Source of the DNA: Arthrobacter sp. Soc17.1.1.1
GTDB lineage: Bacteria > Actinomycetota > Actinomycetes > Actinomycetales > Micrococcaceae
Direction: 5' to 3'
DNA: 64,000 nucleotides
Assembly (NCBI RefSeq): GCF_036867195.1
Contig: NZ_JBAJII010000001.1
Span: 2,356,001-2,420,000, forward strand
The translations under genes and the position numbers were made by a program. Positions 1 to 64,000 of this stretch are shown piece by piece. Each line of letters begins with the position of its first letter. The stretch's first letter is position 1. A model generated the notes under the pieces. The model made no database searches. It was given only the letters and a program-made list of their open reading frames with translations, and had not been told where the DNA came from.

Positions 1-1824
1 CTCGGCGGTGCGGAACGCGCCGCGATCCTGCACCGCGCGGGCGACGCCCTCGAGGCCCGGCGCGCCGAGCTCATGGAGGTCATGGCCGCCGAGACCGGCA
101 AGACCCTCGACCAGGCCGATCCCGAGATCTCCGAGGCCGTCGACTTCGCCCACTACTACGCCGAGCGCGCCCGCGAGCTCGACGACGTCGACGGCGCCGC
201 GTTCTCCCCCGTCCGGCTCACCGTGGTGACGCCCCCGTGGAACTTCCCGGTCGCCATCCCGGCCGGCTCCACGCTGGCCGCGCTCGCCGCCGGATCCGCC
301 GTCGTCATCAAGCCCGCGTCCCAGGCGCGCCGCTCCGGGTCCGTCATGATCGACGCGCTGTGGGCCGCGGGTGTGCCGCGCGAGGTGCTGCGCCTGGTGC
401 AGGTCGAGGAGGGGGACCTCGGGCGCCAGCTCATCGCGGATCCCCGCGTGGACCGGGTCATCCTGACCGGCGGCTACGAGACGGCCGAGCTGTTCCGCTC
501 CTTCCGCACCGATCTGCCCCTGCTCGCCGAGACCTCCGGCAAGAACGCCATCATCGTCACCCCGAGCGCGGATCTCGACCTCGCGGCGCGGGACGTAGCG
601 CAGTCGGCCTTCGGCCATGCGGGCCAGAAATGCTCGGCAGCCTCCCTCGTGATCCTCGTGGGCAGTGCGGCCACGTCGCAGCGCTTCCGCAACCAGCTGC
701 TCGACGCCGTGGCCTCGCTGTCCGTCGGGTACCCGACGGACCCGGCCACGCAGATGGGCCCGGTGATCGAGCCCGCCGCCGGGAAGCTCCTGGACGGCCT
801 GACGACGCTCGGCGAGGGCGAGTCCTGGCTCCTGGAACCCCGCCGCCTCGACGACTCGGGGCGCCTGTGGAGCCCGGGCATCCGGGTCGGCGTGAAGCGC
901 GGATCCACGTACCACCTCACCGAGTACTTCGGACCGATCCTCGGCGTGATGACCGCCGCGACCCTCGAGGAGGCCATCGCACTGCAGAACGACATCGACT
1001 ACGGCCTGACCTCCGGCATCCACTCGCTGGACAGCCGCGAGATCGCCGCCTGGATCGACGGGGTGCAGGCGGGCAACCTCTACATCAACCGCGGCATCAC
1101 CGGCGCGATCGTGCAGCGCCAGCCCTTCGGCGGCTGGAAGAAGTCGGCGGTCGGCGCCGGCACCAAGGCCGGTGGGCCCAACTACCTCGTGGGCCTCGGC
1201 ACTTGGTCGTCGCGGGAGGCCCGGGTCCAGGGCGACGCCCTGCCCGTCGTCGCACCCCTGCTGGCGGCCGCCCGGTCCGCCGGGCTGCCTGACGGCGACG
1301 TGGCCGGCCTCGCCCGCGCCGCCGCCTCGGACGCCGCAGCGTGGACCAGCGAGTTCGGCGAGGTGCGGGACGTCTCGGCGCTCGCCGCCGAGCGGAACCT
1401 CTTCCGCTACCTCCCCCACGCGGTGACGGTGCGCCTGGCGGAAGGCGCTCCCGTGATCGACCTCGTCCGCGTGCTGCTCGCCGCGGGAGCCACCGGCGCA
1501 CCGGTGGCCGTCTCCTCCGCCGTCGACCTCCCGGCCGGGCTGCGTGCAGCCCTCACGGAGAACGTCGTGGGCGTCACCGTCGAGGACGACGCCGCCTGGC
1601 TGGCCCGCGCGGCGACGCTGCCCCTGCGCCGCGTGCGGCTCATCGGTGGCGGGGCCTCTGCCCTCGCCGCCGTGACGGGCGGACGGCCCGATCTCGCGGT
1701 GTACGCGCAGCCGGTCACGGAGTCGGGGCGGATCGAACTGCTGCCGTTCCTGCAGGAGCAGGCCATCAGCATCACCGCCCACCGCTTCGGGACCCCCAAC
1801 GGCCTGACCGACGCCGTGATCTAG
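1..1824 (+). CDS. putA: Bifunctional proline dehydrogenase / glutamate-semialdehyde dehydrogenase, 3' part
   Basis: The reading frame is open from base 1, so the gene begins upstream; 607 residues are present. They hold most of an NAD-dependent aldehyde dehydrogenase domain: the catalytic Cys is in GQKCSAAS (about residue 211 of the fragment), the general-base Glu in LAETSGKN (about 177), and the substrate-binding FGGWKKS motif follows. A further ~200 residues after the dehydrogenase core match the C-terminal extension of long PutA proteins. The domain oxidises L-glutamate gamma-semialdehyde to glutamate, the second step of proline catabolism. A stand-alone P5C dehydrogenase is the alternative, but the C-terminal extension favours PutA. 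The proline dehydrogenase half lies outside the window, so the fusion itself cannot be verified here. Confidence 0.85.
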   Translation, partial: LGGAERAAILHRAGDALEARRAELMEVMAAETGKTLDQADPEISEAVDFAHYYAERARELDDVDGAAFSPVRLTVVTPPWNFPVAIPAGSTLAALAAGSAVVIKPASQARRSGSVMIDALWAAGVPREVLRLVQVEEGDLGRQLIADPRVDRVILTGGYETAELFRSFRTDLPLLAETSGKNAIIVTPSADLDLAARDVAQSAFGHAGQKCSAASLVILVGSAATSQRFRNQLLDAVASLSVGYPTDPATQMGPVIEPAAGKLLDGLTTLGEGESWLLEPRRLDDSGRLWSPGIRVGVKRGSTYHLTEYFGPILGVMTAATLEEAIALQNDIDYGLTSGIHSLDSREIAAWIDGVQAGNLYINRGITGAIVQRQPFGGWKKSAVGAGTKAGGPNYLVGLGTWSSREARVQGDALPVVAPLLAAARSAGLPDGDVAGLARAAASDAAAWTSEFGEVRDVSALAAERNLFRYLPHAVTVRLAEGAPVIDLVRVLLAAGATGAPVAVSSAVDLPAGLRAALTENVVGVTVEDDAAWLARAATLPLRRVRLIGGGASALAAVTGGRPDLAVYAQPVTESGRIELLPFLQEQAISITAHRFGTPNGLTDAVI

Positions 1825-1993
1825 CGGCACGGGCGCGCACGGCACGCGCCGTGCGCACCCGTGCCCGACGCCGTACGGCCTCCCTGGGTGGCCCGCCGGA
1901 TCCTGCGCCGAGTCCGAGGGCACCGCACCCTCCCCCGTGGAAGAATGGCGGGGAGCAACGACCCCCTTCCCCCGACCCGGAAGCAGCCCCGCC

Positions 1994-3073
1994 ATGCCGT
2001 CCTCCGCCCGCCCGTCGCTGCGTCGTGCACGGGTCGCGTCGCTGGTGCCGGGGCTGGCGGTGGTCGCCGCGGGTGTCGCTGTCGCCGTCTGGCTGGGATC
2101 GGTGCAGTCAGTCCTCGGGTCCCTCGTGATCGCCCTGCTGCTGGGGGTCCTGCTCGGTAATTCCGGCCGGTACACCCCCGCGCTCCGGCCGGGCGTGACG
2201 GCGGGCACCAAGAAGCTCCTGCGCGCCGGCGTCGTGCTGCTCGGCCTCCAGCTCGCGCTGCCCGACATCGTGGCGCTCGGCCTCCCGGTCCTCGGCCTGA
2301 TCATCGCGTGCGTGGCGCTGAGCTACATCGCCACGCTGCAGCTCGGCCTGCGGCTGGGCCTCACGCGTGCCGGTGCCACGCTCATGGCCGCCGGTTTCTC
2401 CATCTGCGGTGCGTCAGCCATCGCCGGCCTCCAGGGCGTCGTGGACGCCGACGACGACGAGACCGCCGGCGCCGTCGCGATGGTCACGCTCTACGGCTCG
2501 CTCATGATCGTCGTGCTGCCCGTGCTCGGCGGTCTGCTCGGGCTGCGCGAGGACCGCTTCGGGCTGTGGGCGGGCCTGGCCGTCCACGAGGTCGCGCAGG
2601 TGGTCGCCGTCGCCGGTACGGCCGGGGCGACGGCGCTGGCCGTCGCCACCGTGGTCAAGCTCGGCCGGGTGCTGATGCTCGCGCCGGTCGCCGCTGTTGC
2701 GTCCCTCGGCGAACGACGTCGCGCTGCCGCCCCGGCCGGCGTTCACCGTCCCGTCGCAGCGCGGGACGCCGACCCGGAGGATTTACGGGGGCCGGCCCGC
2801 CCGAAGGTCTCCAGCCCGCCCGTGGTGCCGCTCTTCGTGCTGGGGTTCCTGGCCATGGTGGCCGTCCGCTCGCTCGGGATCCTCCCCGATCCGGCCCTCG
2901 AGGGCAGCCGCACGCTCACCACGATCCTGCTGGCGGCGGGCATGTTCGGCCTCGGGGCCGGGATCGACCTCCGCCGCCTCGCGCGCACCGGACGGCGCTT
3001 CGCCGTCGTGGGTGCGCTCTCGACGGTCCTGCTCGCGGGAGGCTCGCTGCTCGGGGTGCTGCTGCTGGCGTGA
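1994..3073 (+). CDS. YeiH/UPF0324-family putative sulfate exporter
   Basis: This 359-residue integral membrane protein has about ten hydrophobic segments. It carries the family's GNSGRY-like region near the N terminus, a central GFSICGASAIAG stretch, and a VHEVAQVVAVAG helix that is a hallmark of YeiH/UPF0324 proteins. Family members are annotated as putative sulfate exporters, but the substrate is not established. An in-frame ATG at 1937 would add 19 proline- and charge-rich residues; I prefer 1994 because a GGAAG element lies about 10 bases before it and an AAGAAT-like -10 sits near 1940. A charged linker (about residues 235-275) splits two membrane halves. The gene converges on ddl with only 8 bases between stop codons, leaving no room for a terminator. 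Confidence 0.8.
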   Translation: MPSSARPSLRRARVASLVPGLAVVAAGVAVAVWLGSVQSVLGSLVIALLLGVLLGNSGRYTPALRPGVTAGTKKLLRAGVVLLGLQLALPDIVALGLPVLGLIIACVALSYIATLQLGLRLGLTRAGATLMAAGFSICGASAIAGLQGVVDADDDETAGAVAMVTLYGSLMIVVLPVLGGLLGLREDRFGLWAGLAVHEVAQVVAVAGTAGATALAVATVVKLGRVLMLAPVAAVASLGERRRAAAPAGVHRPVAARDADPEDLRGPARPKVSSPPVVPLFVLGFLAMVAVRSLGILPDPALEGSRTLTTILLAAGMFGLGAGIDLRRLARTGRRFAVVGALSTVLLAGGSLLGVLLLA

Positions 3074-3081
3074 CCTGCGGG

Positions 3082-4224
3082 TCAGCGCAGCCCGGTGGTG
3101 CGGTTGAGCGCGAGGCCGATCAGCTCGTCGATCAGCTCGGTGTAGCCGAGGCCGGATTTGGCCCACATCTGCGGGTACATGCTGATGGGCGTGAAACCGG
3201 GCATGGTGTTGATCTCGTTGATGACCAGGCGGCCGTCGGGGGTGTAGAAGAAGTCGACCCGTGAGAGCCCCTCGCCGCCGATCGCCTCGAACGCCTCCCC
3301 GGCGAGCAGCTGGACGCGCTCGAGGACGTCGGGGGGCAGGTCGGCGGGGCAGGAGAGCTCGGCCGCGGCGCCGTCGACGTACTTGGCCTCGAAGTCGTAC
3401 CAGGCATGGTCGCCGGGCTGGATGGCGATCTCGCCCGGCAGCGACGTGCGCGGCGCCTCGAGGCCGCGCCCCTGCAGGACGGCCACCTCGATCTCGCGGC
3501 CCTCGATCCCCGCCTCGACAACCACCTTGGGGTCGAGGACCCGGGCGGCCTCGACGGCGGCCCGGAGACCTGCCGCATCGTCGACCCGGCTGATGCCCAT
3601 GGAGGACCCGGCGCGGGACGGCTTGACGAACACCGGGAAGCCGAGGCCCTCGGCGCGCGCGAGGCAGGCGGCGGGATCCACGCGCCACTGGCGGTCGGTG
3701 ATCACCTCGTAGGGTCCCACCTCGAGCCCGGCGGCCGCGAAGAGCACCTTCATGTAGTGCTTGTCCATGCCGACGGCGGACGCCAGCACCCCGGCCCCGA
3801 CGTACCGCATGTCGGCCATCTCCAGCATGCCCTGGAGCGTGCCGTCCTCGCCGAAGGGCCCGTGCAGCAGCGGCAGCACCACGTCGACGCCGCCCAGGCT
3901 CTCGGGGACGGATCCCGGGGCCGCGAGGAGCAGCTCCTGGCCGGAACCGCCGCCGGTCGCCGACCCCATCACCACGGCCTGCTCGGTCGCGGTGACCTCG
4001 GGCAGCACGTCGGCGCGAAGCGACCACGCGGAGGGGTCCGCCGAGACGAGCGACCACTGGCCGGACTTCGTGATGCCCACGGGCACGACGTCGTAGCGGG
4101 ACCGGTCGATCGCCTCGAGGACACCGGCGGCGGTGACGCAGCTGACGGCGTGCTCGCTCGAACGGCCCCCGAAGAGCACGAGGACGCGGGGCTTGCGGGT
4201 GGGGGCGGACGTCTCGGTGGTCAC
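3082..4224 (-). CDS. ddl: D-alanine--D-alanine ligase
   Basis: An ATP-grasp enzyme of 380 residues that joins two D-alanines for the peptidoglycan precursor. Visible motifs are GGRSSEHAVS at the N terminus (first D-Ala site), KPSRAGSSMGIS in the ATP-binding region and EINTMPGFTPISMYP near the C terminus, which supplies Mg-binding Glu/Asn. Length is normal for Ddl. The start is GTG at 4224, sharing the sequence GTGA with the gpsA stop; the much longer open frame upstream to 4770 is out-of-frame shadow of gpsA. It is the last gene of the murA-plsC-gpsA-ddl unit, in keeping with joint expression of wall and lipid precursors. Confidence 0.96.
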   Translation of the reverse strand: MTTETSAPTRKPRVLVLFGGRSSEHAVSCVTAAGVLEAIDRSRYDVVPVGITKSGQWSLVSADPSAWSLRADVLPEVTATEQAVVMGSATGGGSGQELLLAAPGSVPESLGGVDVVLPLLHGPFGEDGTLQGMLEMADMRYVGAGVLASAVGMDKHYMKVLFAAAGLEVGPYEVITDRQWRVDPAACLARAEGLGFPVFVKPSRAGSSMGISRVDDAAGLRAAVEAARVLDPKVVVEAGIEGREIEVAVLQGRGLEAPRTSLPGEIAIQPGDHAWYDFEAKYVDGAAAELSCPADLPPDVLERVQLLAGEAFEAIGGEGLSRVDFFYTPDGRLVINEINTMPGFTPISMYPQMWAKSGLGYTELIDELIGLALNRTTGLR

Positions 4225-5264
4225 GTGGCGGGGTTGCCTTCCGGCTTGAGGTTGCGGGACAGCAGGCGCGGTCCGAGGTCGTTGACGGACAGGCGCCCCT
4301 GGAGGACGGCCACCACGCTCTCGGTGATGGGCATGTCCACGCCGAGCTTGGTGGCGGAGTCGAGGACGGCGTGCGCCGACTTGATGCCCTCCGCGGTCTG
4401 GTTCATGCGCACCGTGACCTGCTCGAGCGTGAGGCCCTGGCCGAGCAGGTGGCCTGCGGTGTGGTTGCGTGACAGGGCCGAGGAGCAGGTCGCGATCAGG
4501 TCGCCCATCCCTGCGAGGCCGGCCATCGTCTCGGCCTTGCCGCCGAGTGCCACTGCGAGGCGCGTGGTCTCCGCGAGGCCGCGGGTGATGACGGAGGCCT
4601 TCGTGTTGTCGCCCATGCGCCGGCCCTCGCAGATGCCGACGGCGAGGGCGATCACGTTCTTGACGATCCCGCCGATCTCCACGCCGATCACGTCGGTGGA
4701 GGTGTAGGGGCGGAAGTAGGAGGCGGTGCACGCCGCGGCGATCCACGTGGCCGTGTCGTGGTCCGGGCATGCCACCACGGACGCCGTCGGCTCCTCGCGG
4801 GCGATCTCCATGGCGAGGTTGGGCCCGGACAGCACGGCGATGCGCTCCGCCGGCAGCCCGAGCTCCTCGGCGATGACCTCGCTCATGCGCGCGTCGGTGC
4901 CGACCTCGAGGCCCTTCATGAGGGAGACCACGACGGCGGTGGCCGGGATGAGCGGACGCCAGGCCGGGAGCTGCGCCCTGAGGGTCTGGGCCGGTACGGC
5001 GATGACCACGAGGCTGCTCCCCGCCAGCACCGCGTCCACGTCCGTGGACGCGGACACGTTCGACGGGAGCCGCGTGTCACCGAGGTACCGGGAGTTGCGG
5101 TGCTCGGCGGTGATCTCGTCGGCCACCTCGGCCCGGCGCGACCAGAGCATGACCGGCGTCCCGGCCGCGGCGTCGGCGAGGACCTTCGCGAAGGTCGTCC
5201 CCCAGCTGCCGGAGCCGAGCACGGCGATCTTCGCGGGCGGAGCCGTCCTGGGGCTCCCGGTCAT
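4221..5264 (-). CDS. gpsA: Glycerol-3-phosphate dehydrogenase [NAD(P)+]
   Basis: This cytosolic enzyme of 347 residues reduces dihydroxyacetone phosphate to sn-glycerol 3-phosphate, the backbone for phospholipids. The N-terminal Rossmann motif is VLGSGSWGTTFA, followed by SGPNLAMEIA and the catalytic-lysine segment GGIVKNVIALAVGICEG. The ATG at 5264 overlaps the plsC stop in an ATGA junction, and its own stop overlaps the ddl GTG start, so all three are probably translationally coupled. Making glycerol-3-phosphate next to an acyltransferase gene that uses its product pathway is consistent with an envelope-lipid role. Confidence 0.96.
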   Translation of the reverse strand: MTGSPRTAPPAKIAVLGSGSWGTTFAKVLADAAAGTPVMLWSRRAEVADEITAEHRNSRYLGDTRLPSNVSASTDVDAVLAGSSLVVIAVPAQTLRAQLPAWRPLIPATAVVVSLMKGLEVGTDARMSEVIAEELGLPAERIAVLSGPNLAMEIAREEPTASVVACPDHDTATWIAAACTASYFRPYTSTDVIGVEIGGIVKNVIALAVGICEGRRMGDNTKASVITRGLAETTRLAVALGGKAETMAGLAGMGDLIATCSSALSRNHTAGHLLGQGLTLEQVTVRMNQTAEGIKSAHAVLDSATKLGVDMPITESVVAVLQGRLSVNDLGPRLLSRNLKPEGNPAT

Positions 5265-6043
5265 GACCGTCCTCCGTGCCGCGATGCATCCGGGTCGTCG
5301 TCCGGGTTCCCGACCCGGCGGCCGAGATCCTTCGGCTGTTTCTGCGCCGGATCCCAGCGCTCCGCGGGCGGCTGCTCGCCCCGCAGTTCGGCGAGCAGGA
5401 CGGTGATCGCGTCGAGGATGCGCTCGGTCGCGGCGTCGAGCGTGGTCCTGGTGAGCGGGGCGCCCTCGAAGTCCGAGAGATCCACGGGTTCGCCGACGAG
5501 CACGCGCGAGCGCTTGCGGGGGAAGAGGTAGAAGCGCTTGGCGTAGCGGGGGAACACCTCGTGGGCGCCCCAGTGCGCGAGGGGCACCACGGGGGCGCCC
5601 GTCTGGAGCGCCAGGCGGGCGGCGCCCGTGCGGCCCTTCATGGGCCACATGTCCGGGTCGCGGGTCAGGGTGCCCTCGGGGTAGATGATGATGCCCCCGC
5701 CGTCGGCCAGTGCCTCGCGGGCCGCCTCGAGGGAGCGGTTGGCGCCCGCCGAGCTGCGCTCCACCGGTACCTGCTTGATGGTGCGCAGGATGCCACCGAT
5801 GACGGGCACCTTGAACAGCGACGCCTTCGCGAGGAAGTGCGGCATGACGCCCTGGTTGTACAGGAAGTGGCCCACCACCACGGGATCGATCTCCGTGACG
5901 TGGTTGGGGCAGACGATCATGCCCGTCCCGCGGGGCAGGTGTTCCTGCCCGTTCCACTCCTTCGCCATCAGCGCGTTCATCAGCGGCCTCACCCAGGAGG
6001 CGAGGAACGTGAACATGACCCGTGAGCCCCGGGACTCCCCCAT
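5261..6043 (-). CDS. plsC: 1-acyl-sn-glycerol-3-phosphate acyltransferase (PlsC family)
   Basis: A membrane-associated acyltransferase of about 260 residues, expected to acylate lysophosphatidic acid at the sn-2 position. The NHxxxxD catalytic motif is present as NHVTEID, followed by the block containing PEGT and the AHWGAHEV region typical of the family. Start choice is uncertain: ATG 6043 gives MGESRGSRV, and ATG 6016 gives a version nine residues shorter beginning MFTFLASW; neither has a strong Shine-Dalgarno sequence. An open frame to 6112 would run into the murA coding region. The stop overlaps the gpsA start, and the 5' end lies within 14 bases of the murA stop, so it is the second gene of the operon. 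Confidence 0.88.
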   Translation of the reverse strand: MGESRGSRVMFTFLASWVRPLMNALMAKEWNGQEHLPRGTGMIVCPNHVTEIDPVVVGHFLYNQGVMPHFLAKASLFKVPVIGGILRTIKQVPVERSSAGANRSLEAAREALADGGGIIIYPEGTLTRDPDMWPMKGRTGAARLALQTGAPVVPLAHWGAHEVFPRYAKRFYLFPRKRSRVLVGEPVDLSDFEGAPLTRTTLDAATERILDAITVLLAELRGEQPPAERWDPAQKQPKDLGRRVGNPDDDPDASRHGGRS

Positions 6044-6056
6044 CGGTCCGGGCCGC

Positions 6057-7406
6057 CTAGGAGAAGACCACGGCGGGAACCGGGGCGTCCTCCGTGACGT
6101 CGAAGTCAGCACCCAGGCCCTCGAGCTTGTCCTGGAAGCGCTCGTAGCCGCGGTTGATGAGCTCGATCCCGGTGACGCGCGAGACGCCGTCGGCCGCGAG
6201 GGCCGCGATGAGGTGGCTGAAGCCGCCGCGCAGGTCCGGGATGTCGATGTCCGCGCCGCGCAGCTGCGTGGGCCCGGAGATGACGGCGGAGTGGAGGAAG
6301 TTGCGCTGCCCGAAACGGCACGGGACGCTGCCCAGGCACTCGCGGTGCAGCTGGATGTTGGCGCCCATGCGGATCAGCGCCTCCGTGAAGCCGAAGCGCT
6401 GCTCGTAGACCGTCTCGTGGACGATCGACACGCCGGCGGCCTGCGTGAGGGCGACGACGAGGGGCTGCTGCCAGTCGGTCATGAAGCCGGGGTGCACGTC
6501 GGTCTCCAGCACCAGCGGCTTCAGCGGCCCTCCCGGGTGGTAGAAGCGGATGCCCTCGTCGTCCACGTCGAAGGCACCGCCGATCTTCCGGTAGGTGTTG
6601 AGGAACGCGGTGAGGTCGAGCTGCCGTGCGCCCTCCACGTAGATGTCGCCCTTGGTGACCAGCGCCGCGGAGGCCCAGGAGGCCGTCTCGTTGCGGTCGG
6701 AGATGGCCTTGTGGTTGTACCCGGTGAGCTCCGCGACGCCCTCGATCCGGATGACCCGGTCGGTCTGCACGGTGATGATGGCGCCCATCTTCTGCAGTAC
6801 GGCGATGAGGTCCATGATCTCGGGCTCGACGGCGGCACCGGAGAGCTCGGTGATCCCCTCCGCGCGGATGGCCGTGAGGAGCACCTGCTCCGTCGCGCCG
6901 ACGCTCGGGTACGGGAGGGTGAGCTTCGCCCCGTGGAGGCCCTTGGGTGCGGAGATGGAGATCCCGCCGGGGCGCTTGTCGACGACGGCGCCGAAGTTGC
7001 GGAGGACCTCGAGGTGGTAGTCGATCGGGCGGTCGCCGATCTTGCAGCCGCCGAGGTCGGGGATGAAGGCCTCGCCGATGCTGTGCATGAGGGGCCCGCA
7101 GAAGAGGATGGGGATGCGCGAGTCGCCGGCGTGGGCGTCGATGTCCTTGGACATCGCCATCTTCGCGTTGACCGGGTCCATGGTGAGATCGCCCGTCACC
7201 GGGTCCTTGGTCACCGTCACGCCGTGCAGCTGCAGGAGGCTCGTGACGACGTCGACGTCCTTGATCTCGGGGACGTTCCGCAGGATGGACGGCGTGTTGC
7301 CCAGCAGGGAGGCGACCATCGCCTTCGGCACCAGGTTCTTCGCACCGCGGACGGAGACTTTGCCGGTCAGCGGGATGCCGCCGCGGATGGTCAGAACGCT
7401 ACCCAT
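6057..7406 (-). CDS. murA: UDP-N-acetylglucosamine 1-carboxyvinyltransferase
   Basis: This 449-residue enolpyruvyl transferase carries out the first committed step of peptidoglycan synthesis, adding enolpyruvate from PEP to UDP-GlcNAc. The substrate-binding Lys-Asn pair is visible in VRGAKN (K23, N24). The active-site loop reads GGCKIGDRPID, with the catalytic cysteine at about residue 121. Cys at this site is the fosfomycin-binding form; mycobacterial MurA has Asp there. The protein is some 25-30 residues longer than the E. coli enzyme. It heads the murA-plsC-gpsA-ddl unit and has a promoter-like sequence about 55 bases upstream, so it need not depend on read-through from leuD. Confidence 0.94.
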   Translation of the reverse strand: MGSVLTIRGGIPLTGKVSVRGAKNLVPKAMVASLLGNTPSILRNVPEIKDVDVVTSLLQLHGVTVTKDPVTGDLTMDPVNAKMAMSKDIDAHAGDSRIPILFCGPLMHSIGEAFIPDLGGCKIGDRPIDYHLEVLRNFGAVVDKRPGGISISAPKGLHGAKLTLPYPSVGATEQVLLTAIRAEGITELSGAAVEPEIMDLIAVLQKMGAIITVQTDRVIRIEGVAELTGYNHKAISDRNETASWASAALVTKGDIYVEGARQLDLTAFLNTYRKIGGAFDVDDEGIRFYHPGGPLKPLVLETDVHPGFMTDWQQPLVVALTQAAGVSIVHETVYEQRFGFTEALIRMGANIQLHRECLGSVPCRFGQRNFLHSAVISGPTQLRGADIDIPDLRGGFSHLIAALAADGVSRVTGIELINRGYERFQDKLEGLGADFDVTEDAPVPAVVFS

Positions 7407-7462
7407 GAATACCTATTTTCCTCATACGTTGAACCCCCGCGGACACGAAAATGCTCGTACCA

Positions 7463-7491
7463 AGCATAGGAGCACCGCGCGGCAGACAGAA
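7463..7491 (-). promoter_or_regulatory. Candidate murA promoter
   Basis: Read on the minus strand, TATGCT (7468-7463) is a good -10 element, with TTCTGT 17 bases upstream (7491-7486) as a weak -35. The surrounding 7407-7520 stretch is clearly less GC-rich than its neighbours, as expected for a promoter region. The predicted leader before murA is about 50 bases. Confidence 0.4.
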
Positions 7492-7653
7492 ATACAAGGG
7501 TACGACGTGCACTCCCTGTTCACTGGGGAAGAACAGGCGCGGGTGCGTCGTCATTCCTTCCAGCGGCGGAACGGGACGTGACACGCGCTACACCGGGCCG
7601 CGACCGGGCGGGCGATCCGGGCCCGCACCCGGGGCGCGCGGACCCGCGCAGGG

Positions 7654-8253
7654 TCAGGTGCGCACGGGCAGCGTGGTGGGCTTCCAGGACGGCCTGCCGG
7701 CCTCGAACGCCGTGATGTGCTCCTCCTGGCGGAGGGTCAGTCCGATGTCGTCGAGGCCCTCCAGCAGGCGCCACCGCGTGTAGTCGTCGATCTGGAAGGG
7801 CGCGCTCACCGATCCGCACTGCACGCTGCGGGACACGAGGTCCACCGTCACCGTGGCGCCCGGCTCGTTCTCGAGGATCTTCCAGATGAGCTCGATGTCG
7901 TCCTGCGCCACCTGCGCCGCCACGAGTCCCTGCTTGCCCGAGTTGCCGCGGAAGATGTCCGCGAACCGCGAGGACAGCACGGCCCGGAAGCCGTAGTCGT
8001 TCAGCGCCCACACGGCGTGCTCGCGGGAGGAACCGGTGCCGAAATCCGGGCCGGCGACGAGCACGGTGCCGCGGGAGTAGGGCTCGCGGTTGAGGATGAA
8101 GTCCTCCTCCTTGCGCCAGCCGGCGAACAGCGCGTCCTCGAACCCGGTCCGGGTGATGCGCTTCAGGTACACGGCGGGGATGATCTGGTCGGTGTCGATG
8201 TTGCTCTGGCGCAGCGGGACACCGATGCCGGTGTGCGTGGTGATCTTCTCCAT
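7654..8253 (-). CDS. leuD: 3-isopropylmalate dehydratase small subunit
   Basis: The 199-residue LeuD subunit of isopropylmalate isomerase, the second step of leucine synthesis, which converts 2- to 3-isopropylmalate. The family signature is plain: [16 protein letters not shown] at the N terminus and [17 protein letters not shown] in the middle. It forms a heterodimer with LeuC, whose gene ends 9 bases upstream, and the two are certainly cotranscribed. The ATG at 8253 gives the usual [15 protein letters not shown] beginning. Control is expected at the leuC promoter, where an IclR-type palindrome lies. Confidence 0.96.
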
Positions 8254-8262
8254 GGCGGGCTC

Positions 8263-9732
8263 CTAGGCGGCGGGGACGGTCGAGGCGGGAGCGGCGTGCG
8301 CGCCCGTGCCGGGCTGCGGGGCGAGATCGGACGGCGAGCTCAGGGTGCCGCGCACGGCGGTGGCGGCCGCGACGACGGGCGAGACGAGGTGCGTGCGCCC
8401 GCCCTTGCCCTGGCGTCCCTCGAAGTTCCGGTTCGACGTCGACGCGCACCGCTCCCCCGGGGCGAGCTGGTCGGGGTTCATGCCGAGGCACATGGAGCAG
8501 CCGGCGAACCGCCACTCGGCACCGAAGTCCTTGAACACGCGGTCCAGTCCCTCGGCCTCGGCCTGCAGGCGGACGCGCGCCGACCCCGGGACCACCATCA
8601 TCCGCACGGCGGGATCCTTCTGCCGCCCCCGGATGATGTCCGCGGCGATGCGGAGGTCCTCGATACGGCTGTTGGTGCAGGAGCCGAGGAAGACGGTGTC
8701 CACCCGGATGTCCTTCATTGGCGTGCCCGGTTCGAGGGCCATGTAGTCCAGCGCCCGGTTGCAGGCCGCCTTGTCGTTCTCGTCGGCGAAGTCGTCGGGA
8801 GAGGGCACGGCCTGGGACAGCGAGACCCCCTGGCCGGGGTTCGTGCCCCACGTGACGAACGGCTCGAGCTCGTCCGCGTCGAGGAACACCTCGGCGTCGA
8901 AGACGGCGTCGTCGTCGGTGCGCAGTTCCCGCCAGTCCGCGACGGCGGCATCCCAGTCCGCGCCCTCGGGAGCGTGGGGGCGGCCCCTGAGGTACTCGAA
9001 GGTGGTCTCGTCCGGGGCCACCATGCCCGCGCGCGCCCCGGCCTCGATGGACATGTTGCAGATGGTCATGCGCGCTTCCATGGACAGGGCGCGGATGGCC
9101 GAGCCCCGGTACTCGAGGACGTAGCCCTGGCCGCCTCCGGTGCCGATCTTGGCGATGACCGCGAGGATGATGTCCTTGGACGTGACGCCGGGCTTCAGTG
9201 TCCCCTCGACGGTGATGCCCATGGTCCGGAACGGCTTCAGCGAGAGCGTCTGGGTGGCCATGACGTGCTCCACCTCGGAGGTCCCAATCCCCATCGCGAG
9301 CGCGCCGAAGGCACCGTGCGTGGAGGTGTGGGAGTCGCCGCAGACGACGGTCAGGCCGGGCTGCGTGAGCCCGAGCTGGGGTCCGACCACGTGGACGATG
9401 CCCTGCTCGGCGTCGCCCAGCGAGTGCAGGCGGACGCCGAACTCGCGGCAGTTGGCGCGGAGGGTCTCGATCTGCGTACGGCTGGTGAGGTCGGCGATCG
9501 GCTTGTCGATGTCCAGCGTGGGCGTGTTGTGGTCCTCGGTGGCGATCGTGAGGTCGGGCCGGCGGAGCGGCCGCCCGGCGAGGCGGAGACCCTCGAACGC
9601 CTGCGGCGAGGTCACCTCGTGGATCAGGTGCAGGTCGATGTAGAGGAGGTCGGGCTGCGCCTCCGCGCCGACGACGTCACCCTTGCGGACCACGTGCGCG
9701 TCCCAGACCTTCTCTGCCAGTGTCTTGCCCAT
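8263..9732 (-). CDS. leuC: 3-isopropylmalate dehydratase large subunit
   Basis: The 489-residue [4Fe-4S] catalytic subunit of isopropylmalate isomerase. Cluster ligands are visible in [13 protein letters not shown] and in [28 protein letters not shown] is the conserved aconitase-family block. The start is ATG 9732 ([11 protein letters not shown], the standard N terminus); the frame is open back to 9789 but those residues are proline-rich and not family-like. The gene is divergent from an IclR-type regulator, and the intergenic region holds a perfect 8-bp-arm palindrome, a likely operator for leucine-responsive repression as known for LtbR/NdgR-type regulators. Confidence 0.96.
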
Positions 9733-9839
9733 GGCGACCGTCCTTCTCTGTTCCGGCGGGCCGGGCCCGGTGGGGCTCGGCAGGACCAATGGCTGCTACT
9801 CAACCAGCGCCCGGCGACGAGGGCCAGTCCGACGGGTTG

Positions 9840-9858
9840 CGTCTCAGATACTGAGACG
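9840..9858. promoter_or_regulatory. Palindromic operator between leuC and the IclR gene
   Basis: CGTCTCAG-ATA-CTGAGACG is a perfect inverted repeat with 8-base arms and a 3-base centre. It lies 14 bases before the IclR-gene start and about 108 bases before leuC, in the only control region the two genes share. IclR dimers bind such palindromes, and orthologous regulators (LtbR in Corynebacterium, NdgR in Streptomyces) control leuCD. Its use here as the binding site of the adjacent regulator is inference. Confidence 0.7.
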
Positions 9859-9871
9859 GCAGTATCAACCT

Positions 9872-10591
9872 ATGGACAATTCTAGCGGTGTCGGCGTGAT
9901 CGACAAGGCCGCGCTCGTGCTCGACGCCCTCGAGGCCGGCCCCACCACACTGGCCCAGCTCGTCGCCTCGACCGGCCTGGCCCGGCCCACGGTCCACCGC
10001 CTCGCCCTGGCCCTGGCGCACCACCGCCTCGTGGGCCGGGACATCCAGGGCCGCTTCGTCCTCGGCAGCAGGCTCGTCGAGCTCGCGTCCGCGGCCGGCG
10101 AGGACCGCCTGATCGCCGCCGCGGGTCCGGTGCTCCTCGGCCTGCGGGACGCGACGGGCGAGAGCGCCCAGCTGTTCCGCCGGCAGGGCGACTGGCGCGT
10201 GTGCGTGGCCTCCGCCGAGCGCCCCGTGGGGCTGCGCGACACCATCCCCGTCGGCACCCAGCTGTCCATGAAGGCCGGTTCGGCCGCCCAGTGCCTGCTC
10301 GCCTGGGAGGACCACGACCGCCTGCTCATGGGTCTGCAGAACGCGCGGTTCACCCCGACCGTCCTGGCCGGGGTGCGACGGCGCGGCTGGGCGCAGAGCC
10401 TCGGCGAGCGCGAGGCCGGCGTGGCGTCGGTCTCCGCGCCGGTGCGGGGCCCGTCCGGGCGGGTGATCGCGGCCGTGTCGATCTCCGGCCCGATGGAGCG
10501 CCTCACCCGGCAGCCGGGCCGCATCCACGCGGAGGTCGTCTCCGACGCGGCACGCCAGCTGACACTCGCCGTCGGATCGGCGGCCGACTGA
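9872..10591 (+). CDS. IclR-family transcriptional regulator (LtbR/NdgR-like)
   Basis: A 239-residue regulator with an N-terminal winged helix (about residues 8-65, including LAQLVASTGLARPTVHRLALAL) and a C-terminal IclR effector domain containing VPVGTQLSMKAGSAAQ-like and VASVSAPVRG segments. The start at ATG 9872 (MDNSSGVGVIDKA) is chosen because it is just downstream of the palindrome and matches the expected N terminus; the frame is open to 9683 but only through control sequence. Divergence from leuCD strongly suggests it is the leucine-biosynthesis regulator described in other actinobacteria as LtbR or NdgR. Autoregulation is likely because the palindrome ends 13 bases before its start. 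Confidence 0.85.
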   Translation: MDNSSGVGVIDKAALVLDALEAGPTTLAQLVASTGLARPTVHRLALALAHHRLVGRDIQGRFVLGSRLVELASAAGEDRLIAAAGPVLLGLRDATGESAQLFRRQGDWRVCVASAERPVGLRDTIPVGTQLSMKAGSAAQCLLAWEDHDRLLMGLQNARFTPTVLAGVRRRGWAQSLGEREAGVASVSAPVRGPSGRVIAAVSISGPMERLTRQPGRIHAEVVSDAARQLTLAVGSAAD

Positions 10592-10592
10592 C

Positions 10593-11183
10593 GTGCCGGC
10601 GGACCTCGTCCCCGACGCGCCATCCCGCCGGTACGCCGTCTTCCTGCGCGGGGTCAATGTCGGCGGTGTGACGGTCCGGATGGCGGAGCTGCGCGAGTTG
10701 CTCGCGGAACTTCCCGTGAGCGACGTCGCGACGGTGCTCGCCAGCGGCAACGTCACGTGCTCCTCCGCCCTGGAACCCGCCGCCCTGAAGGGCAGCGTCG
10801 AGCGGGCCCTGGGCGCCCGCTTCGGCTACACCGCCTGGGTGATCGTCGTCGGCGCCGCCGAGCTCGGTGCGATCACCGCCTCCGTCCCGCCACCGCCACC
10901 GCCACCGCCCGGCGGTACCGGTGTCCAGGGCGTCCAGGGCGTCCACACCTATGTCACCCTGTTCACCGGGACCGCGGAGCTCGCTGCATTCCTCGAGGAC
11001 GCACGGAGCGCGGACCTGCACCCCGCCGTGCTCACAGGCGGCACCGCCATCGGCTGGTTCTCCCCCAGGGGGCAGTCCACCGAGGTGCCCCTCGCCCGGC
11101 TCCTCGCCCGCACCCGGTACGCGGCGACGTCCACCACCCGGAACATCAACACCCTGGGCAGGGTCCTGCGCCTGCTCGCCTGA
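10593..11183 (+). CDS. DUF1697 family protein
   Basis: A 196-residue protein of unknown function. The DUF1697 signature is at the N terminus: FLRGVNVGGVTVRMAELRELL followed by VLASGNVTCSS; a conserved TTRNINTLGRVL-like segment closes the C terminus. The GTG start lies one base after the IclR stop, so the two are likely cotranscribed. Between about residues 96 and 116 there is an odd insert: eight consecutive prolines from a CCACCG repeat, then Gly-Thr and a duplicated GVQ unit. This looks like simple-sequence expansion in a surface loop and not a conserved part of the family. Confidence 0.75.
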   Translation: MPADLVPDAPSRRYAVFLRGVNVGGVTVRMAELRELLAELPVSDVATVLASGNVTCSSALEPAALKGSVERALGARFGYTAWVIVVGAAELGAITASVPPPPPPPPGGTGVQGVQGVHTYVTLFTGTAELAAFLEDARSADLHPAVLTGGTAIGWFSPRGQSTEVPLARLLARTRYAATSTTRNINTLGRVLRLLA

Positions 11184-11263
11184 ACCGCGGCCGGCCGGAG
11201 GCGGCTTCCGGGTTGGTAGTGTTCGGGCACCACCCAGAACCAGTCGAAGGACCCGGAGACCCC

Positions 11264-11911
11264 ATGCGCCTCATCGGTCAGGATTGCTACCAGCTCGACC
11301 GGCAGAAGGGCTCGCACGGTTTCGTGGTGGCCGCGGCAGGCCGGGCGGCGGTCGTCGATCCCGGCATGTCCTCCGGGTTCGACGGCGTGGTCGCCGAGCT
11401 CCGTGCCGCCGAGGCGACGACCGGTCCGGTCACCGACATCGTCCTCACGCACTACGACGTCGACCACGCGCAGGCGGCGCAGCGGCTCCGGGAGACCCTC
11501 GGGGCGACGGTGTGGATCGGCGCCGCCGACGCCGACATCCTCCGCGGCCGCACCAGGCCGCGGACCCTGTTCCGCAGGGCGCTGCAGCGCATCGTCCCCG
11601 TGGCGCTCCCCGACGGCGCGCAGGAACTCACCGGTTCCGGTGAGATCTTCCCGGGCCTCGCGTACTTCCCCACACCCGGGCACACGCCCGGGCACTACGC
11701 CTACCAGTGGCGCGGCGTGCTCTTCACCGGGGATGCCGCCCGGGTCGCCCCGGACGGCGCCCTCGGCGACTTCGCGGCGATCCTCATCGACGACCGGCCG
11801 ACGGCGGCGGGCAGCGTCCGGCTGCTCGCCGAGCGCATCGGCGCGGGCTCCGTGGACTGGGTCTGCTCGGGGCACAGCGACGTCGCCAGGGTCGCCCGGC
11901 GCGACGCCTGA
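11264..11911 (+). CDS. Metallo-beta-lactamase-fold hydrolase
   Basis: A 215-residue MBL-fold protein. The metal motif reads THYDVDHAQ (residues 62-70), that is HxDxDH instead of the usual HxHxDH; later elements are TPGHTPGHY, FTGDAA and CSGHSD, which keep the third-His, bridging-Asp and final-His positions. Such proteins are commonly thioesterases or glyoxalase-II-like hydrolases, but no substrate can be assigned. ATG 11264 has a CGGAG Shine-Dalgarno sequence 7 bases upstream and a TAGTGT -10-like element around 11216. The stop codon lies inside the first copy of a 25-bp direct repeat. Confidence 0.75.
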   Translation: MRLIGQDCYQLDRQKGSHGFVVAAAGRAAVVDPGMSSGFDGVVAELRAAEATTGPVTDIVLTHYDVDHAQAAQRLRETLGATVWIGAADADILRGRTRPRTLFRRALQRIVPVALPDGAQELTGSGEIFPGLAYFPTPGHTPGHYAYQWRGVLFTGDAARVAPDGALGDFAAILIDDRPTAAGSVRLLAERIGAGSVDWVCSGHSDVARVARRDA

Positions 11912-11965
11912 CACCGGCTCCCGCGCCGCCGGGCGGCCACCGCCTGACACCGGCTCCCGCGCCGC
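11905..11965. repeat. 25-bp direct repeat spanning a stop codon
   Basis: The same 25 bases (beginning CGCCTGACACCGGCTC) occur at 11905-11929 and 11941-11965, a 36-base period. The first copy contains the stop of the MBL-fold gene, so the duplication copies the end of a gene into the short gap before the converging GTPase gene. Confidence 0.85.
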
Positions 11966-11989
11966 AGCGGGCCCCTGCCGGAACCGCGC

Positions 11990-13852
11990 TCAGCGGATGC
12001 GACGCGCGTCGAGGACGGCGGCACGGAACCGGTTGCACCGGTCCACCTCGTCCTCCACGGGGACGACGGCGATGTCCTCGGCGGCCTGCGCGCACGCGGC
12101 CAGGAGCCGCCGTCGTACCCGCGCCGCGCGCCGCGCAGCACCCCACCGGGCGAGCAGCGCCGCGAGGACGCCGAGCAGGACGCCCGACCCCGCGCCGCCG
12201 AGAATGAGCAGGGTGGGCACGGGGAAGCCCTCCACGCGCGGGACGTCGATCGCGGGCAGCTGGAGGAAACCGAGCACGGCCAGGACGCCGAGCCAGACGA
12301 GCCCCGCGACGAGTGCGGCGAAGGCGATCCACTGGAGCACACCGAAGATCCGCCACCACGCGCGCCGTCCGGTCTCGAGGTCAGCCGTCGTGACGGCGGC
12401 ATCGAGCGCGTCCGTGAGGTCATCGGCGGTGCCGCGGGATGCGTCGCGGATGGAGGTGTGCCAGGGCTCGACGACGCCGTGCGCCACCTCGTCGCCGAAG
12501 ACGCGCAGCGTCTGATCCACCCGCGCGCGCTGGGCCGGCTGGCTGAGCGGGAGCGACGAACGCCGCACCTCGGGCACCACGTCCTGCCGTCGCAGGTTCA
12601 GCCGCCGCAGCGGGTCGGCCCGGAATCTCCCCAGCCAGCGCGTGACGGGCCAGCCCGTGGCCGCGTGCGCATCGCGGCGGTACGCCGATCGCACGGCGTC
12701 GACCACGACGGGGACGCCGGCTGCCGTCCCGAGCCCCTGCGCGAGCGTGGTCCTCGCCTCATCCGACGGTGCGGCGACGGGCTGCTCCGCGACGAAGGGC
12801 AGGAGTTCGTCCGCGGCGCGCGCGGCGTCGGCGGCGATGCGCCGGGTGGCTGCGGCACGGCCTTCCGCGAGGTCCCTGACCGCCGAGGCGAGCTCATCCA
12901 CGCCTCGGCCGGTCAGCGCGGACACCGGGAATACGGTGACACCCCGCAGGCCTTCGCCCTCGAGGATGCCGGCGAGCGACGCCGTGACGTCTCCGAGGTC
13001 CTGCTCCCCGAGCCGGTCCGCCTGGTTCAGTGCCACGAGCGTCACCGCGTCGTGGTTCGCGAGGCCGCGCAGGAACCCGTGGTGGAGGGCGGCGTCGGCG
13101 TACTTCTGCGGATCGACGACCCAGAGCAGCACGTCCACCTGCCCCGCGAGCCGCTCCACGATCTCGCGGTGTGCGCGGGCTGTCGAGTCGAAGTCCGGGA
13201 GGTCGAGGAGGATCAGTCCGGCCCCCGTGCCGGTCGCGACGGCAGGTGGCTCGGGGGCCGCCCCGGTCCCCGAGGACACGGCCCGGCGTCGCCGCCGCCA
13301 GCCCAGAAATCCCCGCCGGCCCGGCGCCGCGGCGCCGGGTGTCGGGGAGTCCGGGTCCACCTCGGGCGCTGCCTGGGCCCGAGGGCTCGGCACGTCGCCG
13401 ATCGGCTGTCCGTCGGGGTCCGCAGTCGCGGACGGTTCGTGGCCCGTCCCGGCCGACCCGCCCACGAGCGGGGCGCCCTCGGGCAGCTCGACCCGCTGAC
13501 GGACCCCGAGCCAGTCGAGCAGCTCGTCGCTGCCCTGGCGTCCCCAGACCAGGGCGAGCGGCTCGGACGTCGTGGGGCGCCGCGCCGCCACCCGCGCGGC
13601 TCCGGTACCGCTGAGGGCGTTCACGAGGGAGGACTTGCCGCTGCCCGTGGGGCCGAAGATCCCCACGACGGTATGGTCCGCCGACAGCGAGCGGCGCGTC
13701 CCTGCGCGTTCCAGGGTCGCGTCCAGGCGCGCCGCGGCATCGTCGGGGAGGCGGTCGCGTCCCAGCTCGCAGGCCGTCTGCAGCCGGTCGAGCGCACCCG
13801 TGAGGGCCTCGGCGATCGGCGTCTCCGCCGTCGCTCCGCGGTGTCCGCTCAT
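11990..13852 (-). CDS. Dynamin-like/GTPase-domain membrane protein (second of pair)
   Basis: A 620-residue protein with an N-terminal GTPase domain: P-loop GPTGSGKSS (67-75), a G3-like DLPDFDS and a G4-like NQAD. A proline-, glycine- and arginine-rich insert of about 90 residues lies between the P-loop region and G3. Two transmembrane segments follow around residues 520-575, then a short cytoplasmic tail. Paired GTPase genes of this type resemble the dynamin-like DynA/DynB pair involved in Streptomyces septation, and IniA-like proteins, but sequence alone does not fix the role. Its ATG overlaps the stop of the upstream partner (ATGA), so the two are translationally coupled and may form a hetero-complex at the membrane. 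Confidence 0.75.
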   Translation of the reverse strand: MSGHRGATAETPIAEALTGALDRLQTACELGRDRLPDDAAARLDATLERAGTRRSLSADHTVVGIFGPTGSGKSSLVNALSGTGAARVAARRPTTSEPLALVWGRQGSDELLDWLGVRQRVELPEGAPLVGGSAGTGHEPSATADPDGQPIGDVPSPRAQAAPEVDPDSPTPGAAAPGRRGFLGWRRRRRAVSSGTGAAPEPPAVATGTGAGLILLDLPDFDSTARAHREIVERLAGQVDVLLWVVDPQKYADAALHHGFLRGLANHDAVTLVALNQADRLGEQDLGDVTASLAGILEGEGLRGVTVFPVSALTGRGVDELASAVRDLAEGRAAATRRIAADAARAADELLPFVAEQPVAAPSDEARTTLAQGLGTAAGVPVVVDAVRSAYRRDAHAATGWPVTRWLGRFRADPLRRLNLRRQDVVPEVRRSSLPLSQPAQRARVDQTLRVFGDEVAHGVVEPWHTSIRDASRGTADDLTDALDAAVTTADLETGRRAWWRIFGVLQWIAFAALVAGLVWLGVLAVLGFLQLPAIDVPRVEGFPVPTLLILGGAGSGVLLGVLAALLARWGAARRAARVRRRLLAACAQAAEDIAVVPVEDEVDRCNRFRAAVLDARRIR

Positions 13853-15651
13853 GCGTCGTCCCCGGTCGCGGTGCGCTGCCCGGCAGGCAGGGCCGTGCGG
13901 AGCTGGCGGGCGAGGACCCGCAGCGTCTCGGCCGGCGTCTGGCGGCTCACGGGCTCGAGGCGGAGGTCGAAGGGTTCCCGTTCCCGCCGGAAGAGGCCCT
14001 CCGCCCGGGTGGACAGGTTGTCGCGTGCCGTGGCGGTGAGGCGTCGGACGGCGTCGTCGCCGAAAACCGCCTCGAGGAGTTTCTGCCCCGCGATCGCCGA
14101 GGCACCCGCGATGCCCACCTCACCGCCGGTGAGCCCGCCCGTGGAGGCGAAGACCACGACCATCAGCGCCACGGCGATGGCGTTGACCCCGAAGGACAGC
14201 ATGCGCGCGGTGAAGCGCTTGTCGGCGCCCTCGGCCTGGACGAGCTGCAGGAGGTCCTCCTGCCAGGCGCGGATCTCGCGTGCCACCTCGGCCGACACCT
14301 CCTCGGCACGCCACGGTGCCAGGTCCCCCAGCAGCACCCGGCCCGCCGTGTCGGCTCTCCAGCGGCGGCGCGTGGCCTCGTCGGCCCGTGCCGCCTGCTC
14401 GACGACGACGGTCTGCAGTCCGCTGCCGATGGCGTCGGCCACGGTCGCCGCAGGGGCCGGCCGGCCGGTGAAGAACGCGCTGACCCGGTCGCGCGCCCTC
14501 CCGATCCTGGACTCGAGCCCGCGCATGAACTCGCCCGTGCCGACGAAGTCCTGCCAGCGGGCGAGCACCTCGCCGCGCAGCAGCCTGCCGTCCTCGGTGG
14601 CGGCGAGCACGTTCTGCAGGGCATCACGGTAGGCGCCGTCGACGGCCGCGCGGAGCTCGTCACCGGCGGCCTGCTCCTGGCCGGCGGCCTCGGCGATCGC
14701 GTCGACCCGGTCCGCCAGCGCGCGCATCGCCCCCTGGACGGTGCGCCGCGCGATGTCGCGGCGCCCGTCCGCGTCGGCGGCCAGTGCCTGCAGCCAGCGG
14801 GTGATCGGCTCGACGGCGGCGGCCGGCAGCATGCGTCCGGATCCGAGCGGGAGTTCCGGGATCACGAAGATGGGAGCGTGCCCGAGGTTCTCGGCGGTCA
14901 GGAGGGTCAGCAGGTCGCTCCTGATCTCCTCCTCCACCCCGGGTGGCACGCGGTCGAGGACGATCGCGACCAGGACGTCGCGCCGCCCGGCCTCGGCCAG
15001 CAGCTTCCACGGCACCGCGTCGGCGTACCTGTTCGCCGTCGTCACGAAGAGCCACAGGTCCGCCGCCGCGAGGAGCTGGCCGGCGAGCCGACGGTTCTCG
15101 TCGGCGATGGAGTCCACGTCGGGTGCGTCCAGGAGTGCGAGTCCGGAGGGCAGCGTGGCCGTGGGGCGCAACAGCAGCGTGTCCGCGCCCGGTGCGGTCG
15201 CCGGGTGCGGACTGCCCGCGGTCGCGGAGGGCGCCCCGTCTGCTGCCCGCTCGGGCTCATCGCCTGCGAGACGGACACGGCCGAGGGAGGGCAGCACCCG
15301 GGTGTCGTCGAACCACGCGGCGTCGTCGGGGTGGTGGAGCAGCAGGGGCCGGCGCGTGGTGGGCCGGACGGCGCCCGTCGCGGACACCGGTCGGCCCACG
15401 AGGGCGTTGACCAGGGTCGACTTCCCCGCTCCGGTCGAGCCGCCGACGACGGCCACGAGGGGCGCGTCGAGACTGGCCAGCCTCGGCAGGATGTAGTCGT
15501 CGAGCTGGGCGCGGGCGGCGTGGGTCGCAGCGCGCGCGTCCGCCGAGGCGGGCAGCGCGAGGGGGAACGCGAGGTTCTCGAGGGCGTGGTTCACGTCCCG
15601 CAGCAGCGACGGCAGCGCGCGGGCTTCGCCGGCCGGGGAGGGTGCGCTCAT
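13849..15651 (-). CDS. Dynamin-like/GTPase-domain membrane protein (first of pair)
   Basis: A 600-residue GTPase-like protein with P-loop GGSTGAGKST (70-79), G1-following TTRRPLLL, and a G3-like DAPDVDS. The G4 position reads VLDRV, lacking the canonical N/TKxD, so guanine specificity may be altered. A long helical region follows, with a hydrophobic hairpin near 485-520 (VNAIAVALMVVVFAST and a glycine-rich stretch) that could insert into the membrane. The start at ATG 15651 has a CATGAT element 6 bases upstream (15663-15658), suggesting a leaderless mRNA. It leads a two-gene unit with the next GTPase. A role in membrane remodelling at division or under stress is an inference from the fold and pairing. 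Confidence 0.75.
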   Translation of the reverse strand: MSAPSPAGEARALPSLLRDVNHALENLAFPLALPASADARAATHAARAQLDDYILPRLASLDAPLVAVVGGSTGAGKSTLVNALVGRPVSATGAVRPTTRRPLLLHHPDDAAWFDDTRVLPSLGRVRLAGDEPERAADGAPSATAGSPHPATAPGADTLLLRPTATLPSGLALLDAPDVDSIADENRRLAGQLLAAADLWLFVTTANRYADAVPWKLLAEAGRRDVLVAIVLDRVPPGVEEEIRSDLLTLLTAENLGHAPIFVIPELPLGSGRMLPAAAVEPITRWLQALAADADGRRDIARRTVQGAMRALADRVDAIAEAAGQEQAAGDELRAAVDGAYRDALQNVLAATEDGRLLRGEVLARWQDFVGTGEFMRGLESRIGRARDRVSAFFTGRPAPAATVADAIGSGLQTVVVEQAARADEATRRRWRADTAGRVLLGDLAPWRAEEVSAEVAREIRAWQEDLLQLVQAEGADKRFTARMLSFGVNAIAVALMVVVFASTGGLTGGEVGIAGASAIAGQKLLEAVFGDDAVRRLTATARDNLSTRAEGLFRREREPFDLRLEPVSRQTPAETLRVLARQLRTALPAGQRTATGDDA

Positions 15652-15706
15652 GGCTCCATCATGCCAGCCGTCCCCGCCGCCCAGAACCGCAGTGCCGGGC
15701 TGCCCG

Positions 15707-15740
15707 TCATCGGACCTTTAAAGTCATCGGACCGTTAAAG
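15707..15740. repeat. 17-bp tandem duplication
   Basis: TCATCGGACCTTTAAAG and TCATCGGACCGTTAAAG lie head to tail (one mismatch) between the GTPase gene and the tRNA terminator. On the minus strand the first bases after the terminator hairpin fall in this repeat and supply its short T-rich tail. Confidence 0.85.
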
Positions 15741-15742
15741 CA

Positions 15743-15779
15743 GAACGTCCCGGCCATCGCGATGATGTCCGGGACGTTC
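15743..15779 (-). terminator. Terminator after the tRNA-Gln/tRNA-Glu unit
   Basis: A perfect 11-bp stem (GAACGTCCCGG with CCGGGACGTTC, loop 15 bases) begins 7 bases after the tRNA-Glu 3' end on the minus strand and is followed by TGCTTTAA. Position and structure fit a Rho-independent terminator with a short U tract. Confidence 0.7.
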
Positions 15780-15785
15780 CCGTCG

Positions 15786-15858
15786 TGACCCCAGCGGGAT
15801 TCGAACCCGCGTTACCGCCGTGAGAGGGCAGCGTACTAGGCCGCTATACGATGGGGCC
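15786..15858 (-). tRNA. tRNA-Glu (CTC)
   Basis: A 73-base cloverleaf on the minus strand. The acceptor stem GGCCCCA pairs with TGGGGTC, the T arm has GGTTCGAATCC, and the anticodon loop CTCTCAC carries CTC. No CCA is encoded. It is 67 bases downstream of tRNA-Gln on the same strand and ends just before a strong hairpin. Confidence 0.95.
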
Positions 15859-15925
15859 AGTACTTTCCATCTTACTACTTCTTTTGTACTGCTCGTGCCA
15901 TCCCGTCCGTGAGGACGGAACCGCG

Positions 15926-15997
15926 CTGGGGTACCAGGACTCGAACCTAGAATGTTGGTACCAGAAACCAGTGTGTTGCCAATTACACCATACCCCA
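15926..15997 (-). tRNA. tRNA-Gln (CTG)
   Basis: A 72-base tRNA on the minus strand. The acceptor stem TGGGGTA pairs with TACCCCA, the T arm has GGTTCGAGTCC, and the anticodon loop TTCTGGT carries CTG; the discriminator base is G. CCA is not encoded. It lies 69 bases downstream of the HAD gene, in the same direction as gltX, whose enzyme in actinobacteria usually charges both tRNA-Glu and tRNA-Gln with glutamate before amidation by GatCAB. Confidence 0.95.
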
Positions 15998-16066
15998 ATG
16001 GCACTTCCCGAAGGCCCGATCCAGCTGGGCTCCGGCCGCGTAACCGCTCCGCGCCGAGAAATAACT

Positions 16067-16903
16067 TTACCGGACGGAGGGCAGGAACTGCAAAACGTCC
16101 GCCAGGCCGCCGATGCGGGGCACCTCCGGGGCGGCCGTCGGAGCACCCTCGCGGGCGGACTCCCCCGCATCCCCGACCGCGCCTACCGGCACCGCGGTCG
16201 CGGATCCTGAGTCCGTGCCGTGCTGCCGTCCGGTTCCCGCGCGATCGAGCCACACCCCGATCAGGCCGGCGTCGCGGGCGCCCACGGCGTCGATCAGCCG
16301 GTTGTCCCCCACGTACAGCGTGCGCGACGGCGTGGCGCCGATGAGGCGGGCGCCCTCGCGGTAGATCCCCGGGTCCGGCTTGGCGACCCCCACCGTGTCG
16401 ATGCCGACGAGCACCCGGATGCGCCGGAGACCGGCCCGGTCGAGCTTCGCCCGCTGGTAGTCGTGCACGTTGTTGCTCACCGCACCGTAGGGGATCCCCC
16501 GCGCGTCGAGCGCATCCAGCAGCGGGACGACGTCGTCGTAGGCGCGGACGTGCTGCGGCAGCAGCTGCTCGTAGGCCCGCACCCACGCCTCCGCGACGCG
16601 CCCGAGGAACGGCTCGGGGGTGAAGCCGGCCCGTGCATGGCGGATGCGGTGCACCCGCTGTTCCTCGAAGGTCAGCTCTCCGGCGAGGAAGCGGTCGTAG
16701 TGCCTCTGCGGGTCGGTCGTGTACAGCGCCTTATAGCGCACCCAGTCGTCATCCCCGAGATGGCTGAGGGCCGGGTCGGGGATGGCCTGCAGGGTGTGCC
16801 CCATCGCCTGTTCGAGGTCCACGAGGGTGTCGTCGATGTCGAACAGCACACCCTCGACGGCATCGCCCCGCAGGGCCGGCGGCTGCGCGTCCGGGGCGGG
16901 CAC
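16067..16903 (-). CDS. HAD-superfamily hydrolase
   Basis: A 278-residue phosphatase-like protein. HAD motif I is DIDDTLVD (about residues 22-29), motif II the SNN of GAVSNNVHD, motif III the lysine of GVAKPDPGIY, and motif IV GDNRLID. A helical cap lies between motifs I and II. Such enzymes hydrolyse small phosphate esters; the substrate is not predictable. Residues about 225-265 are an Ala/Gly/Ser-rich low-complexity insert, ending in a conserved-looking GGLADVLQFLP helix. The GTG start at 16903 is 3 bases after the gltX stop, so cotranscription with gltX is very likely. Confidence 0.85.
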   Translation of the reverse strand: MPAPDAQPPALRGDAVEGVLFDIDDTLVDLEQAMGHTLQAIPDPALSHLGDDDWVRYKALYTTDPQRHYDRFLAGELTFEEQRVHRIRHARAGFTPEPFLGRVAEAWVRAYEQLLPQHVRAYDDVVPLLDALDARGIPYGAVSNNVHDYQRAKLDRAGLRRIRVLVGIDTVGVAKPDPGIYREGARLIGATPSRTLYVGDNRLIDAVGARDAGLIGVWLDRAGTGRQHGTDSGSATAVPVGAVGDAGESAREGAPTAAPEVPRIGGLADVLQFLPSVR

Positions 16904-16906
16904 GGT

Positions 16907-18415
16907 TCAGCCCGCCGTCGCGCGCAGGGCACGCAGGCGCGCCATCGAGGATTCGCGCCCGAGGATCACCATGGACTCGAAGAGCGGGGGCGAGATCCTG
17001 CGCCCGGAGATGGCCGTCCGTGCGGGCCCGAACGCGAGTCTCGGCTTCAGGCCGAGGGTGTCGACCAGCGCCGCCCGGAGTGCGGCCTGCAGCGATTCGG
17101 CGTCCCAGCTGTCCACCCCCTCCAGGGCCTCCAGCGTGGCGTCGAGCACCTCCCCGAGGTTCTCCGGCAGGCCCTTCCGGGCGTCGTCGGCGATATCGAC
17201 GGCGTCGTCGGCCTTGAACAGGAACCCGAGCATCTCCGGGGCCTCGCCGAGCAGGGTGATGCGTTCCTGGATGAGCGGCGCGGCCTCGGCCACGATGCGC
17301 AGCTCGTCCTCGGTGGGGGCGTCGCCGATCACGCCGGCGGCGGCGAGGTACGGCAGCAGGCGGCTGCGGAACTCCGCGGGGTCGAGGAGCCGTACGTGCG
17401 TGCCGTTGATCGCCTCCGCCTTCTTCAGGTCGAACCGGGCGGGATTGGCGAGGACGTCGCGCACGTCGAACTTCTCGACGAGCTGCTCCACGGAGAAGAT
17501 GTCCTCGTCCGACGAGAGGCTCCACCCGAGCAGGGAGAGGTAGTTGAGCAGGCCCTCCCGGATGAAGCCGCGCTCCCGGTGGAGGAACAGGTTGGATTCA
17601 GGGTCGCGCTTGGACAGCTTCTTGTTGCCCTGGCCCATCACGTAGGGCAGGTGACCGAAGAGCGGCATGTACTGCGCCACGCCGATGTCGATCAGCGCGC
17701 GGTACAGGGCCACCTGGCGCGGCGTCGAGGACAGCAGGTCCTCCCCACGCAGCACGTGCGTGATGCCCATGAGGGCGTCGTCGACGGGGTTCACGAGCGT
17801 GTAGAGCGGCGCCCCGTTGGCACGCACGACGGCGAAGTCGGGCACGCTGCCGGCGCGGAAGGTGATGTCCCCGCGCACGAGGTCGGTGAAGGTGATGTCC
17901 TCGTCGGGCATCCGCAGGCGGAGCACGGCGGGGCGGCCGGCGGACCGGAAGGCGTCCTTCTGCTCCTCGGTCAGGGAGCGGTCGTGGTTGTCGTACCCGA
18001 GCTTGGGATCACGGCCCGCCGCGCGGTGCCGCTCCTCGACCTCCTCGGGCGTGGAGAACGACTCGTAGAGGTGCCCGGCGGCGACGAGCCGCTCGATGAC
18101 GTCACGGTAGAGCTCGCCGCGCTGGGACTGGCGGTAGGGCGCGTGCGGCCCGCCCACCTCGACGCCCTCGTCCCAGTCGATGCCCAGCCAGGTCATCGCC
18201 TCGAGGAGCTGCTGGTAGCTCTCCTCGCTGTCACGGGCGGCGTCGGTGTCCTCGATGCGGAAGACGAGCTTCCCGCCCGTGTGGCGCGCGTACGCCCAGT
18301 TGAACAGTGCGGTCCTGATGAGCCCTACGTGGGGCGTGCCGGTCGGGGACGGGCAGAAGCGGACCCGGACGGGCGTGGCATCGGTGACGGTGGGGAGATC
18401 TGCGGCTGTAGTCAT
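16907..18415 (-). CDS. gltX: Glutamate--tRNA ligase
   Basis: The 502-residue class I synthetase that attaches glutamate to tRNA-Glu (and, in organisms without GlnRS, to tRNA-Gln for later amidation). The HIGH-type motif is [15 protein letters not shown] and the KMSKS-type motif is [23 protein letters not shown] and the [11 protein letters not shown] block are also typical. The -10-like TAGACT (18430-18425) is 9 bases before ATG 18415, within a small inverted repeat CTCCCA/TGGGAG, suggesting a very short or absent leader. Having tRNA-Gln and tRNA-Glu downstream on the same strand is a notable functional grouping. Confidence 0.96.
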
Positions 18416-18455
18416 GATGCTCCCAGTCTAGGTGGGAGCATGCCGGTCGGACGCG

Positions 18456-18489
18456 CGCCGTCGTGCCCGGTGCGGAGGGCACGACGGCG
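18456..18489 (-). terminator. Hairpin after the FAH-family gene
   Basis: A perfect 13-bp stem (CGCCGTCGTGCCC with GGGCACGACGGCG, 8-base loop) lies 22 bases past the FAH-family stop on the minus strand. It has no U tract, so factor-independent termination is not certain. Confidence 0.5.
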
Positions 18490-18508
18490 GGCTGCACGAC
18501 GGCGGGTG
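18479..18508. repeat. 15-bp tandem repeat, two copies
   Basis: GCACGACGGCGGGCT is followed directly by GCACGACGGCGGGTG, 2 bases from the FAH-family stop codon. The first copy supplies one arm of the hairpin at 18456-18489, so the second offers an alternative pairing partner. Confidence 0.8.
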
Positions 18509-18510
18509 GC

Positions 18511-19284
18511 TCAGCGGCGCGCAGGGTTGGACAGGCGCCCGATGCCCTCGATGTCGACGTCGAAGCGCTGGCCGTCGGTGATCATGCCGACCCCGGCGGG
18601 CGTCCCGGTGAGGATGATGTCCCCGGGCAGGAGGGTGAACGCCTGCGACACGTAGGCCACGAGCTCGCGTGCGCCCCAGATCATGTCGCTCGTGGAGCCG
18701 TCCTGGCGGAGGTCGCCGTCGAGCGTCCCGCGGATGGCGAGGTTCTCGGGGTCGAGGTCGGTCTCGATCCACGGACCGATCGGGCAGGACGTGTCGAAGC
18801 CCTTGGCGCGTGCCCACTGGTCGTCCGTCTTCTGCACGTCGCGCGCCGTCAGGTCGTTGGCGCAGGTGTAGCCGAACACCACGTCGTCGACGCGCTCCAG
18901 CGGGACGTCCTTGCAGATGCGGCCGATCACCACGGCCAGCTCGGCCTCGTAGGAGATCTGGTCCGAGAAGGACGGCAGCATGATCGGATCACCGGGACCG
19001 ATCACGGACGTGTTGGGCTTCAGGAACATCAGGGGGGCTGCCGGCGTGTCACTGCCCATCTCCTGGATGTGGTCGGCGTAGTTCCGTCCCACACCCACCA
19101 CCTTGCTGCGCGGGATGACGGGGGCCAGGAGCCGGACGTCCTCGAGCGCGTGGCGGACGCCGGTCAGCTGGACGCCTCCGTAGAACGGGTCGCCGTGGAT
19201 GACGGCCACCTCCTCGCTCCCGGGTGGGCCTTCCACGACGCCGAACTGTGGGTCATCATTTACGACAAAGCGTGCAATTCGCAT
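18511..19284 (-). CDS. Fumarylacetoacetate hydrolase family protein
   Basis: A 257-residue FAH-family enzyme. The catalytic domain shows VGRNYADHIQEMG, the metal-binding Glu pair in SYEAELAVVIGR, the Asp of TCANDLTARDVQ, and the terminal GDIILTGTPAGVGM signature. Members act as acylpyruvases, oxaloacetate decarboxylases or 2-hydroxyhepta-2,4-diene-1,7-dioate isomerases; a specific substrate cannot be chosen here. The start is ATG 19284 (MRIARFVVN); a TAGGCT element 7 bases upstream suggests a leaderless message. An extended frame to 19326 has no family-like residues. No catabolic neighbours give further context. Confidence 0.85.
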   Translation of the reverse strand: MRIARFVVNDDPQFGVVEGPPGSEEVAVIHGDPFYGGVQLTGVRHALEDVRLLAPVIPRSKVVGVGRNYADHIQEMGSDTPAAPLMFLKPNTSVIGPGDPIMLPSFSDQISYEAELAVVIGRICKDVPLERVDDVVFGYTCANDLTARDVQKTDDQWARAKGFDTSCPIGPWIETDLDPENLAIRGTLDGDLRQDGSTSDMIWGARELVAYVSQAFTLLPGDIILTGTPAGVGMITDGQRFDVDIEGIGRLSNPARR

Positions 19285-19411
19285 GTCGCCCAGCCTAGCG
19301 CGAGCTGTTCCCGGACCGCGGGCCATGCAGGCAGTGCCGCTTAACGACCTACCGCGGGCACCCTCCCCAGAGGATGCCCGCGGTGTCAGCCCTGCTTCTC
19401 CTGCTGAGACC

Positions 19412-19440
19412 TCACGGCGATCCCTAACGGATCACCGTGA
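19412..19440. terminator. Hairpin after the small secreted peptide gene
   Basis: A 12-bp stem with one mismatch (TCACGGCGATCC with GGATCACCGTGA, 5-base loop) lies 14 bases past the minus-strand peptide stop. A second perfect stem of 9 bp (19352-19360 with 19375-19383) follows. Neither has a U tract; together they could end transcripts or protect 3' ends. Confidence 0.4.
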
Positions 19441-19454
19441 CCTGCCGAGTGTGC

Positions 19455-19595
19455 TTAACCGGGCCAGTTGTTGACGCGGTCGAGCGTGGAGACCGGTGCT
19501 ACGACGCCGGCCTTCGCAGGGGCGGCGGTGGCTGCGGCAGCCCCGCCGGTGACCAGCAGGGTGGCGAGAAGGAATGCGGAGGTAAAACGCTTCAT
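19455..19595 (-). CDS. Small secreted peptide, 46 residues
   Basis: A short gene with a full set of expression signals. ATG 19595 is preceded by AAAGGA 8 bases upstream, and TTACCA-17-TACGAT (19693-19665) makes a good promoter about 65 bases further up. The product starts MKRF, has a hydrophobic core (about residues 8-17) and an AAAATAAPA signal-peptidase-like region, so cleavage would leave a peptide of roughly 20 residues ending DRVNNWPG. A longer reading from 19733 has an unlikely basic N terminus. No family is recognised. It could be a signalling or envelope peptide, or a remnant of a larger secreted protein; only its secretion is supported. Confidence 0.55.
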   Translation of the reverse strand: MKRFTSAFLLATLLVTGGAAAATAAPAKAGVVAPVSTLDRVNNWPG

Positions 19596-19664
19596 GGTGT
19601 TTGTCCTTTGGCTCAGTCGACAGTCTAGTGGAGTCCCGCCTCTACCACGAGCGGTTCGATATTT

Positions 19665-19693
19665 ATCGTAAGCCACACCAGTCACTTTGGTAA
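19665..19693 (-). promoter_or_regulatory. Promoter of the small secreted peptide gene
   Basis: On the minus strand, TTACCA (19693-19688) and TACGAT (19670-19665) are 17 bases apart inside an AT-rich island. The predicted start gives a leader of about 60 bases before the ATG at 19595. Confidence 0.5.
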
Positions 19694-19801
19694 CACTTTT
19701 CCCGATTAATTTCAGACATTTTTTCAGGGGCATGGTCGCGGCTTGACGGAGGCCGAATAATGGGGGGCGTAGTCCGACCCCGTGGAAAGCCGAAGGTGCG
19801 C

Positions 19802-20842
19802 ATGTCAGACGAGGAAGCCGCCGGCCAGCGGCTGATGCTCGAACTCCGGGCGCGCGATGCCTGGAACCAGCGCGACTACGAGGGCGCGCAGCGCCTTGCG
19901 GAGGAGCTGGCAGCTGCCGCCCTCCAGGCTCATGACGAGCTCGGCTGGTGGCACGCCACCTTCCTCGTCTCCGAGTGCCTGCGCAAGCAGGGCAAGATGC
20001 AGGAGTCGTTGGTGACGGCCGAGATGCTCGGCAAGCATCCCCTGACCGAGGGATCGAAGGCTCTGCGCGCGAAAGTCTCCACCCTTGCCTCGCTCGCCCT
20101 GCAGGGTACCGGGAACCTCGCCCTCGCTGTCGCCGCCGCCCGACAGGGGGTCGAGGACGCGATGGGCAGCAACGAGGACGTCAATCTCGAGATCGACGCC
20201 CGCCATGCACTGGTGGCGGCGCTCGCCGACAGCGACCAGCTGGAGGCCGCCTGGCAGGAGTGCCTCGTCCTCGTCGACCTGCTCCCCCTCCAGCCCGCCA
20301 GCAAGTACGTGGGTCAGTCCTACTGGACCATCGGCAACGTGGCCTTCCTGCTCGGACGGGTCGCCGAGGGCGTGGAGTACCACCAGCTGGCGGCCGAGAA
20401 CCTCTCGCCCACCAACGACCTCGACCTGTGGGCGCGTTTCAACCGTGCCTCGGCGTCGCTGCGGCTTGCCGCGGGCGCCGTGGGACCCGAGACCCTCGAG
20501 TGCATCGAACGGGCCGAGCTCGCGAGTTCGATCGTGGGCGGGACGCAGCGGGATCGCATGGAACTCAAGCTGACACGTGCCGAATGGCTGGTCCTCACGG
20601 GACAGTTCGACGCGGCCGTCGACCAACTCACAGACATCATCCAGAGGAAGCACCTGCTCGCATCGCACATGGCCGCTCAGGCCCACCTCCTGCTCGGGCA
20701 GGCACTCTCCGCGCGCGGCAGCAGGACCGAGGCTCTCGGCAACTTCAGGGTGAGCGAGGGACTGTTCCTCCAGTCCGGTGCGAAGGACAGGGCATCGGCC
20801 GCGCACGCGCTGATCCGCGGCATCCAGGAAGTACCGAGCTGA
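19802..20842 (+). CDS. TPR-like helical repeat protein
   Basis: A 346-residue soluble, almost wholly alpha-helical protein. Repeated helix pairs with TPR spacing are visible, for example around RDYEGAQRLAEELAAAA, SYWTIGNVAFLLGRVAEGVEYHQLA, and near the C terminus AQAHLLLGQALSARGSRTEALGNF. There is no DNA-binding domain, signal peptide or catalytic motif, so a protein-interaction role is likely. The start is ATG 19802, with GAAGG about 8 bases upstream; an in-frame start at 19760 would add 14 basic residues. The next gene on the strand is a GGDEF-EAL protein 471 bases away; the long gap argues for separate control. Confidence 0.6.
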   Translation: MSDEEAAGQRLMLELRARDAWNQRDYEGAQRLAEELAAAALQAHDELGWWHATFLVSECLRKQGKMQESLVTAEMLGKHPLTEGSKALRAKVSTLASLALQGTGNLALAVAAARQGVEDAMGSNEDVNLEIDARHALVAALADSDQLEAAWQECLVLVDLLPLQPASKYVGQSYWTIGNVAFLLGRVAEGVEYHQLAAENLSPTNDLDLWARFNRASASLRLAAGAVGPETLECIERAELASSIVGGTQRDRMELKLTRAEWLVLTGQFDAAVDQLTDIIQRKHLLASHMAAQAHLLLGQALSARGSRTEALGNFRVSEGLFLQSGAKDRASAAHALIRGIQEVPS

Positions 20843-20917
20843 GGCGATCCGGCGTCGCGATGTCAAGTGAATTCCCCGACCGGCGCGGACGGGCGACGCA
20901 CCTCCGACCTCGCGTAG

Positions 20918-20941
20918 GTTGATCAACAGGTCCCGATCGGG
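20918..20941. promoter_or_regulatory. Two adjacent 10-bp palindromes
   Basis: GTTGATCAAC and CCCGATCGGG are separated by 4 bases and both contain a central GATC. Two perfect palindromes this close together look like regulator half-sites or a tandem operator. No cognate regulator is adjacent. Confidence 0.4.
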
Positions 20942-21189
20942 CTGGGCGTTTTCCCCCATTACTCCCACCCCGGTCGGGACTTCCTGCTGACCGGGGTGCC
21001 CGCCGCAGCGCCACCACGGCACGGCCCACCGTCCCGGCGTCGGCAGCGAGCGGTGCTAATCTTTTCCCGTCACGCGGACCGTGGGCTGCGCACTCCGCGT
21101 CCGCCCGCCGCGCGACGGGCTCGCCGGCCCGGCCGGTACGCCCTCACCACGTTCTTCGACAGCGGCAGCCTGGGGGCAGCGCATGACGA

Positions 21190-21243
21190 CGGTTCTCGTC
21201 CGTACAGCGGTTCTCGTCCGCACGGCGGATCTCATCCCGCACC
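21190..21243. repeat. 18-bp tandem repeat, three degenerate copies
   Basis: CGGTTCTCGTCCGTACAG is followed by CGGTTCTCGTCCGCACGG and a weaker third copy, CGGATCTCATCCCGCACC. The array ends 70 bases before the GGDEF-EAL start, within its presumed control region. Confidence 0.75.
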
Positions 21244-21313
21244 AGTCCGCCCGCCCCGCACCGGCCGGCCCGGCGCATCCGGGCCGCGGCGCCAGGAATG
21301 TACGCTGGATCCG

Positions 21314-22900
21314 ATGAGCTCCGACGACAAGGATCCCCGGCTCGCGATGCTCGTCGAGAGCATCGTGCGCCTCTCGCGCGGGGAACTCAGCAGCCGGATC
21401 GAGCCCTCGAGTGCCCGGGACGAGGTCGACGCCGTCATCACCGGCGTGAACCTGCTCGCCGAGGAGCTCGAACAGGTCTACGAGCAGTTCGAGAAGCGCG
21501 TGGAGAGCCGCACCGCCATGCTCCGCCAGGCACACCTGGACATGATGAAGATGGCGATGTCCGACGCCCTGACGGGCCTCGCCAACCGCGTCGCCCTGAT
21601 GGACGCCATCGAGGAGGCCCTCAACCAGGCGGCCCGGGGGACCCAGCCGCCCGCGCTGCTGCTCCTGGACCTGGACAGCTTCAAGAACGTCAACGACCGC
21701 TTCGGCCACGACGCCGGTGACCGGGTGCTGCAGGAGGTGGCCTCGCGCCTCAACAGCGTGGTGAGGGAGAGCGACGTCGTGGCCCGGCTCGGTGGCGACG
21801 AGTTCGCGATCCTCCTGCCCGGCGCCACCATGGACACGGCGATGCACGTCGCGCGCAGGGCCCTCGAGGTCCTCGGGGAGCACATCCGCCTCGACTCCCT
21901 GTACGTCCACGCGCGCGCGAGCATCGGTGTCCGTCTCGGGACCGCCGACCAGACGGCGGAGGAGCTCCTGCTCGACGCCGACACGGCCATGTACGCGGCC
22001 AAGCGCGAGGGGCGCAGCATCATCAAGCTCTTCGAACCGGTGATGCTCTACTCCCGGCAGCTCCGGAGCCAGATGGCCACGGAACTCCGCGGCGCCATCA
22101 GCTCCGACGAGCTCGTGCTGCACTACCAGCCGGTGGTGGAGCTGGCCACCAACCGGATCCTCGGCGTCGAGGTCCTGGTGCGCTGGCAGCACCCCCTGCG
22201 GGGTCTGATCCCTCCGGACACGTTCATCCCGCTCGCCGAGGAGATCGGGGTCATCCACGACCTGGACCGCTGGGTGATGTCGACCTCCCTGCGTCAGCTC
22301 GCGCAGTGGCGTCAGGACTTCCCCCTCGACGACGACTTCCAGCTGAGGGTCAACCTGTCCGCCGTCGAGCTCAAGCAGCTGGACCTCGTCGACTCCATCC
22401 GTGCGCTCCTCCGCGAGCTCGATCTGCCCGCGCGCAACCTGGTGGTCGAGATCACCGAGACGGCGATCGTCACGCGCGGGGAGGTGGAGATGTACTCGCT
22501 GCTGAGCCTGCAGCAGCTGGGTGTCGGGATCGAGATCGACGACTTCGGGACGGGGTACTCGTCCATCAGCTACCTCCGCGAGCTGCCCGTCAGCATGGTG
22601 AAGGTGGACCGCTCACTGCTCGTGGAGCTCAACACGCGGCCCGGCCAACTGGATTTCGTCGCCGCCATCCTGCAGCTCATCCGCGCCGCCGGCCTCGAGG
22701 CCGTGTTCGAGGGCATCGAGACGCGTGAGCAGGCCGCCCAGCTGCGGGAGATGGGCTGTGCGAGCGGTCAGGGCTACTACTTCAGCCGGCCCCTGCCGGC
22801 GGAGGAGGCGGGGGCACTCCTCGCCACGACACGGCACCTGCGGGTCGGCGAGGGCATCGGCGAGGGCGTCGACGGCCCCGAGCGGGCTGCGTCCCGCTGA
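21314..22900 (+). CDS. GGDEF-EAL cyclic-di-GMP synthase/phosphodiesterase
   Basis: A 528-residue cytosolic protein with three parts. Residues 1-70 look like a HAMP-type/coiled-coil segment without membrane helices. The GGDEF domain (about 75-240) has an intact GGDEF (160-164) and an RESD inhibitory I-site (151-154) exactly five residues before it. The EAL domain (about 250-510) keeps the catalytic set: EVL in place of EAL (286-288), RVNLS, EITETA, DDFGTGYSS (409-417), KVDRS and FEGIET. Both activities are therefore plausible. ATG 21314 is preceded by TACGCT with a 7-base gap, suggesting a leaderless message and supporting this start over upstream in-frame options. Confidence 0.9.
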   Translation: MSSDDKDPRLAMLVESIVRLSRGELSSRIEPSSARDEVDAVITGVNLLAEELEQVYEQFEKRVESRTAMLRQAHLDMMKMAMSDALTGLANRVALMDAIEEALNQAARGTQPPALLLLDLDSFKNVNDRFGHDAGDRVLQEVASRLNSVVRESDVVARLGGDEFAILLPGATMDTAMHVARRALEVLGEHIRLDSLYVHARASIGVRLGTADQTAEELLLDADTAMYAAKREGRSIIKLFEPVMLYSRQLRSQMATELRGAISSDELVLHYQPVVELATNRILGVEVLVRWQHPLRGLIPPDTFIPLAEEIGVIHDLDRWVMSTSLRQLAQWRQDFPLDDDFQLRVNLSAVELKQLDLVDSIRALLRELDLPARNLVVEITETAIVTRGEVEMYSLLSLQQLGVGIEIDDFGTGYSSISYLRELPVSMVKVDRSLLVELNTRPGQLDFVAAILQLIRAAGLEAVFEGIETREQAAQLREMGCASGQGYYFSRPLPAEEAGALLATTRHLRVGEGIGEGVDGPERAASR

Positions 22901-22916
22901 CCCTCCCGGAGACGGG

Positions 22917-22957
22917 GACGGCGCCCGCCCGCCCGGGAGGGGCGGATGGGCGCCGTC
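22917..22957. terminator. Bidirectional terminator between GGDEF-EAL gene and ilvE
   Basis: GACGGCGCCC and GGGCGCCGTC form a perfect 10-bp stem, and the 21-base interior can pair further (GCCCGCCC with GGGCGGAT-like bases). It lies 16 bases past the plus-strand stop and 43 past the ilvE stop. No strong U tract is present. Confidence 0.5.
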
Positions 22958-22963
22958 GGCCGT

Positions 22964-23014
22964 GCTCGGACCGGGCGCGTGCTCAGACCGGGCGCGTGCT
23001 CAGACCAGGCGCGT
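22964..23014. repeat. 17-bp tandem repeat, three copies, spanning the ilvE stop
   Basis: GCTCGGACCGGGCGCGT, GCTCAGACCGGGCGCGT and GCTCAGACCAGGCGCGT are head to tail. The third copy contains the ilvE stop codon (minus strand, 23002-23000), so the last codons of the gene have been duplicated outward. Confidence 0.85.
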
Positions 23015-24106
23015 CAGCCAGCCGTGCGTGTCCTCCACGGCGCCGGTCTGGATGCCCAGCAGCTCGCCCCGGATGGACATGGTGACCTCTCCCGCCGTTG
23101 AATCGGCGGCCCCGATGTACTCGTCGCCGTCGCGCAGCCGGCCGATCGGCGTGATGACCGCGGCCGTGCCGCACGCGAACACCTCGGTGATGTCACCGGA
23201 AGCGACGCCGTCGCGCCACTCGTCGAGGGTGATCTTGCGCTCGACGACGTCCAGCCCGCGGTCGCGGCCGAGCTGGATGACCGAGGACCGGGTGACGCCC
23301 TCGAGGATGGTGCCCGAGAGGGCCGGCGTCACGAGGGACCCGTCGCGGAAGACGAAGAACACGTTCATGCCGCCGAGTTCCTCCACGGCGTTGTCGTTGA
23401 ACTGGTCCAGGAACAGCACCTGCTTGCAGCCGTGCGCCTCGGCCTCCAGCTGGGCGGCGAGGGACGAGGCGTAGTTGCCGCCGGCCTTCGCGGCACCGGT
23501 CCCGCCGCGCCCTGCACGGGCGTAGTTCCGGGACACCCAGATGTCGACCGGCCTGACCTCGCCGCCGAAGTAGTTGCCGGCCGGCGACGCGATGACGCGG
23601 TAGGACACCTCGCGCGCGGGCCGCACGCCGAGGAACGCCTCCGTGGCGATCATGAACGGGCGGAGATACAGGCTCTCGCCGTCCCCCGAGGGGATCCAGT
23701 CCTGGTCGGCGGCGACGAGCTGGCGCAGGGATTCCAGGAACAGCTCCTCGGGCAGCTGCGGAAGCGCGAGGCGCACTGCGGACCGGTTGAGCCGGGCTGC
23801 GTTGGCGTCGGCACGGAACGTCCACACGGAGCCGTCGGCGTGGCGGTAGGCCTTCATGCCCTCGAAGATCTCCTGCCCGTAGTGCAGGACGGCGGCTGCG
23901 GGGTCCAGGGCGATGGGACCGTAGGGCTCGAGCCGGGCGCTGTGCCAGCCGCCGACACCGGACTCGTCGACGCGGAAGTCGACGATCGCGGTGTGGTCGG
24001 TGAAGAAGTTGCCGAAGCCCGGGTTCGCGAGCACCGCCTCCCGTTCCTCGACCGGTGTGCGGCGGGTCGACAGGTGCTGGGCGAACGGGGTTTCGGTGGC
24101 AGTCAT
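23000..24106 (-). CDS. ilvE: Branched-chain amino acid aminotransferase
   Basis: A 368-residue fold-type IV PLP enzyme that performs the last step of valine, isoleucine and leucine synthesis using glutamate. The PLP lysine is in GTGAAKAGGNYASSL, and the phosphate-binding and substrate segments FEGMKAYRHADGS and EVFACGTAAVITPIG are conserved. ATG 24106 has a strong GGAGGAA ribosome-binding site 4 bases upstream. It lies 93 bases downstream of leuB on the same strand and may share its message. Confidence 0.96.
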   Translation of the reverse strand: MTATETPFAQHLSTRRTPVEEREAVLANPGFGNFFTDHTAIVDFRVDESGVGGWHSARLEPYGPIALDPAAAVLHYGQEIFEGMKAYRHADGSVWTFRADANAARLNRSAVRLALPQLPEELFLESLRQLVAADQDWIPSGDGESLYLRPFMIATEAFLGVRPAREVSYRVIASPAGNYFGGEVRPVDIWVSRNYARAGRGGTGAAKAGGNYASSLAAQLEAEAHGCKQVLFLDQFNDNAVEELGGMNVFFVFRDGSLVTPALSGTILEGVTRSSVIQLGRDRGLDVVERKITLDEWRDGVASGDITEVFACGTAAVITPIGRLRDGDEYIGAADSTAGEVTMSIRGELLGIQTGAVEDTHGWLTRLV

Positions 24107-24199
24107 GGTTCCTCCGCGCTGGAACGGACGGCACGGCGCGGCCGCCGTCGTCCGTCGGTGGTCAGTGCTGCGGCACTGGGTTAACGATGTGTAACCACC

Positions 24200-25264
24200 T
24201 TAGGACACGGCAGCGGCGATGGCATCGCCGACGGCGGTCGTGCTGCGCGCGCCCGACCGGGAGGCGATGTCGGTCTCGACGGCCTGCTCGATCCGGGCGG
24301 CGTGCACGTCGAGGCCCAGATGCCGGAGGAGCAGGGCCGCCGAGAGGATCGCGGCCGTCGGGTCGGCGATCTGCTGTCCGGCGATGTCGGGCGCGGACCC
24401 GTGGACGGGTTCGAACATGGAGGGAGCGGTGCGGTCCATGTTGAGGTTCGCTGATGCCGCGAGCCCGATCCCCCCCGAGATCGCCGCCGCCAGGTCGGTC
24501 ACGATGTCGCCGAAGAGGTTGTCGGTGACGATCACGTCGAAGCGGGAGGGGTCGGTGACGAGGAAGATCATCGCGGCGTCGACGTGCAGGTAGTCGTGCT
24601 CCACCTCGGGGAACTCGAGCGCCACGGAATCGACGATGCGCTTCCACAGGTGGCCCGCGTGGATGAGGACGTTGTGCTTGTGGACGAGGGTCAGCTTCCG
24701 GCGGCGGCCCGCGGCCCGCTGGAAGGCGTCGCGCACCACGCGCTCCACGCCGTGCGCCGTGTTGAGCGACACCTCGGTGGCCACCTCGTGCACCGTGCCG
24801 CCCCGCAGGGTCCCGCCGTTGCCGGTGTAGGGGCCCTCCGTGCCCTCGCGGACGACGACGAAGTCGACGTCGCCGGGGTGGGCGAGAGGACTGGGGACCC
24901 CGGGGTAGAGCCGGGTGGGCCGCAGGTTCACGTAGTGGTCGAGCGAGAACCGGAGCTTCAGCAGGAACTCGCGCTCGATGAGCCCCGACGGTACGAGGGT
25001 GTCCCCGGGTGCCGCCCCCACGGCCCCGAACAGGATGGCGTCGTGCGTGCGCAGCCGGTCGAGCGTCGCGTCGGACAGGGTCTCCCCCGTGGCGAGCCAG
25101 TGCTCGGCGCCGAGCTCGTACTCGGTGAGCGCGACGTCCACGTCCGTGCCGACGGCGGCGAGCAGCACCTTGACGGCCTCGGTGGTCACCTCGGGGCCGA
25201 TCCCGTCTCCGGGGATGACGGCGAGGTCGATACGGCGGGGGGCGTCGGTCGGTGCGTCGGTCAT
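24200..25264 (-). CDS. leuB: 3-isopropylmalate dehydrogenase
   Basis: A 354-residue NAD-dependent oxidative decarboxylase, third step of leucine synthesis. Motifs include [12 protein letters not shown], the RxxxxLR substrate arginines in the [15 protein letters not shown] region, [11 protein letters not shown], and the metal/NAD block [21 protein letters not shown] -10-like element ends 6 bases before ATG 25264, so the mRNA is probably leaderless. The start codon is 111 bases from the divergent sensor-kinase gene. It is physically separate from leuCD, as in other actinobacteria. Confidence 0.96.
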
Positions 25265-25375
25265 CGTCCCAGCCTAGGAAGGCGTCCGGGTGGGGTGACA
25301 ATCCGTCCGCAGGGTGAGACGGGTCCACCCAGGGTCGGATGTGCGACGGCGCCACCCGCCCTAGAGTTGGTTGCC

Positions 25376-26581
25376 ATGGACATCCACCTGCGGCTCGCAC
25401 ACTGGGTGCGCACCCACCCCGGGACGCTGGACGTCTGCCTCGCCCTGGCGATCCTCGTCTTCCTGGTCCTGCCGTTCGCGGCCGGCGGCGTGCAGGGGTA
25501 CGCCGGCATCGTCGCGGTGTCCCTCGCCGTGGTGGTCCCGCTGGTGTGGCGCCGGTCCCGGGTGATGCTCTCCGCCGGGATCGTCGCCGGTGTCTCGGTG
25601 CTGCAGCTCCTCCTCGGGATCGAGCCGGTCCCCGCGCAGTTCGTCATCCTGATCACCCTCTACACCCTGGCCGCCTACGGCCCGCGCTGGGCGAGCCTCG
25701 GCGGTCTCGCGCTCGCCCTCGTCGGCGTGGCCGTGGGTCTCCTGCGGTTCGGCGACCTGATCGGCCTCGGCGCCGGCGCGTCGGCGCTCACCTCGGTGCC
25801 GCTGTACCTGATCGTGCTCGTCCTCGTCGAGGCCCTCGTCCTCCTGGCCTGGACGATGGGTGACCTCGCGCGCGCCCGCCGCCGGACCTACCAGGCGCTC
25901 GAGGACAGGACGCGGCGGCTCGAGGTGGAGAGGCAGCAGGAGCGCGACCTCGCCGCGGCGGACGAACGCAGCCACATCGCGCGGGAGATGCACGACATCG
26001 TGGCGCATTCCCTGTCGGTGATCATCACGCAGGCCGACGGCGCCCGGTATGCGAGCGCGCAGGCGCCGGAACTGGCCGTGCAGACGCTCGGCACCATCGC
26101 CGACACGGGCCGGGGCTCCCTGCGCGAGATGCGGCGGCTGCTCGGGGTGCTGCGCGGCGACGAGACCGCGTCCACCCGGCCGCTGCCCACCCTCGACGAC
26201 GTCGACTCCCTCATCCAGTCGGTACGGCACTCGGGCGTGCGCGTCGCGTGCCGCCGTATCGGCACACCGCGCGGTCAGCTCCCCCTCGGGGCCGAGCTGA
26301 CCGCCTACCGCGTGGTGCAGGAGTCCCTCACCAACGTGCTCAAGCACGCGGGGTCCCGTACGACCACCGAGGTGACCCTCGAGTACGGGGCGCGAGGGCT
26401 CGCCGTCACGGTCGACGACGACGGGCGCGGCGCGGCACCCGACCCCGCGACGGCCGGCGCGGGCCAGGGGATCATCGGGATGACCGAGCGCGTCCGGCTC
26501 TACGACGGAACCGTGTCGGCGGCCCCGCGCACGGGCGGCGGTTACCGTGTGGAGGCCTTCATCCCCTACACCCAGGCCTAG
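25376..26581 (+). CDS. NarL/DesK-type sensor histidine kinase
   Basis: A 401-residue membrane kinase. About five to six transmembrane helices occupy residues 15-160 with almost no extracytoplasmic domain, typical of intramembrane-sensing kinases. A coiled linker leads to the HisKA_3 dimerisation box ERSHIAREMHDIVAHSLS (phospho-His at about 206), and the ATPase domain has the N-box VVQESLTNVLKHAG and G-boxes DDDGRG and GQGIIGM. ATG 25376 follows TAGAGT by 8 bases, indicating a leaderless transcript. It is followed by a LuxR-type regulator and an ABC transporter, a layout common for systems that detect and remove envelope-active compounds. Confidence 0.92.
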   Translation: MDIHLRLAHWVRTHPGTLDVCLALAILVFLVLPFAAGGVQGYAGIVAVSLAVVVPLVWRRSRVMLSAGIVAGVSVLQLLLGIEPVPAQFVILITLYTLAAYGPRWASLGGLALALVGVAVGLLRFGDLIGLGAGASALTSVPLYLIVLVLVEALVLLAWTMGDLARARRRTYQALEDRTRRLEVERQQERDLAAADERSHIAREMHDIVAHSLSVIITQADGARYASAQAPELAVQTLGTIADTGRGSLREMRRLLGVLRGDETASTRPLPTLDDVDSLIQSVRHSGVRVACRRIGTPRGQLPLGAELTAYRVVQESLTNVLKHAGSRTTTEVTLEYGARGLAVTVDDDGRGAAPDPATAGAGQGIIGMTERVRLYDGTVSAAPRTGGGYRVEAFIPYTQA

Positions 26582-26666
26582 GCCGAGCCGGGCAGCCAGG
26601 CACACCGCGCGACGAGCCGCGGGCGACACGATCCGACAGCAGGACGAGACCAGGAGCAGGACCACC

Positions 26667-27434
26667 GTGGACAGCACCACCACCGACGACAGCACCACCA
26701 CCGATACCACCGCCGACACCACCACTACCGACACCACCGCCGACAGCGCATCCATCCGGATCGCGATCGTCGACGACCAGCACCTGGTGCGGAGCGGTTT
26801 CGCGATGCTCATCAATTCGCAGCCCGACCTCCAGGTGGTCAGTGAGGCGGCCAACGGCGAGGAGGCCGTCAGGGCCCTCGCCGCCACGCGCGTCGACGTC
26901 GTCCTGATGGACGTGCGCATGCCCGGCATGGACGGCATCGAGGCGACGCGCCGCATCCTCGCCGGTGCGTCCGCCGCGGGGCACGGGAAGGGCGGACCGC
27001 GGATCGTGGTGCTGACGACGTTCGACCTCGACGAGTACGCGCTGTCGGCGATCAACGCCGGCGCGAGCGGTTTCCTGCTGAAGGACGCCCCTCCCGAGGA
27101 GCTGCTGGAGGCGATCCGGACGGTGCACCGCGGCGACGCCGTCATCGCGCCCTCGACCACCCGCCGCCTGCTCGACCACGTGGCGCCGCTGCTGCGCAGG
27201 CCCTCCCCCGTGCAGGACGCCCAGGCCGAGGCCGTGGCCCGCCTGACGCCGCGGGAGCGTGAGGTGTTCGAGCTCATCGCGCAGGGACTGTCCAACCCGG
27301 AGATCGCCGCGCAGCTGTTGCTGTCCGAGGCGACCGTGAAGACGCACGTGGGCCACATCCTCGCGAAGCTCGAGGCGCGGGACCGCGTCCAGGCCGTGGT
27401 GCTGGCCTACGCGACGGGTGTCGTCCGGCCCTGA
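26667..27434 (+). CDS. LuxR/NarL-family response regulator
   Basis: A 255-residue regulator with a receiver domain (about residues 29-150; phospho-acceptor D82 in VLMDVRMPGMDG, switch Thr in VVLTTFDLDEY, Lys in FLLKDAP) and a C-terminal LuxR helix-turn-helix (LTPREREVFELIAQGLSNPEIA, about 191-250). GTG 26667 is chosen because AGGA lies 5 bases before it; the open frame runs back to 26547, inside the kinase gene. The first 28 residues are an unusual Thr/Asp tract built from repeated ACC-GAC codons. The partner kinase ends 85 bases upstream. Confidence 0.9.
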   Translation: MDSTTTDDSTTTDTTADTTTTDTTADSASIRIAIVDDQHLVRSGFAMLINSQPDLQVVSEAANGEEAVRALAATRVDVVLMDVRMPGMDGIEATRRILAGASAAGHGKGGPRIVVLTTFDLDEYALSAINAGASGFLLKDAPPEELLEAIRTVHRGDAVIAPSTTRRLLDHVAPLLRRPSPVQDAQAEAVARLTPREREVFELIAQGLSNPEIAAQLLLSEATVKTHVGHILAKLEARDRVQAVVLAYATGVVRP

Positions 27435-27460
27435 CCGTCGGGCGGACCCTTCACCGGGTG

Positions 27461-27481
27461 CTCCCGGTCGTACGCCGGGAG
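27461..27481 (+). terminator. Hairpin after the response-regulator gene
   Basis: CTCCCGG and CCGGGAG form a perfect 7-bp stem with a 7-base loop, 27 bases past the stop codon. There is no U tract. It may weakly separate the two-component genes from the transporter genes, which have their own -10-like element. Confidence 0.3.
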
Positions 27482-27573
27482 GCCCCGGCTCATCCCCCGG
27501 TATGAGGGCAACGGGCCCGAATCCCGGCCCGTGCGCCGATCCCGGGAAGGACCGCGATCCGTAGCGTGGGAGC

Positions 27574-28362
27574 ATGACAACCTCCACGAACACTCCCGCC
27601 GTGCCGCCGGGAGCCCTCGCCGTGTCCTCCTCCCCCGCTGACGGTGCCGTCGCCGCCCGCGGCGTGTCCAAGAGCTACGGCCGCGGCGAGACCGCCGTGC
27701 ACGCCCTCCGCGACGTCTCCCTCGACTTCGCCCGGGAGCGCTTCACCGCGATCATGGGACCCTCGGGATCCGGCAAGTCCACCCTCATGCACTGCCTCGC
27801 CGGGCTCGACAGCGTCGACACCGGGCGTCTGTGGATCGGCGGCACCGACATCACCGGGCTCCCCGACGCCGACCTCACGCGACTGCGCCGCGAACGCGTC
27901 GGCTTCGTCTTCCAGGCGTTCAACCTGGTACCGACACTCACCGCCGAGCAGAACATCACGCTACCCGTCGCACTGGCCGGCGGAACGGTGGACGGCGGCT
28001 GGCTGCAGCAGATCACCTCCACCCTGGGCCTCGCCGACCGGCTGTCCCACCGCCCTCACGAGCTCTCCGGCGGCCAGCAGCAGCGGGTCGCCGTCGCCCG
28101 CGCCCTCCTCACCCGGCCCGACGTCATCTTCGGGGACGAGCCCACCGGCAACCTCGACTCGGCGACGGGCGCCGAGGTGCTCTCCCTGCTGCGGCGCAGC
28201 TGCCGGGAGATGGGCCAGAGCATCATCATGGTCACGCACGACCCGGTCGCGGCCTCCTACGCCGACCGCATCGTGCTCATGAAGGACGGCGCCCTCGTCG
28301 GCGAACTCGAGCAGTCCGCGCCGGACGCCATCTCCAGCGCCCTCGCAACCCTGGGGGCCTGA
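27574..28362 (+). CDS. ABC transporter ATP-binding protein (MacB/LolD type)
   Basis: A 262-residue ATPase with Walker [10 protein letters not shown] (62-70), signature [15 protein letters not shown], Walker B VIFGDEPT and the H-loop VTHD. This is the compact type that pairs with FtsX-like permeases to export or detach peptides, lipoproteins or antibiotics from the membrane. The first ~20 residues are a variable tail. TAGCGT ends 6 bases before ATG 27574, suggesting a leaderless transcript independent of the two-component genes. The stop is followed after one base by the permease start. Confidence 0.93.
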
Positions 28363-28363
28363 C

Positions 28364-30928
28364 GTGCTGCAGATAGCGCTCGCGCAGGTGCGGGTCCACG
28401 CCCGCCGCTTCCTCGCCGTCGGCCTCGCCGTGATGCTCGGCGTCGCCTTCCTCTCCGCCACCCTCATGGTCGGCGCGACCACCACCGCGAGCCTCGGCCG
28501 GAGCATCGGTGCCGCCTACGCCACGGCCGACCTCGTGGTCACGGGGCAGGACGGCGCCGATGTCCCCGCCGACGTCGTCGACCGGCTCGCAGCCCTCCCG
28601 GACGTGGCCACCGCCTACGGCCTCGAGCGCGCCTACGGCCAGCTCGCCTCGGGCTCGCAGACCTCCCTCGCCGCCTTCACCACCAGCGCTCCGGCGGACC
28701 TGCGGAACGCGGAGGTGACGAGCGGCTCCTATCCGGGCGCCCCGAACGAGGTGGCGCTGGACGAGACGTCCGCCGCTCGCCTCGCTGTCTCGCCCGGGGA
28801 CACCGTGGCCCTCGGTGACGGGGCCGATCCAGCTCCTGCCGCCCTGGGTGGAGCCCTGACGGTCACGGGCCTCACCGCGCCCAGCACCGACCCCGGCCTC
28901 TCGGGTGCGGTGCAGGTCATCGCGTCCGTCCCGGTGATCCGCGAACTGACCGGCGGGGAGCCCGCCGTCCGCAACGTGCAGCTCGCCCTGGCACCCGAGG
29001 CCGACACCGCGGCGGTGCAGGCCGCCGTCACGGCGGCCCTGGACGAGCCCGGGCTCACCGTCCGTACGGCGTCCGAGCAGACGCTCGCCGACGTCGCCCA
29101 GCTCTCGAACGGCAACGACACGCTCACCGGGATCCTGCTCGCCTTCGCCGCCGTGGCCGTCCTCGTCGCCGGGCTCGTCATCGCGAACACCTTCTCCGTC
29201 CTGGTCGCCCAGCGGACCCGGGAGCTCGCCCTGCTGCGCTGCATCGGCGCCGAGCGACGCCAGATCCGGAGCTCGGTCCTCGTCGAGGCCGCGATCGTCG
29301 GGCTGACGGGCGCCGTCCTCGGCGTCCTGCTCGCCGTCGGCGTCATGGCCGCGCTCGTCGGCCTCGCCCGCGGGACCGACTTCGGCTCCTTCGCCGTCCT
29401 GGCCGTCCCCCCGTCGTCGATCCTCATCGGCGTCGCCGTGGGCGTGCTGATGACCCTCCTCGCCGCCCTCGTCCCGGCGCGTGCCGCCACCCGTGTGGCT
29501 CCGCTGGCCGCTCTCCGTCCCGCCGAGCCCGTGCACACCGCCGGCAGGGGCGGGAGGATCCGGCTCGCGGCAGGCCTCGCGGCCCTCGTCCTCGGCGGCG
29601 CACTCCTCGTCCTCGGCGCCGTCACCGCGGCGATCGGCCCGGCCGTCCTGGGCGGAGCGGTCTCCTTCCTCGGCGTCGTGCTCCTCGCACCGCTGTTCAT
29701 CCCGGCGAGCGTCGCGGCGGTCGGGCGGCTCGCCCGTCCCCTCGGCGTACCGGGCAGGCTCGCGGCGGTCAACGCCGTCCGCAACCCCGCCCGGACCACG
29801 GCGTCCTCGGCGGCCCTGCTGGTCGGCGTGACCCTCGTGACCATGATGATGGTGGGCGCGCAGACCGCGCGCACGTCCTTCGACCGCGAGCTCGACGAGA
29901 ACTACGCCGTCGACCTCGAGGTGAGGGTTGCCGGTACCGCCGGCGCCGCAGGCGGCCCGGCATCGTCCCGCGTGGACGTGCCCACGCTGCTGGCGGTCGA
30001 CGGCGTGCGCACCGCCGTCGAGCTCACCCCCGTGCTCCTCACCGGCGCGGACGACGGCACCCAGCTCGTGTACACGGCGGACGCGGACGGGATCGCCGGG
30101 GTGCTGCGCTCCGAGAGGGCGCAGTTGCGGGACGGCATGGTCCTCGCGCCACAGACCTGGGAGCAGTCCGAGGTGACCCTCGACGGCGGGAACGGACCCG
30201 CCACCCTCCCCGTCACCGCGACGGACGCCGTGTTCTTCCAGCCCCTGATCACCCGGGCGACGGCGGAGCGGCTCGGCGGCACGCCCCCGGAGGCACTGCA
30301 GACCTACCTGGGCAAACCGGCCGGTACGGATCCGTCGGTCCCTGCTGCGGACACGGACGCCTTCGCCGCCGCGGTGGGTTCCACCTTCTGGCTCAAGCTC
30401 GCCGACGGGCTGGACGCAGAGGGCGTCGCCGAGGTGCAGTCCCGGATCGTGGCCGCCACGGGCATCTCCGAGTACAACGTCACCGGGCCCGCGCTCGAGC
30501 GGGTGGCCTACAACGAGATCATCGATGTGATGCTGCTGATCGTGACGGCCCTGCTCGCGGTGGCCGTGCTCATCGCGCTCATCGGGGTGGCCAACACGCT
30601 GTCGCTCTCCGTGCTGGAACGGCGCCGCGAGAACTCGCTGCTCCGCGCGCTCGGCCTCACCCGGGCACAGCTGCGCGGGATGCTCGCCGTCGAGGCCGTG
30701 CTCGTCGCCGGCGTGGCGGCCCTGCTCGGGTCGGCGCTGGGCATCCTCTACGGCTGGCTGGGCGCACAGTCCGCCCTGGGCGGCATCACCCCCGTCGTCC
30801 CTGCGGTGCCCGTGGGGCAGATCGGCGCCGTCCTCCTGGTGGCCGTCGCCGCGGGGCTCCTGGCCTCCGTGCTCCCGGCCCGCCGGGCGGCGCGGCTCTC
30901 CCCCGTGGCCGGACTCGCGGCCGACTGA
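28364..30928 (+). CDS. FtsX/MacB-type ABC transporter permease
   Basis: An 854-residue permease that starts at GTG one base after its ATPase gene. It has an N-terminal membrane helix, a large extracytoplasmic domain (about 45-245), a block of helices with the FtsX signature (about 255-500: ELALLRCIGAERRQIR region, then further segments), a second extracytoplasmic domain (about 510-710) and a final FtsX block with the repeat ENSLLRALGLTRAQLRGML. Two FtsX domains in one chain mean one subunit could form a full channel. Export of an antimicrobial or lipid-type substrate sensed by the upstream kinase is an inference from context. Confidence 0.9.
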   Translation: MLQIALAQVRVHARRFLAVGLAVMLGVAFLSATLMVGATTTASLGRSIGAAYATADLVVTGQDGADVPADVVDRLAALPDVATAYGLERAYGQLASGSQTSLAAFTTSAPADLRNAEVTSGSYPGAPNEVALDETSAARLAVSPGDTVALGDGADPAPAALGGALTVTGLTAPSTDPGLSGAVQVIASVPVIRELTGGEPAVRNVQLALAPEADTAAVQAAVTAALDEPGLTVRTASEQTLADVAQLSNGNDTLTGILLAFAAVAVLVAGLVIANTFSVLVAQRTRELALLRCIGAERRQIRSSVLVEAAIVGLTGAVLGVLLAVGVMAALVGLARGTDFGSFAVLAVPPSSILIGVAVGVLMTLLAALVPARAATRVAPLAALRPAEPVHTAGRGGRIRLAAGLAALVLGGALLVLGAVTAAIGPAVLGGAVSFLGVVLLAPLFIPASVAAVGRLARPLGVPGRLAAVNAVRNPARTTASSAALLVGVTLVTMMMVGAQTARTSFDRELDENYAVDLEVRVAGTAGAAGGPASSRVDVPTLLAVDGVRTAVELTPVLLTGADDGTQLVYTADADGIAGVLRSERAQLRDGMVLAPQTWEQSEVTLDGGNGPATLPVTATDAVFFQPLITRATAERLGGTPPEALQTYLGKPAGTDPSVPAADTDAFAAAVGSTFWLKLADGLDAEGVAEVQSRIVAATGISEYNVTGPALERVAYNEIIDVMLLIVTALLAVAVLIALIGVANTLSLSVLERRRENSLLRALGLTRAQLRGMLAVEAVLVAGVAALLGSALGILYGWLGAQSALGGITPVVPAVPVGQIGAVLLVAVAAGLLASVLPARRAARLSPVAGLAAD

Positions 30929-30965
30929 GGGGAGCAGGACACCGCGGACTAGCAGATCGGGCGGG

Positions 30966-30992
30966 CGGCGGGCAGCTGCGAGATGCCCGCCG
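30966..30992 (+). terminator. Hairpin after the permease gene
   Basis: CGGCGGGCA and TGCCCGCCG make a perfect 9-bp stem with a 9-base loop, 37 bases past the permease stop. No U tract follows. Confidence 0.4.
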
Positions 30993-31061
30993 TGCCGCTA
31001 CCGCTGCCGCACCGCGCTGCCGTAGGGTGATGTGCTGGACAATTCGACGGAAGGACAGGTC

Positions 31062-31601
31062 ATGACGCGCGTCACGGACGGCATCCCCCTGAGCCGGCTG
31101 GACCTGGACACCCTGCTGCCCTACCTCGACCTGCATCTGGTGGGTGCCACGAACGGGGTCCGGCTGTTCAAGGCGGCTCGCGTCTCCTGGGCCGGGACCC
31201 CGTACGAGGAGGAGTTCGAGCGCCTGCGGCAGGAGATCGGCCAGGAGCGCGCCTTCCTCAAGCGGCTGATCAGGTCGCTGGGCCACCGGCCGGGGGTCGT
31301 GAAGATGGCGGCCGCGCGCGCCCTGTCCGTGGTGGCCGAGTTCGATCCCCTGAACCCCCGGCGCCGCAAGGCGACCGCGGGAGCACAGCTGGAGCTCGAG
31401 GCCCTGCAGTCCCTGCTCAAGGGCAAGGAGGCACTGTGGTCGACGCTCCTCGCCCTCGGGCCCGAGGCGCCGGCCGCCACGGGCGACGCCGTCCTCGACC
31501 GGTCGGCGCTCGTGCAGCTGCTGGACGCGTCCAGGCGTCAGCAGGACACCGTGGCGCGGATCATGCGCCAGACCGCCCCGGCGCGCTTCCTGCGCTCCTG
31601 A
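31062..31601 (+). CDS. Hypothetical helical protein
   Basis: A 179-residue cytosolic protein, mostly alpha-helical and rich in Arg, Leu and Glu, with no membrane segment, cysteine or catalytic motif that I recognise. ATG 31062 has AAGGAC about 7 bases upstream, and TAGGGT at 31023 can serve as a -10 giving a leader of about 30 bases; an upstream GTG at 31032 is in frame but lacks a ribosome-binding site. Neighbours (an ABC permease upstream, metG converging downstream) give no functional clue. Codon use matches the surroundings. Confidence 0.65.
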   Translation: MTRVTDGIPLSRLDLDTLLPYLDLHLVGATNGVRLFKAARVSWAGTPYEEEFERLRQEIGQERAFLKRLIRSLGHRPGVVKMAAARALSVVAEFDPLNPRRRKATAGAQLELEALQSLLKGKEALWSTLLALGPEAPAATGDAVLDRSALVQLLDASRRQQDTVARIMRQTAPARFLRS

Positions 31602-31626
31602 CGCGGTCCGGCGGAGCCGGGCCCGC

Positions 31627-33198
31627 CTAGCCGGCGGCCGGCTCCTCGTACTTCGGGAACACCGGCGACGGCGCGGGCAGCGCCGTGCCGGGCTCGATCC
31701 GTCCGTCCAGCGCGCTGAACAGGCGGCGCTCGTCGTCGTCCGCCGTGCCCTGGCCGAGCGCCGTGAGGATCTGCCCGGCGCCGGTCGGCATGACGGGCTG
31801 GGCGAGCACCGCCACCACCCGCAGCACCTCGAGCGTCACGTAGAGGACGGTGTTCATGCGCTCGGTGTCCGTCTTCCGGAGGACCCACGGCTGCTGGTCG
31901 GCGAAGTAGGCGTTCGTGTCACCGAGCACCGCCCAGACGGCCTCCAGCGCGCGCGAGAACTCCTGCCGGTCGAAGGCCGCGCGGGTCAGCTCCAGCAGGG
32001 CGTGGGCCTGGTCGAGGATCCGGTGGTCCGCCGGGGCGAACTCCCCCGGCTGCGGCACGGCGCCGCCGCAGTTCTTGGCGACCATCGACAGCGAGCGCTG
32101 GGCGAGGTTGCCGAAGTTGTTGGCGAGGTCGGCATTCATGCGTCCCACGACCGCCTCGTGGCTGTAGGAGCCGTCGGCGCCGAAGGGGACCTCCCGCAGG
32201 AGGAAGAAGCGCACCTGGTCCAGGCCGTACTGTTCCACCCAGTCCGCCGGGGCCACGGTGTTGCCGAGCGACTTGGACATCTTTATGCCCCTGTTGTGCA
32301 GGAACCCGTGGATCATGACGCGCCGGGGCACCTCGAGTCCCGCGGACAGCAGGAAGGCGGGCCAGTAGATGGCGTGGAAGCGGGAGATGTCCTTGCCGAT
32401 CACGTGCACGTCCGCGGGCCAGAACCTGCGGAACCGTTCGGACCCGGTGTCGGGGAAGCCGACGCCCGTGAGGTAGTTGGTGAGCGCGTCCACCCACACG
32501 TACATCACGTGCTTCGGGTCACCCGGCACGGGGACGCCCCAGTCGAACGTCGTGCGGCTGATGGAGAGGTCCTCGAGCCCGCGCCGCACGAACGAGATGA
32601 CCTCGTTGAACCGGGGCTGCGGCGCGCCGAACTCGGGCTGCGCCTCGTAGAGGTCCAGCAGCCTCTGCTGGTAGGCGGAGAGCCGGAAGAAGTAGCTCTC
32701 CTCCTCGGTCCAGGTGACCTCGGTGTCGGTCTCCTTCGCGTAGCGCACGCCGTCCTCACGGACCTCGGTCTCGTCCTCGCCCCAGAACGCCTCGTCGCGC
32801 ACGGAGTACCAGCCGGCGTACTTGTCGAGGTAGATGTCGCCGTTCGCCTCCATGCGCTTCCAGATCTCGGTGGCGGCGGCGTAGTGGTCCTCGTCGGTGG
32901 TCCGGATGAAGCGGTCGTAGGAGGTGCCCACGACGTCGTTCATCTCCCGGAAGGCCAGGGCGTTCCGGGTGGCGAGCTCGCGGACCGGGATGCCCTCCCT
33001 GTCCGCTGCCTGCTGCATCTTCAGGCCGTGCTCGTCCGTGCCGGTGAGGTACATAACGTCGAAACCGTCGAGGCGCTTGAAGCGCGCCATGGCGTCGACG
33101 GCGATCGTCTCGTAGGCGTGCCCGATGTGCGGCTCGCCGTTCGGGTAGGAGATGGCTGTGGTGATGTAGAACGAGGGCTTTGCGTCTGCGGAGGTCAC
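31627..33198 (-). CDS. metG: Methionine--tRNA ligase
   Basis: A 523-residue class I synthetase. HIGH is in [12 protein letters not shown] and KMSKS in [11 protein letters not shown]. It is the short form: the zinc-knuckle cysteines of longer MetRS and the C-terminal tRNA-binding domain are absent, as in mycobacterial MetG. The GTG at 33198 is the only start that keeps the conserved [15 protein letters not shown] terminus; a GGTAAT-like -10 is 8 bases before it, so the message may be leaderless. It converges on the hypothetical gene at 31062-31601 with 25 bases between. Confidence 0.96.
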
Positions 33199-33255
33199 CC
33201 TATGAAATTACCCCGGTCCACGCGGATTCGCCCAAGTGCGAAGACGCGGAGGCGC

Positions 33256-34218
33256 TCAGGACCGTCCGACGGCGTCCAGCCCCAGCACGGCGTGCACGCC
33301 CCAGGTCCGGTTCGCGATCTGCGTGACCCGCAGGTCGACGACGGACCCGGCGAGGGCCAGCGCGGCCGTCCGCTCCAGCCCGTGCAGCTGCTGCATCCAG
33401 GTGAGCATGGCCCCGAGGGCGTCCGCCGTGGCCCGGTTCAGGTCGGCGTCGAAACCGAAGGTGATCCGCGCGGTCGGGGTGAGCGCGTGGATGGTGTCCA
33501 GCGGTGCGTCCCGGAGGAGGTCGACGGTGATCGTCGTCGTCATGCCGCACTCGATCGCCGTGCCACCCACCTCGCCGTCGCCCTGCGCCGCGTGGCCGTC
33601 GCCGAGATGGAGCAGCGCGCCGGGCACGGTGACCGGCAGGAAGAGCGTGGAACCGGCCGTGAGTTCGCGGCAGTCGATGTTGCCGCCGCCGGCCGGGCGC
33701 GGGGGCGTCGTCGAATGCTCGCCCGGTTCCGCGGGAGGCAGGCCGACCACGCCGAGGAACGGCGCGAGCCGCACCACGTGCCCGTACTGGTTCGTGCCCG
33801 TCCGCGCCCCGGCGTCCAGGTCCCACAGCAGCCAGGCGGGGTCGGAGCCCTCGAGGCCGAGCCGGCGGGCGAACGCGTCGTCGGGCCGCGCGGCCGCGGT
33901 CCAGCCCCAGTCGGCGGGCTCGAGGGACTCGAAGCGGACCGCGAGCACGTCGCCGGGCTGGGCCCCGGCCACCTCGATCGGACCGGTGAGCGCATGGCCC
34001 TGCCGGTCCGGGAACCGGTAGGGCGTCACCGCTCCCGGCGTCGGCTGGCGTTCGAGGTGCCCGCGCGCGTCGAGGGACTCGACGATCACGCGGTCCCCGG
34101 GAGCCACGCGCAGCACGGGCGCGGTGTCCCGGGAGAGGACCTGGGTGGCCGTCGCCCGGACGGCGGGCAACCGGTGGGTGGTGGGCTGGGTGGTGGGCTG
34201 GGTGGGGTGCGTGGCCAT
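33256..34218 (-). CDS. Acetamidase/formamidase family protein
   Basis: A 320-residue amidase. The family signature is unmistakable: GGGNIDCRELTAGSTLFLPV, then HLGDGHAAQGDGEVGGTAIE, and a C-terminal GVHAVLGLD-like segment. Enzymes of this group hydrolyse formamide or acetamide to ammonia and the acid. ATG 34218 has GGAGC about 5 bases upstream; the longer frame to 36399 is a shadow of serA and ilvC. The first 14 residues are a Pro/Thr/Gln repeat (PTQPTTQPTT) from a simple DNA repeat. It lies 27 bases downstream of serA, but a shared metabolic role is not evident. Confidence 0.88.
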   Translation of the reverse strand: MATHPTQPTTQPTTHRLPAVRATATQVLSRDTAPVLRVAPGDRVIVESLDARGHLERQPTPGAVTPYRFPDRQGHALTGPIEVAGAQPGDVLAVRFESLEPADWGWTAAARPDDAFARRLGLEGSDPAWLLWDLDAGARTGTNQYGHVVRLAPFLGVVGLPPAEPGEHSTTPPRPAGGGNIDCRELTAGSTLFLPVTVPGALLHLGDGHAAQGDGEVGGTAIECGMTTTITVDLLRDAPLDTIHALTPTARITFGFDADLNRATADALGAMLTWMQQLHGLERTAALALAGSVVDLRVTQIANRTWGVHAVLGLDAVGRS

Positions 34219-34244
34219 CAGGGCTCCGTGTCCGGTACCGGCCG

Positions 34245-35837
34245 TCAGTCCTGCAGATCCACTTCGCGGGCCACGGTGGCGCCGATCTCGGCGCGGATCG
34301 CGTCGAGGACGTCCTGCGGGACGGAGCTGTCCACGGTGAGCAGGGACAGCGCCTGGCCGCCCTCCGTGTTCCGCGACACCTGCATGCCCGCGATGTTGAT
34401 GTCCCGTTCGCCGAGCAGCCGGCCGAGCGCGCCGATCACGCCGGGGCGGTCGGTGTAGAGCAGCACCAGGAGGTGGTCGCTGATGGGGATCTCCAGTTCG
34501 TAGCCGTTGACGCCCACGAGCTTCTCCACCTGCTTCGGTCCCGTGAGGGTCCCGGCGACGGAGATCTGCGAGCCGTCCGACAGCGCGCCGCGGAGCCGGA
34601 GCACGTTGCGGTACTCCTCGGACTCGGGGGTGGTGATCAGCCGCGAGGTGATGCCGCGCTGCTGGGCGAGCACGGGGGCGTTGACGTAGGAGACCTGCTC
34701 CGAGACGACGTCCGTGAAGACGCCCTTCAGCGCGGCGAGCTCGAGCGCCTTGACGTCGAGGGCGGCGATCTCCCCCGCCACCTCGATGTCGATCTGGGTG
34801 AGCGATGCGTGGGTGAGCGCGGTGAAGATGCGGCCCAGCTTCTCCATCAGCGGGATGCCCGGGCGGACGGCCGGATCGATGACGCCGCCGGCCACGTTGA
34901 CGGCGTCGGGCACGAGCTCGCCGGCCAGGGCGAGCCGGACCGACTTCGCCACGGAGATGCCGGCCTTCTCCTGGGCCTCGGCCGTGGACGCCCCGAGGTG
35001 CGGGGTCACCACCACGCTGTCGTGCGCGAAGAACGGCAGGTCGGTGCTCGGCTCCGCCACGAAGACGTCCACGCCGGCTCCGGCGATCCGTCCCTGCTCG
35101 AGGGCGGCCTGCAGGGCCTCCTCGTCCACGAGGCCGCCGCGCGCCACGTTGACCACGTACGCGGTGTCCTTCATGAGGGCGAAGGCCTCGGCGCCGAGCA
35201 TGCCCACGGTCTCGGGGGTCTTCGGCATGTGGATGGTCACGAAGTCCGACTCGCGCAGGAGTTCCTCGAGGGACACGAGCCGCACGTTGAGCTGGGCGGC
35301 CCGCGCGGAGGTGACGTACGGGTCGTAGGCGAGGATCTGCGTGCCGAAGCCCTGCAGCCGCGCGGCGACGAGCGCTCCGATGCGGCCGAGGCCGATGATG
35401 CCGATGTTCTTCTCGTAGAGCTCCGTGCCCGCGTACTTCGAGCGCTTCCACTCCCCCGCCTTCAGGGCCGCGCTGGCCTGCGGGATGTTGCGCGCCAGGC
35501 TCAGGATGTGGCCGACGGTGAGCTCGGCGGCGGAGATGATGTTCGACGTCGGAGCATTCACAACCATCACGCCGGCCTGGGTGGCGGCCTTGATGTCGAC
35601 GTTGTCGAGCCCCACGCCGGCGCGCGCGATGACCTTCAGCCTCGGGGCGGCGCGGATGGCCTCCTCGTCCATGCGGGTGGCCGAGCGGACGAGGACGGCA
35701 TCGACGTCGGCGAGGGCTCCGAGGAGCTGCTCGCGGTCGGCGCCGTCGGTGCTGCGGATCTCGAAGTCGGGTCCGAGGGCCTCGACGGTGGCGGGTGAGA
35801 GTTCCTCGGCGAGGAGCACGACGGGCTTGGTGGTCAC
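34245..35837 (-). CDS. serA: D-3-phosphoglycerate dehydrogenase
   Basis: A 530-residue enzyme, first step of serine synthesis. Domain order is substrate-binding, NAD-binding (IIGLGRIGALVA about residues 145-155; catalytic His in TPHLGAST), the intervening ASB domain of long actinobacterial SerA (about 320-450), and a C-terminal ACT domain (LLVLLYTDRPGVIGALGRLL) that usually mediates serine feedback. GTG 35837 has a GAAGGAA ribosome-binding site 7 bases upstream; the frame upstream to 35924 is Cys/Arg-rich and spurious. It follows ilvC by 132 bases with a strong hairpin between, so it may have its own promoter. Confidence 0.95.
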   Translation of the reverse strand: MTTKPVVLLAEELSPATVEALGPDFEIRSTDGADREQLLGALADVDAVLVRSATRMDEEAIRAAPRLKVIARAGVGLDNVDIKAATQAGVMVVNAPTSNIISAAELTVGHILSLARNIPQASAALKAGEWKRSKYAGTELYEKNIGIIGLGRIGALVAARLQGFGTQILAYDPYVTSARAAQLNVRLVSLEELLRESDFVTIHMPKTPETVGMLGAEAFALMKDTAYVVNVARGGLVDEEALQAALEQGRIAGAGVDVFVAEPSTDLPFFAHDSVVVTPHLGASTAEAQEKAGISVAKSVRLALAGELVPDAVNVAGGVIDPAVRPGIPLMEKLGRIFTALTHASLTQIDIEVAGEIAALDVKALELAALKGVFTDVVSEQVSYVNAPVLAQQRGITSRLITTPESEEYRNVLRLRGALSDGSQISVAGTLTGPKQVEKLVGVNGYELEIPISDHLLVLLYTDRPGVIGALGRLLGERDINIAGMQVSRNTEGGQALSLLTVDSSVPQDVLDAIRAEIGATVAREVDLQD

Positions 35838-35912
35838 GGGGATTCCTTCGGGGCGGGAGGGGCGGGATCGGAGCACGGTCCTGGTCCGGGCGGACCGGCA
35901 CCGGACACACGT

Positions 35913-35961
35913 CCGGCAGGGCACCCGCTCGTCGTCGAGCGTCGGGCGGGTACCCTGCCGG
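35913..35961 (-). terminator. Strong hairpin between ilvC and serA
   Basis: A 16-bp stem with a single mismatch (35913-35928 with 35946-35961, 17-base loop) begins 8 bases after the ilvC stop on the minus strand. It has no U tract. It probably ends or attenuates the ilvBNC message before serA, or stabilises the ilvC 3' end. Confidence 0.55.
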
Positions 35962-35969
35962 GAGGGACG

Positions 35970-39453
<3,484 letters not shown>

Positions 39454-39545
39454 CGATGAACTTCCTTTGGAACGTACGCTGCACTGCTGCAGGCTGAACT
39501 GCGGATTTCCGTTGCGCTGCTTCCCTGCCGACAGGTCATGTCAAC

Positions 39546-39584
39546 AAAAAAACCCCTCGGCCTGGTCGGGCTCTGCGAGGGGTT
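39546..39584 (-). terminator. Attenuator terminator of ilvBNC
   Basis: On the minus strand AACCCCTCG (39584-39576) and CGAGGGGTT (39559-39551) form a 9-bp stem followed by a run of T that continues past the stem to 39546. This is a textbook intrinsic terminator, yet it lies upstream of ilvB, in its leader and 32 bases after the leader-peptide stop. A competing stem is available: GCGCGTG (39628-39622) can pair with CACGCGC (39591-39585), just before the terminator arm. Confidence 0.9.
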
Positions 39585-39615
39585 GCGCGTGACTGCAGTC
39601 GTCGACGGACGGGCT

Positions 39616-39663
39616 TCAGGCCACGCGCTGTATAAGGACGACGACTACGGGTTCGAGCTGCAT
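39616..39663 (-). CDS. ilvBNC leader peptide
   Basis: A 15-codon reading frame whose product is MQLEPVVVVLIQRVA. Residues 6-11 are four Val, one Leu and one Ile, exactly the end products of the pathway it precedes. It stops 32 bases before the terminator stem. The -10 element GAAACT ends 6 bases before its ATG, so the transcript probably begins at or next to the start codon and no ribosome-binding site is needed, as reported for the C. glutamicum ilvBNC leader. Stalling of ribosomes at the Val/Leu/Ile codons when those tRNAs are uncharged would favour read-through into ilvB. It is too short to be found by length-based gene calling. Confidence 0.9.
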   Translation of the reverse strand: MQLEPVVVVLIQRVA

Positions 39664-39669
39664 ACCTGT

Positions 39670-39699
39670 AGTTTCCACGCCCCCGCGAAAGAGTGTCAA
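39670..39699 (-). promoter_or_regulatory. ilvBNC promoter
   Basis: On the minus strand a perfect TTGACA (39699-39694) is 18 bases from GAAACT (39675-39670). The predicted start site falls at about 39663, the A of the leader-peptide ATG. The consensus -35 is rare in this window and suggests a strong promoter. Confidence 0.75.
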
Positions 39700-39765
39700 C
39701 CGACCCCCGTCCCATCTCACATCGTGGACACCCCGTCCAGTGAGTGGACATTAACCCGATTGCTC

Positions 39766-39799
39766 CGCGCCGGGACGGGAGTGTTCCCGTCCCGGCGCG
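39766..39799 (-). terminator. Terminator after ilvD
   Basis: A perfect 15-bp stem (39766-39780 with 39785-39799) closed by a 4-base loop begins 10 bases past the ilvD stop on the minus strand. It has only a weak downstream T content. It isolates ilvD from the ilvBNC promoter, about 70 bases further on. Confidence 0.75.
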
Positions 39800-39808
39800 A
39801 AAGGGCCC

Positions 39809-41536
39809 CTAGCCCGTGTACGCGCCCTGGGATGCGGAGTGCACGAGCTTCGCGTATTTCGCCAGGACGCCCTTGGTGTAGCGGGCGGGCAGCGGCTCCC
39901 AGCCGATCTTCCGCTGCTCGAGCTCGGCCTCGTCGACGAGGAGGTCGAAGCTCTTCGCCGCGATGTCGACGCGGATCCGGTCGCCGTCGCGCACGAAGGC
40001 GATGGGACCGCCGTCGACCGCTTCCGGCGCCACGTGGCCGATGCACAGGCCCGTGGTGCCGCCGGAGAAGCGGCCGTCGGTGAGCAGGAGCACGTCCTTG
40101 CCGAGACCCGCACCCTTGATGGCGCCGGTGATGGCTAGCATCTCGCGCATGCCGGGGCCGCCCTTGGGCCCCTCGTAGCGGATGACGACGACGTCGCCGG
40201 CGTGGATCGCTCCCGCGTCGAGGGCGTCGAGCGCCCCCTGCTCGCGCTCGAACACGCGGGCGGTGCCCTCGAAGATGTCGGCGTCGAAGCCGGCGCTCTT
40301 CACCACGGCACCCTCGGGGGCGAGGGAGCCGTGCAGGATGGTGATGCCGCCGGTCCTGTGCATGGGGTTGTCGAGCGCGCGGAGGATCTTGCCGTCGAGG
40401 TCCGGCGGGTCGATCTCCGCGAGGTTCTCCGCGAGGGTCTTGCCGGTCACCGTCAGGCAGTCGCCGTGCAGCAGGCCGGCGTCGAGCAGCGCCTTCATGA
40501 TGACCGGCACGCCGCCCACCTTGTCGACGTCGAACATGACGTAGCGGCCGAAGGGCTTCAGGTCGCCGAGGTGCGGGATGCGGTCGCCGATGCGCGTGAA
40601 GTCGTCGAGCGTGAGCTCCACCTCCGCCTCACGGGCGATCGCCAGCAGGTGGAGGACGGCGTTGGTCGAGCCGCCGAAGGCCATGGTGACCGCGATGGCG
40701 TTCTCGAACGCCTTCTTCGTCATGATGTCGCGGGCCGTGATGCCGAGGCGCAGCAGGTTGACGACGGCCTCGCCGGACTTCTGGGCGTACAGGTCGCGGC
40801 GGCGGTCGGCCGACGGCGGGGCCGCGGAGCCGGGGAGCGACATGCCGAGGGCCTCCCCGATGCAGGCCATGGTGTTCGCCGTGTACATGCCGCCGCAGGC
40901 ACCCTCACCGGGGCAGACGGCGCGTTCGATGCTGTCGAGGTCCTTCAGGCTCATCTTCCCGGCGGCACAGGCGCCCACGGCCTCGAAGGCGTCGATGAGC
41001 GTGACCTCCTTCTCGGTGCCGTCCTCGAGCTTCGCGAAGCCCGGCATGATCGTCCCCGCGTACAGGAACACGGAGGCGAGATCGAGCCGGGCGGCTGCCA
41101 TGAGCATGCCCGGCAGGGACTTGTCGCAGCCGGCGAGGAGCACGGAGCCGTCGATGCGTTCCGCCTGCATCACGGTCTCCACCGAATCAGCGATCACCTC
41201 ACGGGAGACGAGCGAGAAGTGCATGCCCTCGTGGCCCATCGAGATGCCGTCCGACACGGAGATCGTGCCGAACTGCATGGGGAACCCTCCCGCCTCGCGC
41301 ACGCCCTCCTTGGCCCCCTCCGCCAGGCGGTTCAGGGACAGGTTGCAGGGGGTGATCTCGTTCCAGGAACTGGCCACGCCGACCTGCGGCTTGGCGAAGT
41401 CGTCGTCACCCATACCCACGGCACGCAGCATCCCGCGGGACGGCGCCGCATGGATGCCGTCCGTGACGACGCGGCTTCTCGGCTTGATGTCCGGCGTTGT
41501 TCCCGACGTTTTTCCAGGCGTTGTTTCCACGGTCAT
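39809..41536 (-). CDS. ilvD: Dihydroxy-acid dehydratase
   Basis: A 575-residue iron-sulfur dehydratase, third common step of valine and isoleucine synthesis. Cluster cysteines are visible in [20 protein letters not shown] and [16 protein letters not shown], and the C-terminal [21 protein letters not shown] block is typical. A TAGACT -10-like element is 6 bases before ATG 41536, so the message is probably leaderless. A long inverted repeat just upstream (41556-41592) is a likely operator. It is transcribed separately from ilvBNC because of the terminator at 39766-39799. Confidence 0.96.
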
Positions 41537-41555
41537 GCCTGAAGTCTAGGCCCGG

Positions 41556-41592
41556 GTAACAGGACGGTTTCGCCATATGACCGCCCTGTTAC
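41556..41592. promoter_or_regulatory. Inverted repeat at the ilvD promoter
   Basis: GTAACAGGACGGT and ACCGCCCTGTTAC form 13-base arms with one mismatch around an 11-base spacer. The ilvD-proximal arm ends 8 bases before the -10 element, inside the -35 to -10 region, so a bound dimer would block the promoter. The divergent gene at 41813 shares this control region. Confidence 0.6.
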
Positions 41593-41812
41593 AGGCCCGC
41601 GCAAGCCCGCTGTCCCCCGATGGACCGGGCCGGCGGTCTCCTCGTGCGGAGGTGGACGCTCCGGTACAGTGTGGGTCTCACGGGCCGATCTCCCGTCCCG
41701 CCGCCCGTCCGCACCGCGGGCGGAGCGGACCTCAGGGCACCCGGACCGACCGTTTCCTGCCTCCCTCCTACGTCTCCTACCTCTCCTACCTCTCCTACCG
41801 CAACGGCGTGAT

Positions 41813-42319
<507 letters not shown>

Positions 42320-42346
42320 CCGGCACGCGGTCCTCCCCGCCGCCGG

Positions 42347-43309
42347 CTACGCCCAGGGGCCGCGCCGCACGAGGTTGTCGGGCTCCTCGCCGTCGCCGAG
42401 CCGCTCGAGCTGCCGCCGGAGCAGGGCGAGGATGCGCGGCGGGAACGCCTCCGTGTTGCCTCCCACGTGGGGTGTGATGATGGCGCCGGGGGCCCGCCAC
42501 AGCGGGTGGTCCGCGGGGAGCGGCTCGGGGTCCACGACGTCGAGCGCCGCCTTCAGCCGGCCGGCGGTGACCTCCCGCGTGAGTGCGTCGGTGTCGACGA
42601 CGGCGCCCCGGGCGACGTTCACCACCAGGGCGCCGTCGGGCAGCGCGGCGAGCACCTCGCTGCCGATGAGCCCGCGGGTGGCGTCGGTGAGCGGGGTGAT
42701 CACGACGACGACGTCGTGGTGCGGGGCGAGGTCGACGAGCTCGTCGCTACCATGGACGTGCCCGAGTCCGTCGTCGCGCGCGGAGCTGCCCACGCGGGTC
42801 ACGTCCGCCTCGAAGGTGGCAAGGCGCCGGCGGATCTCCTCCCCGATGCCGCCCACGCCGACGAGCAGCACCCGCCGGTCCGCGAGGCCCGGGTAGCGGG
42901 CGCTGTGCCAGCGGCCCTCCGCCTGCTGCCGCACGGCGTCGTCGATGCCCCGCAGCGAGGCCAGGGCGAGCCCGACGGCGAGTTCGGCCGTGGCGGCAGC
43001 GTGGACGCCCGCGGCCGTGGCGATGGCGACGTCGGGTCCCACGAGGTCCGCGACGCCGTCGTAGCCCGTGGACTGCGTCTGCACGAGCCGGAGGTTGGGG
43101 GCGGCGTCGAGCGCGCCGTCGAGGTGGGCGCGGCCCGTGTAGGGAAGGACGGCGGCGTCGAGCGTGGCCGGGTCCACGCCCTCGGGCGGGGCGGTGAAGT
43201 CCCAGAGCACGACGTCGACGGCCGGGGACGCGTCCGCGAGCGCCTCCCGCAGGTCGGCGGTGGGGACGCTCACGGTCCGGACGATCGGGGCGGCGGCAGG
43301 GTTCGTCAT
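42347..43309 (-). CDS. D-isomer-specific 2-hydroxyacid dehydrogenase
   Basis: A 320-residue NAD(P)-dependent dehydrogenase. The Rossmann motif is VLLVGVGGIGEEI (about residues 145-157), the catalytic Arg is in NVARGAVVDTDAL, Glu in VDPEPLPADHP, and His in TPHVGGNT. The substrate could be glyoxylate, hydroxypyruvate or a phosphonate-related acid; it is clearly distinct from SerA and lacks an ACT domain. TAGGCT sits 6 bases before ATG 43309, suggesting a leaderless message. The divergent lipoprotein gene starts 98 bases away. Confidence 0.88.
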   Translation of the reverse strand: MTNPAAAPIVRTVSVPTADLREALADASPAVDVVLWDFTAPPEGVDPATLDAAVLPYTGRAHLDGALDAAPNLRLVQTQSTGYDGVADLVGPDVAIATAAGVHAAATAELAVGLALASLRGIDDAVRQQAEGRWHSARYPGLADRRVLLVGVGGIGEEIRRRLATFEADVTRVGSSARDDGLGHVHGSDELVDLAPHHDVVVVITPLTDATRGLIGSEVLAALPDGALVVNVARGAVVDTDALTREVTAGRLKAALDVVDPEPLPADHPLWRAPGAIITPHVGGNTEAFPPRILALLRRQLERLGDGEEPDNLVRRGPWA

Positions 43310-43407
43310 GGCGCCAGCCTAGAGGGAACCGCGCGGCGCCGCTCTCCCCGCGGCCCTCGGGGGCCGGAGGGGTGGACACCTCCCGCGCCCGGTCCTAGGG
43401 TCGGACC

Positions 43408-44607
43408 ATGGCAGCCGCCCGACGGCGACCCGCCCGCCTCCTCGCCCGGGCCCTCGCCCCGGCAGCCGCGATCCTGATCGCCGTTCCCGGGTGCTCCCCG
43501 GCGGTGCCCGAACCGGACCCGCTGTACGCCGGGGCGTCCGCGACCCCTGGCTCGCGGACCACCGTGTCCGCCGCCGCCTCCACCTCCCCTGACGGCGCGG
43601 CCTCTCCTGACGGCGCGGCTTCCCCTGGCGGCGCAGCCGAGCTCCCGGACCTCGTGCACCGCGGGGACGCGGCGACCGGGCTCGGCCTGCCGTGGTCGGT
43701 GGTGGTCCTGGACGACGGCTCCCTCCTCGTGTCCGATCGGGAGACGGGCGAGATCGAGCGCATCGGCGACGGGACCACGGGCGTCGTGGGCAGGATCCCC
43801 GACGCCGCGTCCGCATCGGGAGAGGGCGGCCTGCTCGGGCTGGCCGTGAGCCGGACGGGACCGGGGGCCGGCGGGACCGACGCCGTGTACGCCTACTACA
43901 CCTCGGCCGAGGACAACCGGGTGGTGCGCCTGCCATGGGCCGACGGGCAGCTCGGGATGCCGGAGCCGGTGCTGACCGGCATCCCGAAGGCGGAGATCCA
44001 CAACGGCGGGCGGATCGCCGTCGGACCGGACGGTCACCTGTACGTCGGCACCGGGGACGCCGGGGTCCGGGACCGTGCGCAGGACCCGGCGGATCTCGGC
44101 GGGAAGATCCTGCGGATCACGGCGGACGGCGGGATCCCCGGGGACAACCCGACACCCGGGTCGCCGGTCTACAGCCTGGGCCACCGCAACGTGCAGGGCC
44201 TCGCGTGGGACTCCGCCGGCCGGCTGTGGGCCTCCGAGTTCGGCCCGGAGGTCGACGACGAACTGAACCTCGTGGTGCCCGGCGGGAACTACGGGTGGCC
44301 GGATGTCACGGGTGCACCCGGCGATCCCCGGTACACCGACGCCCAGGTGGTGTGGCCGTCCACTGCGGCGTCCTCCCCCAGCGGCATGGCGATCGTCGAC
44401 GACGTCGCCTACATCGGCGGCCTGCGGGGCCGGCGGCTCTGGCAGGTCCCGCTCGCCGGCGGCACGGCCGGTGAACCCGCCGGGCACTTCGACGGGCATT
44501 TCGGCCGGCTGCGCGACGTGGCGGCCGGCCCGGGCGGGGTGCTGCTCGTGGCGACGAACGAGTCGGGTGGCGCGAGGATCCTGCGGATCGCCAGGGACTC
44601 CGGCTGA
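43408..44607 (+). CDS. PQQ-dependent sugar dehydrogenase-like lipoprotein
   Basis: A 399-residue secreted lipoprotein. The signal peptide ends in the lipobox VPGC (Cys 29). A low-complexity linker follows, with the unit DGAASP repeated (about residues 61-76), then a six-bladed beta-propeller of the YliI/soluble glucose-dehydrogenase family: LPWSVVVLDDGSLLVSDRETG, GEGGLLGLAVS, NGGRIAVGPDGHLYVGTGD, QGLAWDSAGRLWASEFGP and GGNYGWPDVTG are diagnostic. It would oxidise sugars outside the membrane if PQQ were available; no pqq genes are seen here. TAGGGT is 6 bases before ATG 43408, so the transcript is likely leaderless. Confidence 0.88.
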   Translation: MAAARRRPARLLARALAPAAAILIAVPGCSPAVPEPDPLYAGASATPGSRTTVSAAASTSPDGAASPDGAASPGGAAELPDLVHRGDAATGLGLPWSVVVLDDGSLLVSDRETGEIERIGDGTTGVVGRIPDAASASGEGGLLGLAVSRTGPGAGGTDAVYAYYTSAEDNRVVRLPWADGQLGMPEPVLTGIPKAEIHNGGRIAVGPDGHLYVGTGDAGVRDRAQDPADLGGKILRITADGGIPGDNPTPGSPVYSLGHRNVQGLAWDSAGRLWASEFGPEVDDELNLVVPGGNYGWPDVTGAPGDPRYTDAQVVWPSTAASSPSGMAIVDDVAYIGGLRGRRLWQVPLAGGTAGEPAGHFDGHFGRLRDVAAGPGGVLLVATNESGGARILRIARDSG

Positions 44608-44615
44608 TGACGGAC

Positions 44616-44703
44616 GGGCGTCGACAGGGCGTCGACAGGGCGTGGACAGGGCGTCGACAAGGTTTGGACCGGGCGGGAACCGGGCGGGAACCGGGCGTGG
44701 AGC
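44616..44703. repeat. 11-bp tandem repeat, eight units
   Basis: Eight consecutive 11-base units fill the gap after the lipoprotein stop: GGGCGTCGACA (44616), the same again, GGGCGTGGACA, GGGCGTCGACA, AGGTTTGGACC, GGGCGGGAACC twice, and GGGCGTGGAGC. The array ends 113 bases before tRNA-Lys and about 50 bases before its TAGAGT -10 element (44758-44763). Confidence 0.9.
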
Positions 44704-44816
44704 ACGGCGCGGGAGAGGGGCCGAGCCGCCGGTTTCATGTTTCGGCCGAACTGCTGGTAGAGTTTCATGCTGTTGCGGATGACCGGAGCGAGTGAAATCG
44801 TGAAGGAAAACGCCAG

Positions 44817-44889
44817 GCACCTCTAGCTCAATTGGCAGAGCAATTGACTCTTAATCAATGGGTTCCGGGTTCAAGTCCCGGGGGGTGCA
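44817..44889 (+). tRNA. tRNA-Lys (CTT)
   Basis: A 73-base tRNA. The acceptor stem GCACCTC pairs with GGGGTGC, the T arm has GGTTCAAGTCC, and the anticodon loop carries CTT. CCA is not encoded. A TAGAGT -10-like element lies about 55 bases upstream. Confidence 0.95.
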
Positions 44890-44964
44890 CCTCGAATCCC
44901 CGTTCTCCAGGTCTCGCCGCCTGCAGGACGGGGATTCGTTCATGTCCGGGCCTACGATGGACGC

Positions 44965-45657
44965 GTGAACGAAATCCTGTCCTTCGCCGGCAGCTACTGG
45001 TGGCTCGTCTTCCCCCTCTCCGGCGTGTTCGCGATCTGGGGCAGGTCCTGGTCCGAGGCGACCGAGCGACGCCACCGCCGCAAGGTCGAGCTCTACCGCC
45101 TGAAGCATCCCGGCGCCCTGCACGGCGCGCACGCCCAGCCGGAACCGCCGCAGGCCCTCGGGCGCGAGCGGGACGTCCAGCACGTCGCACGCATGCATGA
45201 CGAGGTGGACCGCAAGTGGCTGTCCTACGAGCTCGATGCGGCGAAGCTGATCGACTACCCCACCATGACGGATGTGCGGGAACCGCTGACGGTCGCCTTC
45301 CTGCGTGCCAAGCGCGTCGCCGACTCCCTCCGGCCCGAGGACCCCGCCGGTGTGTCCGCCGAGGACCTCGCGGAGTACCGGTCGGCCGTCACCTCCTACG
45401 ACGTCGCGTTCCAGGTCGCCGAGACGGAGGCCCGGCGTGTGCGGGCAAGCGGCTTCACCCCGCAGGAGCGCCAGCGGCTGGAGACGGCCCGGAAGCTCGT
45501 CACGGTGGCGATCGACGACGCCGCGACCGCCGCCGAGCGCCAGACGGCGTATCGGCGGGCGCGCCGTGAACTCGACGGGCTGATCGTCCTGCCGGATGCC
45601 ACGATCACCGACCTCGAGGAGAGGATCGCGGGCGCCATCGACCAGCGCCGGCCCTGA
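44965..45657 (+). CDS. Hypothetical membrane-anchored protein
   Basis: A 230-residue protein with a single N-terminal membrane helix (about residues 8-25, SYWWLVFPLSGVFAIWG) followed by a basic stretch and a long, mostly helical cytoplasmic domain rich in Arg, Glu and Ala. I recognise no catalytic motif. The GTG start is 6 bases after TACGAT, so the message is probably leaderless; this also fixes the start. It lies 75 bases after tRNA-Lys. The topology suggests a membrane-tethered coiled-coil protein, function unknown. Confidence 0.7.
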   Translation: MNEILSFAGSYWWLVFPLSGVFAIWGRSWSEATERRHRRKVELYRLKHPGALHGAHAQPEPPQALGRERDVQHVARMHDEVDRKWLSYELDAAKLIDYPTMTDVREPLTVAFLRAKRVADSLRPEDPAGVSAEDLAEYRSAVTSYDVAFQVAETEARRVRASGFTPQERQRLETARKLVTVAIDDAATAAERQTAYRRARRELDGLIVLPDATITDLEERIAGAIDQRRP

Positions 45658-45741
45658 CCTTCCCAGCACGCCCTGCCTGGACGATAATCGCTCCTGTCAT
45701 CGACAGGCGTGGCCCAGGCCACCGGGCAGGAAGCGGACATC

Positions 45742-46197
45742 ATGGCAGCGACGATCAACACCTACCTCACCTTCAAGGACAATGCGGCGCAGGCGATGGA
45801 GTTCTACCGCTCCGTGTTCGGCGGGGAGCTGCAGAGCAGCACGTTCGGGGAGTTCCAGATGAGCGAGGACCCGGCCGAGCAGGACAAGATCATGCACTCG
45901 ATGCTTACCACGCCGTCCGGTCAGGTGATCATGGCGGCCGACACGCCCAACAGCATGGAGTACACGCCGCCGGCCGGGCACTCCATCTCGATCAGCGGTG
46001 ACGACGAGACCGAGCTCCGCGGGTACTGGGACGCCCTCGCCGGCAGCGGCAGCGCGATCCTCCCCCTGTCGGAGTCGCCCTGGGGCGACAGCTTCGGCAT
46101 GTGCGTGGACCGCTTCGGCGTCAGCTGGATGGTGAACATCGCGGGGACGGGCGCCCGCGGGCAGGAGGCCGAGGAGGGCGCGTCGAGCATCGCCTGA
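45742..46197 (+). CDS. VOC-family (PhnB/glyoxalase-like) protein
   Basis: A 151-residue protein with the PhnB-type VOC fold: NTYLTFKDNAAQAMEFYRSVFGGEL at the N terminus, IMHSMLTTPSGQVIMAAD in the middle, and WGDSFGMCVDRFGVSWMVN at the C terminus. Members of this branch often lack the metal ligands of true glyoxalases and their functions are mostly unknown. ATG 45742 has AGGAAG about 8 bases upstream; a start at 45709 is in frame but weak. Confidence 0.85.
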   Translation: MAATINTYLTFKDNAAQAMEFYRSVFGGELQSSTFGEFQMSEDPAEQDKIMHSMLTTPSGQVIMAADTPNSMEYTPPAGHSISISGDDETELRGYWDALAGSGSAILPLSESPWGDSFGMCVDRFGVSWMVNIAGTGARGQEAEEGASSIA

Positions 46198-46199
46198 GA

Positions 46200-47210
46200 T
46201 CAGTCCCGGGACCGGGCTCCGAGGTCCAGCGTCGGCTCGTCGGGCGTGGAGAGCGTGAGGACGGCCTCCTCGATGCGCTCGTGGTCCTCGATGTCGCGCT
46301 CGACGGCGCGCAGGGCCACGGCGACGTCGTGCTCCGGCCGGTCTCCCACCAGGTCGACCGCGGCCACGAGGTACAGGCGCTCCGGTCCGACGTACTCGAG
46401 GTGCAGGTAGGTCACGCGGTCGATGCTCCCGTGCGCCGCCAGGCGCTGGGCGACCGATGCGAGCAGCGCGGGTGACACCGCCTGCCCCACGAGGAACCGC
46501 CGGTTGCGGTCGATGAGGATCACGGCGATCACCCCGAGGAGCACGCCCACGAGGATGGACCCGATGGCGTCCGGTGCGGGCGAGCCCGTGAGCTGGTGCA
46601 GCAGGATGCCGAGGAAGGCGATGAGCAGGCCGAGCAGGGCGGCCGCGTCCTCCGCGAAGACCGCGCGGAGGGTGGGGTTCGAGGTCGTCGACACGCTCCG
46701 CAGCGTGCTGGTGCCCCGCTCCTGCCCGGCCTTCCGCGCCTGCCGGAAGGCCTGTGTGAACGAGATGCCCTCGAGGACGAAGGCGATGGCGAGGACGGCG
46801 TAGGCGATGCCGTAGTCGCCTGCGGGCTCGGGCTCGAGCAGTTGCTGTATCCCGTGCGTGATGGAGACCACCGCGCCCGCGGTGAAGAGCCCGAAGGCGG
46901 CGAACATCGACCAGACGTACGCCTCACGCCCGTACCCCATGGGGTGCGAACGGTCGCGGTGGCGCCGCGACTTGCGTTCGGCGACGAGCAGGAAGATCTG
47001 GTTGCCGGTGTCCGCCCACGAGTGGGCGGCCTCGGCCGTCATCGAGGCGGAGCCGGTGATCAGCGCCGCGACCGTCTTGGCGCCGGCGACGAGGAGGTTC
47101 GCGATGAACGCGATGATCACGGTCACGGGTTTCTCGCCGCCCGATGACTCCTGCCGCTCATCCGCCCCCGGGCGGGTACCGTCCCCCGCCTGCAGTGCCG
47201 TGTTCTTCAT
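46200..47210 (-). CDS. Cation diffusion facilitator family transporter
   Basis: A 336-residue membrane transporter. Six helices are predicted; the metal sites of CDF proteins are seen as HSWADTGNQ in helix 2 and EDAAALLGLL in helix 5. A C-terminal cytoplasmic domain (about 225-320) has the ferredoxin-like CDF tail. Substrates are typically Zn, Fe, Mn or Co, exported by proton antiport. ATG 47210 has GAGGG about 7 bases upstream. The gene converges on the VOC gene with 2 bases between, and has a 12-bp tandem repeat directly before its start. Confidence 0.9.
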   Translation of the reverse strand: MKNTALQAGDGTRPGADERQESSGGEKPVTVIIAFIANLLVAGAKTVAALITGSASMTAEAAHSWADTGNQIFLLVAERKSRRHRDRSHPMGYGREAYVWSMFAAFGLFTAGAVVSITHGIQQLLEPEPAGDYGIAYAVLAIAFVLEGISFTQAFRQARKAGQERGTSTLRSVSTTSNPTLRAVFAEDAAALLGLLIAFLGILLHQLTGSPAPDAIGSILVGVLLGVIAVILIDRNRRFLVGQAVSPALLASVAQRLAAHGSIDRVTYLHLEYVGPERLYLVAAVDLVGDRPEHDVAVALRAVERDIEDHERIEEAVLTLSTPDEPTLDLGARSRD

Positions 47211-47212
47211 CG

Positions 47213-47260
47213 CCGTCCCTCGTGCCGTCCCTCGTGCCGTGCCTCGTGCCGTCCTTCCGG
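47213..47260. repeat. 12-bp tandem repeat upstream of the CDF gene
   Basis: Four units of 12 bases: CCGTCCCTCGTG twice, CCGTGCCTCGTG, and a degenerate CCGTCCTTCCGG. On the minus strand each unit contains GAGG, so the array supplies several possible ribosome-binding sequences, the closest being the one in use for the CDF start. Confidence 0.85.
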
Positions 47261-47342
47261 GAGGTCGGGCGACGGGGGATGCGCGGTCGGGCGCATCCCC
47301 CGTCGCCCCGTACTCCTTCGACCTGCTCCGGACTGCTCCGAC

Positions 47343-47531
47343 CTACTTCGACGCTTCCTTGTTCACGTCGGTCGGCGAGTCGAACTCCCGGTCGGGGAGG
47401 TTCTCGAGCGTCTCGAGGACGGCGCCGTCGGCGCCCTTGTCCTTCGCGTGCTGCACGAGGTCCTCCCTGGAGGCCGGGTACTCCATGCCGCCCAGTGCCT
47501 TCTGGATGTCGATCGGACTCGGATCTGCCAT
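47343..47531 (-). CDS. DUF2795 domain protein
   Basis: A 62-residue acidic protein. The block IDIQKALGGMEYPASREDLVQHAKDKGA, then LETLENLPDREFDSPTDV, is the DUF2795 fold, a small helical domain common in actinobacteria and of unknown function. ATG 47531 has a perfect AAGGAG 7 bases upstream. It stands alone between the CDF gene and the glycan cluster. Confidence 0.85.
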   Translation of the reverse strand: MADPSPIDIQKALGGMEYPASREDLVQHAKDKGADGAVLETLENLPDREFDSPTDVNKEASK

Positions 47532-47588
47532 GTGGTGCTCCTTCGTGTCGGTTCGTCCTCCTGAAGTGCTCCCGCGTCGGGAGCACCG

Positions 47589-48452
47589 TCACTGGCCCAG
47601 GATCACCCGGGCAGCGTCTATGTCACGGTCCGTAACCGTGGTGGGTGCCTCGAGGTGCACGGCGCCGGACGGGATGATGCCCGCCCCGCCGTACCGCTCC
47701 ATCACGCGCCACTGGGCCGCGACGTCCTCGCCGGCGTGCCCGGGCGGCAGGCGGTCCCAGAAGTCGAAGCCCCCGCACTCCACGAGGGCCTCCCGGTCGA
47801 ACAGGACGCAGCCGCCCACCCAGGCGACGTGGTAGAGCTGCCAGCTGCCGGGCTGGATGGCGAGATCGGCGGCGGCGTGCGCCAGGTTGGCGGCGTTGTG
47901 CAGCGGCCAGCGCGCGAAGCCCTCGGTGTCCGGGCGGATCCGTTCCGGGACCACCTCGTTCCCGGGCCACAGCGCCAGTCCGGTCCGTTCGTGGGGTCTG
48001 CGGTCGCCGAGGTACGACAGCCCCTGGACGGCCGAGCCGACGAACCCGCACCGCGCCTCCCGCAGCGCCCGGCACAGGCGGTCCAGCGAGCCGGGCTCCA
48101 GCCAGACATCGTTGTCCAGGAACAGGACGAACGGCGCCCGCGCCAGCCCCAGCAGGTAGTGCCGATGCTCGGCGAGGCCACGCCGCGGCAGGTGCCGCTC
48201 GAGCTGCACCTGCCGGCCCTGGGCCTCGAGGACCCGCACCATCGCACGGACGGCGGGCTGCACCCACGACGCCGTGTCGCCGTCCGTCTGGTCGCTCACG
48301 ATGACGCGGAAGGCCACGCCCTCCTGCGCCGCGAGGCCCGCGAGCGTCACGGCGAGCTCCGCGGGACGCCCGAAGGACGGGATGAGCACGTCGACGGCGG
48401 GCTCGTCCGCCGGCGCGTCGAGCGCCCACTCGCCGGACCAGCGCGGGGTCAC
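47589..48452 (-). CDS. Family 2 glycosyltransferase
   Basis: A 287-residue GT-A enzyme. The nucleotide-sugar domain begins DVLIPSFGRPAELAVTLAGL (about residue 20), and the DxD-type metal motif is FLDNDVWLEPG (about residues 114-120). The later GWVGGCVLFDREALVECGGFD-like segment and the HAGEDVAAQWR motif fit GT2 proteins that act on nucleotide sugars at the membrane. The start is GTG 48452, overlapping the stop of the upstream kinase-adenylyltransferase gene in a GTGA junction. It is the last gene of the aldehyde dehydrogenase-HldE-GT2 unit. Confidence 0.85.
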   Translation of the reverse strand: MTPRWSGEWALDAPADEPAVDVLIPSFGRPAELAVTLAGLAAQEGVAFRVIVSDQTDGDTASWVQPAVRAMVRVLEAQGRQVQLERHLPRRGLAEHRHYLLGLARAPFVLFLDNDVWLEPGSLDRLCRALREARCGFVGSAVQGLSYLGDRRPHERTGLALWPGNEVVPERIRPDTEGFARWPLHNAANLAHAAADLAIQPGSWQLYHVAWVGGCVLFDREALVECGGFDFWDRLPPGHAGEDVAAQWRVMERYGGAGIIPSGAVHLEAPTTVTDRDIDAARVILGQ

Positions 48453-50017
48453 GGAGCGCCCTCCCCTCCGGAGGCGGACCGGATCCTGCGGACGACCGCC
48501 GCGGTGGAGCGCTCCGGCACGTAGTCGAGGATGCTGACGCGCCCGCCGCAGGCCTCCACGGCCGGTGCCTCCTCGAGCATCTGCGCGGTGTAGTCGCCGC
48601 CCTTGGCGTACACGTCGGGCCTCAGCAGCTCGATGAGCGGCACGAGGGTGTCCGTGGTGAACACGGTCACGTAGTCCACACAGCTCAGGGACGCGATGAT
48701 GCCCGCCCGGTCCGCGATCGGGTTGATGGGCCGGTCGGGGCCCTTGAGCCTGCGCACCCCGGCGTCGTCGTTGAGCGCGACCACCAGCACGTCGCCGAGC
48801 TGCTTGGCCTGGTTCAGGGAGCGGGTGTGCCCGCGGTGCAGCACGTCGAAGCACCCGTTGGTCAGGACGATGCGCTTGCCGGCGGCACGGTCCTCTTCGA
48901 CCCGCCGCAGGAGCTCCTGCGTGGTCAGCGCGGTGTCGGCGACCTGCTGCAGGTGGCCCGTGAGGTCCGCCGTCGTGCACACGGAGGTGCCCGGGCGGTG
49001 CACCACCACGTCCGCGGCGGCCTGCGCGAGGTCGAGGCTCGTGGTGAGCGGCAGGCCCGCGGCGCGCGCGGCGGTCAGGGTCGCGACGAAGGTGTCCCCC
49101 GCCCCGGAGGCCTGCCGCTCGGTCGCAGGCCGCGCCCAGGTGCGGTGTTCCTCGCCGTCCTGCCCGAGCAGCACGGTGCCGTCCCGGTCGAGGGTCACCA
49201 CGACGGCGGCGGCGTTCGTGGCCGCGAGGAGGTCGTCCCTGCGGTCGGCGACGGTCGCGGCCCGGTCGGAGCGCGGGTCGAGGCGGACGTCGAGGACCTG
49301 CGCGGCCTCCTGCGCGTTGGGCGTGACGATGTCCGGGGCGAGCTCCGACCAGGCGGCGGTGTCGTGGGCGTCGACGACGACGAGCGGTCCCGGTTCCGCA
49401 CCGAGCGCCCGGCCGAGCGCCGCGCGGACCTCGTCGCCGAGCGCCCCGGATCCGTAGTCGCACACGACGACGGCGTCGGCGCCGGCGACGGACCCCTGGA
49501 CCGTGGCGGCCAGCGCGGTGAGCGCCGACGCCGGGAGCCCGTCCTGCGTGTCGTCGAGGCGGAGCATGACCTGGTCGCCGCCGAGGATGCGGTACTTCGT
49601 GGTCGTGCCGACCCGGGGGTCCTGCAGGAGGTGGGTGGTGTCCACGCCTGCGTCCTCGAGGATGCCGCGCAGCCGCCGCCCGGCGTCGTCGGTGCCGATG
49701 AGGCCGCACATGCGCACGTGCGCGCCGAGCGCCGCGAGGTTCATCGCCGTGTTCGCCGCGCCGCCGGCGGCGTAGTCGCGCCGCGTGATGTCCACCACCG
49801 GTGCCGGCGCCTCCCGGCAGAAGCGCTCGATGGTGCCGCTCCACCAGCCGTCCAGCATGGCGTCGCCGATCACGGTGACGGCCGGCGCGCGGTCGGCGAC
49901 GGCCGCGGGGACCCAGGCGGCGAGCCCCCGGACCTCCGCGAGATCATCGGCGGCGTGGTCGGCCCGGGGCACGGTGCCTCCCGTCCGGCCGGGGTGGTCC
50001 TGCAGCGCGTCGTCCAT
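48449..50017 (-). CDS. hldE: Bifunctional heptose 7-phosphate kinase / heptose 1-phosphate adenylyltransferase (first copy)
   Basis: A 522-residue fusion. The N-terminal PfkB kinase (about residues 30-345) has VIGDAMLDGWWSG, AAGGAANTAMNLAALGA and the active-site SGAGDTF; it would phosphorylate D-glycero-D-manno-heptose 7-phosphate at C1. The C-terminal nucleotidyltransferase (about 385-515) has GCFDVLHRGHTRSL, LKGPDRPINP and YAKGGDYT, and would add AMP to give ADP-heptose. Start is ATG 50017 (TGATG junction with the aldehyde dehydrogenase stop); GTG 50020 is equally possible. A related fusion sits at 53620-54984 in the opposite operon. HldE is normally a lipopolysaccharide enzyme. Confidence 0.88.
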   Translation of the reverse strand: MDDALQDHPGRTGGTVPRADHAADDLAEVRGLAAWVPAAVADRAPAVTVIGDAMLDGWWSGTIERFCREAPAPVVDITRRDYAAGGAANTAMNLAALGAHVRMCGLIGTDDAGRRLRGILEDAGVDTTHLLQDPRVGTTTKYRILGGDQVMLRLDDTQDGLPASALTALAATVQGSVAGADAVVVCDYGSGALGDEVRAALGRALGAEPGPLVVVDAHDTAAWSELAPDIVTPNAQEAAQVLDVRLDPRSDRAATVADRRDDLLAATNAAAVVVTLDRDGTVLLGQDGEEHRTWARPATERQASGAGDTFVATLTAARAAGLPLTTSLDLAQAAADVVVHRPGTSVCTTADLTGHLQQVADTALTTQELLRRVEEDRAAGKRIVLTNGCFDVLHRGHTRSLNQAKQLGDVLVVALNDDAGVRRLKGPDRPINPIADRAGIIASLSCVDYVTVFTTDTLVPLIELLRPDVYAKGGDYTAQMLEEAPAVEACGGRVSILDYVPERSTAAVVRRIRSASGGEGAP

Positions 50018-51429
50018 CACAGGCCCTGCTGCGGAGGGGAGCTGATGTGGACCACCTTCACGAGGGCGAACTCGTCGAGCAGCTCCGGACCGTAGCCGAA
50101 GCCCGCTCCGCTGATGCCGCGGGGCTGTGCCGATCCGCCGGGCGCGCCGCCGAAGACGGCGTTGACCTTGACCGTGCCGACCGGCAGTCCGGCGATGGCC
50201 TGCTGCGCATGGGCGATGCCCCCGGTCAGCACGGAGGCCGCGAGGCCGTACGGCCCGGCGGCGGCGAGGCGCAGGCCCGCCTCGAAGCTGTCGACGACGG
50301 TCACGGGCGCGACCGGGCCGAAGGTCTCCTCGGTCATGACGGTCATGGCGTCGGTGCAGCCGGTGAGCACGGTGGCCGGGTAGTGGGCGCCCGGGCCGTC
50401 GGGCACGTGCCCGCCCTCGAGGCACTGCGCGCCGAGGCCGAGCGCCTCCGACACCTGCCCGTCCACGAGATCCCGCATGCGGCGGTCCACGAGCGGGGCG
50501 AAGTCGCCGCTCGTGTTGCGGTTCCGTGCCTCCTCGGTGAGGGCGGCGAGGAAGGGCTCGGCGATGGCCCGGTGCACGTAGATGCGTTCCACGGACGTAC
50601 AGATCTGCCCGCTGTTCGCGAAGGCGCCGAGTGCCGCCTGGCCCGCGGCCCACACCGGGTCGACGTCGGCGTCGACGATGAGGGGGTCGTTGCCGCCGTT
50701 CTCCCGGATGACGTGCGCCCCGGTGAGCGAGGCCGCCCGGGCGATGCGCTCCCCGGTGGCGCTCGAGCCGACGTGCGCGAAGACGTCCACGCCCGTCTCC
50801 ATGGTGATCATCTGGCCCACGCCCGCACCGCCGGTCAGGGTGGTGAGGACGCCGTCGGGGAAGGCCGGCTGCAGCAGGCGGCCGAGCAGCTCACCCACGT
50901 GGGGGCACCGTTCGCTGGGCTTGTGAAGGACGGCGTTGCCCGTGACGAGGGCGGCGCCGATGAGCCCGGCGGCCACGGCCACGGGATCGTTCCACGGCGT
51001 CAGGAGGGCGGCGACCCCGCGCGGCTCGGCGACGGTGTAGTCGGTGGCGGTGACGGCTCCGCGCAGGCTGAGCCCGCGATGCACGGGGCCGAGCTCCGCG
51101 TACTGCTCGAGCGTGGCGATCCCTGCCTCGACGCCGCCGAGCGCGTCGCCGAACGGCTTCCCGGTCTCCCGCGTGTTGAGTTCCGCGAGCTCGCGGGCAC
51201 CGGCGCGCAGTGCCGCGGCAGCGCTCCTGAGGGCCGCGCCGCGGTCGGCGGGGCTCGTGGCCGCCCATTCGGGCTGCACGGTCCGCGCCAGGGAGACGGC
51301 GAGCGCCACCTGGTCCCGGTTCGCGGAGGGCAGCGTGCCCACCTCGCTCCCGTCACGCGGGTCGAGGATGGTGAGGGAGCCTTCGTCCTGCACGTCGAGC
51401 AGGGGATGTGCCTCGGAGTTGATGGACAT
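50017..51429 (-). CDS. Aldehyde dehydrogenase family protein
   Basis: A 470-residue NAD(P)-dependent dehydrogenase. The nucleotide-binding region has LLTPWNDPVAV and LHKPSERCP, the general-base Glu is in RENGGNDPLIV, and the catalytic Cys in ANSGQICTSVER. ATG 51429 has AAGGAG 7 bases upstream; the longer frame to 51843 is not coding. It is first in a three-gene unit with a HldE fusion and a GT2 enzyme, all with 4-base-type junctions. Its substrate could be a sugar-derived aldehyde in the same pathway, or it could be a general detoxifying enzyme. Confidence 0.88.
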   Translation of the reverse strand: MSINSEAHPLLDVQDEGSLTILDPRDGSEVGTLPSANRDQVALAVSLARTVQPEWAATSPADRGAALRSAAAALRAGARELAELNTRETGKPFGDALGGVEAGIATLEQYAELGPVHRGLSLRGAVTATDYTVAEPRGVAALLTPWNDPVAVAAGLIGAALVTGNAVLHKPSERCPHVGELLGRLLQPAFPDGVLTTLTGGAGVGQMITMETGVDVFAHVGSSATGERIARAASLTGAHVIRENGGNDPLIVDADVDPVWAAGQAALGAFANSGQICTSVERIYVHRAIAEPFLAALTEEARNRNTSGDFAPLVDRRMRDLVDGQVSEALGLGAQCLEGGHVPDGPGAHYPATVLTGCTDAMTVMTEETFGPVAPVTVVDSFEAGLRLAAAGPYGLAASVLTGGIAHAQQAIAGLPVGTVKVNAVFGGAPGGSAQPRGISGAGFGYGPELLDEFALVKVVHISSPPQQGL

Positions 51430-51706
51430 TGCGCTCCTTGGTGTCGTGTCGTGTACCGCCGCGGCGTTCTCCCGCGGCACGCCTACTGGTCCCGTACCCG
51501 CCTCCCGTGCTTTCACACACGGCCCCCGCCGTTTTCTGCTCCACCTCCGTGCGGTCCTCAGCACGCTTAGCATATGGTGGCACGAGGAGGAGCAGCGGGT
51601 CTCCTGCTCCCGGTGGCGGCATTGACAGCGCGGATCACGCCTGCCGGTGGTGTGCCGCGGGAGCGCCCGCGCAGGGACCGCGATCAGCGACAGGAACGGG
51701 GAGCAC

Positions 51707-52864
51707 GTGACGGGGCGAGGGAACACGACGGCGGATTTCGGCGGACGGCAGGACGCGGCGAGGTCGGTGGGTCCGGTGCTGATGCCGTTCGAGGGCGTCC
51801 GGAGCATCGCCGTCCTGCGCGGCGGCGGCCTCGGCGATCTCATGTTCGCCCTGCCCGCCGTCGCGGCGTTGAAGAACCGCTACCCGGAGGCCGCGATCAC
51901 CCTCCTCGGCATGCCCGGGCACGCCGCGCTGCTCGAGGGCAGGCCCGGCCCGGTGTCGGCGGTCCTGGAGCTGCCCGTCTCCCCCGGCGTCCGTCCCGGC
52001 GACGAGGATCCGCAGGCCGTCGAGGCGTTCTTCGCCGCCGTCCACGGGACGTTCGACCTCGCCGTGCAGCTGCACGGCGGCGGCCGCAACTCCAACCCGT
52101 TCCTCCTGCGGCTCGGTGCCCGGCACACCATCGGCACGCGCACGCCCGACGCCGCGGCGCTGGAGCGGACCATCCCCTACGTGTACTACCAGCACGAGGT
52201 GTTCCGGGCCCTGGAGGTGGTCGGCCTGGCCGGTGCGGTACCGGTGGACCTCGAACCGCGGGTGGAGGTCACCGGCGCGGAGATCGCCCGGGCCGCCGAG
52301 CTCACGGGCGGGGGCGCCGTCGTCGCCCTGCATCCGGGGGCCACGGATCCGCGCAGGAGGTGGCCGTCGTCGTCGTTCGCGGAGGTCGCGGTGCGCGCCG
52401 CGGCGGACGGCTGCGAGGTGGTGGTCGTCGGGGACCCGACGGACGTCCCGGCGGCCGAGGAGATCGTGCGCCTGGCGCTCGAGGCCGATCCGACGGCGGA
52501 CGTCCGCTCGCTCGCCGGCCAGCTGAGCCTCGGCGAGCTGGCGGGAGTCCTGGCCCGCAGCGCCGTGATGGTCGGCAACGACAGCGGCCCCCGGCACCTG
52601 GCGCAGGCCGTCGGGACCCCCACCGTCGGCGTCTACTGGATCGGCAACGTGATCAACGCGGGCGCCATGGGGCGGACCCTGCATCGCGTGCACTTCTCCT
52701 GGGTGACGCAGTGCCCCGTGTGCGGGGTGGACGTCACGCAGGTGGGCTGGACGGCCGAACGCTGCGAGCACGACGACTCGTTCGTTGCGACCGTCCAGCC
52801 CGACGCCGTCTACGCGGACGTGGCCGAACTCAGGGCCACGAGCCTTCTTCTGCGTGGGCGATGA
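51707..52864 (+). CDS. Family 9 glycosyltransferase (heptosyltransferase-like)
   Basis: A 385-residue GT-B protein. The N-terminal acceptor domain has VLRGGGLGDLMFALPAVAALK, and the nucleotide-sugar domain has ALHPGATDPRRRWP and the family's NDSGPRHLAQAVGTPTVGVYW. GT9 enzymes use ADP-heptose. GTG 51707 is chosen for its GGGGAG upstream; ATG 51782 (MPFEGVRSIAVL) would drop 25 polar residues and is a reasonable alternative. It is divergent from the aldehyde dehydrogenase gene, and its last 35 bases overlap the end of the converging SDR gene. The cysteine-containing C terminus (CPVCGVD) is unusual and might bind metal. Confidence 0.85.
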   Translation: MTGRGNTTADFGGRQDAARSVGPVLMPFEGVRSIAVLRGGGLGDLMFALPAVAALKNRYPEAAITLLGMPGHAALLEGRPGPVSAVLELPVSPGVRPGDEDPQAVEAFFAAVHGTFDLAVQLHGGGRNSNPFLLRLGARHTIGTRTPDAAALERTIPYVYYQHEVFRALEVVGLAGAVPVDLEPRVEVTGAEIARAAELTGGGAVVALHPGATDPRRRWPSSSFAEVAVRAAADGCEVVVVGDPTDVPAAEEIVRLALEADPTADVRSLAGQLSLGELAGVLARSAVMVGNDSGPRHLAQAVGTPTVGVYWIGNVINAGAMGRTLHRVHFSWVTQCPVCGVDVTQVGWTAERCEHDDSFVATVQPDAVYADVAELRATSLLLRGR

Positions 52865-53555
52865 CCATCTCGCGGATCTCGCAGCTCTTGGGCTGCGAGA
52901 GCGCGAACAGGATCGCCTCGGCGACCCGCTCCGGGTCGTTCAGGCGTGAGTCGTCCTGCGGCTTGTACTGCTCGTCGCGGTCGTCGAAGAACCGGGTCTT
53001 CATGCCGCCGGGGATGATCGTGGTGACGCCGATCTGTCCCGCGGTCTCGGCGGCCAGTGCCTGCGAGAAGCCCATGACACCGAACTTCGAGGCGCAGTAG
53101 GCGGTCGCGTCGCCGACGGCCTTGATGCCGAGCGTGGACGCGATCGTGACCACGCGCCCGTGCGTCTGCTTGAGGTACGGAAGGGCCGCGCGGGCGGTCG
53201 ACGCGGTGCCCATCAGGTTCACGCCGATGACCTTCTCCCACTGGTCCGCGGGGACGGTGTCGAGCGCCCCGCAGCGGTCGATGCCGGCGGCGGTGACGAC
53301 GGCGTCGAGGCCGTCCATCGTCTCCGCGGCCTCCCGGACGGCCGCCTCGACGGCCTCGCGGTCGGCCACGTCGACCTCGAACGCCTTGACGCCGGTCACG
53401 CGGCTGATGTCGCGGTCGAGCACCACGGGGGTGCCGCCGGCGGCGAGGACGCCCTGCACGATGGCCGCGCCGAGGCCCGAGCCCCCGCCGGTCACCAGGA
53501 CGCGTCCCGGGTTGAAGCCGTTGCCTGCCGGGCTTGCTGTCGTGTTCTCGGTCAT
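52830..53555 (-). CDS. Short-chain dehydrogenase/reductase
   Basis: A 241-residue classical SDR. The nucleotide motif is TGGGSGLGA (22-30), NAG-like TAAG follows, and the catalytic triad is S140, Y153 and K157 in YCASK. It lacks the length and C-terminal substrate domain of ADP-heptose 6-epimerase (HldD, an extended SDR). ATG 53555 has AAAGGAA about 4 bases upstream. It is 64 bases after the second HldE fusion and probably in the same transcript, suggesting oxidation or reduction of a sugar or alcohol there. Its 3' end overlaps the converging GT9 gene by 35 bases. Confidence 0.85.
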   Translation of the reverse strand: MTENTTASPAGNGFNPGRVLVTGGGSGLGAAIVQGVLAAGGTPVVLDRDISRVTGVKAFEVDVADREAVEAAVREAAETMDGLDAVVTAAGIDRCGALDTVPADQWEKVIGVNLMGTASTARAALPYLKQTHGRVVTIASTLGIKAVGDATAYCASKFGVMGFSQALAAETAGQIGVTTIIPGGMKTRFFDDRDEQYKPQDDSRLNDPERVAEAILFALSQPKSCEIREMVIAHAEEGSWP

Positions 53556-53619
53556 GCTGTTCCTTTCGTAGCGTTGCTCCCGGCCGGCTGGATCGGGCCG
53601 AGGGCGTCTGTGCAGCGCG

Positions 53620-54984
53620 TCAGCCGACTCGGGCGAGCGCGGCTGCAAGTTTCGTGGTGGAGCGGGCCGGGATGTAGGGGACGGTGACCGTCCTGCCGCC
53701 CCAGCTGCTCACGAGGGCGGCCTCGGGCAGGTCCTCGGCCGCGTAGTCGCCGCCCTTGACCCAGATGTCGGGCTGGAGACGGGAGATCGCGTTCTCCGGC
53801 GTCGATTCGCCGAAGACGAGCACGGCGTCCACGCACTCGAGGGCGGAAAGCAGTTCGGCCCGGTCCTCCTGCTTGATGATGGGCCGGTTCTCGCCCTTCA
53901 GCCCCCGGACGGACTCGTCCGAGTTGAGGAGGACGATCAGGCAGTCACCGAGCTGCCGGGCGGCCGCGAGCGTGCGGGCGTGCCCCGCGTGGAGGAGGTC
54001 GAAGCATCCGCCCGTCGCGACGACCGTGCCGCCGGCCTCCCGTGTACGCCGTGCGACGTCGAGGGCGTCGATCCCGTCGACGGGCAGCTGCTGCGGCGCT
54101 TCCTGCCGACGGCCCATCGCGCTCACGCCCCCCGAGCCGAGGAACCGCGCGGCGGCCTCGGTGGCCTGCTGGGCCGCCACGTCGATGGGCTCGCCCGCGG
54201 CGAGGCCGACGGCGAGCGCGGAGGCGAACCGGTCGCCCGCGCCGCAGGGGTCCGTTGCGTCGACCCTCGGAGCGGGGACCACCTGCGGCAGGAGGCCCGC
54301 CGCGGCGACGAGCGCCCCGTGCTCCCCCATGGTGACGAGCACGGCACGGCTGCGCCACGCGCCGAGGAGGACGTCGGCGGCGGCCGCGGCGGCACGCGTG
54401 TCCGACCCCTGCAGGTCCGCGAACCGGAGGGCCTCGCCGATGTTGGGTGTCACCGCGGCGACACCGGGGACGGGCTGCGCGCCCGCCGGGTGCGGGTCCC
54501 AGACCACCGGGGTGGTCCCGGCGAGTGCTTCGAGCCGTGTCCGCAGTGCCTCGTCGGCGAGGAGCCCGCGCCCGTAGTCCGCGGCGACGATGGCGTCGGC
54601 GCCCTCGAGCGCCGCCAGCATGTCCTCCGTGCAGGCCGGGGCAGGGGGCGTCGCGCAGCCCTCGTCGAAGCGCACGACCGGCTGGCCGGACGCCCGCACG
54701 CGGGTCTTGACGGGGGTCGGGGCGCCGGAGGGGCCCGCGACCACGGTGATGCCGTCGAGTTCGGCGCGCAGCAGCGCCGCGGCGTCGTCCTCGCCGAGCA
54801 CCGTGACGAGGACCGCCTCGTGGCCGTCGGCCTCGAGCATGCGCGCCACGAGCCCCGCACCGCCGGCGCGGCGCCGTACGGCGTCGACGTCGACGACCGG
54901 CACGGGCGCGTCCGGTGACAGGCGGCCTGCATCGCCCGAGAGGTCCGTGTCGAGCAGGACGTCCCCGACCACCACGATCCTCAT
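53620..54984 (-). CDS. hldE: Bifunctional heptose kinase / adenylyltransferase (second copy)
   Basis: A 454-residue fusion with the same domain order as the first copy but about 70 residues shorter. The PfkB domain has VVVGDVLLDTDLSG, a divergent GGAGLVARMLEADG in place of the usual GGAANVAxNLA, and an active-site DPCGAGDRF. The nucleotidyltransferase half has GGCFDLLHAGHARTL, LKGENRPI and WVKGGDY. The missing Asn of GGAAN and other changes suggest altered kinase specificity, or a mainly adenylyltransferase role. ATG 54984 overlaps the gmhA stop (ATGA). It is the penultimate gene of the GmhB-GT-GmhA unit. Confidence 0.83.
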   Translation of the reverse strand: MRIVVVGDVLLDTDLSGDAGRLSPDAPVPVVDVDAVRRRAGGAGLVARMLEADGHEAVLVTVLGEDDAAALLRAELDGITVVAGPSGAPTPVKTRVRASGQPVVRFDEGCATPPAPACTEDMLAALEGADAIVAADYGRGLLADEALRTRLEALAGTTPVVWDPHPAGAQPVPGVAAVTPNIGEALRFADLQGSDTRAAAAAADVLLGAWRSRAVLVTMGEHGALVAAAGLLPQVVPAPRVDATDPCGAGDRFASALAVGLAAGEPIDVAAQQATEAAARFLGSGGVSAMGRRQEAPQQLPVDGIDALDVARRTREAGGTVVATGGCFDLLHAGHARTLAAARQLGDCLIVLLNSDESVRGLKGENRPIIKQEDRAELLSALECVDAVLVFGESTPENAISRLQPDIWVKGGDYAAEDLPEAALVSSWGGRTVTVPYIPARSTTKLAAALARVG

Positions 54985-55709
54985 CGCTGCTCCTCCTGGC
55001 GGCGGCGGCGCACCTCGGCGTCGAAGGCCCGGCAGATCGCGTGGAGGGCGATCAGGTGGCCCTCCTGCGCATTGGCGGACTGCGCGTCGATGGCCACGAA
55101 GTCGTCCACCCGCTCGGTCAGCGGGTTCGGCCCTGCAGCGGTGAGCGCCCACGTGGTGACGCCGGCCGCACGGGCGGCGTCGACCGCGTGGAGCAGGTTG
55201 GGGCTCTTGCCGCTCGTGCTCAGCAGCAGCAGGATGTCGCCCGGGCGCCCGTGCGCGGTCACCTGGCGGGCGAACATGTGGTCGAACCCGTAGTCGTTGG
55301 CGATCGCCGTGACGGCGGAGGTCTCCGCGTGGAGGGCGATCGCGGAGAACGGCTCGCGTTCGCCGTCGAACCGGCCCACGAGCTCGGCGGTGAGGTGCTG
55401 GGCCTCGGCGGCGGATCCGCCGTTGCCGGCGGCCAGGAGCCGCCGGCCCGCCATCAGCCGGTCCGCCATCTCGACGCCCCAGCCGGCGAGGGTGCCGACG
55501 TTCTGCAGGAGGGACTCGATGGCGGGCGCGACGGACCGCAGGTGGTCGGTCACGATGCGGCGGGACTCCGCGTCGGGGTGCGCAGGGCTCCCCTGCGCGC
55601 CTGCGGTGTGCGGGGTGCGGACGGGCGCCGCGGGATCCGCGGCCCTGCCGGTCGTGGCGTCGGTGCTGACGGTACTGACGGTGCTGACGTCGGTGAGATG
55701 AGTGGTCAC
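54981..55709 (-). CDS. gmhA: D-sedoheptulose-7-phosphate isomerase
   Basis: A 242-residue SIS-domain isomerase, first step from sedoheptulose 7-phosphate to heptose. The SIS signature is LLAAGNGGSAAEAQHLTAELVGRF, followed by LLLSTSGKSPNLLHAV and the C-terminal EGHLIALHAICRAFD. The first ~50 residues are an unusual extension with TVSTVSTD repeats, not part of the GmhA core (about 190 residues). GTG 55709 overlaps the stop of the upstream glycosyltransferase. It lies just ahead of the second HldE in the operon. Confidence 0.88.
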   Translation of the reverse strand: MTTHLTDVSTVSTVSTDATTGRAADPAAPVRTPHTAGAQGSPAHPDAESRRIVTDHLRSVAPAIESLLQNVGTLAGWGVEMADRLMAGRRLLAAGNGGSAAEAQHLTAELVGRFDGEREPFSAIALHAETSAVTAIANDYGFDHMFARQVTAHGRPGDILLLLSTSGKSPNLLHAVDAARAAGVTTWALTAAGPNPLTERVDDFVAIDAQSANAQEGHLIALHAICRAFDAEVRRRRQEEQR

Positions 55710-56998
55710 AGTGCCCTGCCTCCCGTGCTTTCGAGTCGACGCGCGGCGCTCCGCCGCGCTGTGGCCGGTTGTGCGGGCGCTGCCGCGCCCAGGGCCGTCT
55801 GGTATGCCTTCTCCGTGTCGGCGGCGATCCGGCTCCACGAGTAGCGGGCCTTCACGCGGCGGTAGCCGTTGGCGCCGAGCTCTCCGGCCCAGCCGGGGTC
55901 GGACACCACGTCGTCGACGGCCGCCGCGATGGCAGCCGGGTCCTGCGGCGGGACGTGGAGGCCGGTCTTGCCGTGCACCACGGTGTCGACGAGGCCGCCC
56001 ACGGCGGCGGCGATCACGGGGACGCCGCAGGCCATCGCCTCGAGCGGCACGATCCCGAACGGTTCGTACCATGGCGCGCAGACCACGGCGTCGGCGCTCC
56101 GCAGGACCGCCGGCATCTCCGCCCGCGAGACCTGGCCCCGCAGCACCACGCGGTCGCCGACGCCCAGGGCGTCCGCGAGCGCGGTGAGCCGCTGCGCCTC
56201 GGGATCCTCCTCGAGGCTCGCCGAATTGCCGGAGCCGCCCACGATGACGAGCTCGACGTCGTCGCGTCCGCGGGCCGAGAGGTCGGCCATCGCACGGATG
56301 ACGAGGTCCATGCCCTTGCGCGGCACGAGTCGTCCCACACTGACGATCCGGTGGGCGCGGCCGCGCTCCTCGACTGGACCCTGCGGGCTGAACAGCTCGA
56401 GGTCCACGCCGCACGGGGCGATCGACACGCGGCTGCCGGGCACACCCATCGCCTTCAGCTCGAAGACCTCGTCGGAGCAGGTCGCGACGATCCGGTCGGC
56501 GCTGCGGCCCACCATCGCCTCGAGCATGAGCCGCTCGGACGGGCTGGTGTCGTCCCCGCCCTGGTGGCGGCGCTTGACCGTGCCGAGCGCGTGGAACGTC
56601 TGGACCACCTGCACGGGGCGGCCGGCGCTGCGGGACTGGCGGGCGGCGTCGAGCGCAGCGATACCCGACATCCAGAAATGCCCGTGGACGATGTCCGGTG
56701 CGTCCTCACCCCAGTCCTCGACGATGCCCTCGGCCAGTTCGCTCATGTAGGGCAGCAGCATGTCCTTGGGGACGCTCCGGGCCGGGCCGGCCGTGACGTG
56801 CACGACCTCCAGCCGCGGGTGCGTCCGCACCCGGTCGGGCAGGGCGGCGTCGTCCCGGCGTGTGTACACCGTGACGTCGTGGCCGCGCCGCGCCAGCGCG
56901 AGGGACAGCTCGGCCACGTGGACGTTCTGCCCGCCTGCATCGACGCCGCCCAGCGCCGCGAGCGGGCTGGCGTGTTCCGACACCATCGAGATCCTCAC
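55706..56998 (-). CDS. Family 4 glycosyltransferase
   Basis: A 430-residue GT-B enzyme. The N-terminal half begins VRISMVSEHASPLAALGGVDAGGQNVHV, and the C-terminal half has IVSVGRLVPRKGMDLVI and the EX7E-like PWYEPFGIVPLEAMACGVPVIA. GTG 56998 follows an AAAGGAAA ribosome-binding site and overlaps the stop of the preceding glycosyltransferase. GT4 enzymes transfer hexoses, mannose or heptose from nucleotide sugars; the acceptor is unknown. The N-terminal GGQNVHVAELS motif is found in actinobacterial mannosyl- and glucosyltransferases. Confidence 0.9.
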   Translation of the reverse strand: MRISMVSEHASPLAALGGVDAGGQNVHVAELSLALARRGHDVTVYTRRDDAALPDRVRTHPRLEVVHVTAGPARSVPKDMLLPYMSELAEGIVEDWGEDAPDIVHGHFWMSGIAALDAARQSRSAGRPVQVVQTFHALGTVKRRHQGGDDTSPSERLMLEAMVGRSADRIVATCSDEVFELKAMGVPGSRVSIAPCGVDLELFSPQGPVEERGRAHRIVSVGRLVPRKGMDLVIRAMADLSARGRDDVELVIVGGSGNSASLEEDPEAQRLTALADALGVGDRVVLRGQVSRAEMPAVLRSADAVVCAPWYEPFGIVPLEAMACGVPVIAAAVGGLVDTVVHGKTGLHVPPQDPAAIAAAVDDVVSDPGWAGELGANGYRRVKARYSWSRIAADTEKAYQTALGAAAPAQPATARRSAARRLESTGGRAL

Positions 56999-57996
56999 AG
57001 CGCTTTCCTTTCTGTTGCGGCCAGGACCCGGTACCGCTGGGGCACCTGCCCCAGGACGTCGTCCCAGTCCGCGAGGAACCGGGCGAGTCCGTACCGTGCG
57101 AGTGCCGCTTCCCGTGCGACGAGTCCCCGGGTCCGTGCCTCGTCCGGGTCCTCGATGAGGCGTGCGGCCATCCGGACGAGGTCGTCGATGCTCGTCGAGA
57201 CCGCACCGGCCTCGGGTGGCACGGCGCGGGCGGCCTCCGTCGTCGCGAGCGCCAGCACGGGCAGTCCCACGTGCATCGCCTCGAGGAGGGAGAGTCCGAG
57301 GGAGGTCCACCGGAGCGGGTGCACGTAGGCCCGTGAGCGCCCGAGCCGCGCGTGCAGGCGTGCCATCGGGAGGTCGCCGCCGATCCGCAGCTCCCCCGGG
57401 CCGAGGTCCAGGGCGTCGGCGAGCCGGTCCGTCCCCATGCCGAAGACCTCGAGCGGGGCGACTCCCGCGAAGCGCGGGAGCAGGTCCGTGCCGGTGATCC
57501 GGCCGCGCCGGACCGGCTCGTTGATGATGGCCGCGAGCTGCTCGAGTTCCCCCGTGTAAAGGTAGCCGGGGTCGACGATGCCGTGCTCGATCACCGTGGT
57601 CCTCGCGACGCCGTTGTCCCAGAAGAGCTCGTTGAAGTGCGTCACGTGCACCACCGGGATGTCCGTACGTTCCGCCAGGGGGTGCACCGTGCCGACGATG
57701 TCGCGGCGGGGCGTGTTGTGCTCGAGGAAGACCGCCGGGAGGTCCCGTCCCGGAGAGCGGCCGAGGAGGCGCTCACACTCCGCGATCTCCTCGACGCGCT
57801 GCAGCACGACCACGTCGATGCCGGCGTCGGCGAGGTCGTGGGGTGCCACCTCGATGACGGATGCGGGCCAGTCGCGGCCCGCCCGGCCCAGTCCCCAGGG
57901 CCCGCCGTCGGGCGTGGTGGGCAGCACGTAGGTGTGCTCTCCCCTGACGAAGGCGTCGGTCCACCCTCCGTGGACGTGCCATAACAGGATCCTCAT
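56995..57996 (-). CDS. Glycosyltransferase (GT-B, family 4-like)
   Basis: A 333-residue GT-B-like protein. It starts MRILLWHVHGGWTDAFVRGEHTYVLP, has FLEHNTPRRDIVGTVHP and HVTHFNELFWDNG in the N-terminal domain, and in the C-terminal domain RAYVHPLRWTSLGLSLLEAMHVGLPVLALATTEA, the family-4 donor-binding block. ATG 57996 has GAGGGGAAA upstream and overlaps the previous stop; its own stop overlaps the next start. It is one of three consecutive transferases in this coupled operon. The acceptor and sugar are unknown. Confidence 0.8.
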   Translation of the reverse strand: MRILLWHVHGGWTDAFVRGEHTYVLPTTPDGGPWGLGRAGRDWPASVIEVAPHDLADAGIDVVVLQRVEEIAECERLLGRSPGRDLPAVFLEHNTPRRDIVGTVHPLAERTDIPVVHVTHFNELFWDNGVARTTVIEHGIVDPGYLYTGELEQLAAIINEPVRRGRITGTDLLPRFAGVAPLEVFGMGTDRLADALDLGPGELRIGGDLPMARLHARLGRSRAYVHPLRWTSLGLSLLEAMHVGLPVLALATTEAARAVPPEAGAVSTSIDDLVRMAARLIEDPDEARTRGLVAREAALARYGLARFLADWDDVLGQVPQRYRVLAATERKAL

Positions 57997-59096
57997 CGGT
58001 TTCCCCTCGTTGTTCTGCGGCCGTCGGTGCGGCCGATGCTGCGGCGTGAGCCGAGTGACGAAACTCCGGAGCTGAGCCGGAGCACGGCGTCGACCACGTC
58101 CTCGGGCGAGACGGTGGACAGGCAGGGGTGCCCCTGGACGGGGCAGATCCGCGCCCGGCTGAGCGCGCACGCGGCGTCCTGGTCGCCGAGCAGTTCGACG
58201 GGGACGCGGTACGGCGCCCACCGGATCGCCGGCACCACCGGCGAGAACAGGCAGACCACCGGGGTCCCCACCGCCGCGGCGAGGTGTGCCGGGCCGGTGT
58301 TCCCCGTGATCACCACCGAGGCTCCCGCGAGCACGGAGCCGAGGGCCGCGAGGTCGGTCCGGCCGCCCAGGTCGAGGGCCTCCGGCCCCGCGACGGTGGA
58401 GGTCAGGTCGGTCTCCCCCGGGCCGCCCGTGACGACGACGCGGAACCCGGCCGCGGTGAGGAGTTCGACGGCGGCGGCGTGGTGGAGCGGCGGCCAGGCG
58501 CGTGCGGGCACGGACGCACCGGGGTGGACGACGACGTACGGCCCCTTGCCCACGAGTCCGGACGCGTCGGTGAGGCCGGTGACCTGGAGCCGGCCGTCGT
58601 CGTCGGGCGGGAGGGCGTAGCCCGCGGCCTCCGCGATGCCGAGCGCGCGCTCCGCCTCGGGCTGGTCCTCGGGGAAGTCCTCGCCGGGCTTGAGCCGGAC
58701 GTCCAGGAGCGAGCCGGCGTAGTCCACGGAGGCGCCCGCGATCCGGCGGACACCCGCGAGCCGGAGCAGCAGGGCGAGAGGCAGGGGTGACTGGTGGAAC
58801 GAGGTCAGCAGGACCGCCTCGTCGACGCCGAGAGCCACCACGGCGTCGTGCAGCTCGCGCACGAGTTCCGGGGTGGGCTCCGGCGCGGGGTCGATGATCC
58901 AGGGCGCCGACCACGTGAGCACCTCGACGACGCCCGGCAGCAGGCGGGCCGCGGCGGCACCCTGCGGGCCGCACAGCATGACGACGTCGTTCGGGGAGTC
59001 GCCGTGGTCACCGGCGGCGACGGCGCGGACGGCCGGCCCGGCCAGCAGGACGTCGCCGGCGCTGTCGAGGCGGGCCACGAGGACGCGCCGCCTCAC
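57993..59096 (-). CDS. Family 9 glycosyltransferase (heptosyltransferase-like)
   Basis: A 367-residue GT9 enzyme: VARLDSAGDVLLAGPAVRAVA at the N terminus, VVHPGASVPARAWPP at the donor domain and ITGNTGPAHLAAAVGTPVVCLFSP as the signature near residue 265. The C-terminal ~20 residues (RRSIGRTDGRRTTRGNR) are basic and may be surface-exposed. Start is GTG 59096 and both ends overlap neighbours by 4 bases. It is the second gene after GmhB, so product and user of the sugar nucleotide are made together. Confidence 0.85.
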   Translation of the reverse strand: MRRRVLVARLDSAGDVLLAGPAVRAVAAGDHGDSPNDVVMLCGPQGAAAARLLPGVVEVLTWSAPWIIDPAPEPTPELVRELHDAVVALGVDEAVLLTSFHQSPLPLALLLRLAGVRRIAGASVDYAGSLLDVRLKPGEDFPEDQPEAERALGIAEAAGYALPPDDDGRLQVTGLTDASGLVGKGPYVVVHPGASVPARAWPPLHHAAAVELLTAAGFRVVVTGGPGETDLTSTVAGPEALDLGGRTDLAALGSVLAGASVVITGNTGPAHLAAAVGTPVVCLFSPVVPAIRWAPYRVPVELLGDQDAACALSRARICPVQGHPCLSTVSPEDVVDAVLRLSSGVSSLGSRRSIGRTDGRRTTRGNR

Positions 59097-59641
59097 GGGG
59101 TGCCCGCCCAGAGGGTGTCGACGGCCTCCGCGAGGTCCCGGGCGACGGCGGGGGCGTCCCGGATCTCCTCCTCGAGCGTGATGTCCGTCGGCACCAGCAC
59201 GCCGCGGGCACCGGCGGCCGCAGCGGCGCCCATGTCCGCCCCGATGTCGCCGATCACCGCGACCTCCGAGGGGTCGAGGCCCAGCCGCGCACTGGCGGAG
59301 AGCACCATGCCCGGGCCGGGCTTGCGGCACGCGCAGCCGTCGTCGGCCCCGTGCGGGCACACCTCCCACACCGCGAAGGGACCGAGCAGGTCCTCGACGC
59401 GGGCGTTGACGGCGTCGACCTGTTCCCGCGTGACGTAGCCACGGGCGATGCCCGACTGGTTGGTGACCACGCCCAGCGGGATCCCGCGGGAACGGAGGCC
59501 GTCCAGGACCTCGCGGGCGCCCGGCATCGGTTGCACGAGGGAGGGGTCGCCGTTGTACGGGACGTCCACGACGATGGTCCCGTCGCGGTCGAACAGGACC
59601 GCCTGGGGGGCTGTCCGCGGGAGTCCGGCCGAAGTATGCAT
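59093..59641 (-). CDS. gmhB: D-glycero-D-manno-heptose 1,7-bisphosphate phosphatase
   Basis: A 182-residue HAD-IIIA phosphatase. Motif I is FDRDGTIVVD (D18, D20), motif II TNQSG, motif III the Lys of CRKPGPGM, and motif IV GDIGADM. The zinc loop specific to GmhB/HisB-type enzymes is present: C95, H97, C103, C105. It removes the 7-phosphate before adenylylation. ATG 59641 has no Shine-Dalgarno sequence; it lies inside the palindrome GTATGCATAC (59634-59643), and a -10 such as TAGTAC lies about 30 bases upstream. It is the first gene of a six-gene unit in which every junction overlaps by 4 bases. Confidence 0.9.
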   Translation of the reverse strand: MHTSAGLPRTAPQAVLFDRDGTIVVDVPYNGDPSLVQPMPGAREVLDGLRSRGIPLGVVTNQSGIARGYVTREQVDAVNARVEDLLGPFAVWEVCPHGADDGCACRKPGPGMVLSASARLGLDPSEVAVIGDIGADMGAAAAAGARGVLVPTDITLEEEIRDAPAVARDLAEAVDTLWAGTP

Positions 59642-59757
59642 ACAGGCTTAGTGCCCGAGAAGGAGCAGTACTAAACACTTCATGCCGAACTTCTTCTCCT
59701 CGGCGCCTGCGAGGCCTGCCGCGGGGCGACGCCCGAACCTCTGGCAGGATGATCCGC

Positions 59758-60762
59758 ATGACTTCCGAGGGCACCACCGCCACGGGCACCCGGCCCGCCG
59801 CATCCATCCTTGTCCCCGCCTCGACGCCGGCACCCGACGGACGTCCCGAGATCCTGGCCCTCCGCGCCCTGAAGCTCGGCGACCTCCTCGTCGCGGTGCC
59901 CGCGCTCAAGGGATTGCGCCGCGCGTTCCCGGAGCACCGCATCCTCTACGCCGCGCAGGAGTGGCTCCGGCCCGTCGTCGGCCTGACCGACGCCATCGAC
60001 GACCTGCTGCCCACGCACGGGCTCGACGATCCCCTGCCCATCGAGCACGGGCGGATCGACCTCGCCGTCAACCTGCACGGCAGCGGGGGCGAGAGCCGGG
60101 GACGCCTCGAGGAGATCGGCGCCAGACGGCGGATGGGCCACCGCTCCCCCGGCTGGGACGGACCCGAGTGGCGGGACGGCATCCTCGAACGCGAACGCTG
60201 GGCCTCGCTCGTCTCCTGGCACGGCATCCCCGCGGACCCGCTCGACTGCCGCCTCCGCGTGCCCGACGGCGGGAGCCCGGCACCCGACGCCGTGGTCATC
60301 CATGTGGGGGCCGCCTACGGGAGCCGGCTCTGGCCCGTGGAGCGCTTCGCCGAGGTGGCGCGCACGCTGGCCGCGGCCGGGCACCAGGTACTGTTCACGG
60401 GCAGCGCGAAGGAGCGTCCGCGGGCGCTCGCCGTCGCCGACGCCGCCGGCCTGCCCGAGGAGTCCGTCGCGGCGGGACACCTGGCGCTGGACCGGTTCGC
60501 GGGCCTGATCTCCGGCGCGTCCCTGGTCATCTCCGCCGACACGGGCGCCGCCCATCTCGCCTCGGCCTACGCGCGGCCGTCCGTGGTGCTGTTCGGGCCG
60601 GCCCCCGCGTCCGAGTGGGGTCCGCCCCCCGGTCCGCACACCGTGCTCACGGACGAATCGCTCCGGGTCGGCGAGACGTTCTCACCCACCCCGGATCCTG
60701 CCCTGATGGCCGTGACGGTGGAGCAGGTGCTGGCGGCAGCCGCCGACCACGGCATCTCCTGA
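59758..60762 (+). CDS. Family 9 glycosyltransferase (heptosyltransferase-like)
   Basis: A 334-residue GT9 enzyme. It shows LRALKLGDLLVAVPALKGLRRAFP, VIHVGAAYGSRLWPVERFA, LFTGSAKERP and the signature ISADTGAAHLASAYARPSVVLFGPAPASEWGPP. Start is ATG 59758: CAGGAT ends 7 bases upstream, the leaderless pattern; ATG 59749, which overlaps that element, is the alternative. It is divergent from gmhB with only 116 bases between, so both promoters share one region. This is the third GT9 of the cluster. Confidence 0.87.
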   Translation: MTSEGTTATGTRPAASILVPASTPAPDGRPEILALRALKLGDLLVAVPALKGLRRAFPEHRILYAAQEWLRPVVGLTDAIDDLLPTHGLDDPLPIEHGRIDLAVNLHGSGGESRGRLEEIGARRRMGHRSPGWDGPEWRDGILERERWASLVSWHGIPADPLDCRLRVPDGGSPAPDAVVIHVGAAYGSRLWPVERFAEVARTLAAAGHQVLFTGSAKERPRALAVADAAGLPEESVAAGHLALDRFAGLISGASLVISADTGAAHLASAYARPSVVLFGPAPASEWGPPPGPHTVLTDESLRVGETFSPTPDPALMAVTVEQVLAAAADHGIS

Positions 60763-60787
60763 CCGGCGGCACCTGTACCTCGTGGCC

Positions 60788-61579
60788 TCAGGCGATGCCG
60801 GCCCGCGCAGTGCGCCGGTCCGGTGCGGCGGGCGCTCCGAGGAGCCGCTTCTGCAGTTTGACCAGGATGCGCGCGAGGGTCCGCGAGACCTGCATCTGCG
60901 ACATCCCGAGCTCGTCGCCGATGCCCTGCTGGGTCTGCTCCATGAAGTAGCGGCGGTAGAGGAGCTCCTTCTCGCCGGCGTCGAGCTCGTTGACCGCGCC
61001 GCGCAGGGAGATCATGTCGTCGCTGCGGTCCATGCCGTTCGAATCGGTGGCGAGCGTGTCGGCCCAGCTACGACCCTCGAAAGGTGCGTCGAGCGAGTCC
61101 GGCCGCAGGCTCGAGGAGGAGGCCTGCGCCTCGAGGATCTTGCTCTCCGGCCAGCCGAGCTCCAGTCCCAGCTCGCGGGCGGTCGCGTCGCGTCCGAGGC
61201 GCTGCGCCATGGCGGGAGCGGCGCGGGCGATCTCGGTGCGGAGGTCCTGGATGTCGCGGGGAGGTCGGACCACCCAGCAGGAGTCCCTGAGGTAGCGCTT
61301 GATCTCGCCGGTGATCGTCGGCACGGCGAAGGACGCGAACGGCACGCCCCGTCCGGGGTTGAAGCGCTGCACCGCCTTGATGAGCCCGAGGTACGCCACC
61401 TGGCGGATGTCCGAGGCCTCCGGCCCCGAGAACGCGAAGGAGCGCGCCACCGATTCGGCGATGTCCATGTGCCGCAGGGCGATGTCGTCCTGCAGGGCCG
61501 CCTTGAGCGGGCGCCCGGGGTACGCAGGGCCCGGCTCGTCGCCGTCGGTCGCGGACTGCGGGGCGGCGGTGATGGACAT
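60788..61579 (-). CDS. SigB/SigF-family RNA polymerase sigma factor
   Basis: A 263-residue sigma-70 family protein with regions 2, 3 and 4: ESVARSFAFSGPEASDIRQVAYLGLIKAVQRF, FASFAVPTITGEIKRYLRD (region 2), RLGRDATARELGLELGWPESKIL (region 3) and QQGIGDELGMSQMQVSRTLARIL (region 4). This layout is that of SigB/SigF stress factors of Gram-positives. ATG 61579 has GGAGAA 4 bases upstream. No anti-sigma or anti-anti-sigma gene lies in the window. The GC of its upstream region is low, typical of a control sequence. Confidence 0.88.
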   Translation of the reverse strand: MSITAAPQSATDGDEPGPAYPGRPLKAALQDDIALRHMDIAESVARSFAFSGPEASDIRQVAYLGLIKAVQRFNPGRGVPFASFAVPTITGEIKRYLRDSCWVVRPPRDIQDLRTEIARAAPAMAQRLGRDATARELGLELGWPESKILEAQASSSSLRPDSLDAPFEGRSWADTLATDSNGMDRSDDMISLRGAVNELDAGEKELLYRRYFMEQTQQGIGDELGMSQMQVSRTLARILVKLQKRLLGAPAAPDRRTARAGIA

Positions 61580-61742
61580 GCTGTTCTCCGTCAGGCGTTG
61601 GACACTCACGCTTCTCAACAAAACATCAGTCTGCTTAGTACGCAAGCCCTTTCTTCCGGGCAGTCGCTTTCGCGGGGAGTCTTCCCTTCTCGGGGCGGGG
61701 CGGGTACAAGAACTCCTCGGCGCCGGTCGCGGTCGGGAACGC

Positions 61743-61772
61743 AAAAAAGCCCCTTGCCGGACGGCAAGGGGC
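61743..61772 (-). terminator. Terminator after the MarR-family gene
   Basis: On the minus strand GCCCCTTGCC (61772-61763) and GGCAAGGGGC (61758-61749) form a perfect 10-bp stem with a 4-base loop, followed by six T (61748-61743). It begins 29 bases past the MarR stop. It is the most typical intrinsic terminator in the window besides the ilv attenuator. Confidence 0.9.
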
Positions 61773-61800
61773 GCGGAGATCAGCTCCGGCTCGGAAGGGG

Positions 61801-62310
61801 TCAGGTCAGCAGGGTCGCTGCCGGGCCCCCGGCACCCGGACCCTCGAGTGCCACGCCCTCCTGCGCGCCGGCACCTCCCGCCGTCCAGTTCCAGCGGGGT
61901 GCGCCGAGTTCCCGGATGACGCGCTGCAGGTGGTTGCGCAACTCCTCCGACACGAGCCCGCCGCCGGCCACGAGGGTGCGTTCGATGTCCGCCGCCGCGT
62001 CGAGGACCTGGCGCCCCTCCGCGGAGATGGACACGGTGTGCGAGCGCCGGTCGAGGTCGTTCCGCACGCGCGTCACGTGCCCGCGTGCCTCGAGGCGTGA
62101 GAGGGTCTTGCCCATCGTCTGCGCCTGCACCCTGACGATCTGGGCGAGACCCGCCTGGGTCATGGCTCCCTGGTCCGCGAGGACCCCGAGGGCGATGACG
62201 CCTGCGTGGGTCACGCCGATACCGACCAGCCGCTCGTTCCAGGCATGCTCGACGAGACGCGCCGCCGTGGTCAGCAGGCGGCCCGTGGGCCATTGCTCCA
62301 GATCGGGCAT
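61801..62310 (-). CDS. MarR-family transcriptional regulator
   Basis: A 169-residue winged-helix regulator. The DNA-binding segment is MTQAGLAQIVRVQAQTMGKTLSRLEARGHVTRVRN, then DRRSHTVSISAEGRQVL (the wing). ATG 62310 has GAGGAAG about 11 bases upstream; a start at 62349 is in frame. The divergent gene encodes a thiol peroxidase, suggesting redox or antibiotic stress as signal. No conserved Cys near the N terminus is seen, so oxidation sensing as in OhrR is not supported. Confidence 0.85.
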   Translation of the reverse strand: MPDLEQWPTGRLLTTAARLVEHAWNERLVGIGVTHAGVIALGVLADQGAMTQAGLAQIVRVQAQTMGKTLSRLEARGHVTRVRNDLDRRSHTVSISAEGRQVLDAAADIERTLVAGGGLVSEELRNHLQRVIRELGAPRWNWTAGGAGAQEGVALEGPGAGGPAATLLT

Positions 62311-62369
62311 AGACCGTGCACTTCCTCTCGCTCGCAGATCCGGTGCCATCTCCGGCGCCGGATCTCACC

Positions 62370-62382
62370 CTATGATAGCTAG
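62370..62382. promoter_or_regulatory. bcp promoter and possible MarR operator
   Basis: CTATGATAGCTAG contains the perfect palindrome CTAT-G-ATAG and, on the plus strand, the -10 element TATGAT for bcp (62371-62376). A regulator bound here would block bcp. It is between the two divergent genes, 60 bases before the MarR start and 105 before bcp. Confidence 0.45.
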
Positions 62383-62487
62383 GCCGGCCGGCCGCATGGT
62401 GCCGACCGGCGCCGACGGTCCCCGCAGGAGGCCGGCCCGCTCTTCGGACGTCCGTCGGCACGCCCCCGCCGAACCCCAGGAGTATGC

Positions 62488-62961
62488 ATGACGCAACGAC
62501 TCGCCGCCGGTGATCGTGCCCCCGACTTCACGCTTTCGGATGCCGAAGGCAACCAGGTGTCGCTCTCCTCACTCAGGGGCGGGGACATCGTCGTGTACTT
62601 CTATCCGGCGGCCGCCACACCCGGATGCACCACCGAGGCGTGCGACTTCCGGGACAACCTGGCCTCGCTCGGTGCGGCCGGGTACCGCGTGCTCGGTATC
62701 TCCCCGGATCCGGTGGGCAAGCTGGCCGCGTTCTCGGAGCAGGAGTCGCTGACGTTCCCCCTGCTGTCGGACGAGGACCACGCCGTCGCGGAGGCGTACG
62801 GCGCCTGGGGCGAGAAGAAGAACTACGGCCGGACCTACGAGGGCCTCATCCGGTCGACGGTCGTGGTCGACGCCGAGGGCAGGGTCGCACTCGCGCAGTA
62901 CAACGTCCGGGCCACCGGTCATGTCGCGAAGCTGCGGCGGGATCTCGGCATCGACCGCTAG
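62488..62961 (+). CDS. bcp: Thioredoxin-dependent thiol peroxidase
   Basis: A 157-residue peroxiredoxin of the Bcp/PrxQ group. The peroxidatic Cys47 is in TPGCTTEAC and the resolving Cys52 is five residues later, as in atypical 2-Cys enzymes; FRDN and the C-terminal [11 protein letters not shown] fit. It reduces peroxides with thioredoxin. ATG 62488 follows CCAGGAG at a spacing of about 6 bases. It is divergent from a MarR regulator and ends before a strong hairpin. Confidence 0.95.
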
Positions 62962-62972
62962 GCGCCCGTAAC

Positions 62973-63009
62973 CGCCGATGGAGGGCAGCGATCGAGCCCT
63001 CCATCGGCG
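62973..63009 (+). terminator. Terminator-like hairpin after bcp
   Basis: CGCCGATGGAGGGC and GCCCTCCATCGGCG form a perfect 14-bp stem with a 9-base loop, 12 bases past the bcp stop. There is no U tract. It is followed directly by TACAGT (63011-63016), the likely -10 of tRNA-Leu. Confidence 0.65.
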
Positions 63010-63047
63010 ATACAGTGGAGGAGACGACACGGCCCTCGGGCCGCCGC

Positions 63048-63129
<82 letters not shown>

Positions 63130-63332
63130 CCGGTAGTAGCAGCACCCCAGAGCCCCGCCGGGCACCCGTCCCGGCGGGGCTCCTGCGTGCCCGGACCGGC
63201 CTCCCTCCAAGATCGCACCCATCCGTCCCTGCGGGGCATCCGAAGTACCTCCGAGACATCGACACGATGTGTTTCACCGAAAACCACAGACCACCGGCGC
63301 CCTTCCAGGGCGCCCCGTACGGAGGACATCTC

Positions 63333-64000
63333 ATGGAAATCACCAAGCGCAGGAACCTCTCGATCCTCGGCATCGCGGCCATCTCGATGATGAGCCTGGC
63401 GGCCTGCGGCGGCGGCGACGAGGCAGCGTCCGAGTCCCCGGCGAGCAGCTCCGCCAGTGAGAGCAGCATGGCGAGCGAGAGCAGCATGGCCAGCGAGTCG
63501 GCGACGCCGGAGGCCAGCATGAGCCCGTCGGCCTCCGCCTCGGCCGACGCGGCCATGGACCCCGCCGCGAACCTCGTCGGTCCCGGCTGCGCCGGCTACG
63601 CCGAGCAGGTCCCCTCCGGCGCCGGTTCGGTCGAGGGCATGGCCCTCGACCCGGTGACCACGGCTGCCTCGAACAACCCCATCCTCACGCAGCTGACCGC
63701 TGCCGTGACGGGCGGACTGAACCCCGACGTCAACCTGGTGGACACCCTCAACAGCGGTGACTTCACGGTCTTCGCGCCGGTCGACGACGCCTTCAAGGCC
63801 CTTGACCCCGCAACGGTCGAGACCCTGAAGACCGACTCGGCGATGCTCTCGAGCATCCTCACCTACCACGTCGTGCCCGGCAAGATCCAGCCGGCCGAGC
63901 TCGAGGGCACCACCCAGACCACCGCTCAGGGCGCCACCCTCGAGGTCACCGGCTCCGGCGATGCGCTCAAGGTCAACGACGCCAACGTCGTCTGCGGCGG
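63333..64000 (+). CDS. Fasciclin-domain lipoprotein, 5' part
   Basis: An exported lipoprotein cut by the window end; 222 codons are present. The signal peptide ends in the lipobox LAAC (Cys 25). A Ser/Ala/Glu-rich linker with the repeat SSMASE follows (about residues 32-75), then a fasciclin (FAS1) domain: [39 protein letters not shown] and [15 protein letters not shown] are its H1 and H2-type blocks. Such proteins mediate adhesion or bind the wall. ATG 63333 has GGAGGA about 7 bases upstream. Mpt70/Mpt83-type mycobacterial proteins share this fold. A -10 for it is not clear. Confidence 0.88.

Follow-up and report, generated by a model that had tools for sequence, protein, structure and literature searches.

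Gene calls and Pfam and NCBIfam profile scans over positions 47589-60762 of the window, the 64,000-nt stretch of Arthrobacter DNA that was analysed, delimited a cluster of 12 genes (Table 1). GmhA, GmhB and two HldE fusions were found where the first-pass annotation had placed them, as were its three GT9, two GT4 and one GT2 enzymes, the SDR and the aldehyde dehydrogenase (ALDH). Besides a core resembling the Streptomyces cwg operon, the cluster contains a second block consisting of GT9a plus ALDH-hldE2-GT2.

Table 1. Features of the cluster, the promoter-like site and the neighbouring sigma gene
Feature	Position	Strand	Evidence and remarks
GT2 glycosyltransferase	47589-48452	-	PF00535 E 1.9e-10; overlaps hldE2 by 4 nt
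HldE2, second PfkB kinase + nucleotidyltransferase fusion	48449-49972	-	HldE model 358 bits; PfkB + cytidylyltransferase-like domain
Aldehyde dehydrogenase, 470 aa, second block	50017-51429	-	PF00171 E 1.2e-101
GT9a, GT9 heptosyltransferase-type, second block	51767-52864	+	PF01075 E 1.7e-26
SDR oxidoreductase	52830-53555	-	PF00106 E 5.9e-40; between hldE1 and convergent GT9a
HldE1, PfkB kinase + nucleotidyltransferase fusion, cwgI clade	53620-54984	-	HldE model 283 bits
GmhA, sedoheptulose-7-phosphate isomerase	54981-55709	-	SIS_2 E 1.3e-21; NF010546 160 bits
GT4a, MshA-like GT4 glycosyltransferase	55706-56986	-	PF00534 E 4e-43
GT4b, divergent GT4-type glycosyltransferase	56995-57996	-	PF00534 E 7.1e-9
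GT9b, GT9 heptosyltransferase-type	57993-59078	-	PF01075 E 1.1e-21
GmhB, D,D-heptose-1,7-bisphosphate 7-phosphatase (HAD-IIIA)	59093-59641	-	NF006506 116 bits, E 1.4e-33
SigB/SigF-type promoter-like site GTTTAG-N14-GGGCAC, ahead of gmhB	59651-59676	-	
GT9c, GT9 heptosyltransferase-type, divergent from gmhB	59758-60762	+	PF01075 E 2.4e-22
SigB/SigF/SigG-family sigma factor gene, convergent with GT9c	60788-61579	-	sigma-70 regions 2, 3, 4

The ALDH start at 51429 was preceded by AAGGAG, and a longer gene call reaching 51807 was regarded as an over-extension. The start of GmhA is uncertain, since solved phosphoheptose isomerases and DiaA align to it only from residues 54-84 onward; its closest solved relative was the phosphoheptose isomerase 5i01. 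The GmhB translation contained DRDGT and C-x-H...C-x-C, which we take to be motif residues. GT9a, with the C-terminal motif CPVCG...CEHDDSFV, matched the ADP-heptose LPS heptosyltransferase II structure 1psw (E 4.3e-14), and the PF01075 assignments agreed with the heptosyltransferase type proposed earlier for the GT9 enzymes. GT4a scored 241 bits against TIGR03449 (MshA), below its 462.5 cut-off. By position, with a 64-nt gap, the SDR is a member of the gmhB operon; any roles of the SDR and the ALDH in the system are conjectural. In the whole genome (4.23 Mb) there were three GT9 genes, every one inside the cluster, two HldE nucleotidyltransferase domains and one SIS_2 protein above cut-off.

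Predicted heptose precursor pathway and the two HldE proteins

Heptose is a sugar of seven carbons, familiar chiefly from the lipopolysaccharide of Gram-negative bacteria. Profile scans and solved relatives identified GmhA, HldE and GmhB in the cluster, and by family assignment the whole proposed pathway to NDP-D-glycero-D-manno-heptose was present. None of the heptose proteins reached its NCBIfam equivalog cut-off in hmmscan: the HldE proteins scored 358 and 283 bits against 521, GmhA 160 against 276, GmhB 116 against 178 and the TIGR02199 nucleotidyltransferase domains 178.8 and 178.9 against 181.5. In whole-genome scans these domains scored 181.8 and 181.5, marginally at the cut-off. Because of the scores below the equivalog cut-offs, the heptose proteins were considered divergent members of their families.

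A search of the whole genome with the HldD profile gave 8 matches, none above the 274.6-bit cut-off; the two top matches were identified, the best, at 88 bits, as a GalE and the second as a LegB- or dehydratase-like protein. At that cut-off, the earlier remark that no HldD is recognisable held genome-wide. Without HldD, the D,D form of heptose would be used. The HldE kinase domains would add the 1-phosphate, GmhB would remove the 7-phosphate, and the HldE nucleotidyltransferase domains would yield NDP-D,D-heptose, with ADP as the likely nucleotide and CDP or UDP as possible ones.

HldE1 and HldE2 were each approximately 36% identical to E. coli HldE, and among solved structures both matched best a D-beta-D-heptose 7-phosphate kinase (4e84) and 5x9q, labelled "putative cytidylyltransferase" and presumably an HldC. 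HldE1 fell in the cwgI clade (20 sampled rows, support 100/100) and HldE2 in a clade of its own (16 sampled rows, support 93/85). All 20 sampled HldE1 rows had GGxxL and DPHP, Leu being found in 104/106 rows of the larger set; the Asn of GGxxN was kept in 15 of the 16 sampled HldE2 rows (one row gapped) and in 70/72 of the larger set. HldE2 mostly had DAHD where E. coli has DPKG. The HxGH motif was present in 105/106 HldE1 and 72/72 HldE2 rows, the window proteins included, and the GAGD Asp in 106/106 and 71/72, respectively. The two proteins belong to separate clades of old standing that differ in their kinase motifs, and are not redundant copies. Because HldE1 lacks the GGxxN Asn and the enzymes score below the equivalog cut-offs, the exact substrate could differ.

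Both HldE proteins of the window carried Arg at position 5 of (F/L)xxGxSTT, a residue found in 100/106 HldE1 and 32/72 HldE2 rows and, according to a commentary (PMC11461863), linked by Tang et al. 2024 to acceptance of CTP and UTP in addition. From this residue, promiscuity towards NTPs is predicted, so that ADP may not be the sole nucleotide. Since both proteins have this Arg, the HldE fusion by itself cannot fix the nucleotide, and the choice of ADP on that ground was not supported.

Relation to the cwg operon and distribution

The cwg operon of Streptomyces coelicolor (SCO6179-6190) was assigned to a putative cell wall glycan (Hong 2002, via PMC5839063 and PMC6767563). Its published labels include "dehydratase" for cwgD, "putative phosphoheptose isomerase" for cwgH and "bifunctional synthase/transferase" for cwgI (PMC5839063), and it is described as induced by vancomycin, partly sigma-E-dependent, in the envelope-stress response (PMC6767563). 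The published cwg sigma-E promoter (PMC6767563 Table 1) was used to find cwg among 392 presumed Streptomyces-genus genomes; it was matched exactly in one of them and with one mismatch in three. In the exact-match genome, the promoter lay 147 bp, the published distance, ahead of the GTG start of a 12-gene operon whose cwgD-J products were 46-66% identical to proteins of the window. Because the promoter, its distance, the D-J matches and the published labels agreed, this operon was taken to be cwg. The identities were 50% for GmhB and cwgD of locus L193 (236 aligned positions), 62% for GT9b and cwgE, 57% for GT4b and cwgF, 54% for GT4a and cwgG, 66% for GmhA and cwgH (158 aa), 49% for HldE1 and cwgI, and 46% for GT9c and cwgJ. 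Judged by these comparisons, gmhB, GT9b, GT4b, GT4a, gmhA, hldE1 and GT9c are orthologues of cwgD-J. The cwgD-I order was kept in the window, and the cwgJ orthologue was displaced to its divergent position.

GT4b was found in 22 of 149 sampled genomes across Actinomycetota, with at least 560 related loci among genome contigs. The order gmhB, GT9b, GT4b, GT4a, gmhA, hldE1, sdr, on one strand, was observed in 70 of the 80 named loci, so the comparison of gene order in related genomes suggested earlier had a positive outcome. Because the order is conserved in relatives, the cluster is not a chance assembly. Nor is the heptose set the oddity of one chromosome that it had seemed: its core, the cwgD-J set, recurs across the class and phylum. 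Of 100 loci examined, 87 received the SDR label, in some cases from weak matches of 25-32%, and no SDR match was found between hldE1 and GT9c in loci L169, L171, L172 and L193. In a Clavibacter locus (L141), GT4a was fused to GmhA and GmhB to GT9b, and in L185 and L186 GmhA was fused to HldE1; these natural fusions link the enzymes of precursor supply with one another and with the transferases. To judge by its title, a 2022 paper by Tang reportedly deals with NDP-heptose synthetases in actinobacteria. Tridomain NDP-heptose synthetases have been described with the domain order isomerase/kinase/nucleotidyltransferase (PMC11573728).

Promoter-like site and the adjacent sigma factor gene

The promoter-like site ended 9 nt upstream of the gmhB ATG, which predicts a leaderless mRNA. 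It was the only match to GTTTAN{14,16}GGGNAC in the genome. Among 30 genomes of the genus that carry the cluster, 28 had conserved the site there. The published SigB-type consensus includes rrnEp2 GTTTAC-N14-GGGCAC (PMC8346170); the gmhB site has the GTTT -35 and GGGnA -10 elements (PMC8346170, PMC4694148) at SigB spacing. The adjacent sigma protein scored 197 bits against TIGR02980, below the 234 cut-off, and was the best of 5 matches in the genome.

The sigma gene was matched in 53 of the 80 named loci. Within 400 nt, the strict promoter was present at 49/56 sigma-adjacent loci versus 10/43 others (Fisher 8e-11), and in Microbacteriaceae alone at 6/9 versus 0/13 (p 0.0011), an association within related genomes for which discovery and test data overlap. 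The relaxed promoter was found within 50 nt of gmhB at 65/100 loci, versus 0/100 in reversed sequence; ahead of seven other genes, with 50-104 loci examined per gene, it gave 0-3 matches each. There were 10 (strict) or 12 (relaxed) loci with a promoter and no detected adjoining sigma gene, the fetched stretch of promoter-only loci L054, L055 and L057 ending before the place of that gene; conversely, 7/56 (strict) or 3/56 (relaxed) sigma-adjacent loci had no promoter.

The gmhB promoter is a new observation: a putative SigB/SigF-type site that tends to be accompanied by a SigB-family sigma gene beside it. Apparently, the cluster is switched on by this stress-type factor, a candidate regulator. 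The operon from gmhB to sdr would most likely be transcribed by it from this site, and the glycan would be stress-inducible, like cwg under the envelope-stress sigma-E in Streptomyces.

Predicted product and comparison with known systems

The cluster is probably (roughly 60%) a variant of the cwg-type heptose operon, in which NDP-D,D-heptose and heptosyltransferases would give a stress-controlled, envelope-linked glycan or glycolipid. The GT9 (heptosyl-), GT4 and GT2 transferases, working in the cytosol, would assemble an oligosaccharide with heptose in it on a lipid or other carrier, and unlinked machinery would then export it to the cell envelope. A heptose-containing envelope glycan is plausible. 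Neither the 12 cluster genes nor the 28 most recurrent neighbour families, judged by eye, included a recognisable flippase, polymerase, ligase or anchoring enzyme, and no clear membrane segment was seen in any of the 12 proteins. The case for export and for a place in the envelope therefore depends on the cwg designation, which is itself "putative".

The same gene content would also suit a soluble or membrane small molecule made entirely in the cytosol, such as a heptosylated inositol, a phosphatidylinositol-type glycolipid or a stress metabolite, in place of a wall polymer: none of the 12 genes encodes a membrane protein or transporter, and inspection by eye recognised no flippase, polymerase or ligase type in the recurrent neighbour families. 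The stress-type promoter and the sub-cut-off likeness of GT4a to MshA, an inositol-phosphate glycosyltransferase, point the same way. However, six glycosyltransferases suggest an oligosaccharide, and the orthologous cwg operon is induced by vancomycin in a partly sigma-E-dependent envelope-stress response; such a product is possible but rather unlikely. A non-heptose glycan, made by HldE-like enzymes acting on another sugar or alcohol phosphate, would accord with the sub-cut-off scores, the altered kinase motifs of both HldE proteins and a weak resemblance (32-36 bits) of their nucleotidyltransferase domains to glycerol-3-phosphate cytidylyltransferase. It is nevertheless improbable, given that for GmhA, GmhB and both HldE proteins heptose models or heptose-enzyme structures stood at or near the top of the matches, that the GmhA-HldE1 fusions parallel the tridomain enzymes and that the partners are GT9 enzymes. 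A heptose-containing secondary metabolite, as in septacidin or hygromycin B, for which such enzymes are reported to serve in actinobacteria (PMC10948575, PMC11461863), is very improbable, since no antibiotic-type core enzyme was seen among the genes called and scanned between 42347 and 62961 and since many families share the core in syntenic form, unlike patchy antibiotic clusters.

Extending the envelope-glycan reading, it may be speculated, though with considerable doubt, that cwg-type loci form a heptose-glycan system found throughout actinobacteria and functionally equivalent, in cells that have no outer membrane, to the LPS inner core. A dedicated SigB-family sigma, with in essence a single target promoter, would run it in Micrococcaceae and several Microbacteriaceae. 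HldE1/CwgI would be a separate enzyme class with altered kinase specificity, supplying together with HldE2 two differently activated or configured heptoses.

The link of a cwg-type locus, recurring in many actinobacterial genomes, to a complete heptose pathway makes the product testable as D,D-heptose. In this tractable soil bacterium, loss of gmhA or gmhB should remove the whole sugar class, and the system also offers a sigma factor predicted to serve a single promoter, as well as a pair of HldE enzymes with differing kinase sites. Because NDP-heptoses are immune agonists via ALPK1 (PMC11461863), Gram-positive sources matter to that field.

Compared with Streptomyces cwg, the cluster shares the ordered cwgD, E, F, G, H and I orthologues, plus that of cwgJ, and a stress-type promoter, which at the operon head is SigB-type in the window and sigma-E in Streptomyces. 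It lacks orthologues of cwgA (epimerase), cwgB (carbamoyltransferase) and cwgC, K and L (GT2): a search of the window gave no match for cwgA, cwgB, cwgC or cwgL and, for cwgK, just a weak one (31%) inside GT2, and the product is thus not identical to the Streptomyces one. The window adds the SDR, GT9a, ALDH, HldE2 and another GT2. With the LPS ADP-L,D-heptose pathway (GmhA, HldE, GmhB, HldD, WaaC/WaaF) it has in common the isomerase, the fused kinase/nucleotidyltransferase, the phosphatase and GT9 transferases, but it has no HldD above cut-off, two HldE clades and three divergent GT9 enzymes. As in the tridomain synthetases, GmhA and HldE1 adjoin (4-nt overlap), being fused in L185 and L186, whereas in the window they are separate genes. 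The GDP-heptose route shares the GmhA step and presumably also the GmhB step, and we take it to use separate HddA and HddC in contrast to the fused HldE-type enzymes of the cluster.

Gene content and spread of the putative heptose cluster

All 12 genes attributed to the heptose cluster in the first-pass annotation were confirmed by gene calls and profile scans, and the protein families were assigned by clear profile matches. Seven genes formed a leftward operon in the order gmhB, GT9b, GT4b, GT4a, gmhA, hldE1 and sdr, with successive gaps of 14, -4, 8, -4, -4 and 64 nt. GT9c was divergent from this operon. The second block consisted of the rightward GT9a, whose 3' end was convergent with sdr, and the leftward genes ALDH, hldE2 and GT2. 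Genome-wide counts gave three genes of the GT9 family and two nucleotidyltransferase domains of HldE type, all of them located inside the cluster. A sigma factor gene adjoined the cluster and was in turn adjoined by genes for a MarR regulator and a PrxQ-type peroxiredoxin, which occupied the same place in the nearest Arthrobacter loci (L089-L091 and L093).

Positions of the features discussed, counted within the window
Feature	Coordinates	Strand or direction
Heptose cluster (12 genes)	47589-60762	
GT9a	51767-52864	rightward
Promoter motif in the gmhB-GT9c gap	59651-59676	minus
Sigma factor gene	60788-61579	
MarR regulator and PrxQ-type peroxiredoxin genes	61801-62961	

TIGR02199 was matched at E<=1e-30 in 70 of the 296 genomes of the class, and across the phylum the GT4b profile was matched at E<=1e-20 in 22 of 149 genomes, 14 of which lay outside the class; both counts include the genome of the window. 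By GT4b, the nearest named relatives among the matches listed were Arthrobacter sp. SX1312 (91%) and A. echini (88% and 84%). The seven operon genes were present in order on one strand in 70 of 80 named loci, which were the best 80 of at least 560 and hence biased toward near relatives. Over 100 loci, the best tblastn labels were GT4b (95), GT4a (95), GT9b (94), HldE1 (91), GmhB (90), GmhA (89), SDR (87), GT9c (74), HldE2 (65), GT9a (56), ALDH (50) and GT2 (24), where a few labels are weak matches, some genes are masked by fusions and many loci end at the 10-kb flank.

Natural fusions were found in the Clavibacter locus L141 (GT4a-GmhA and GmhB-GT9b) and in L185 and L186 (GmhA-HldE1). Absence of gmhA from Clavibacter loci was ruled out for L141, since gmhA is fused to GT4a there. 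In L186, from a Streptomyces-like genome (G196), the other cluster genes were absent from the 19 kb examined; this tridomain GmhA-HldE gene possibly belongs to a heptose antibiotic cluster.

Predicted heptose donor and the two HldE proteins

The best profile relatives of GmhA, GmhB, HldE1 and HldE2 in hmmscan were heptose enzymes, with scores below the equivalog cut-offs. The best solved relatives of GmhA and the HldE proteins were also heptose enzymes, among them 5x9q, which we take to be the structure of HldC. Profile scanning of the genome detected no HldD epimerase over the cut-off, and concealment of HldD among the genome's epimerases was rejected, as the top two of eight weak matches were other enzymes. 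Because no 6-epimerase was found, the expected donor is NDP-D-glycero-D-manno-heptose.

According to Tang et al. 2024, as related in the accessible part of PMC11461863, enzymes in which position 5 of (F/L)xxGxSTT is an arginine are able to use CTP and UTP. This site reads YIPARSTT in HldE1 and YVPERSTA in HldE2. The position-5 arginine was present in 100 of 106 HldE1 rows and in 32 of 72 HldE2 rows, truncated proteins and lengths outside 0.75-1.4 of the query length having been excluded. ADP, which the first-pass annotation had proposed as the nucleotide, thus remains likely for the predicted NDP-heptose but would not be exclusive, given this arginine in both HldE proteins.

In a tree of 37 rows, HldE1 formed one clade (100/100), which contained cwgI of cwg, the putative cell wall glycan operon of Streptomyces coelicolor, and HldE2 formed another (93/85); E. 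coli HldE lay on a long branch, and its placement and the root are unsure. Recent duplication was ruled out by this tree, as each of the two clades spans several families. GGxxL and DPHP were present in 20 of 20 HldE1 rows. Among the 16 HldE2 rows, the motif Asn was kept in 15 (one was gapped) and DAHD in 13, and the corresponding E. coli motifs are GGAANVA and DPKG. The Asn of the GGxxN motif in PfkB kinases is a sugar contact. These residues suggest that the HldE1 and HldE2 kinases act on different substrates or anomers. The GmhA-HldE1 fusion, in which the kinase likewise has GGAGL, argues that HldE1 is still part of the heptose route.

When GT9a was aligned with heptosyltransferase II, RRRWP stood opposite AKRWP, and NDSGPRH opposite NDSGLMH. 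The C-terminus of GT9a carried a motif of metal-binding appearance (CPVCG...RCEHDDSFV); in the translations, the Cys stretch of GT9b differed (CPVQGHPC) and GT9c had none. For the SDR and the ALDH, a role in modifying either the heptose or an acceptor is possible.

The predicted promoter upstream of gmhB and the adjoining sigma factor gene

GTTTAG-N14-GGGCAC was found 9 nt before the gmhB ATG, and this position predicts a leaderless gmhB mRNA. SigB-family promoters include GTTTAC-N14-GGGCAC (PMC8346170, in part), and GTTT-N16-GGGAA and similar sequences are given for SigF sites of M. smegmatis in the available text of PMC4694148. The adjoining sigma gene was the best of five SigB/F/G-type matches in the genome, and its SigB-family product probably pairs with the gmhB promoter.

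Of the 56 loci with a SigF-like gene no more than 4 kb away, 49 had the strict motif in the 400 nt preceding gmhB, versus 10 of the 43 without such a gene, against a background of 0.0002 per upstream region; loci without a GmhB match above 45% identity or with less than 300 nt upstream were excluded, and those counted as lacking a sigma neighbour include L054, L055 and L057, whose sequence, as examined, stops short of where the sigma gene would lie. Since the loci are related, some being of one genus, p-values of the promoter tests overstate independence. Across loci, the two promoter boxes were constant and the spacer was variable. Most of the seven sigma-adjacent loci without the strict motif had a variant at the same place, as judged by eye and post hoc. 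Within the Microbacteriaceae, a family placement that we assumed for most of the genera, the strict motif occurred in 6 of 9 sigma-adjacent loci versus 0 of 13 others, two of the 24 loci (L126 and L164) having been dropped.

The relaxed motif was found within 50 nt upstream of gmhB in 53 of 56 sigma-adjacent loci versus 12 of 44 others. The three failures were L145, which reads GCGTAC, and the loci L121 and L135, in both of which motif and called start overlap. Controls upstream of other genes gave 0/83 for GT9c, 0/62 for GT9a, 3/57 for ALDH, 0/96 for SDR, 0/104 for HldE1, 1/73 for HldE2 and 0/50 for SigF, and reversed sequence gave 0/100. Five Micromonospora-type loci (L153, L154, L161, L162 and L178) carried GTTTAC-N13-GGGAAC upstream of gmhB, and no SigF-like gene was detected in them within 4 kb.

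In the window's own genome, GTTTAN{14,16}GGGNAC matched once, before gmhB (reversed-pattern control, 3). A match lay no more than 8 kb from an HldE gene in 28 of the 30 cluster-bearing genomes of the genus, all but G009 and G018, and was the sole match in 22 of the 28; this check covered 35 of 38 genus genomes. The 38 genomes held 44 matches in total. Since 16 of these lay elsewhere, versus 37 for the reversed pattern, the exact motif marks one operon and gives no indication of a wider regulon. Further targets may be served through other promoter boxes.

Putative product and relationship to cwg

All 12 proteins appeared cytosolic, with a largest 19-residue hydropathy of 2.01 versus 2.95 for the neighbouring CDF transporter used as a control, and no export gene was present among the 12. 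Visual inspection of the 28 neighbour families that recurred most often revealed no linked flippase, polymerase or ligase. Membrane proteins did recur at the cluster flanks, including two named by eye as presumably MFS-like (9 loci) and YihY-like (8 loci). The YihY-like neighbour (L095, L097, L106, L116, L153, L161, L162 and L179) spans two distant groups, Arthrobacter and Micromonospora. The vancomycin response of cwg, which runs partly through sigma-E, favours an envelope glycan or glycolipid as the product; a soluble stress glycoside is also possible. No report of heptose in actinobacterial walls was found in a literature search, most subscription papers being outside its reach.

In the accessible portion of PMC5839063, the S. 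coelicolor cwg genes are labelled as transferase, dehydratase, phosphoheptose isomerase and bifunctional synthase/transferase. PMC6767563, also in part, describes the sigma-E promoter of the 12-gene operon, 147 bp from the start codon, and an excerpt of PMC13011467 reports that salt activates cwgA without a rise in the sigE level. With up to 3 mismatches allowed, the sigma-E promoter had no match in L169, L171 and L172, the loci searched first, and this led to a pattern scan across the whole genus. The 29-base sequence was matched in 4 of 392 genomes of the presumed Streptomyces genus, once exactly. At that exact match (locus L193), a GTG start lay exactly 147 bp downstream, followed by 12 co-directional genes.

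A second cwg-type variant was observed in L173 and L174, from genomes of 5-6 Mb in another family; it had genes resembling cwgA and cwgB, for an epimerase and a carbamoyltransferase, and a SigF-like match nearby, and L173 contained an additional UDP-glucose dehydrogenase-like gene.

When the L193 proteins were compared with the window by tblastn, cwgD matched GmhB (50%), cwgE GT9b (62%), cwgF GT4b (57%), cwgG GT4a (54%), cwgH GmhA (66%), cwgI HldE1 (49%) and cwgJ GT9c (46%). The match of cwgK was weak (31%), and cwgA, cwgB, cwgC and cwgL had none in the window. The domains of cwgA, B, C, K and L, read on the Streptomyces-type locus L172 with the same order, were an epimerase, a carbamoyltransferase and three GT2. 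The first-pass observation of an ADP-heptose-type pathway with three GT9 enzymes in a Gram-positive bacterium was correct, and its interpretation partly right. The cluster is a variant of the already known cwg-type system, whose chemistry, as far as could be seen, is yet to be solved. From the tblastn pattern, the window keeps the cwgD-J core and lacks the Streptomyces-type ends.
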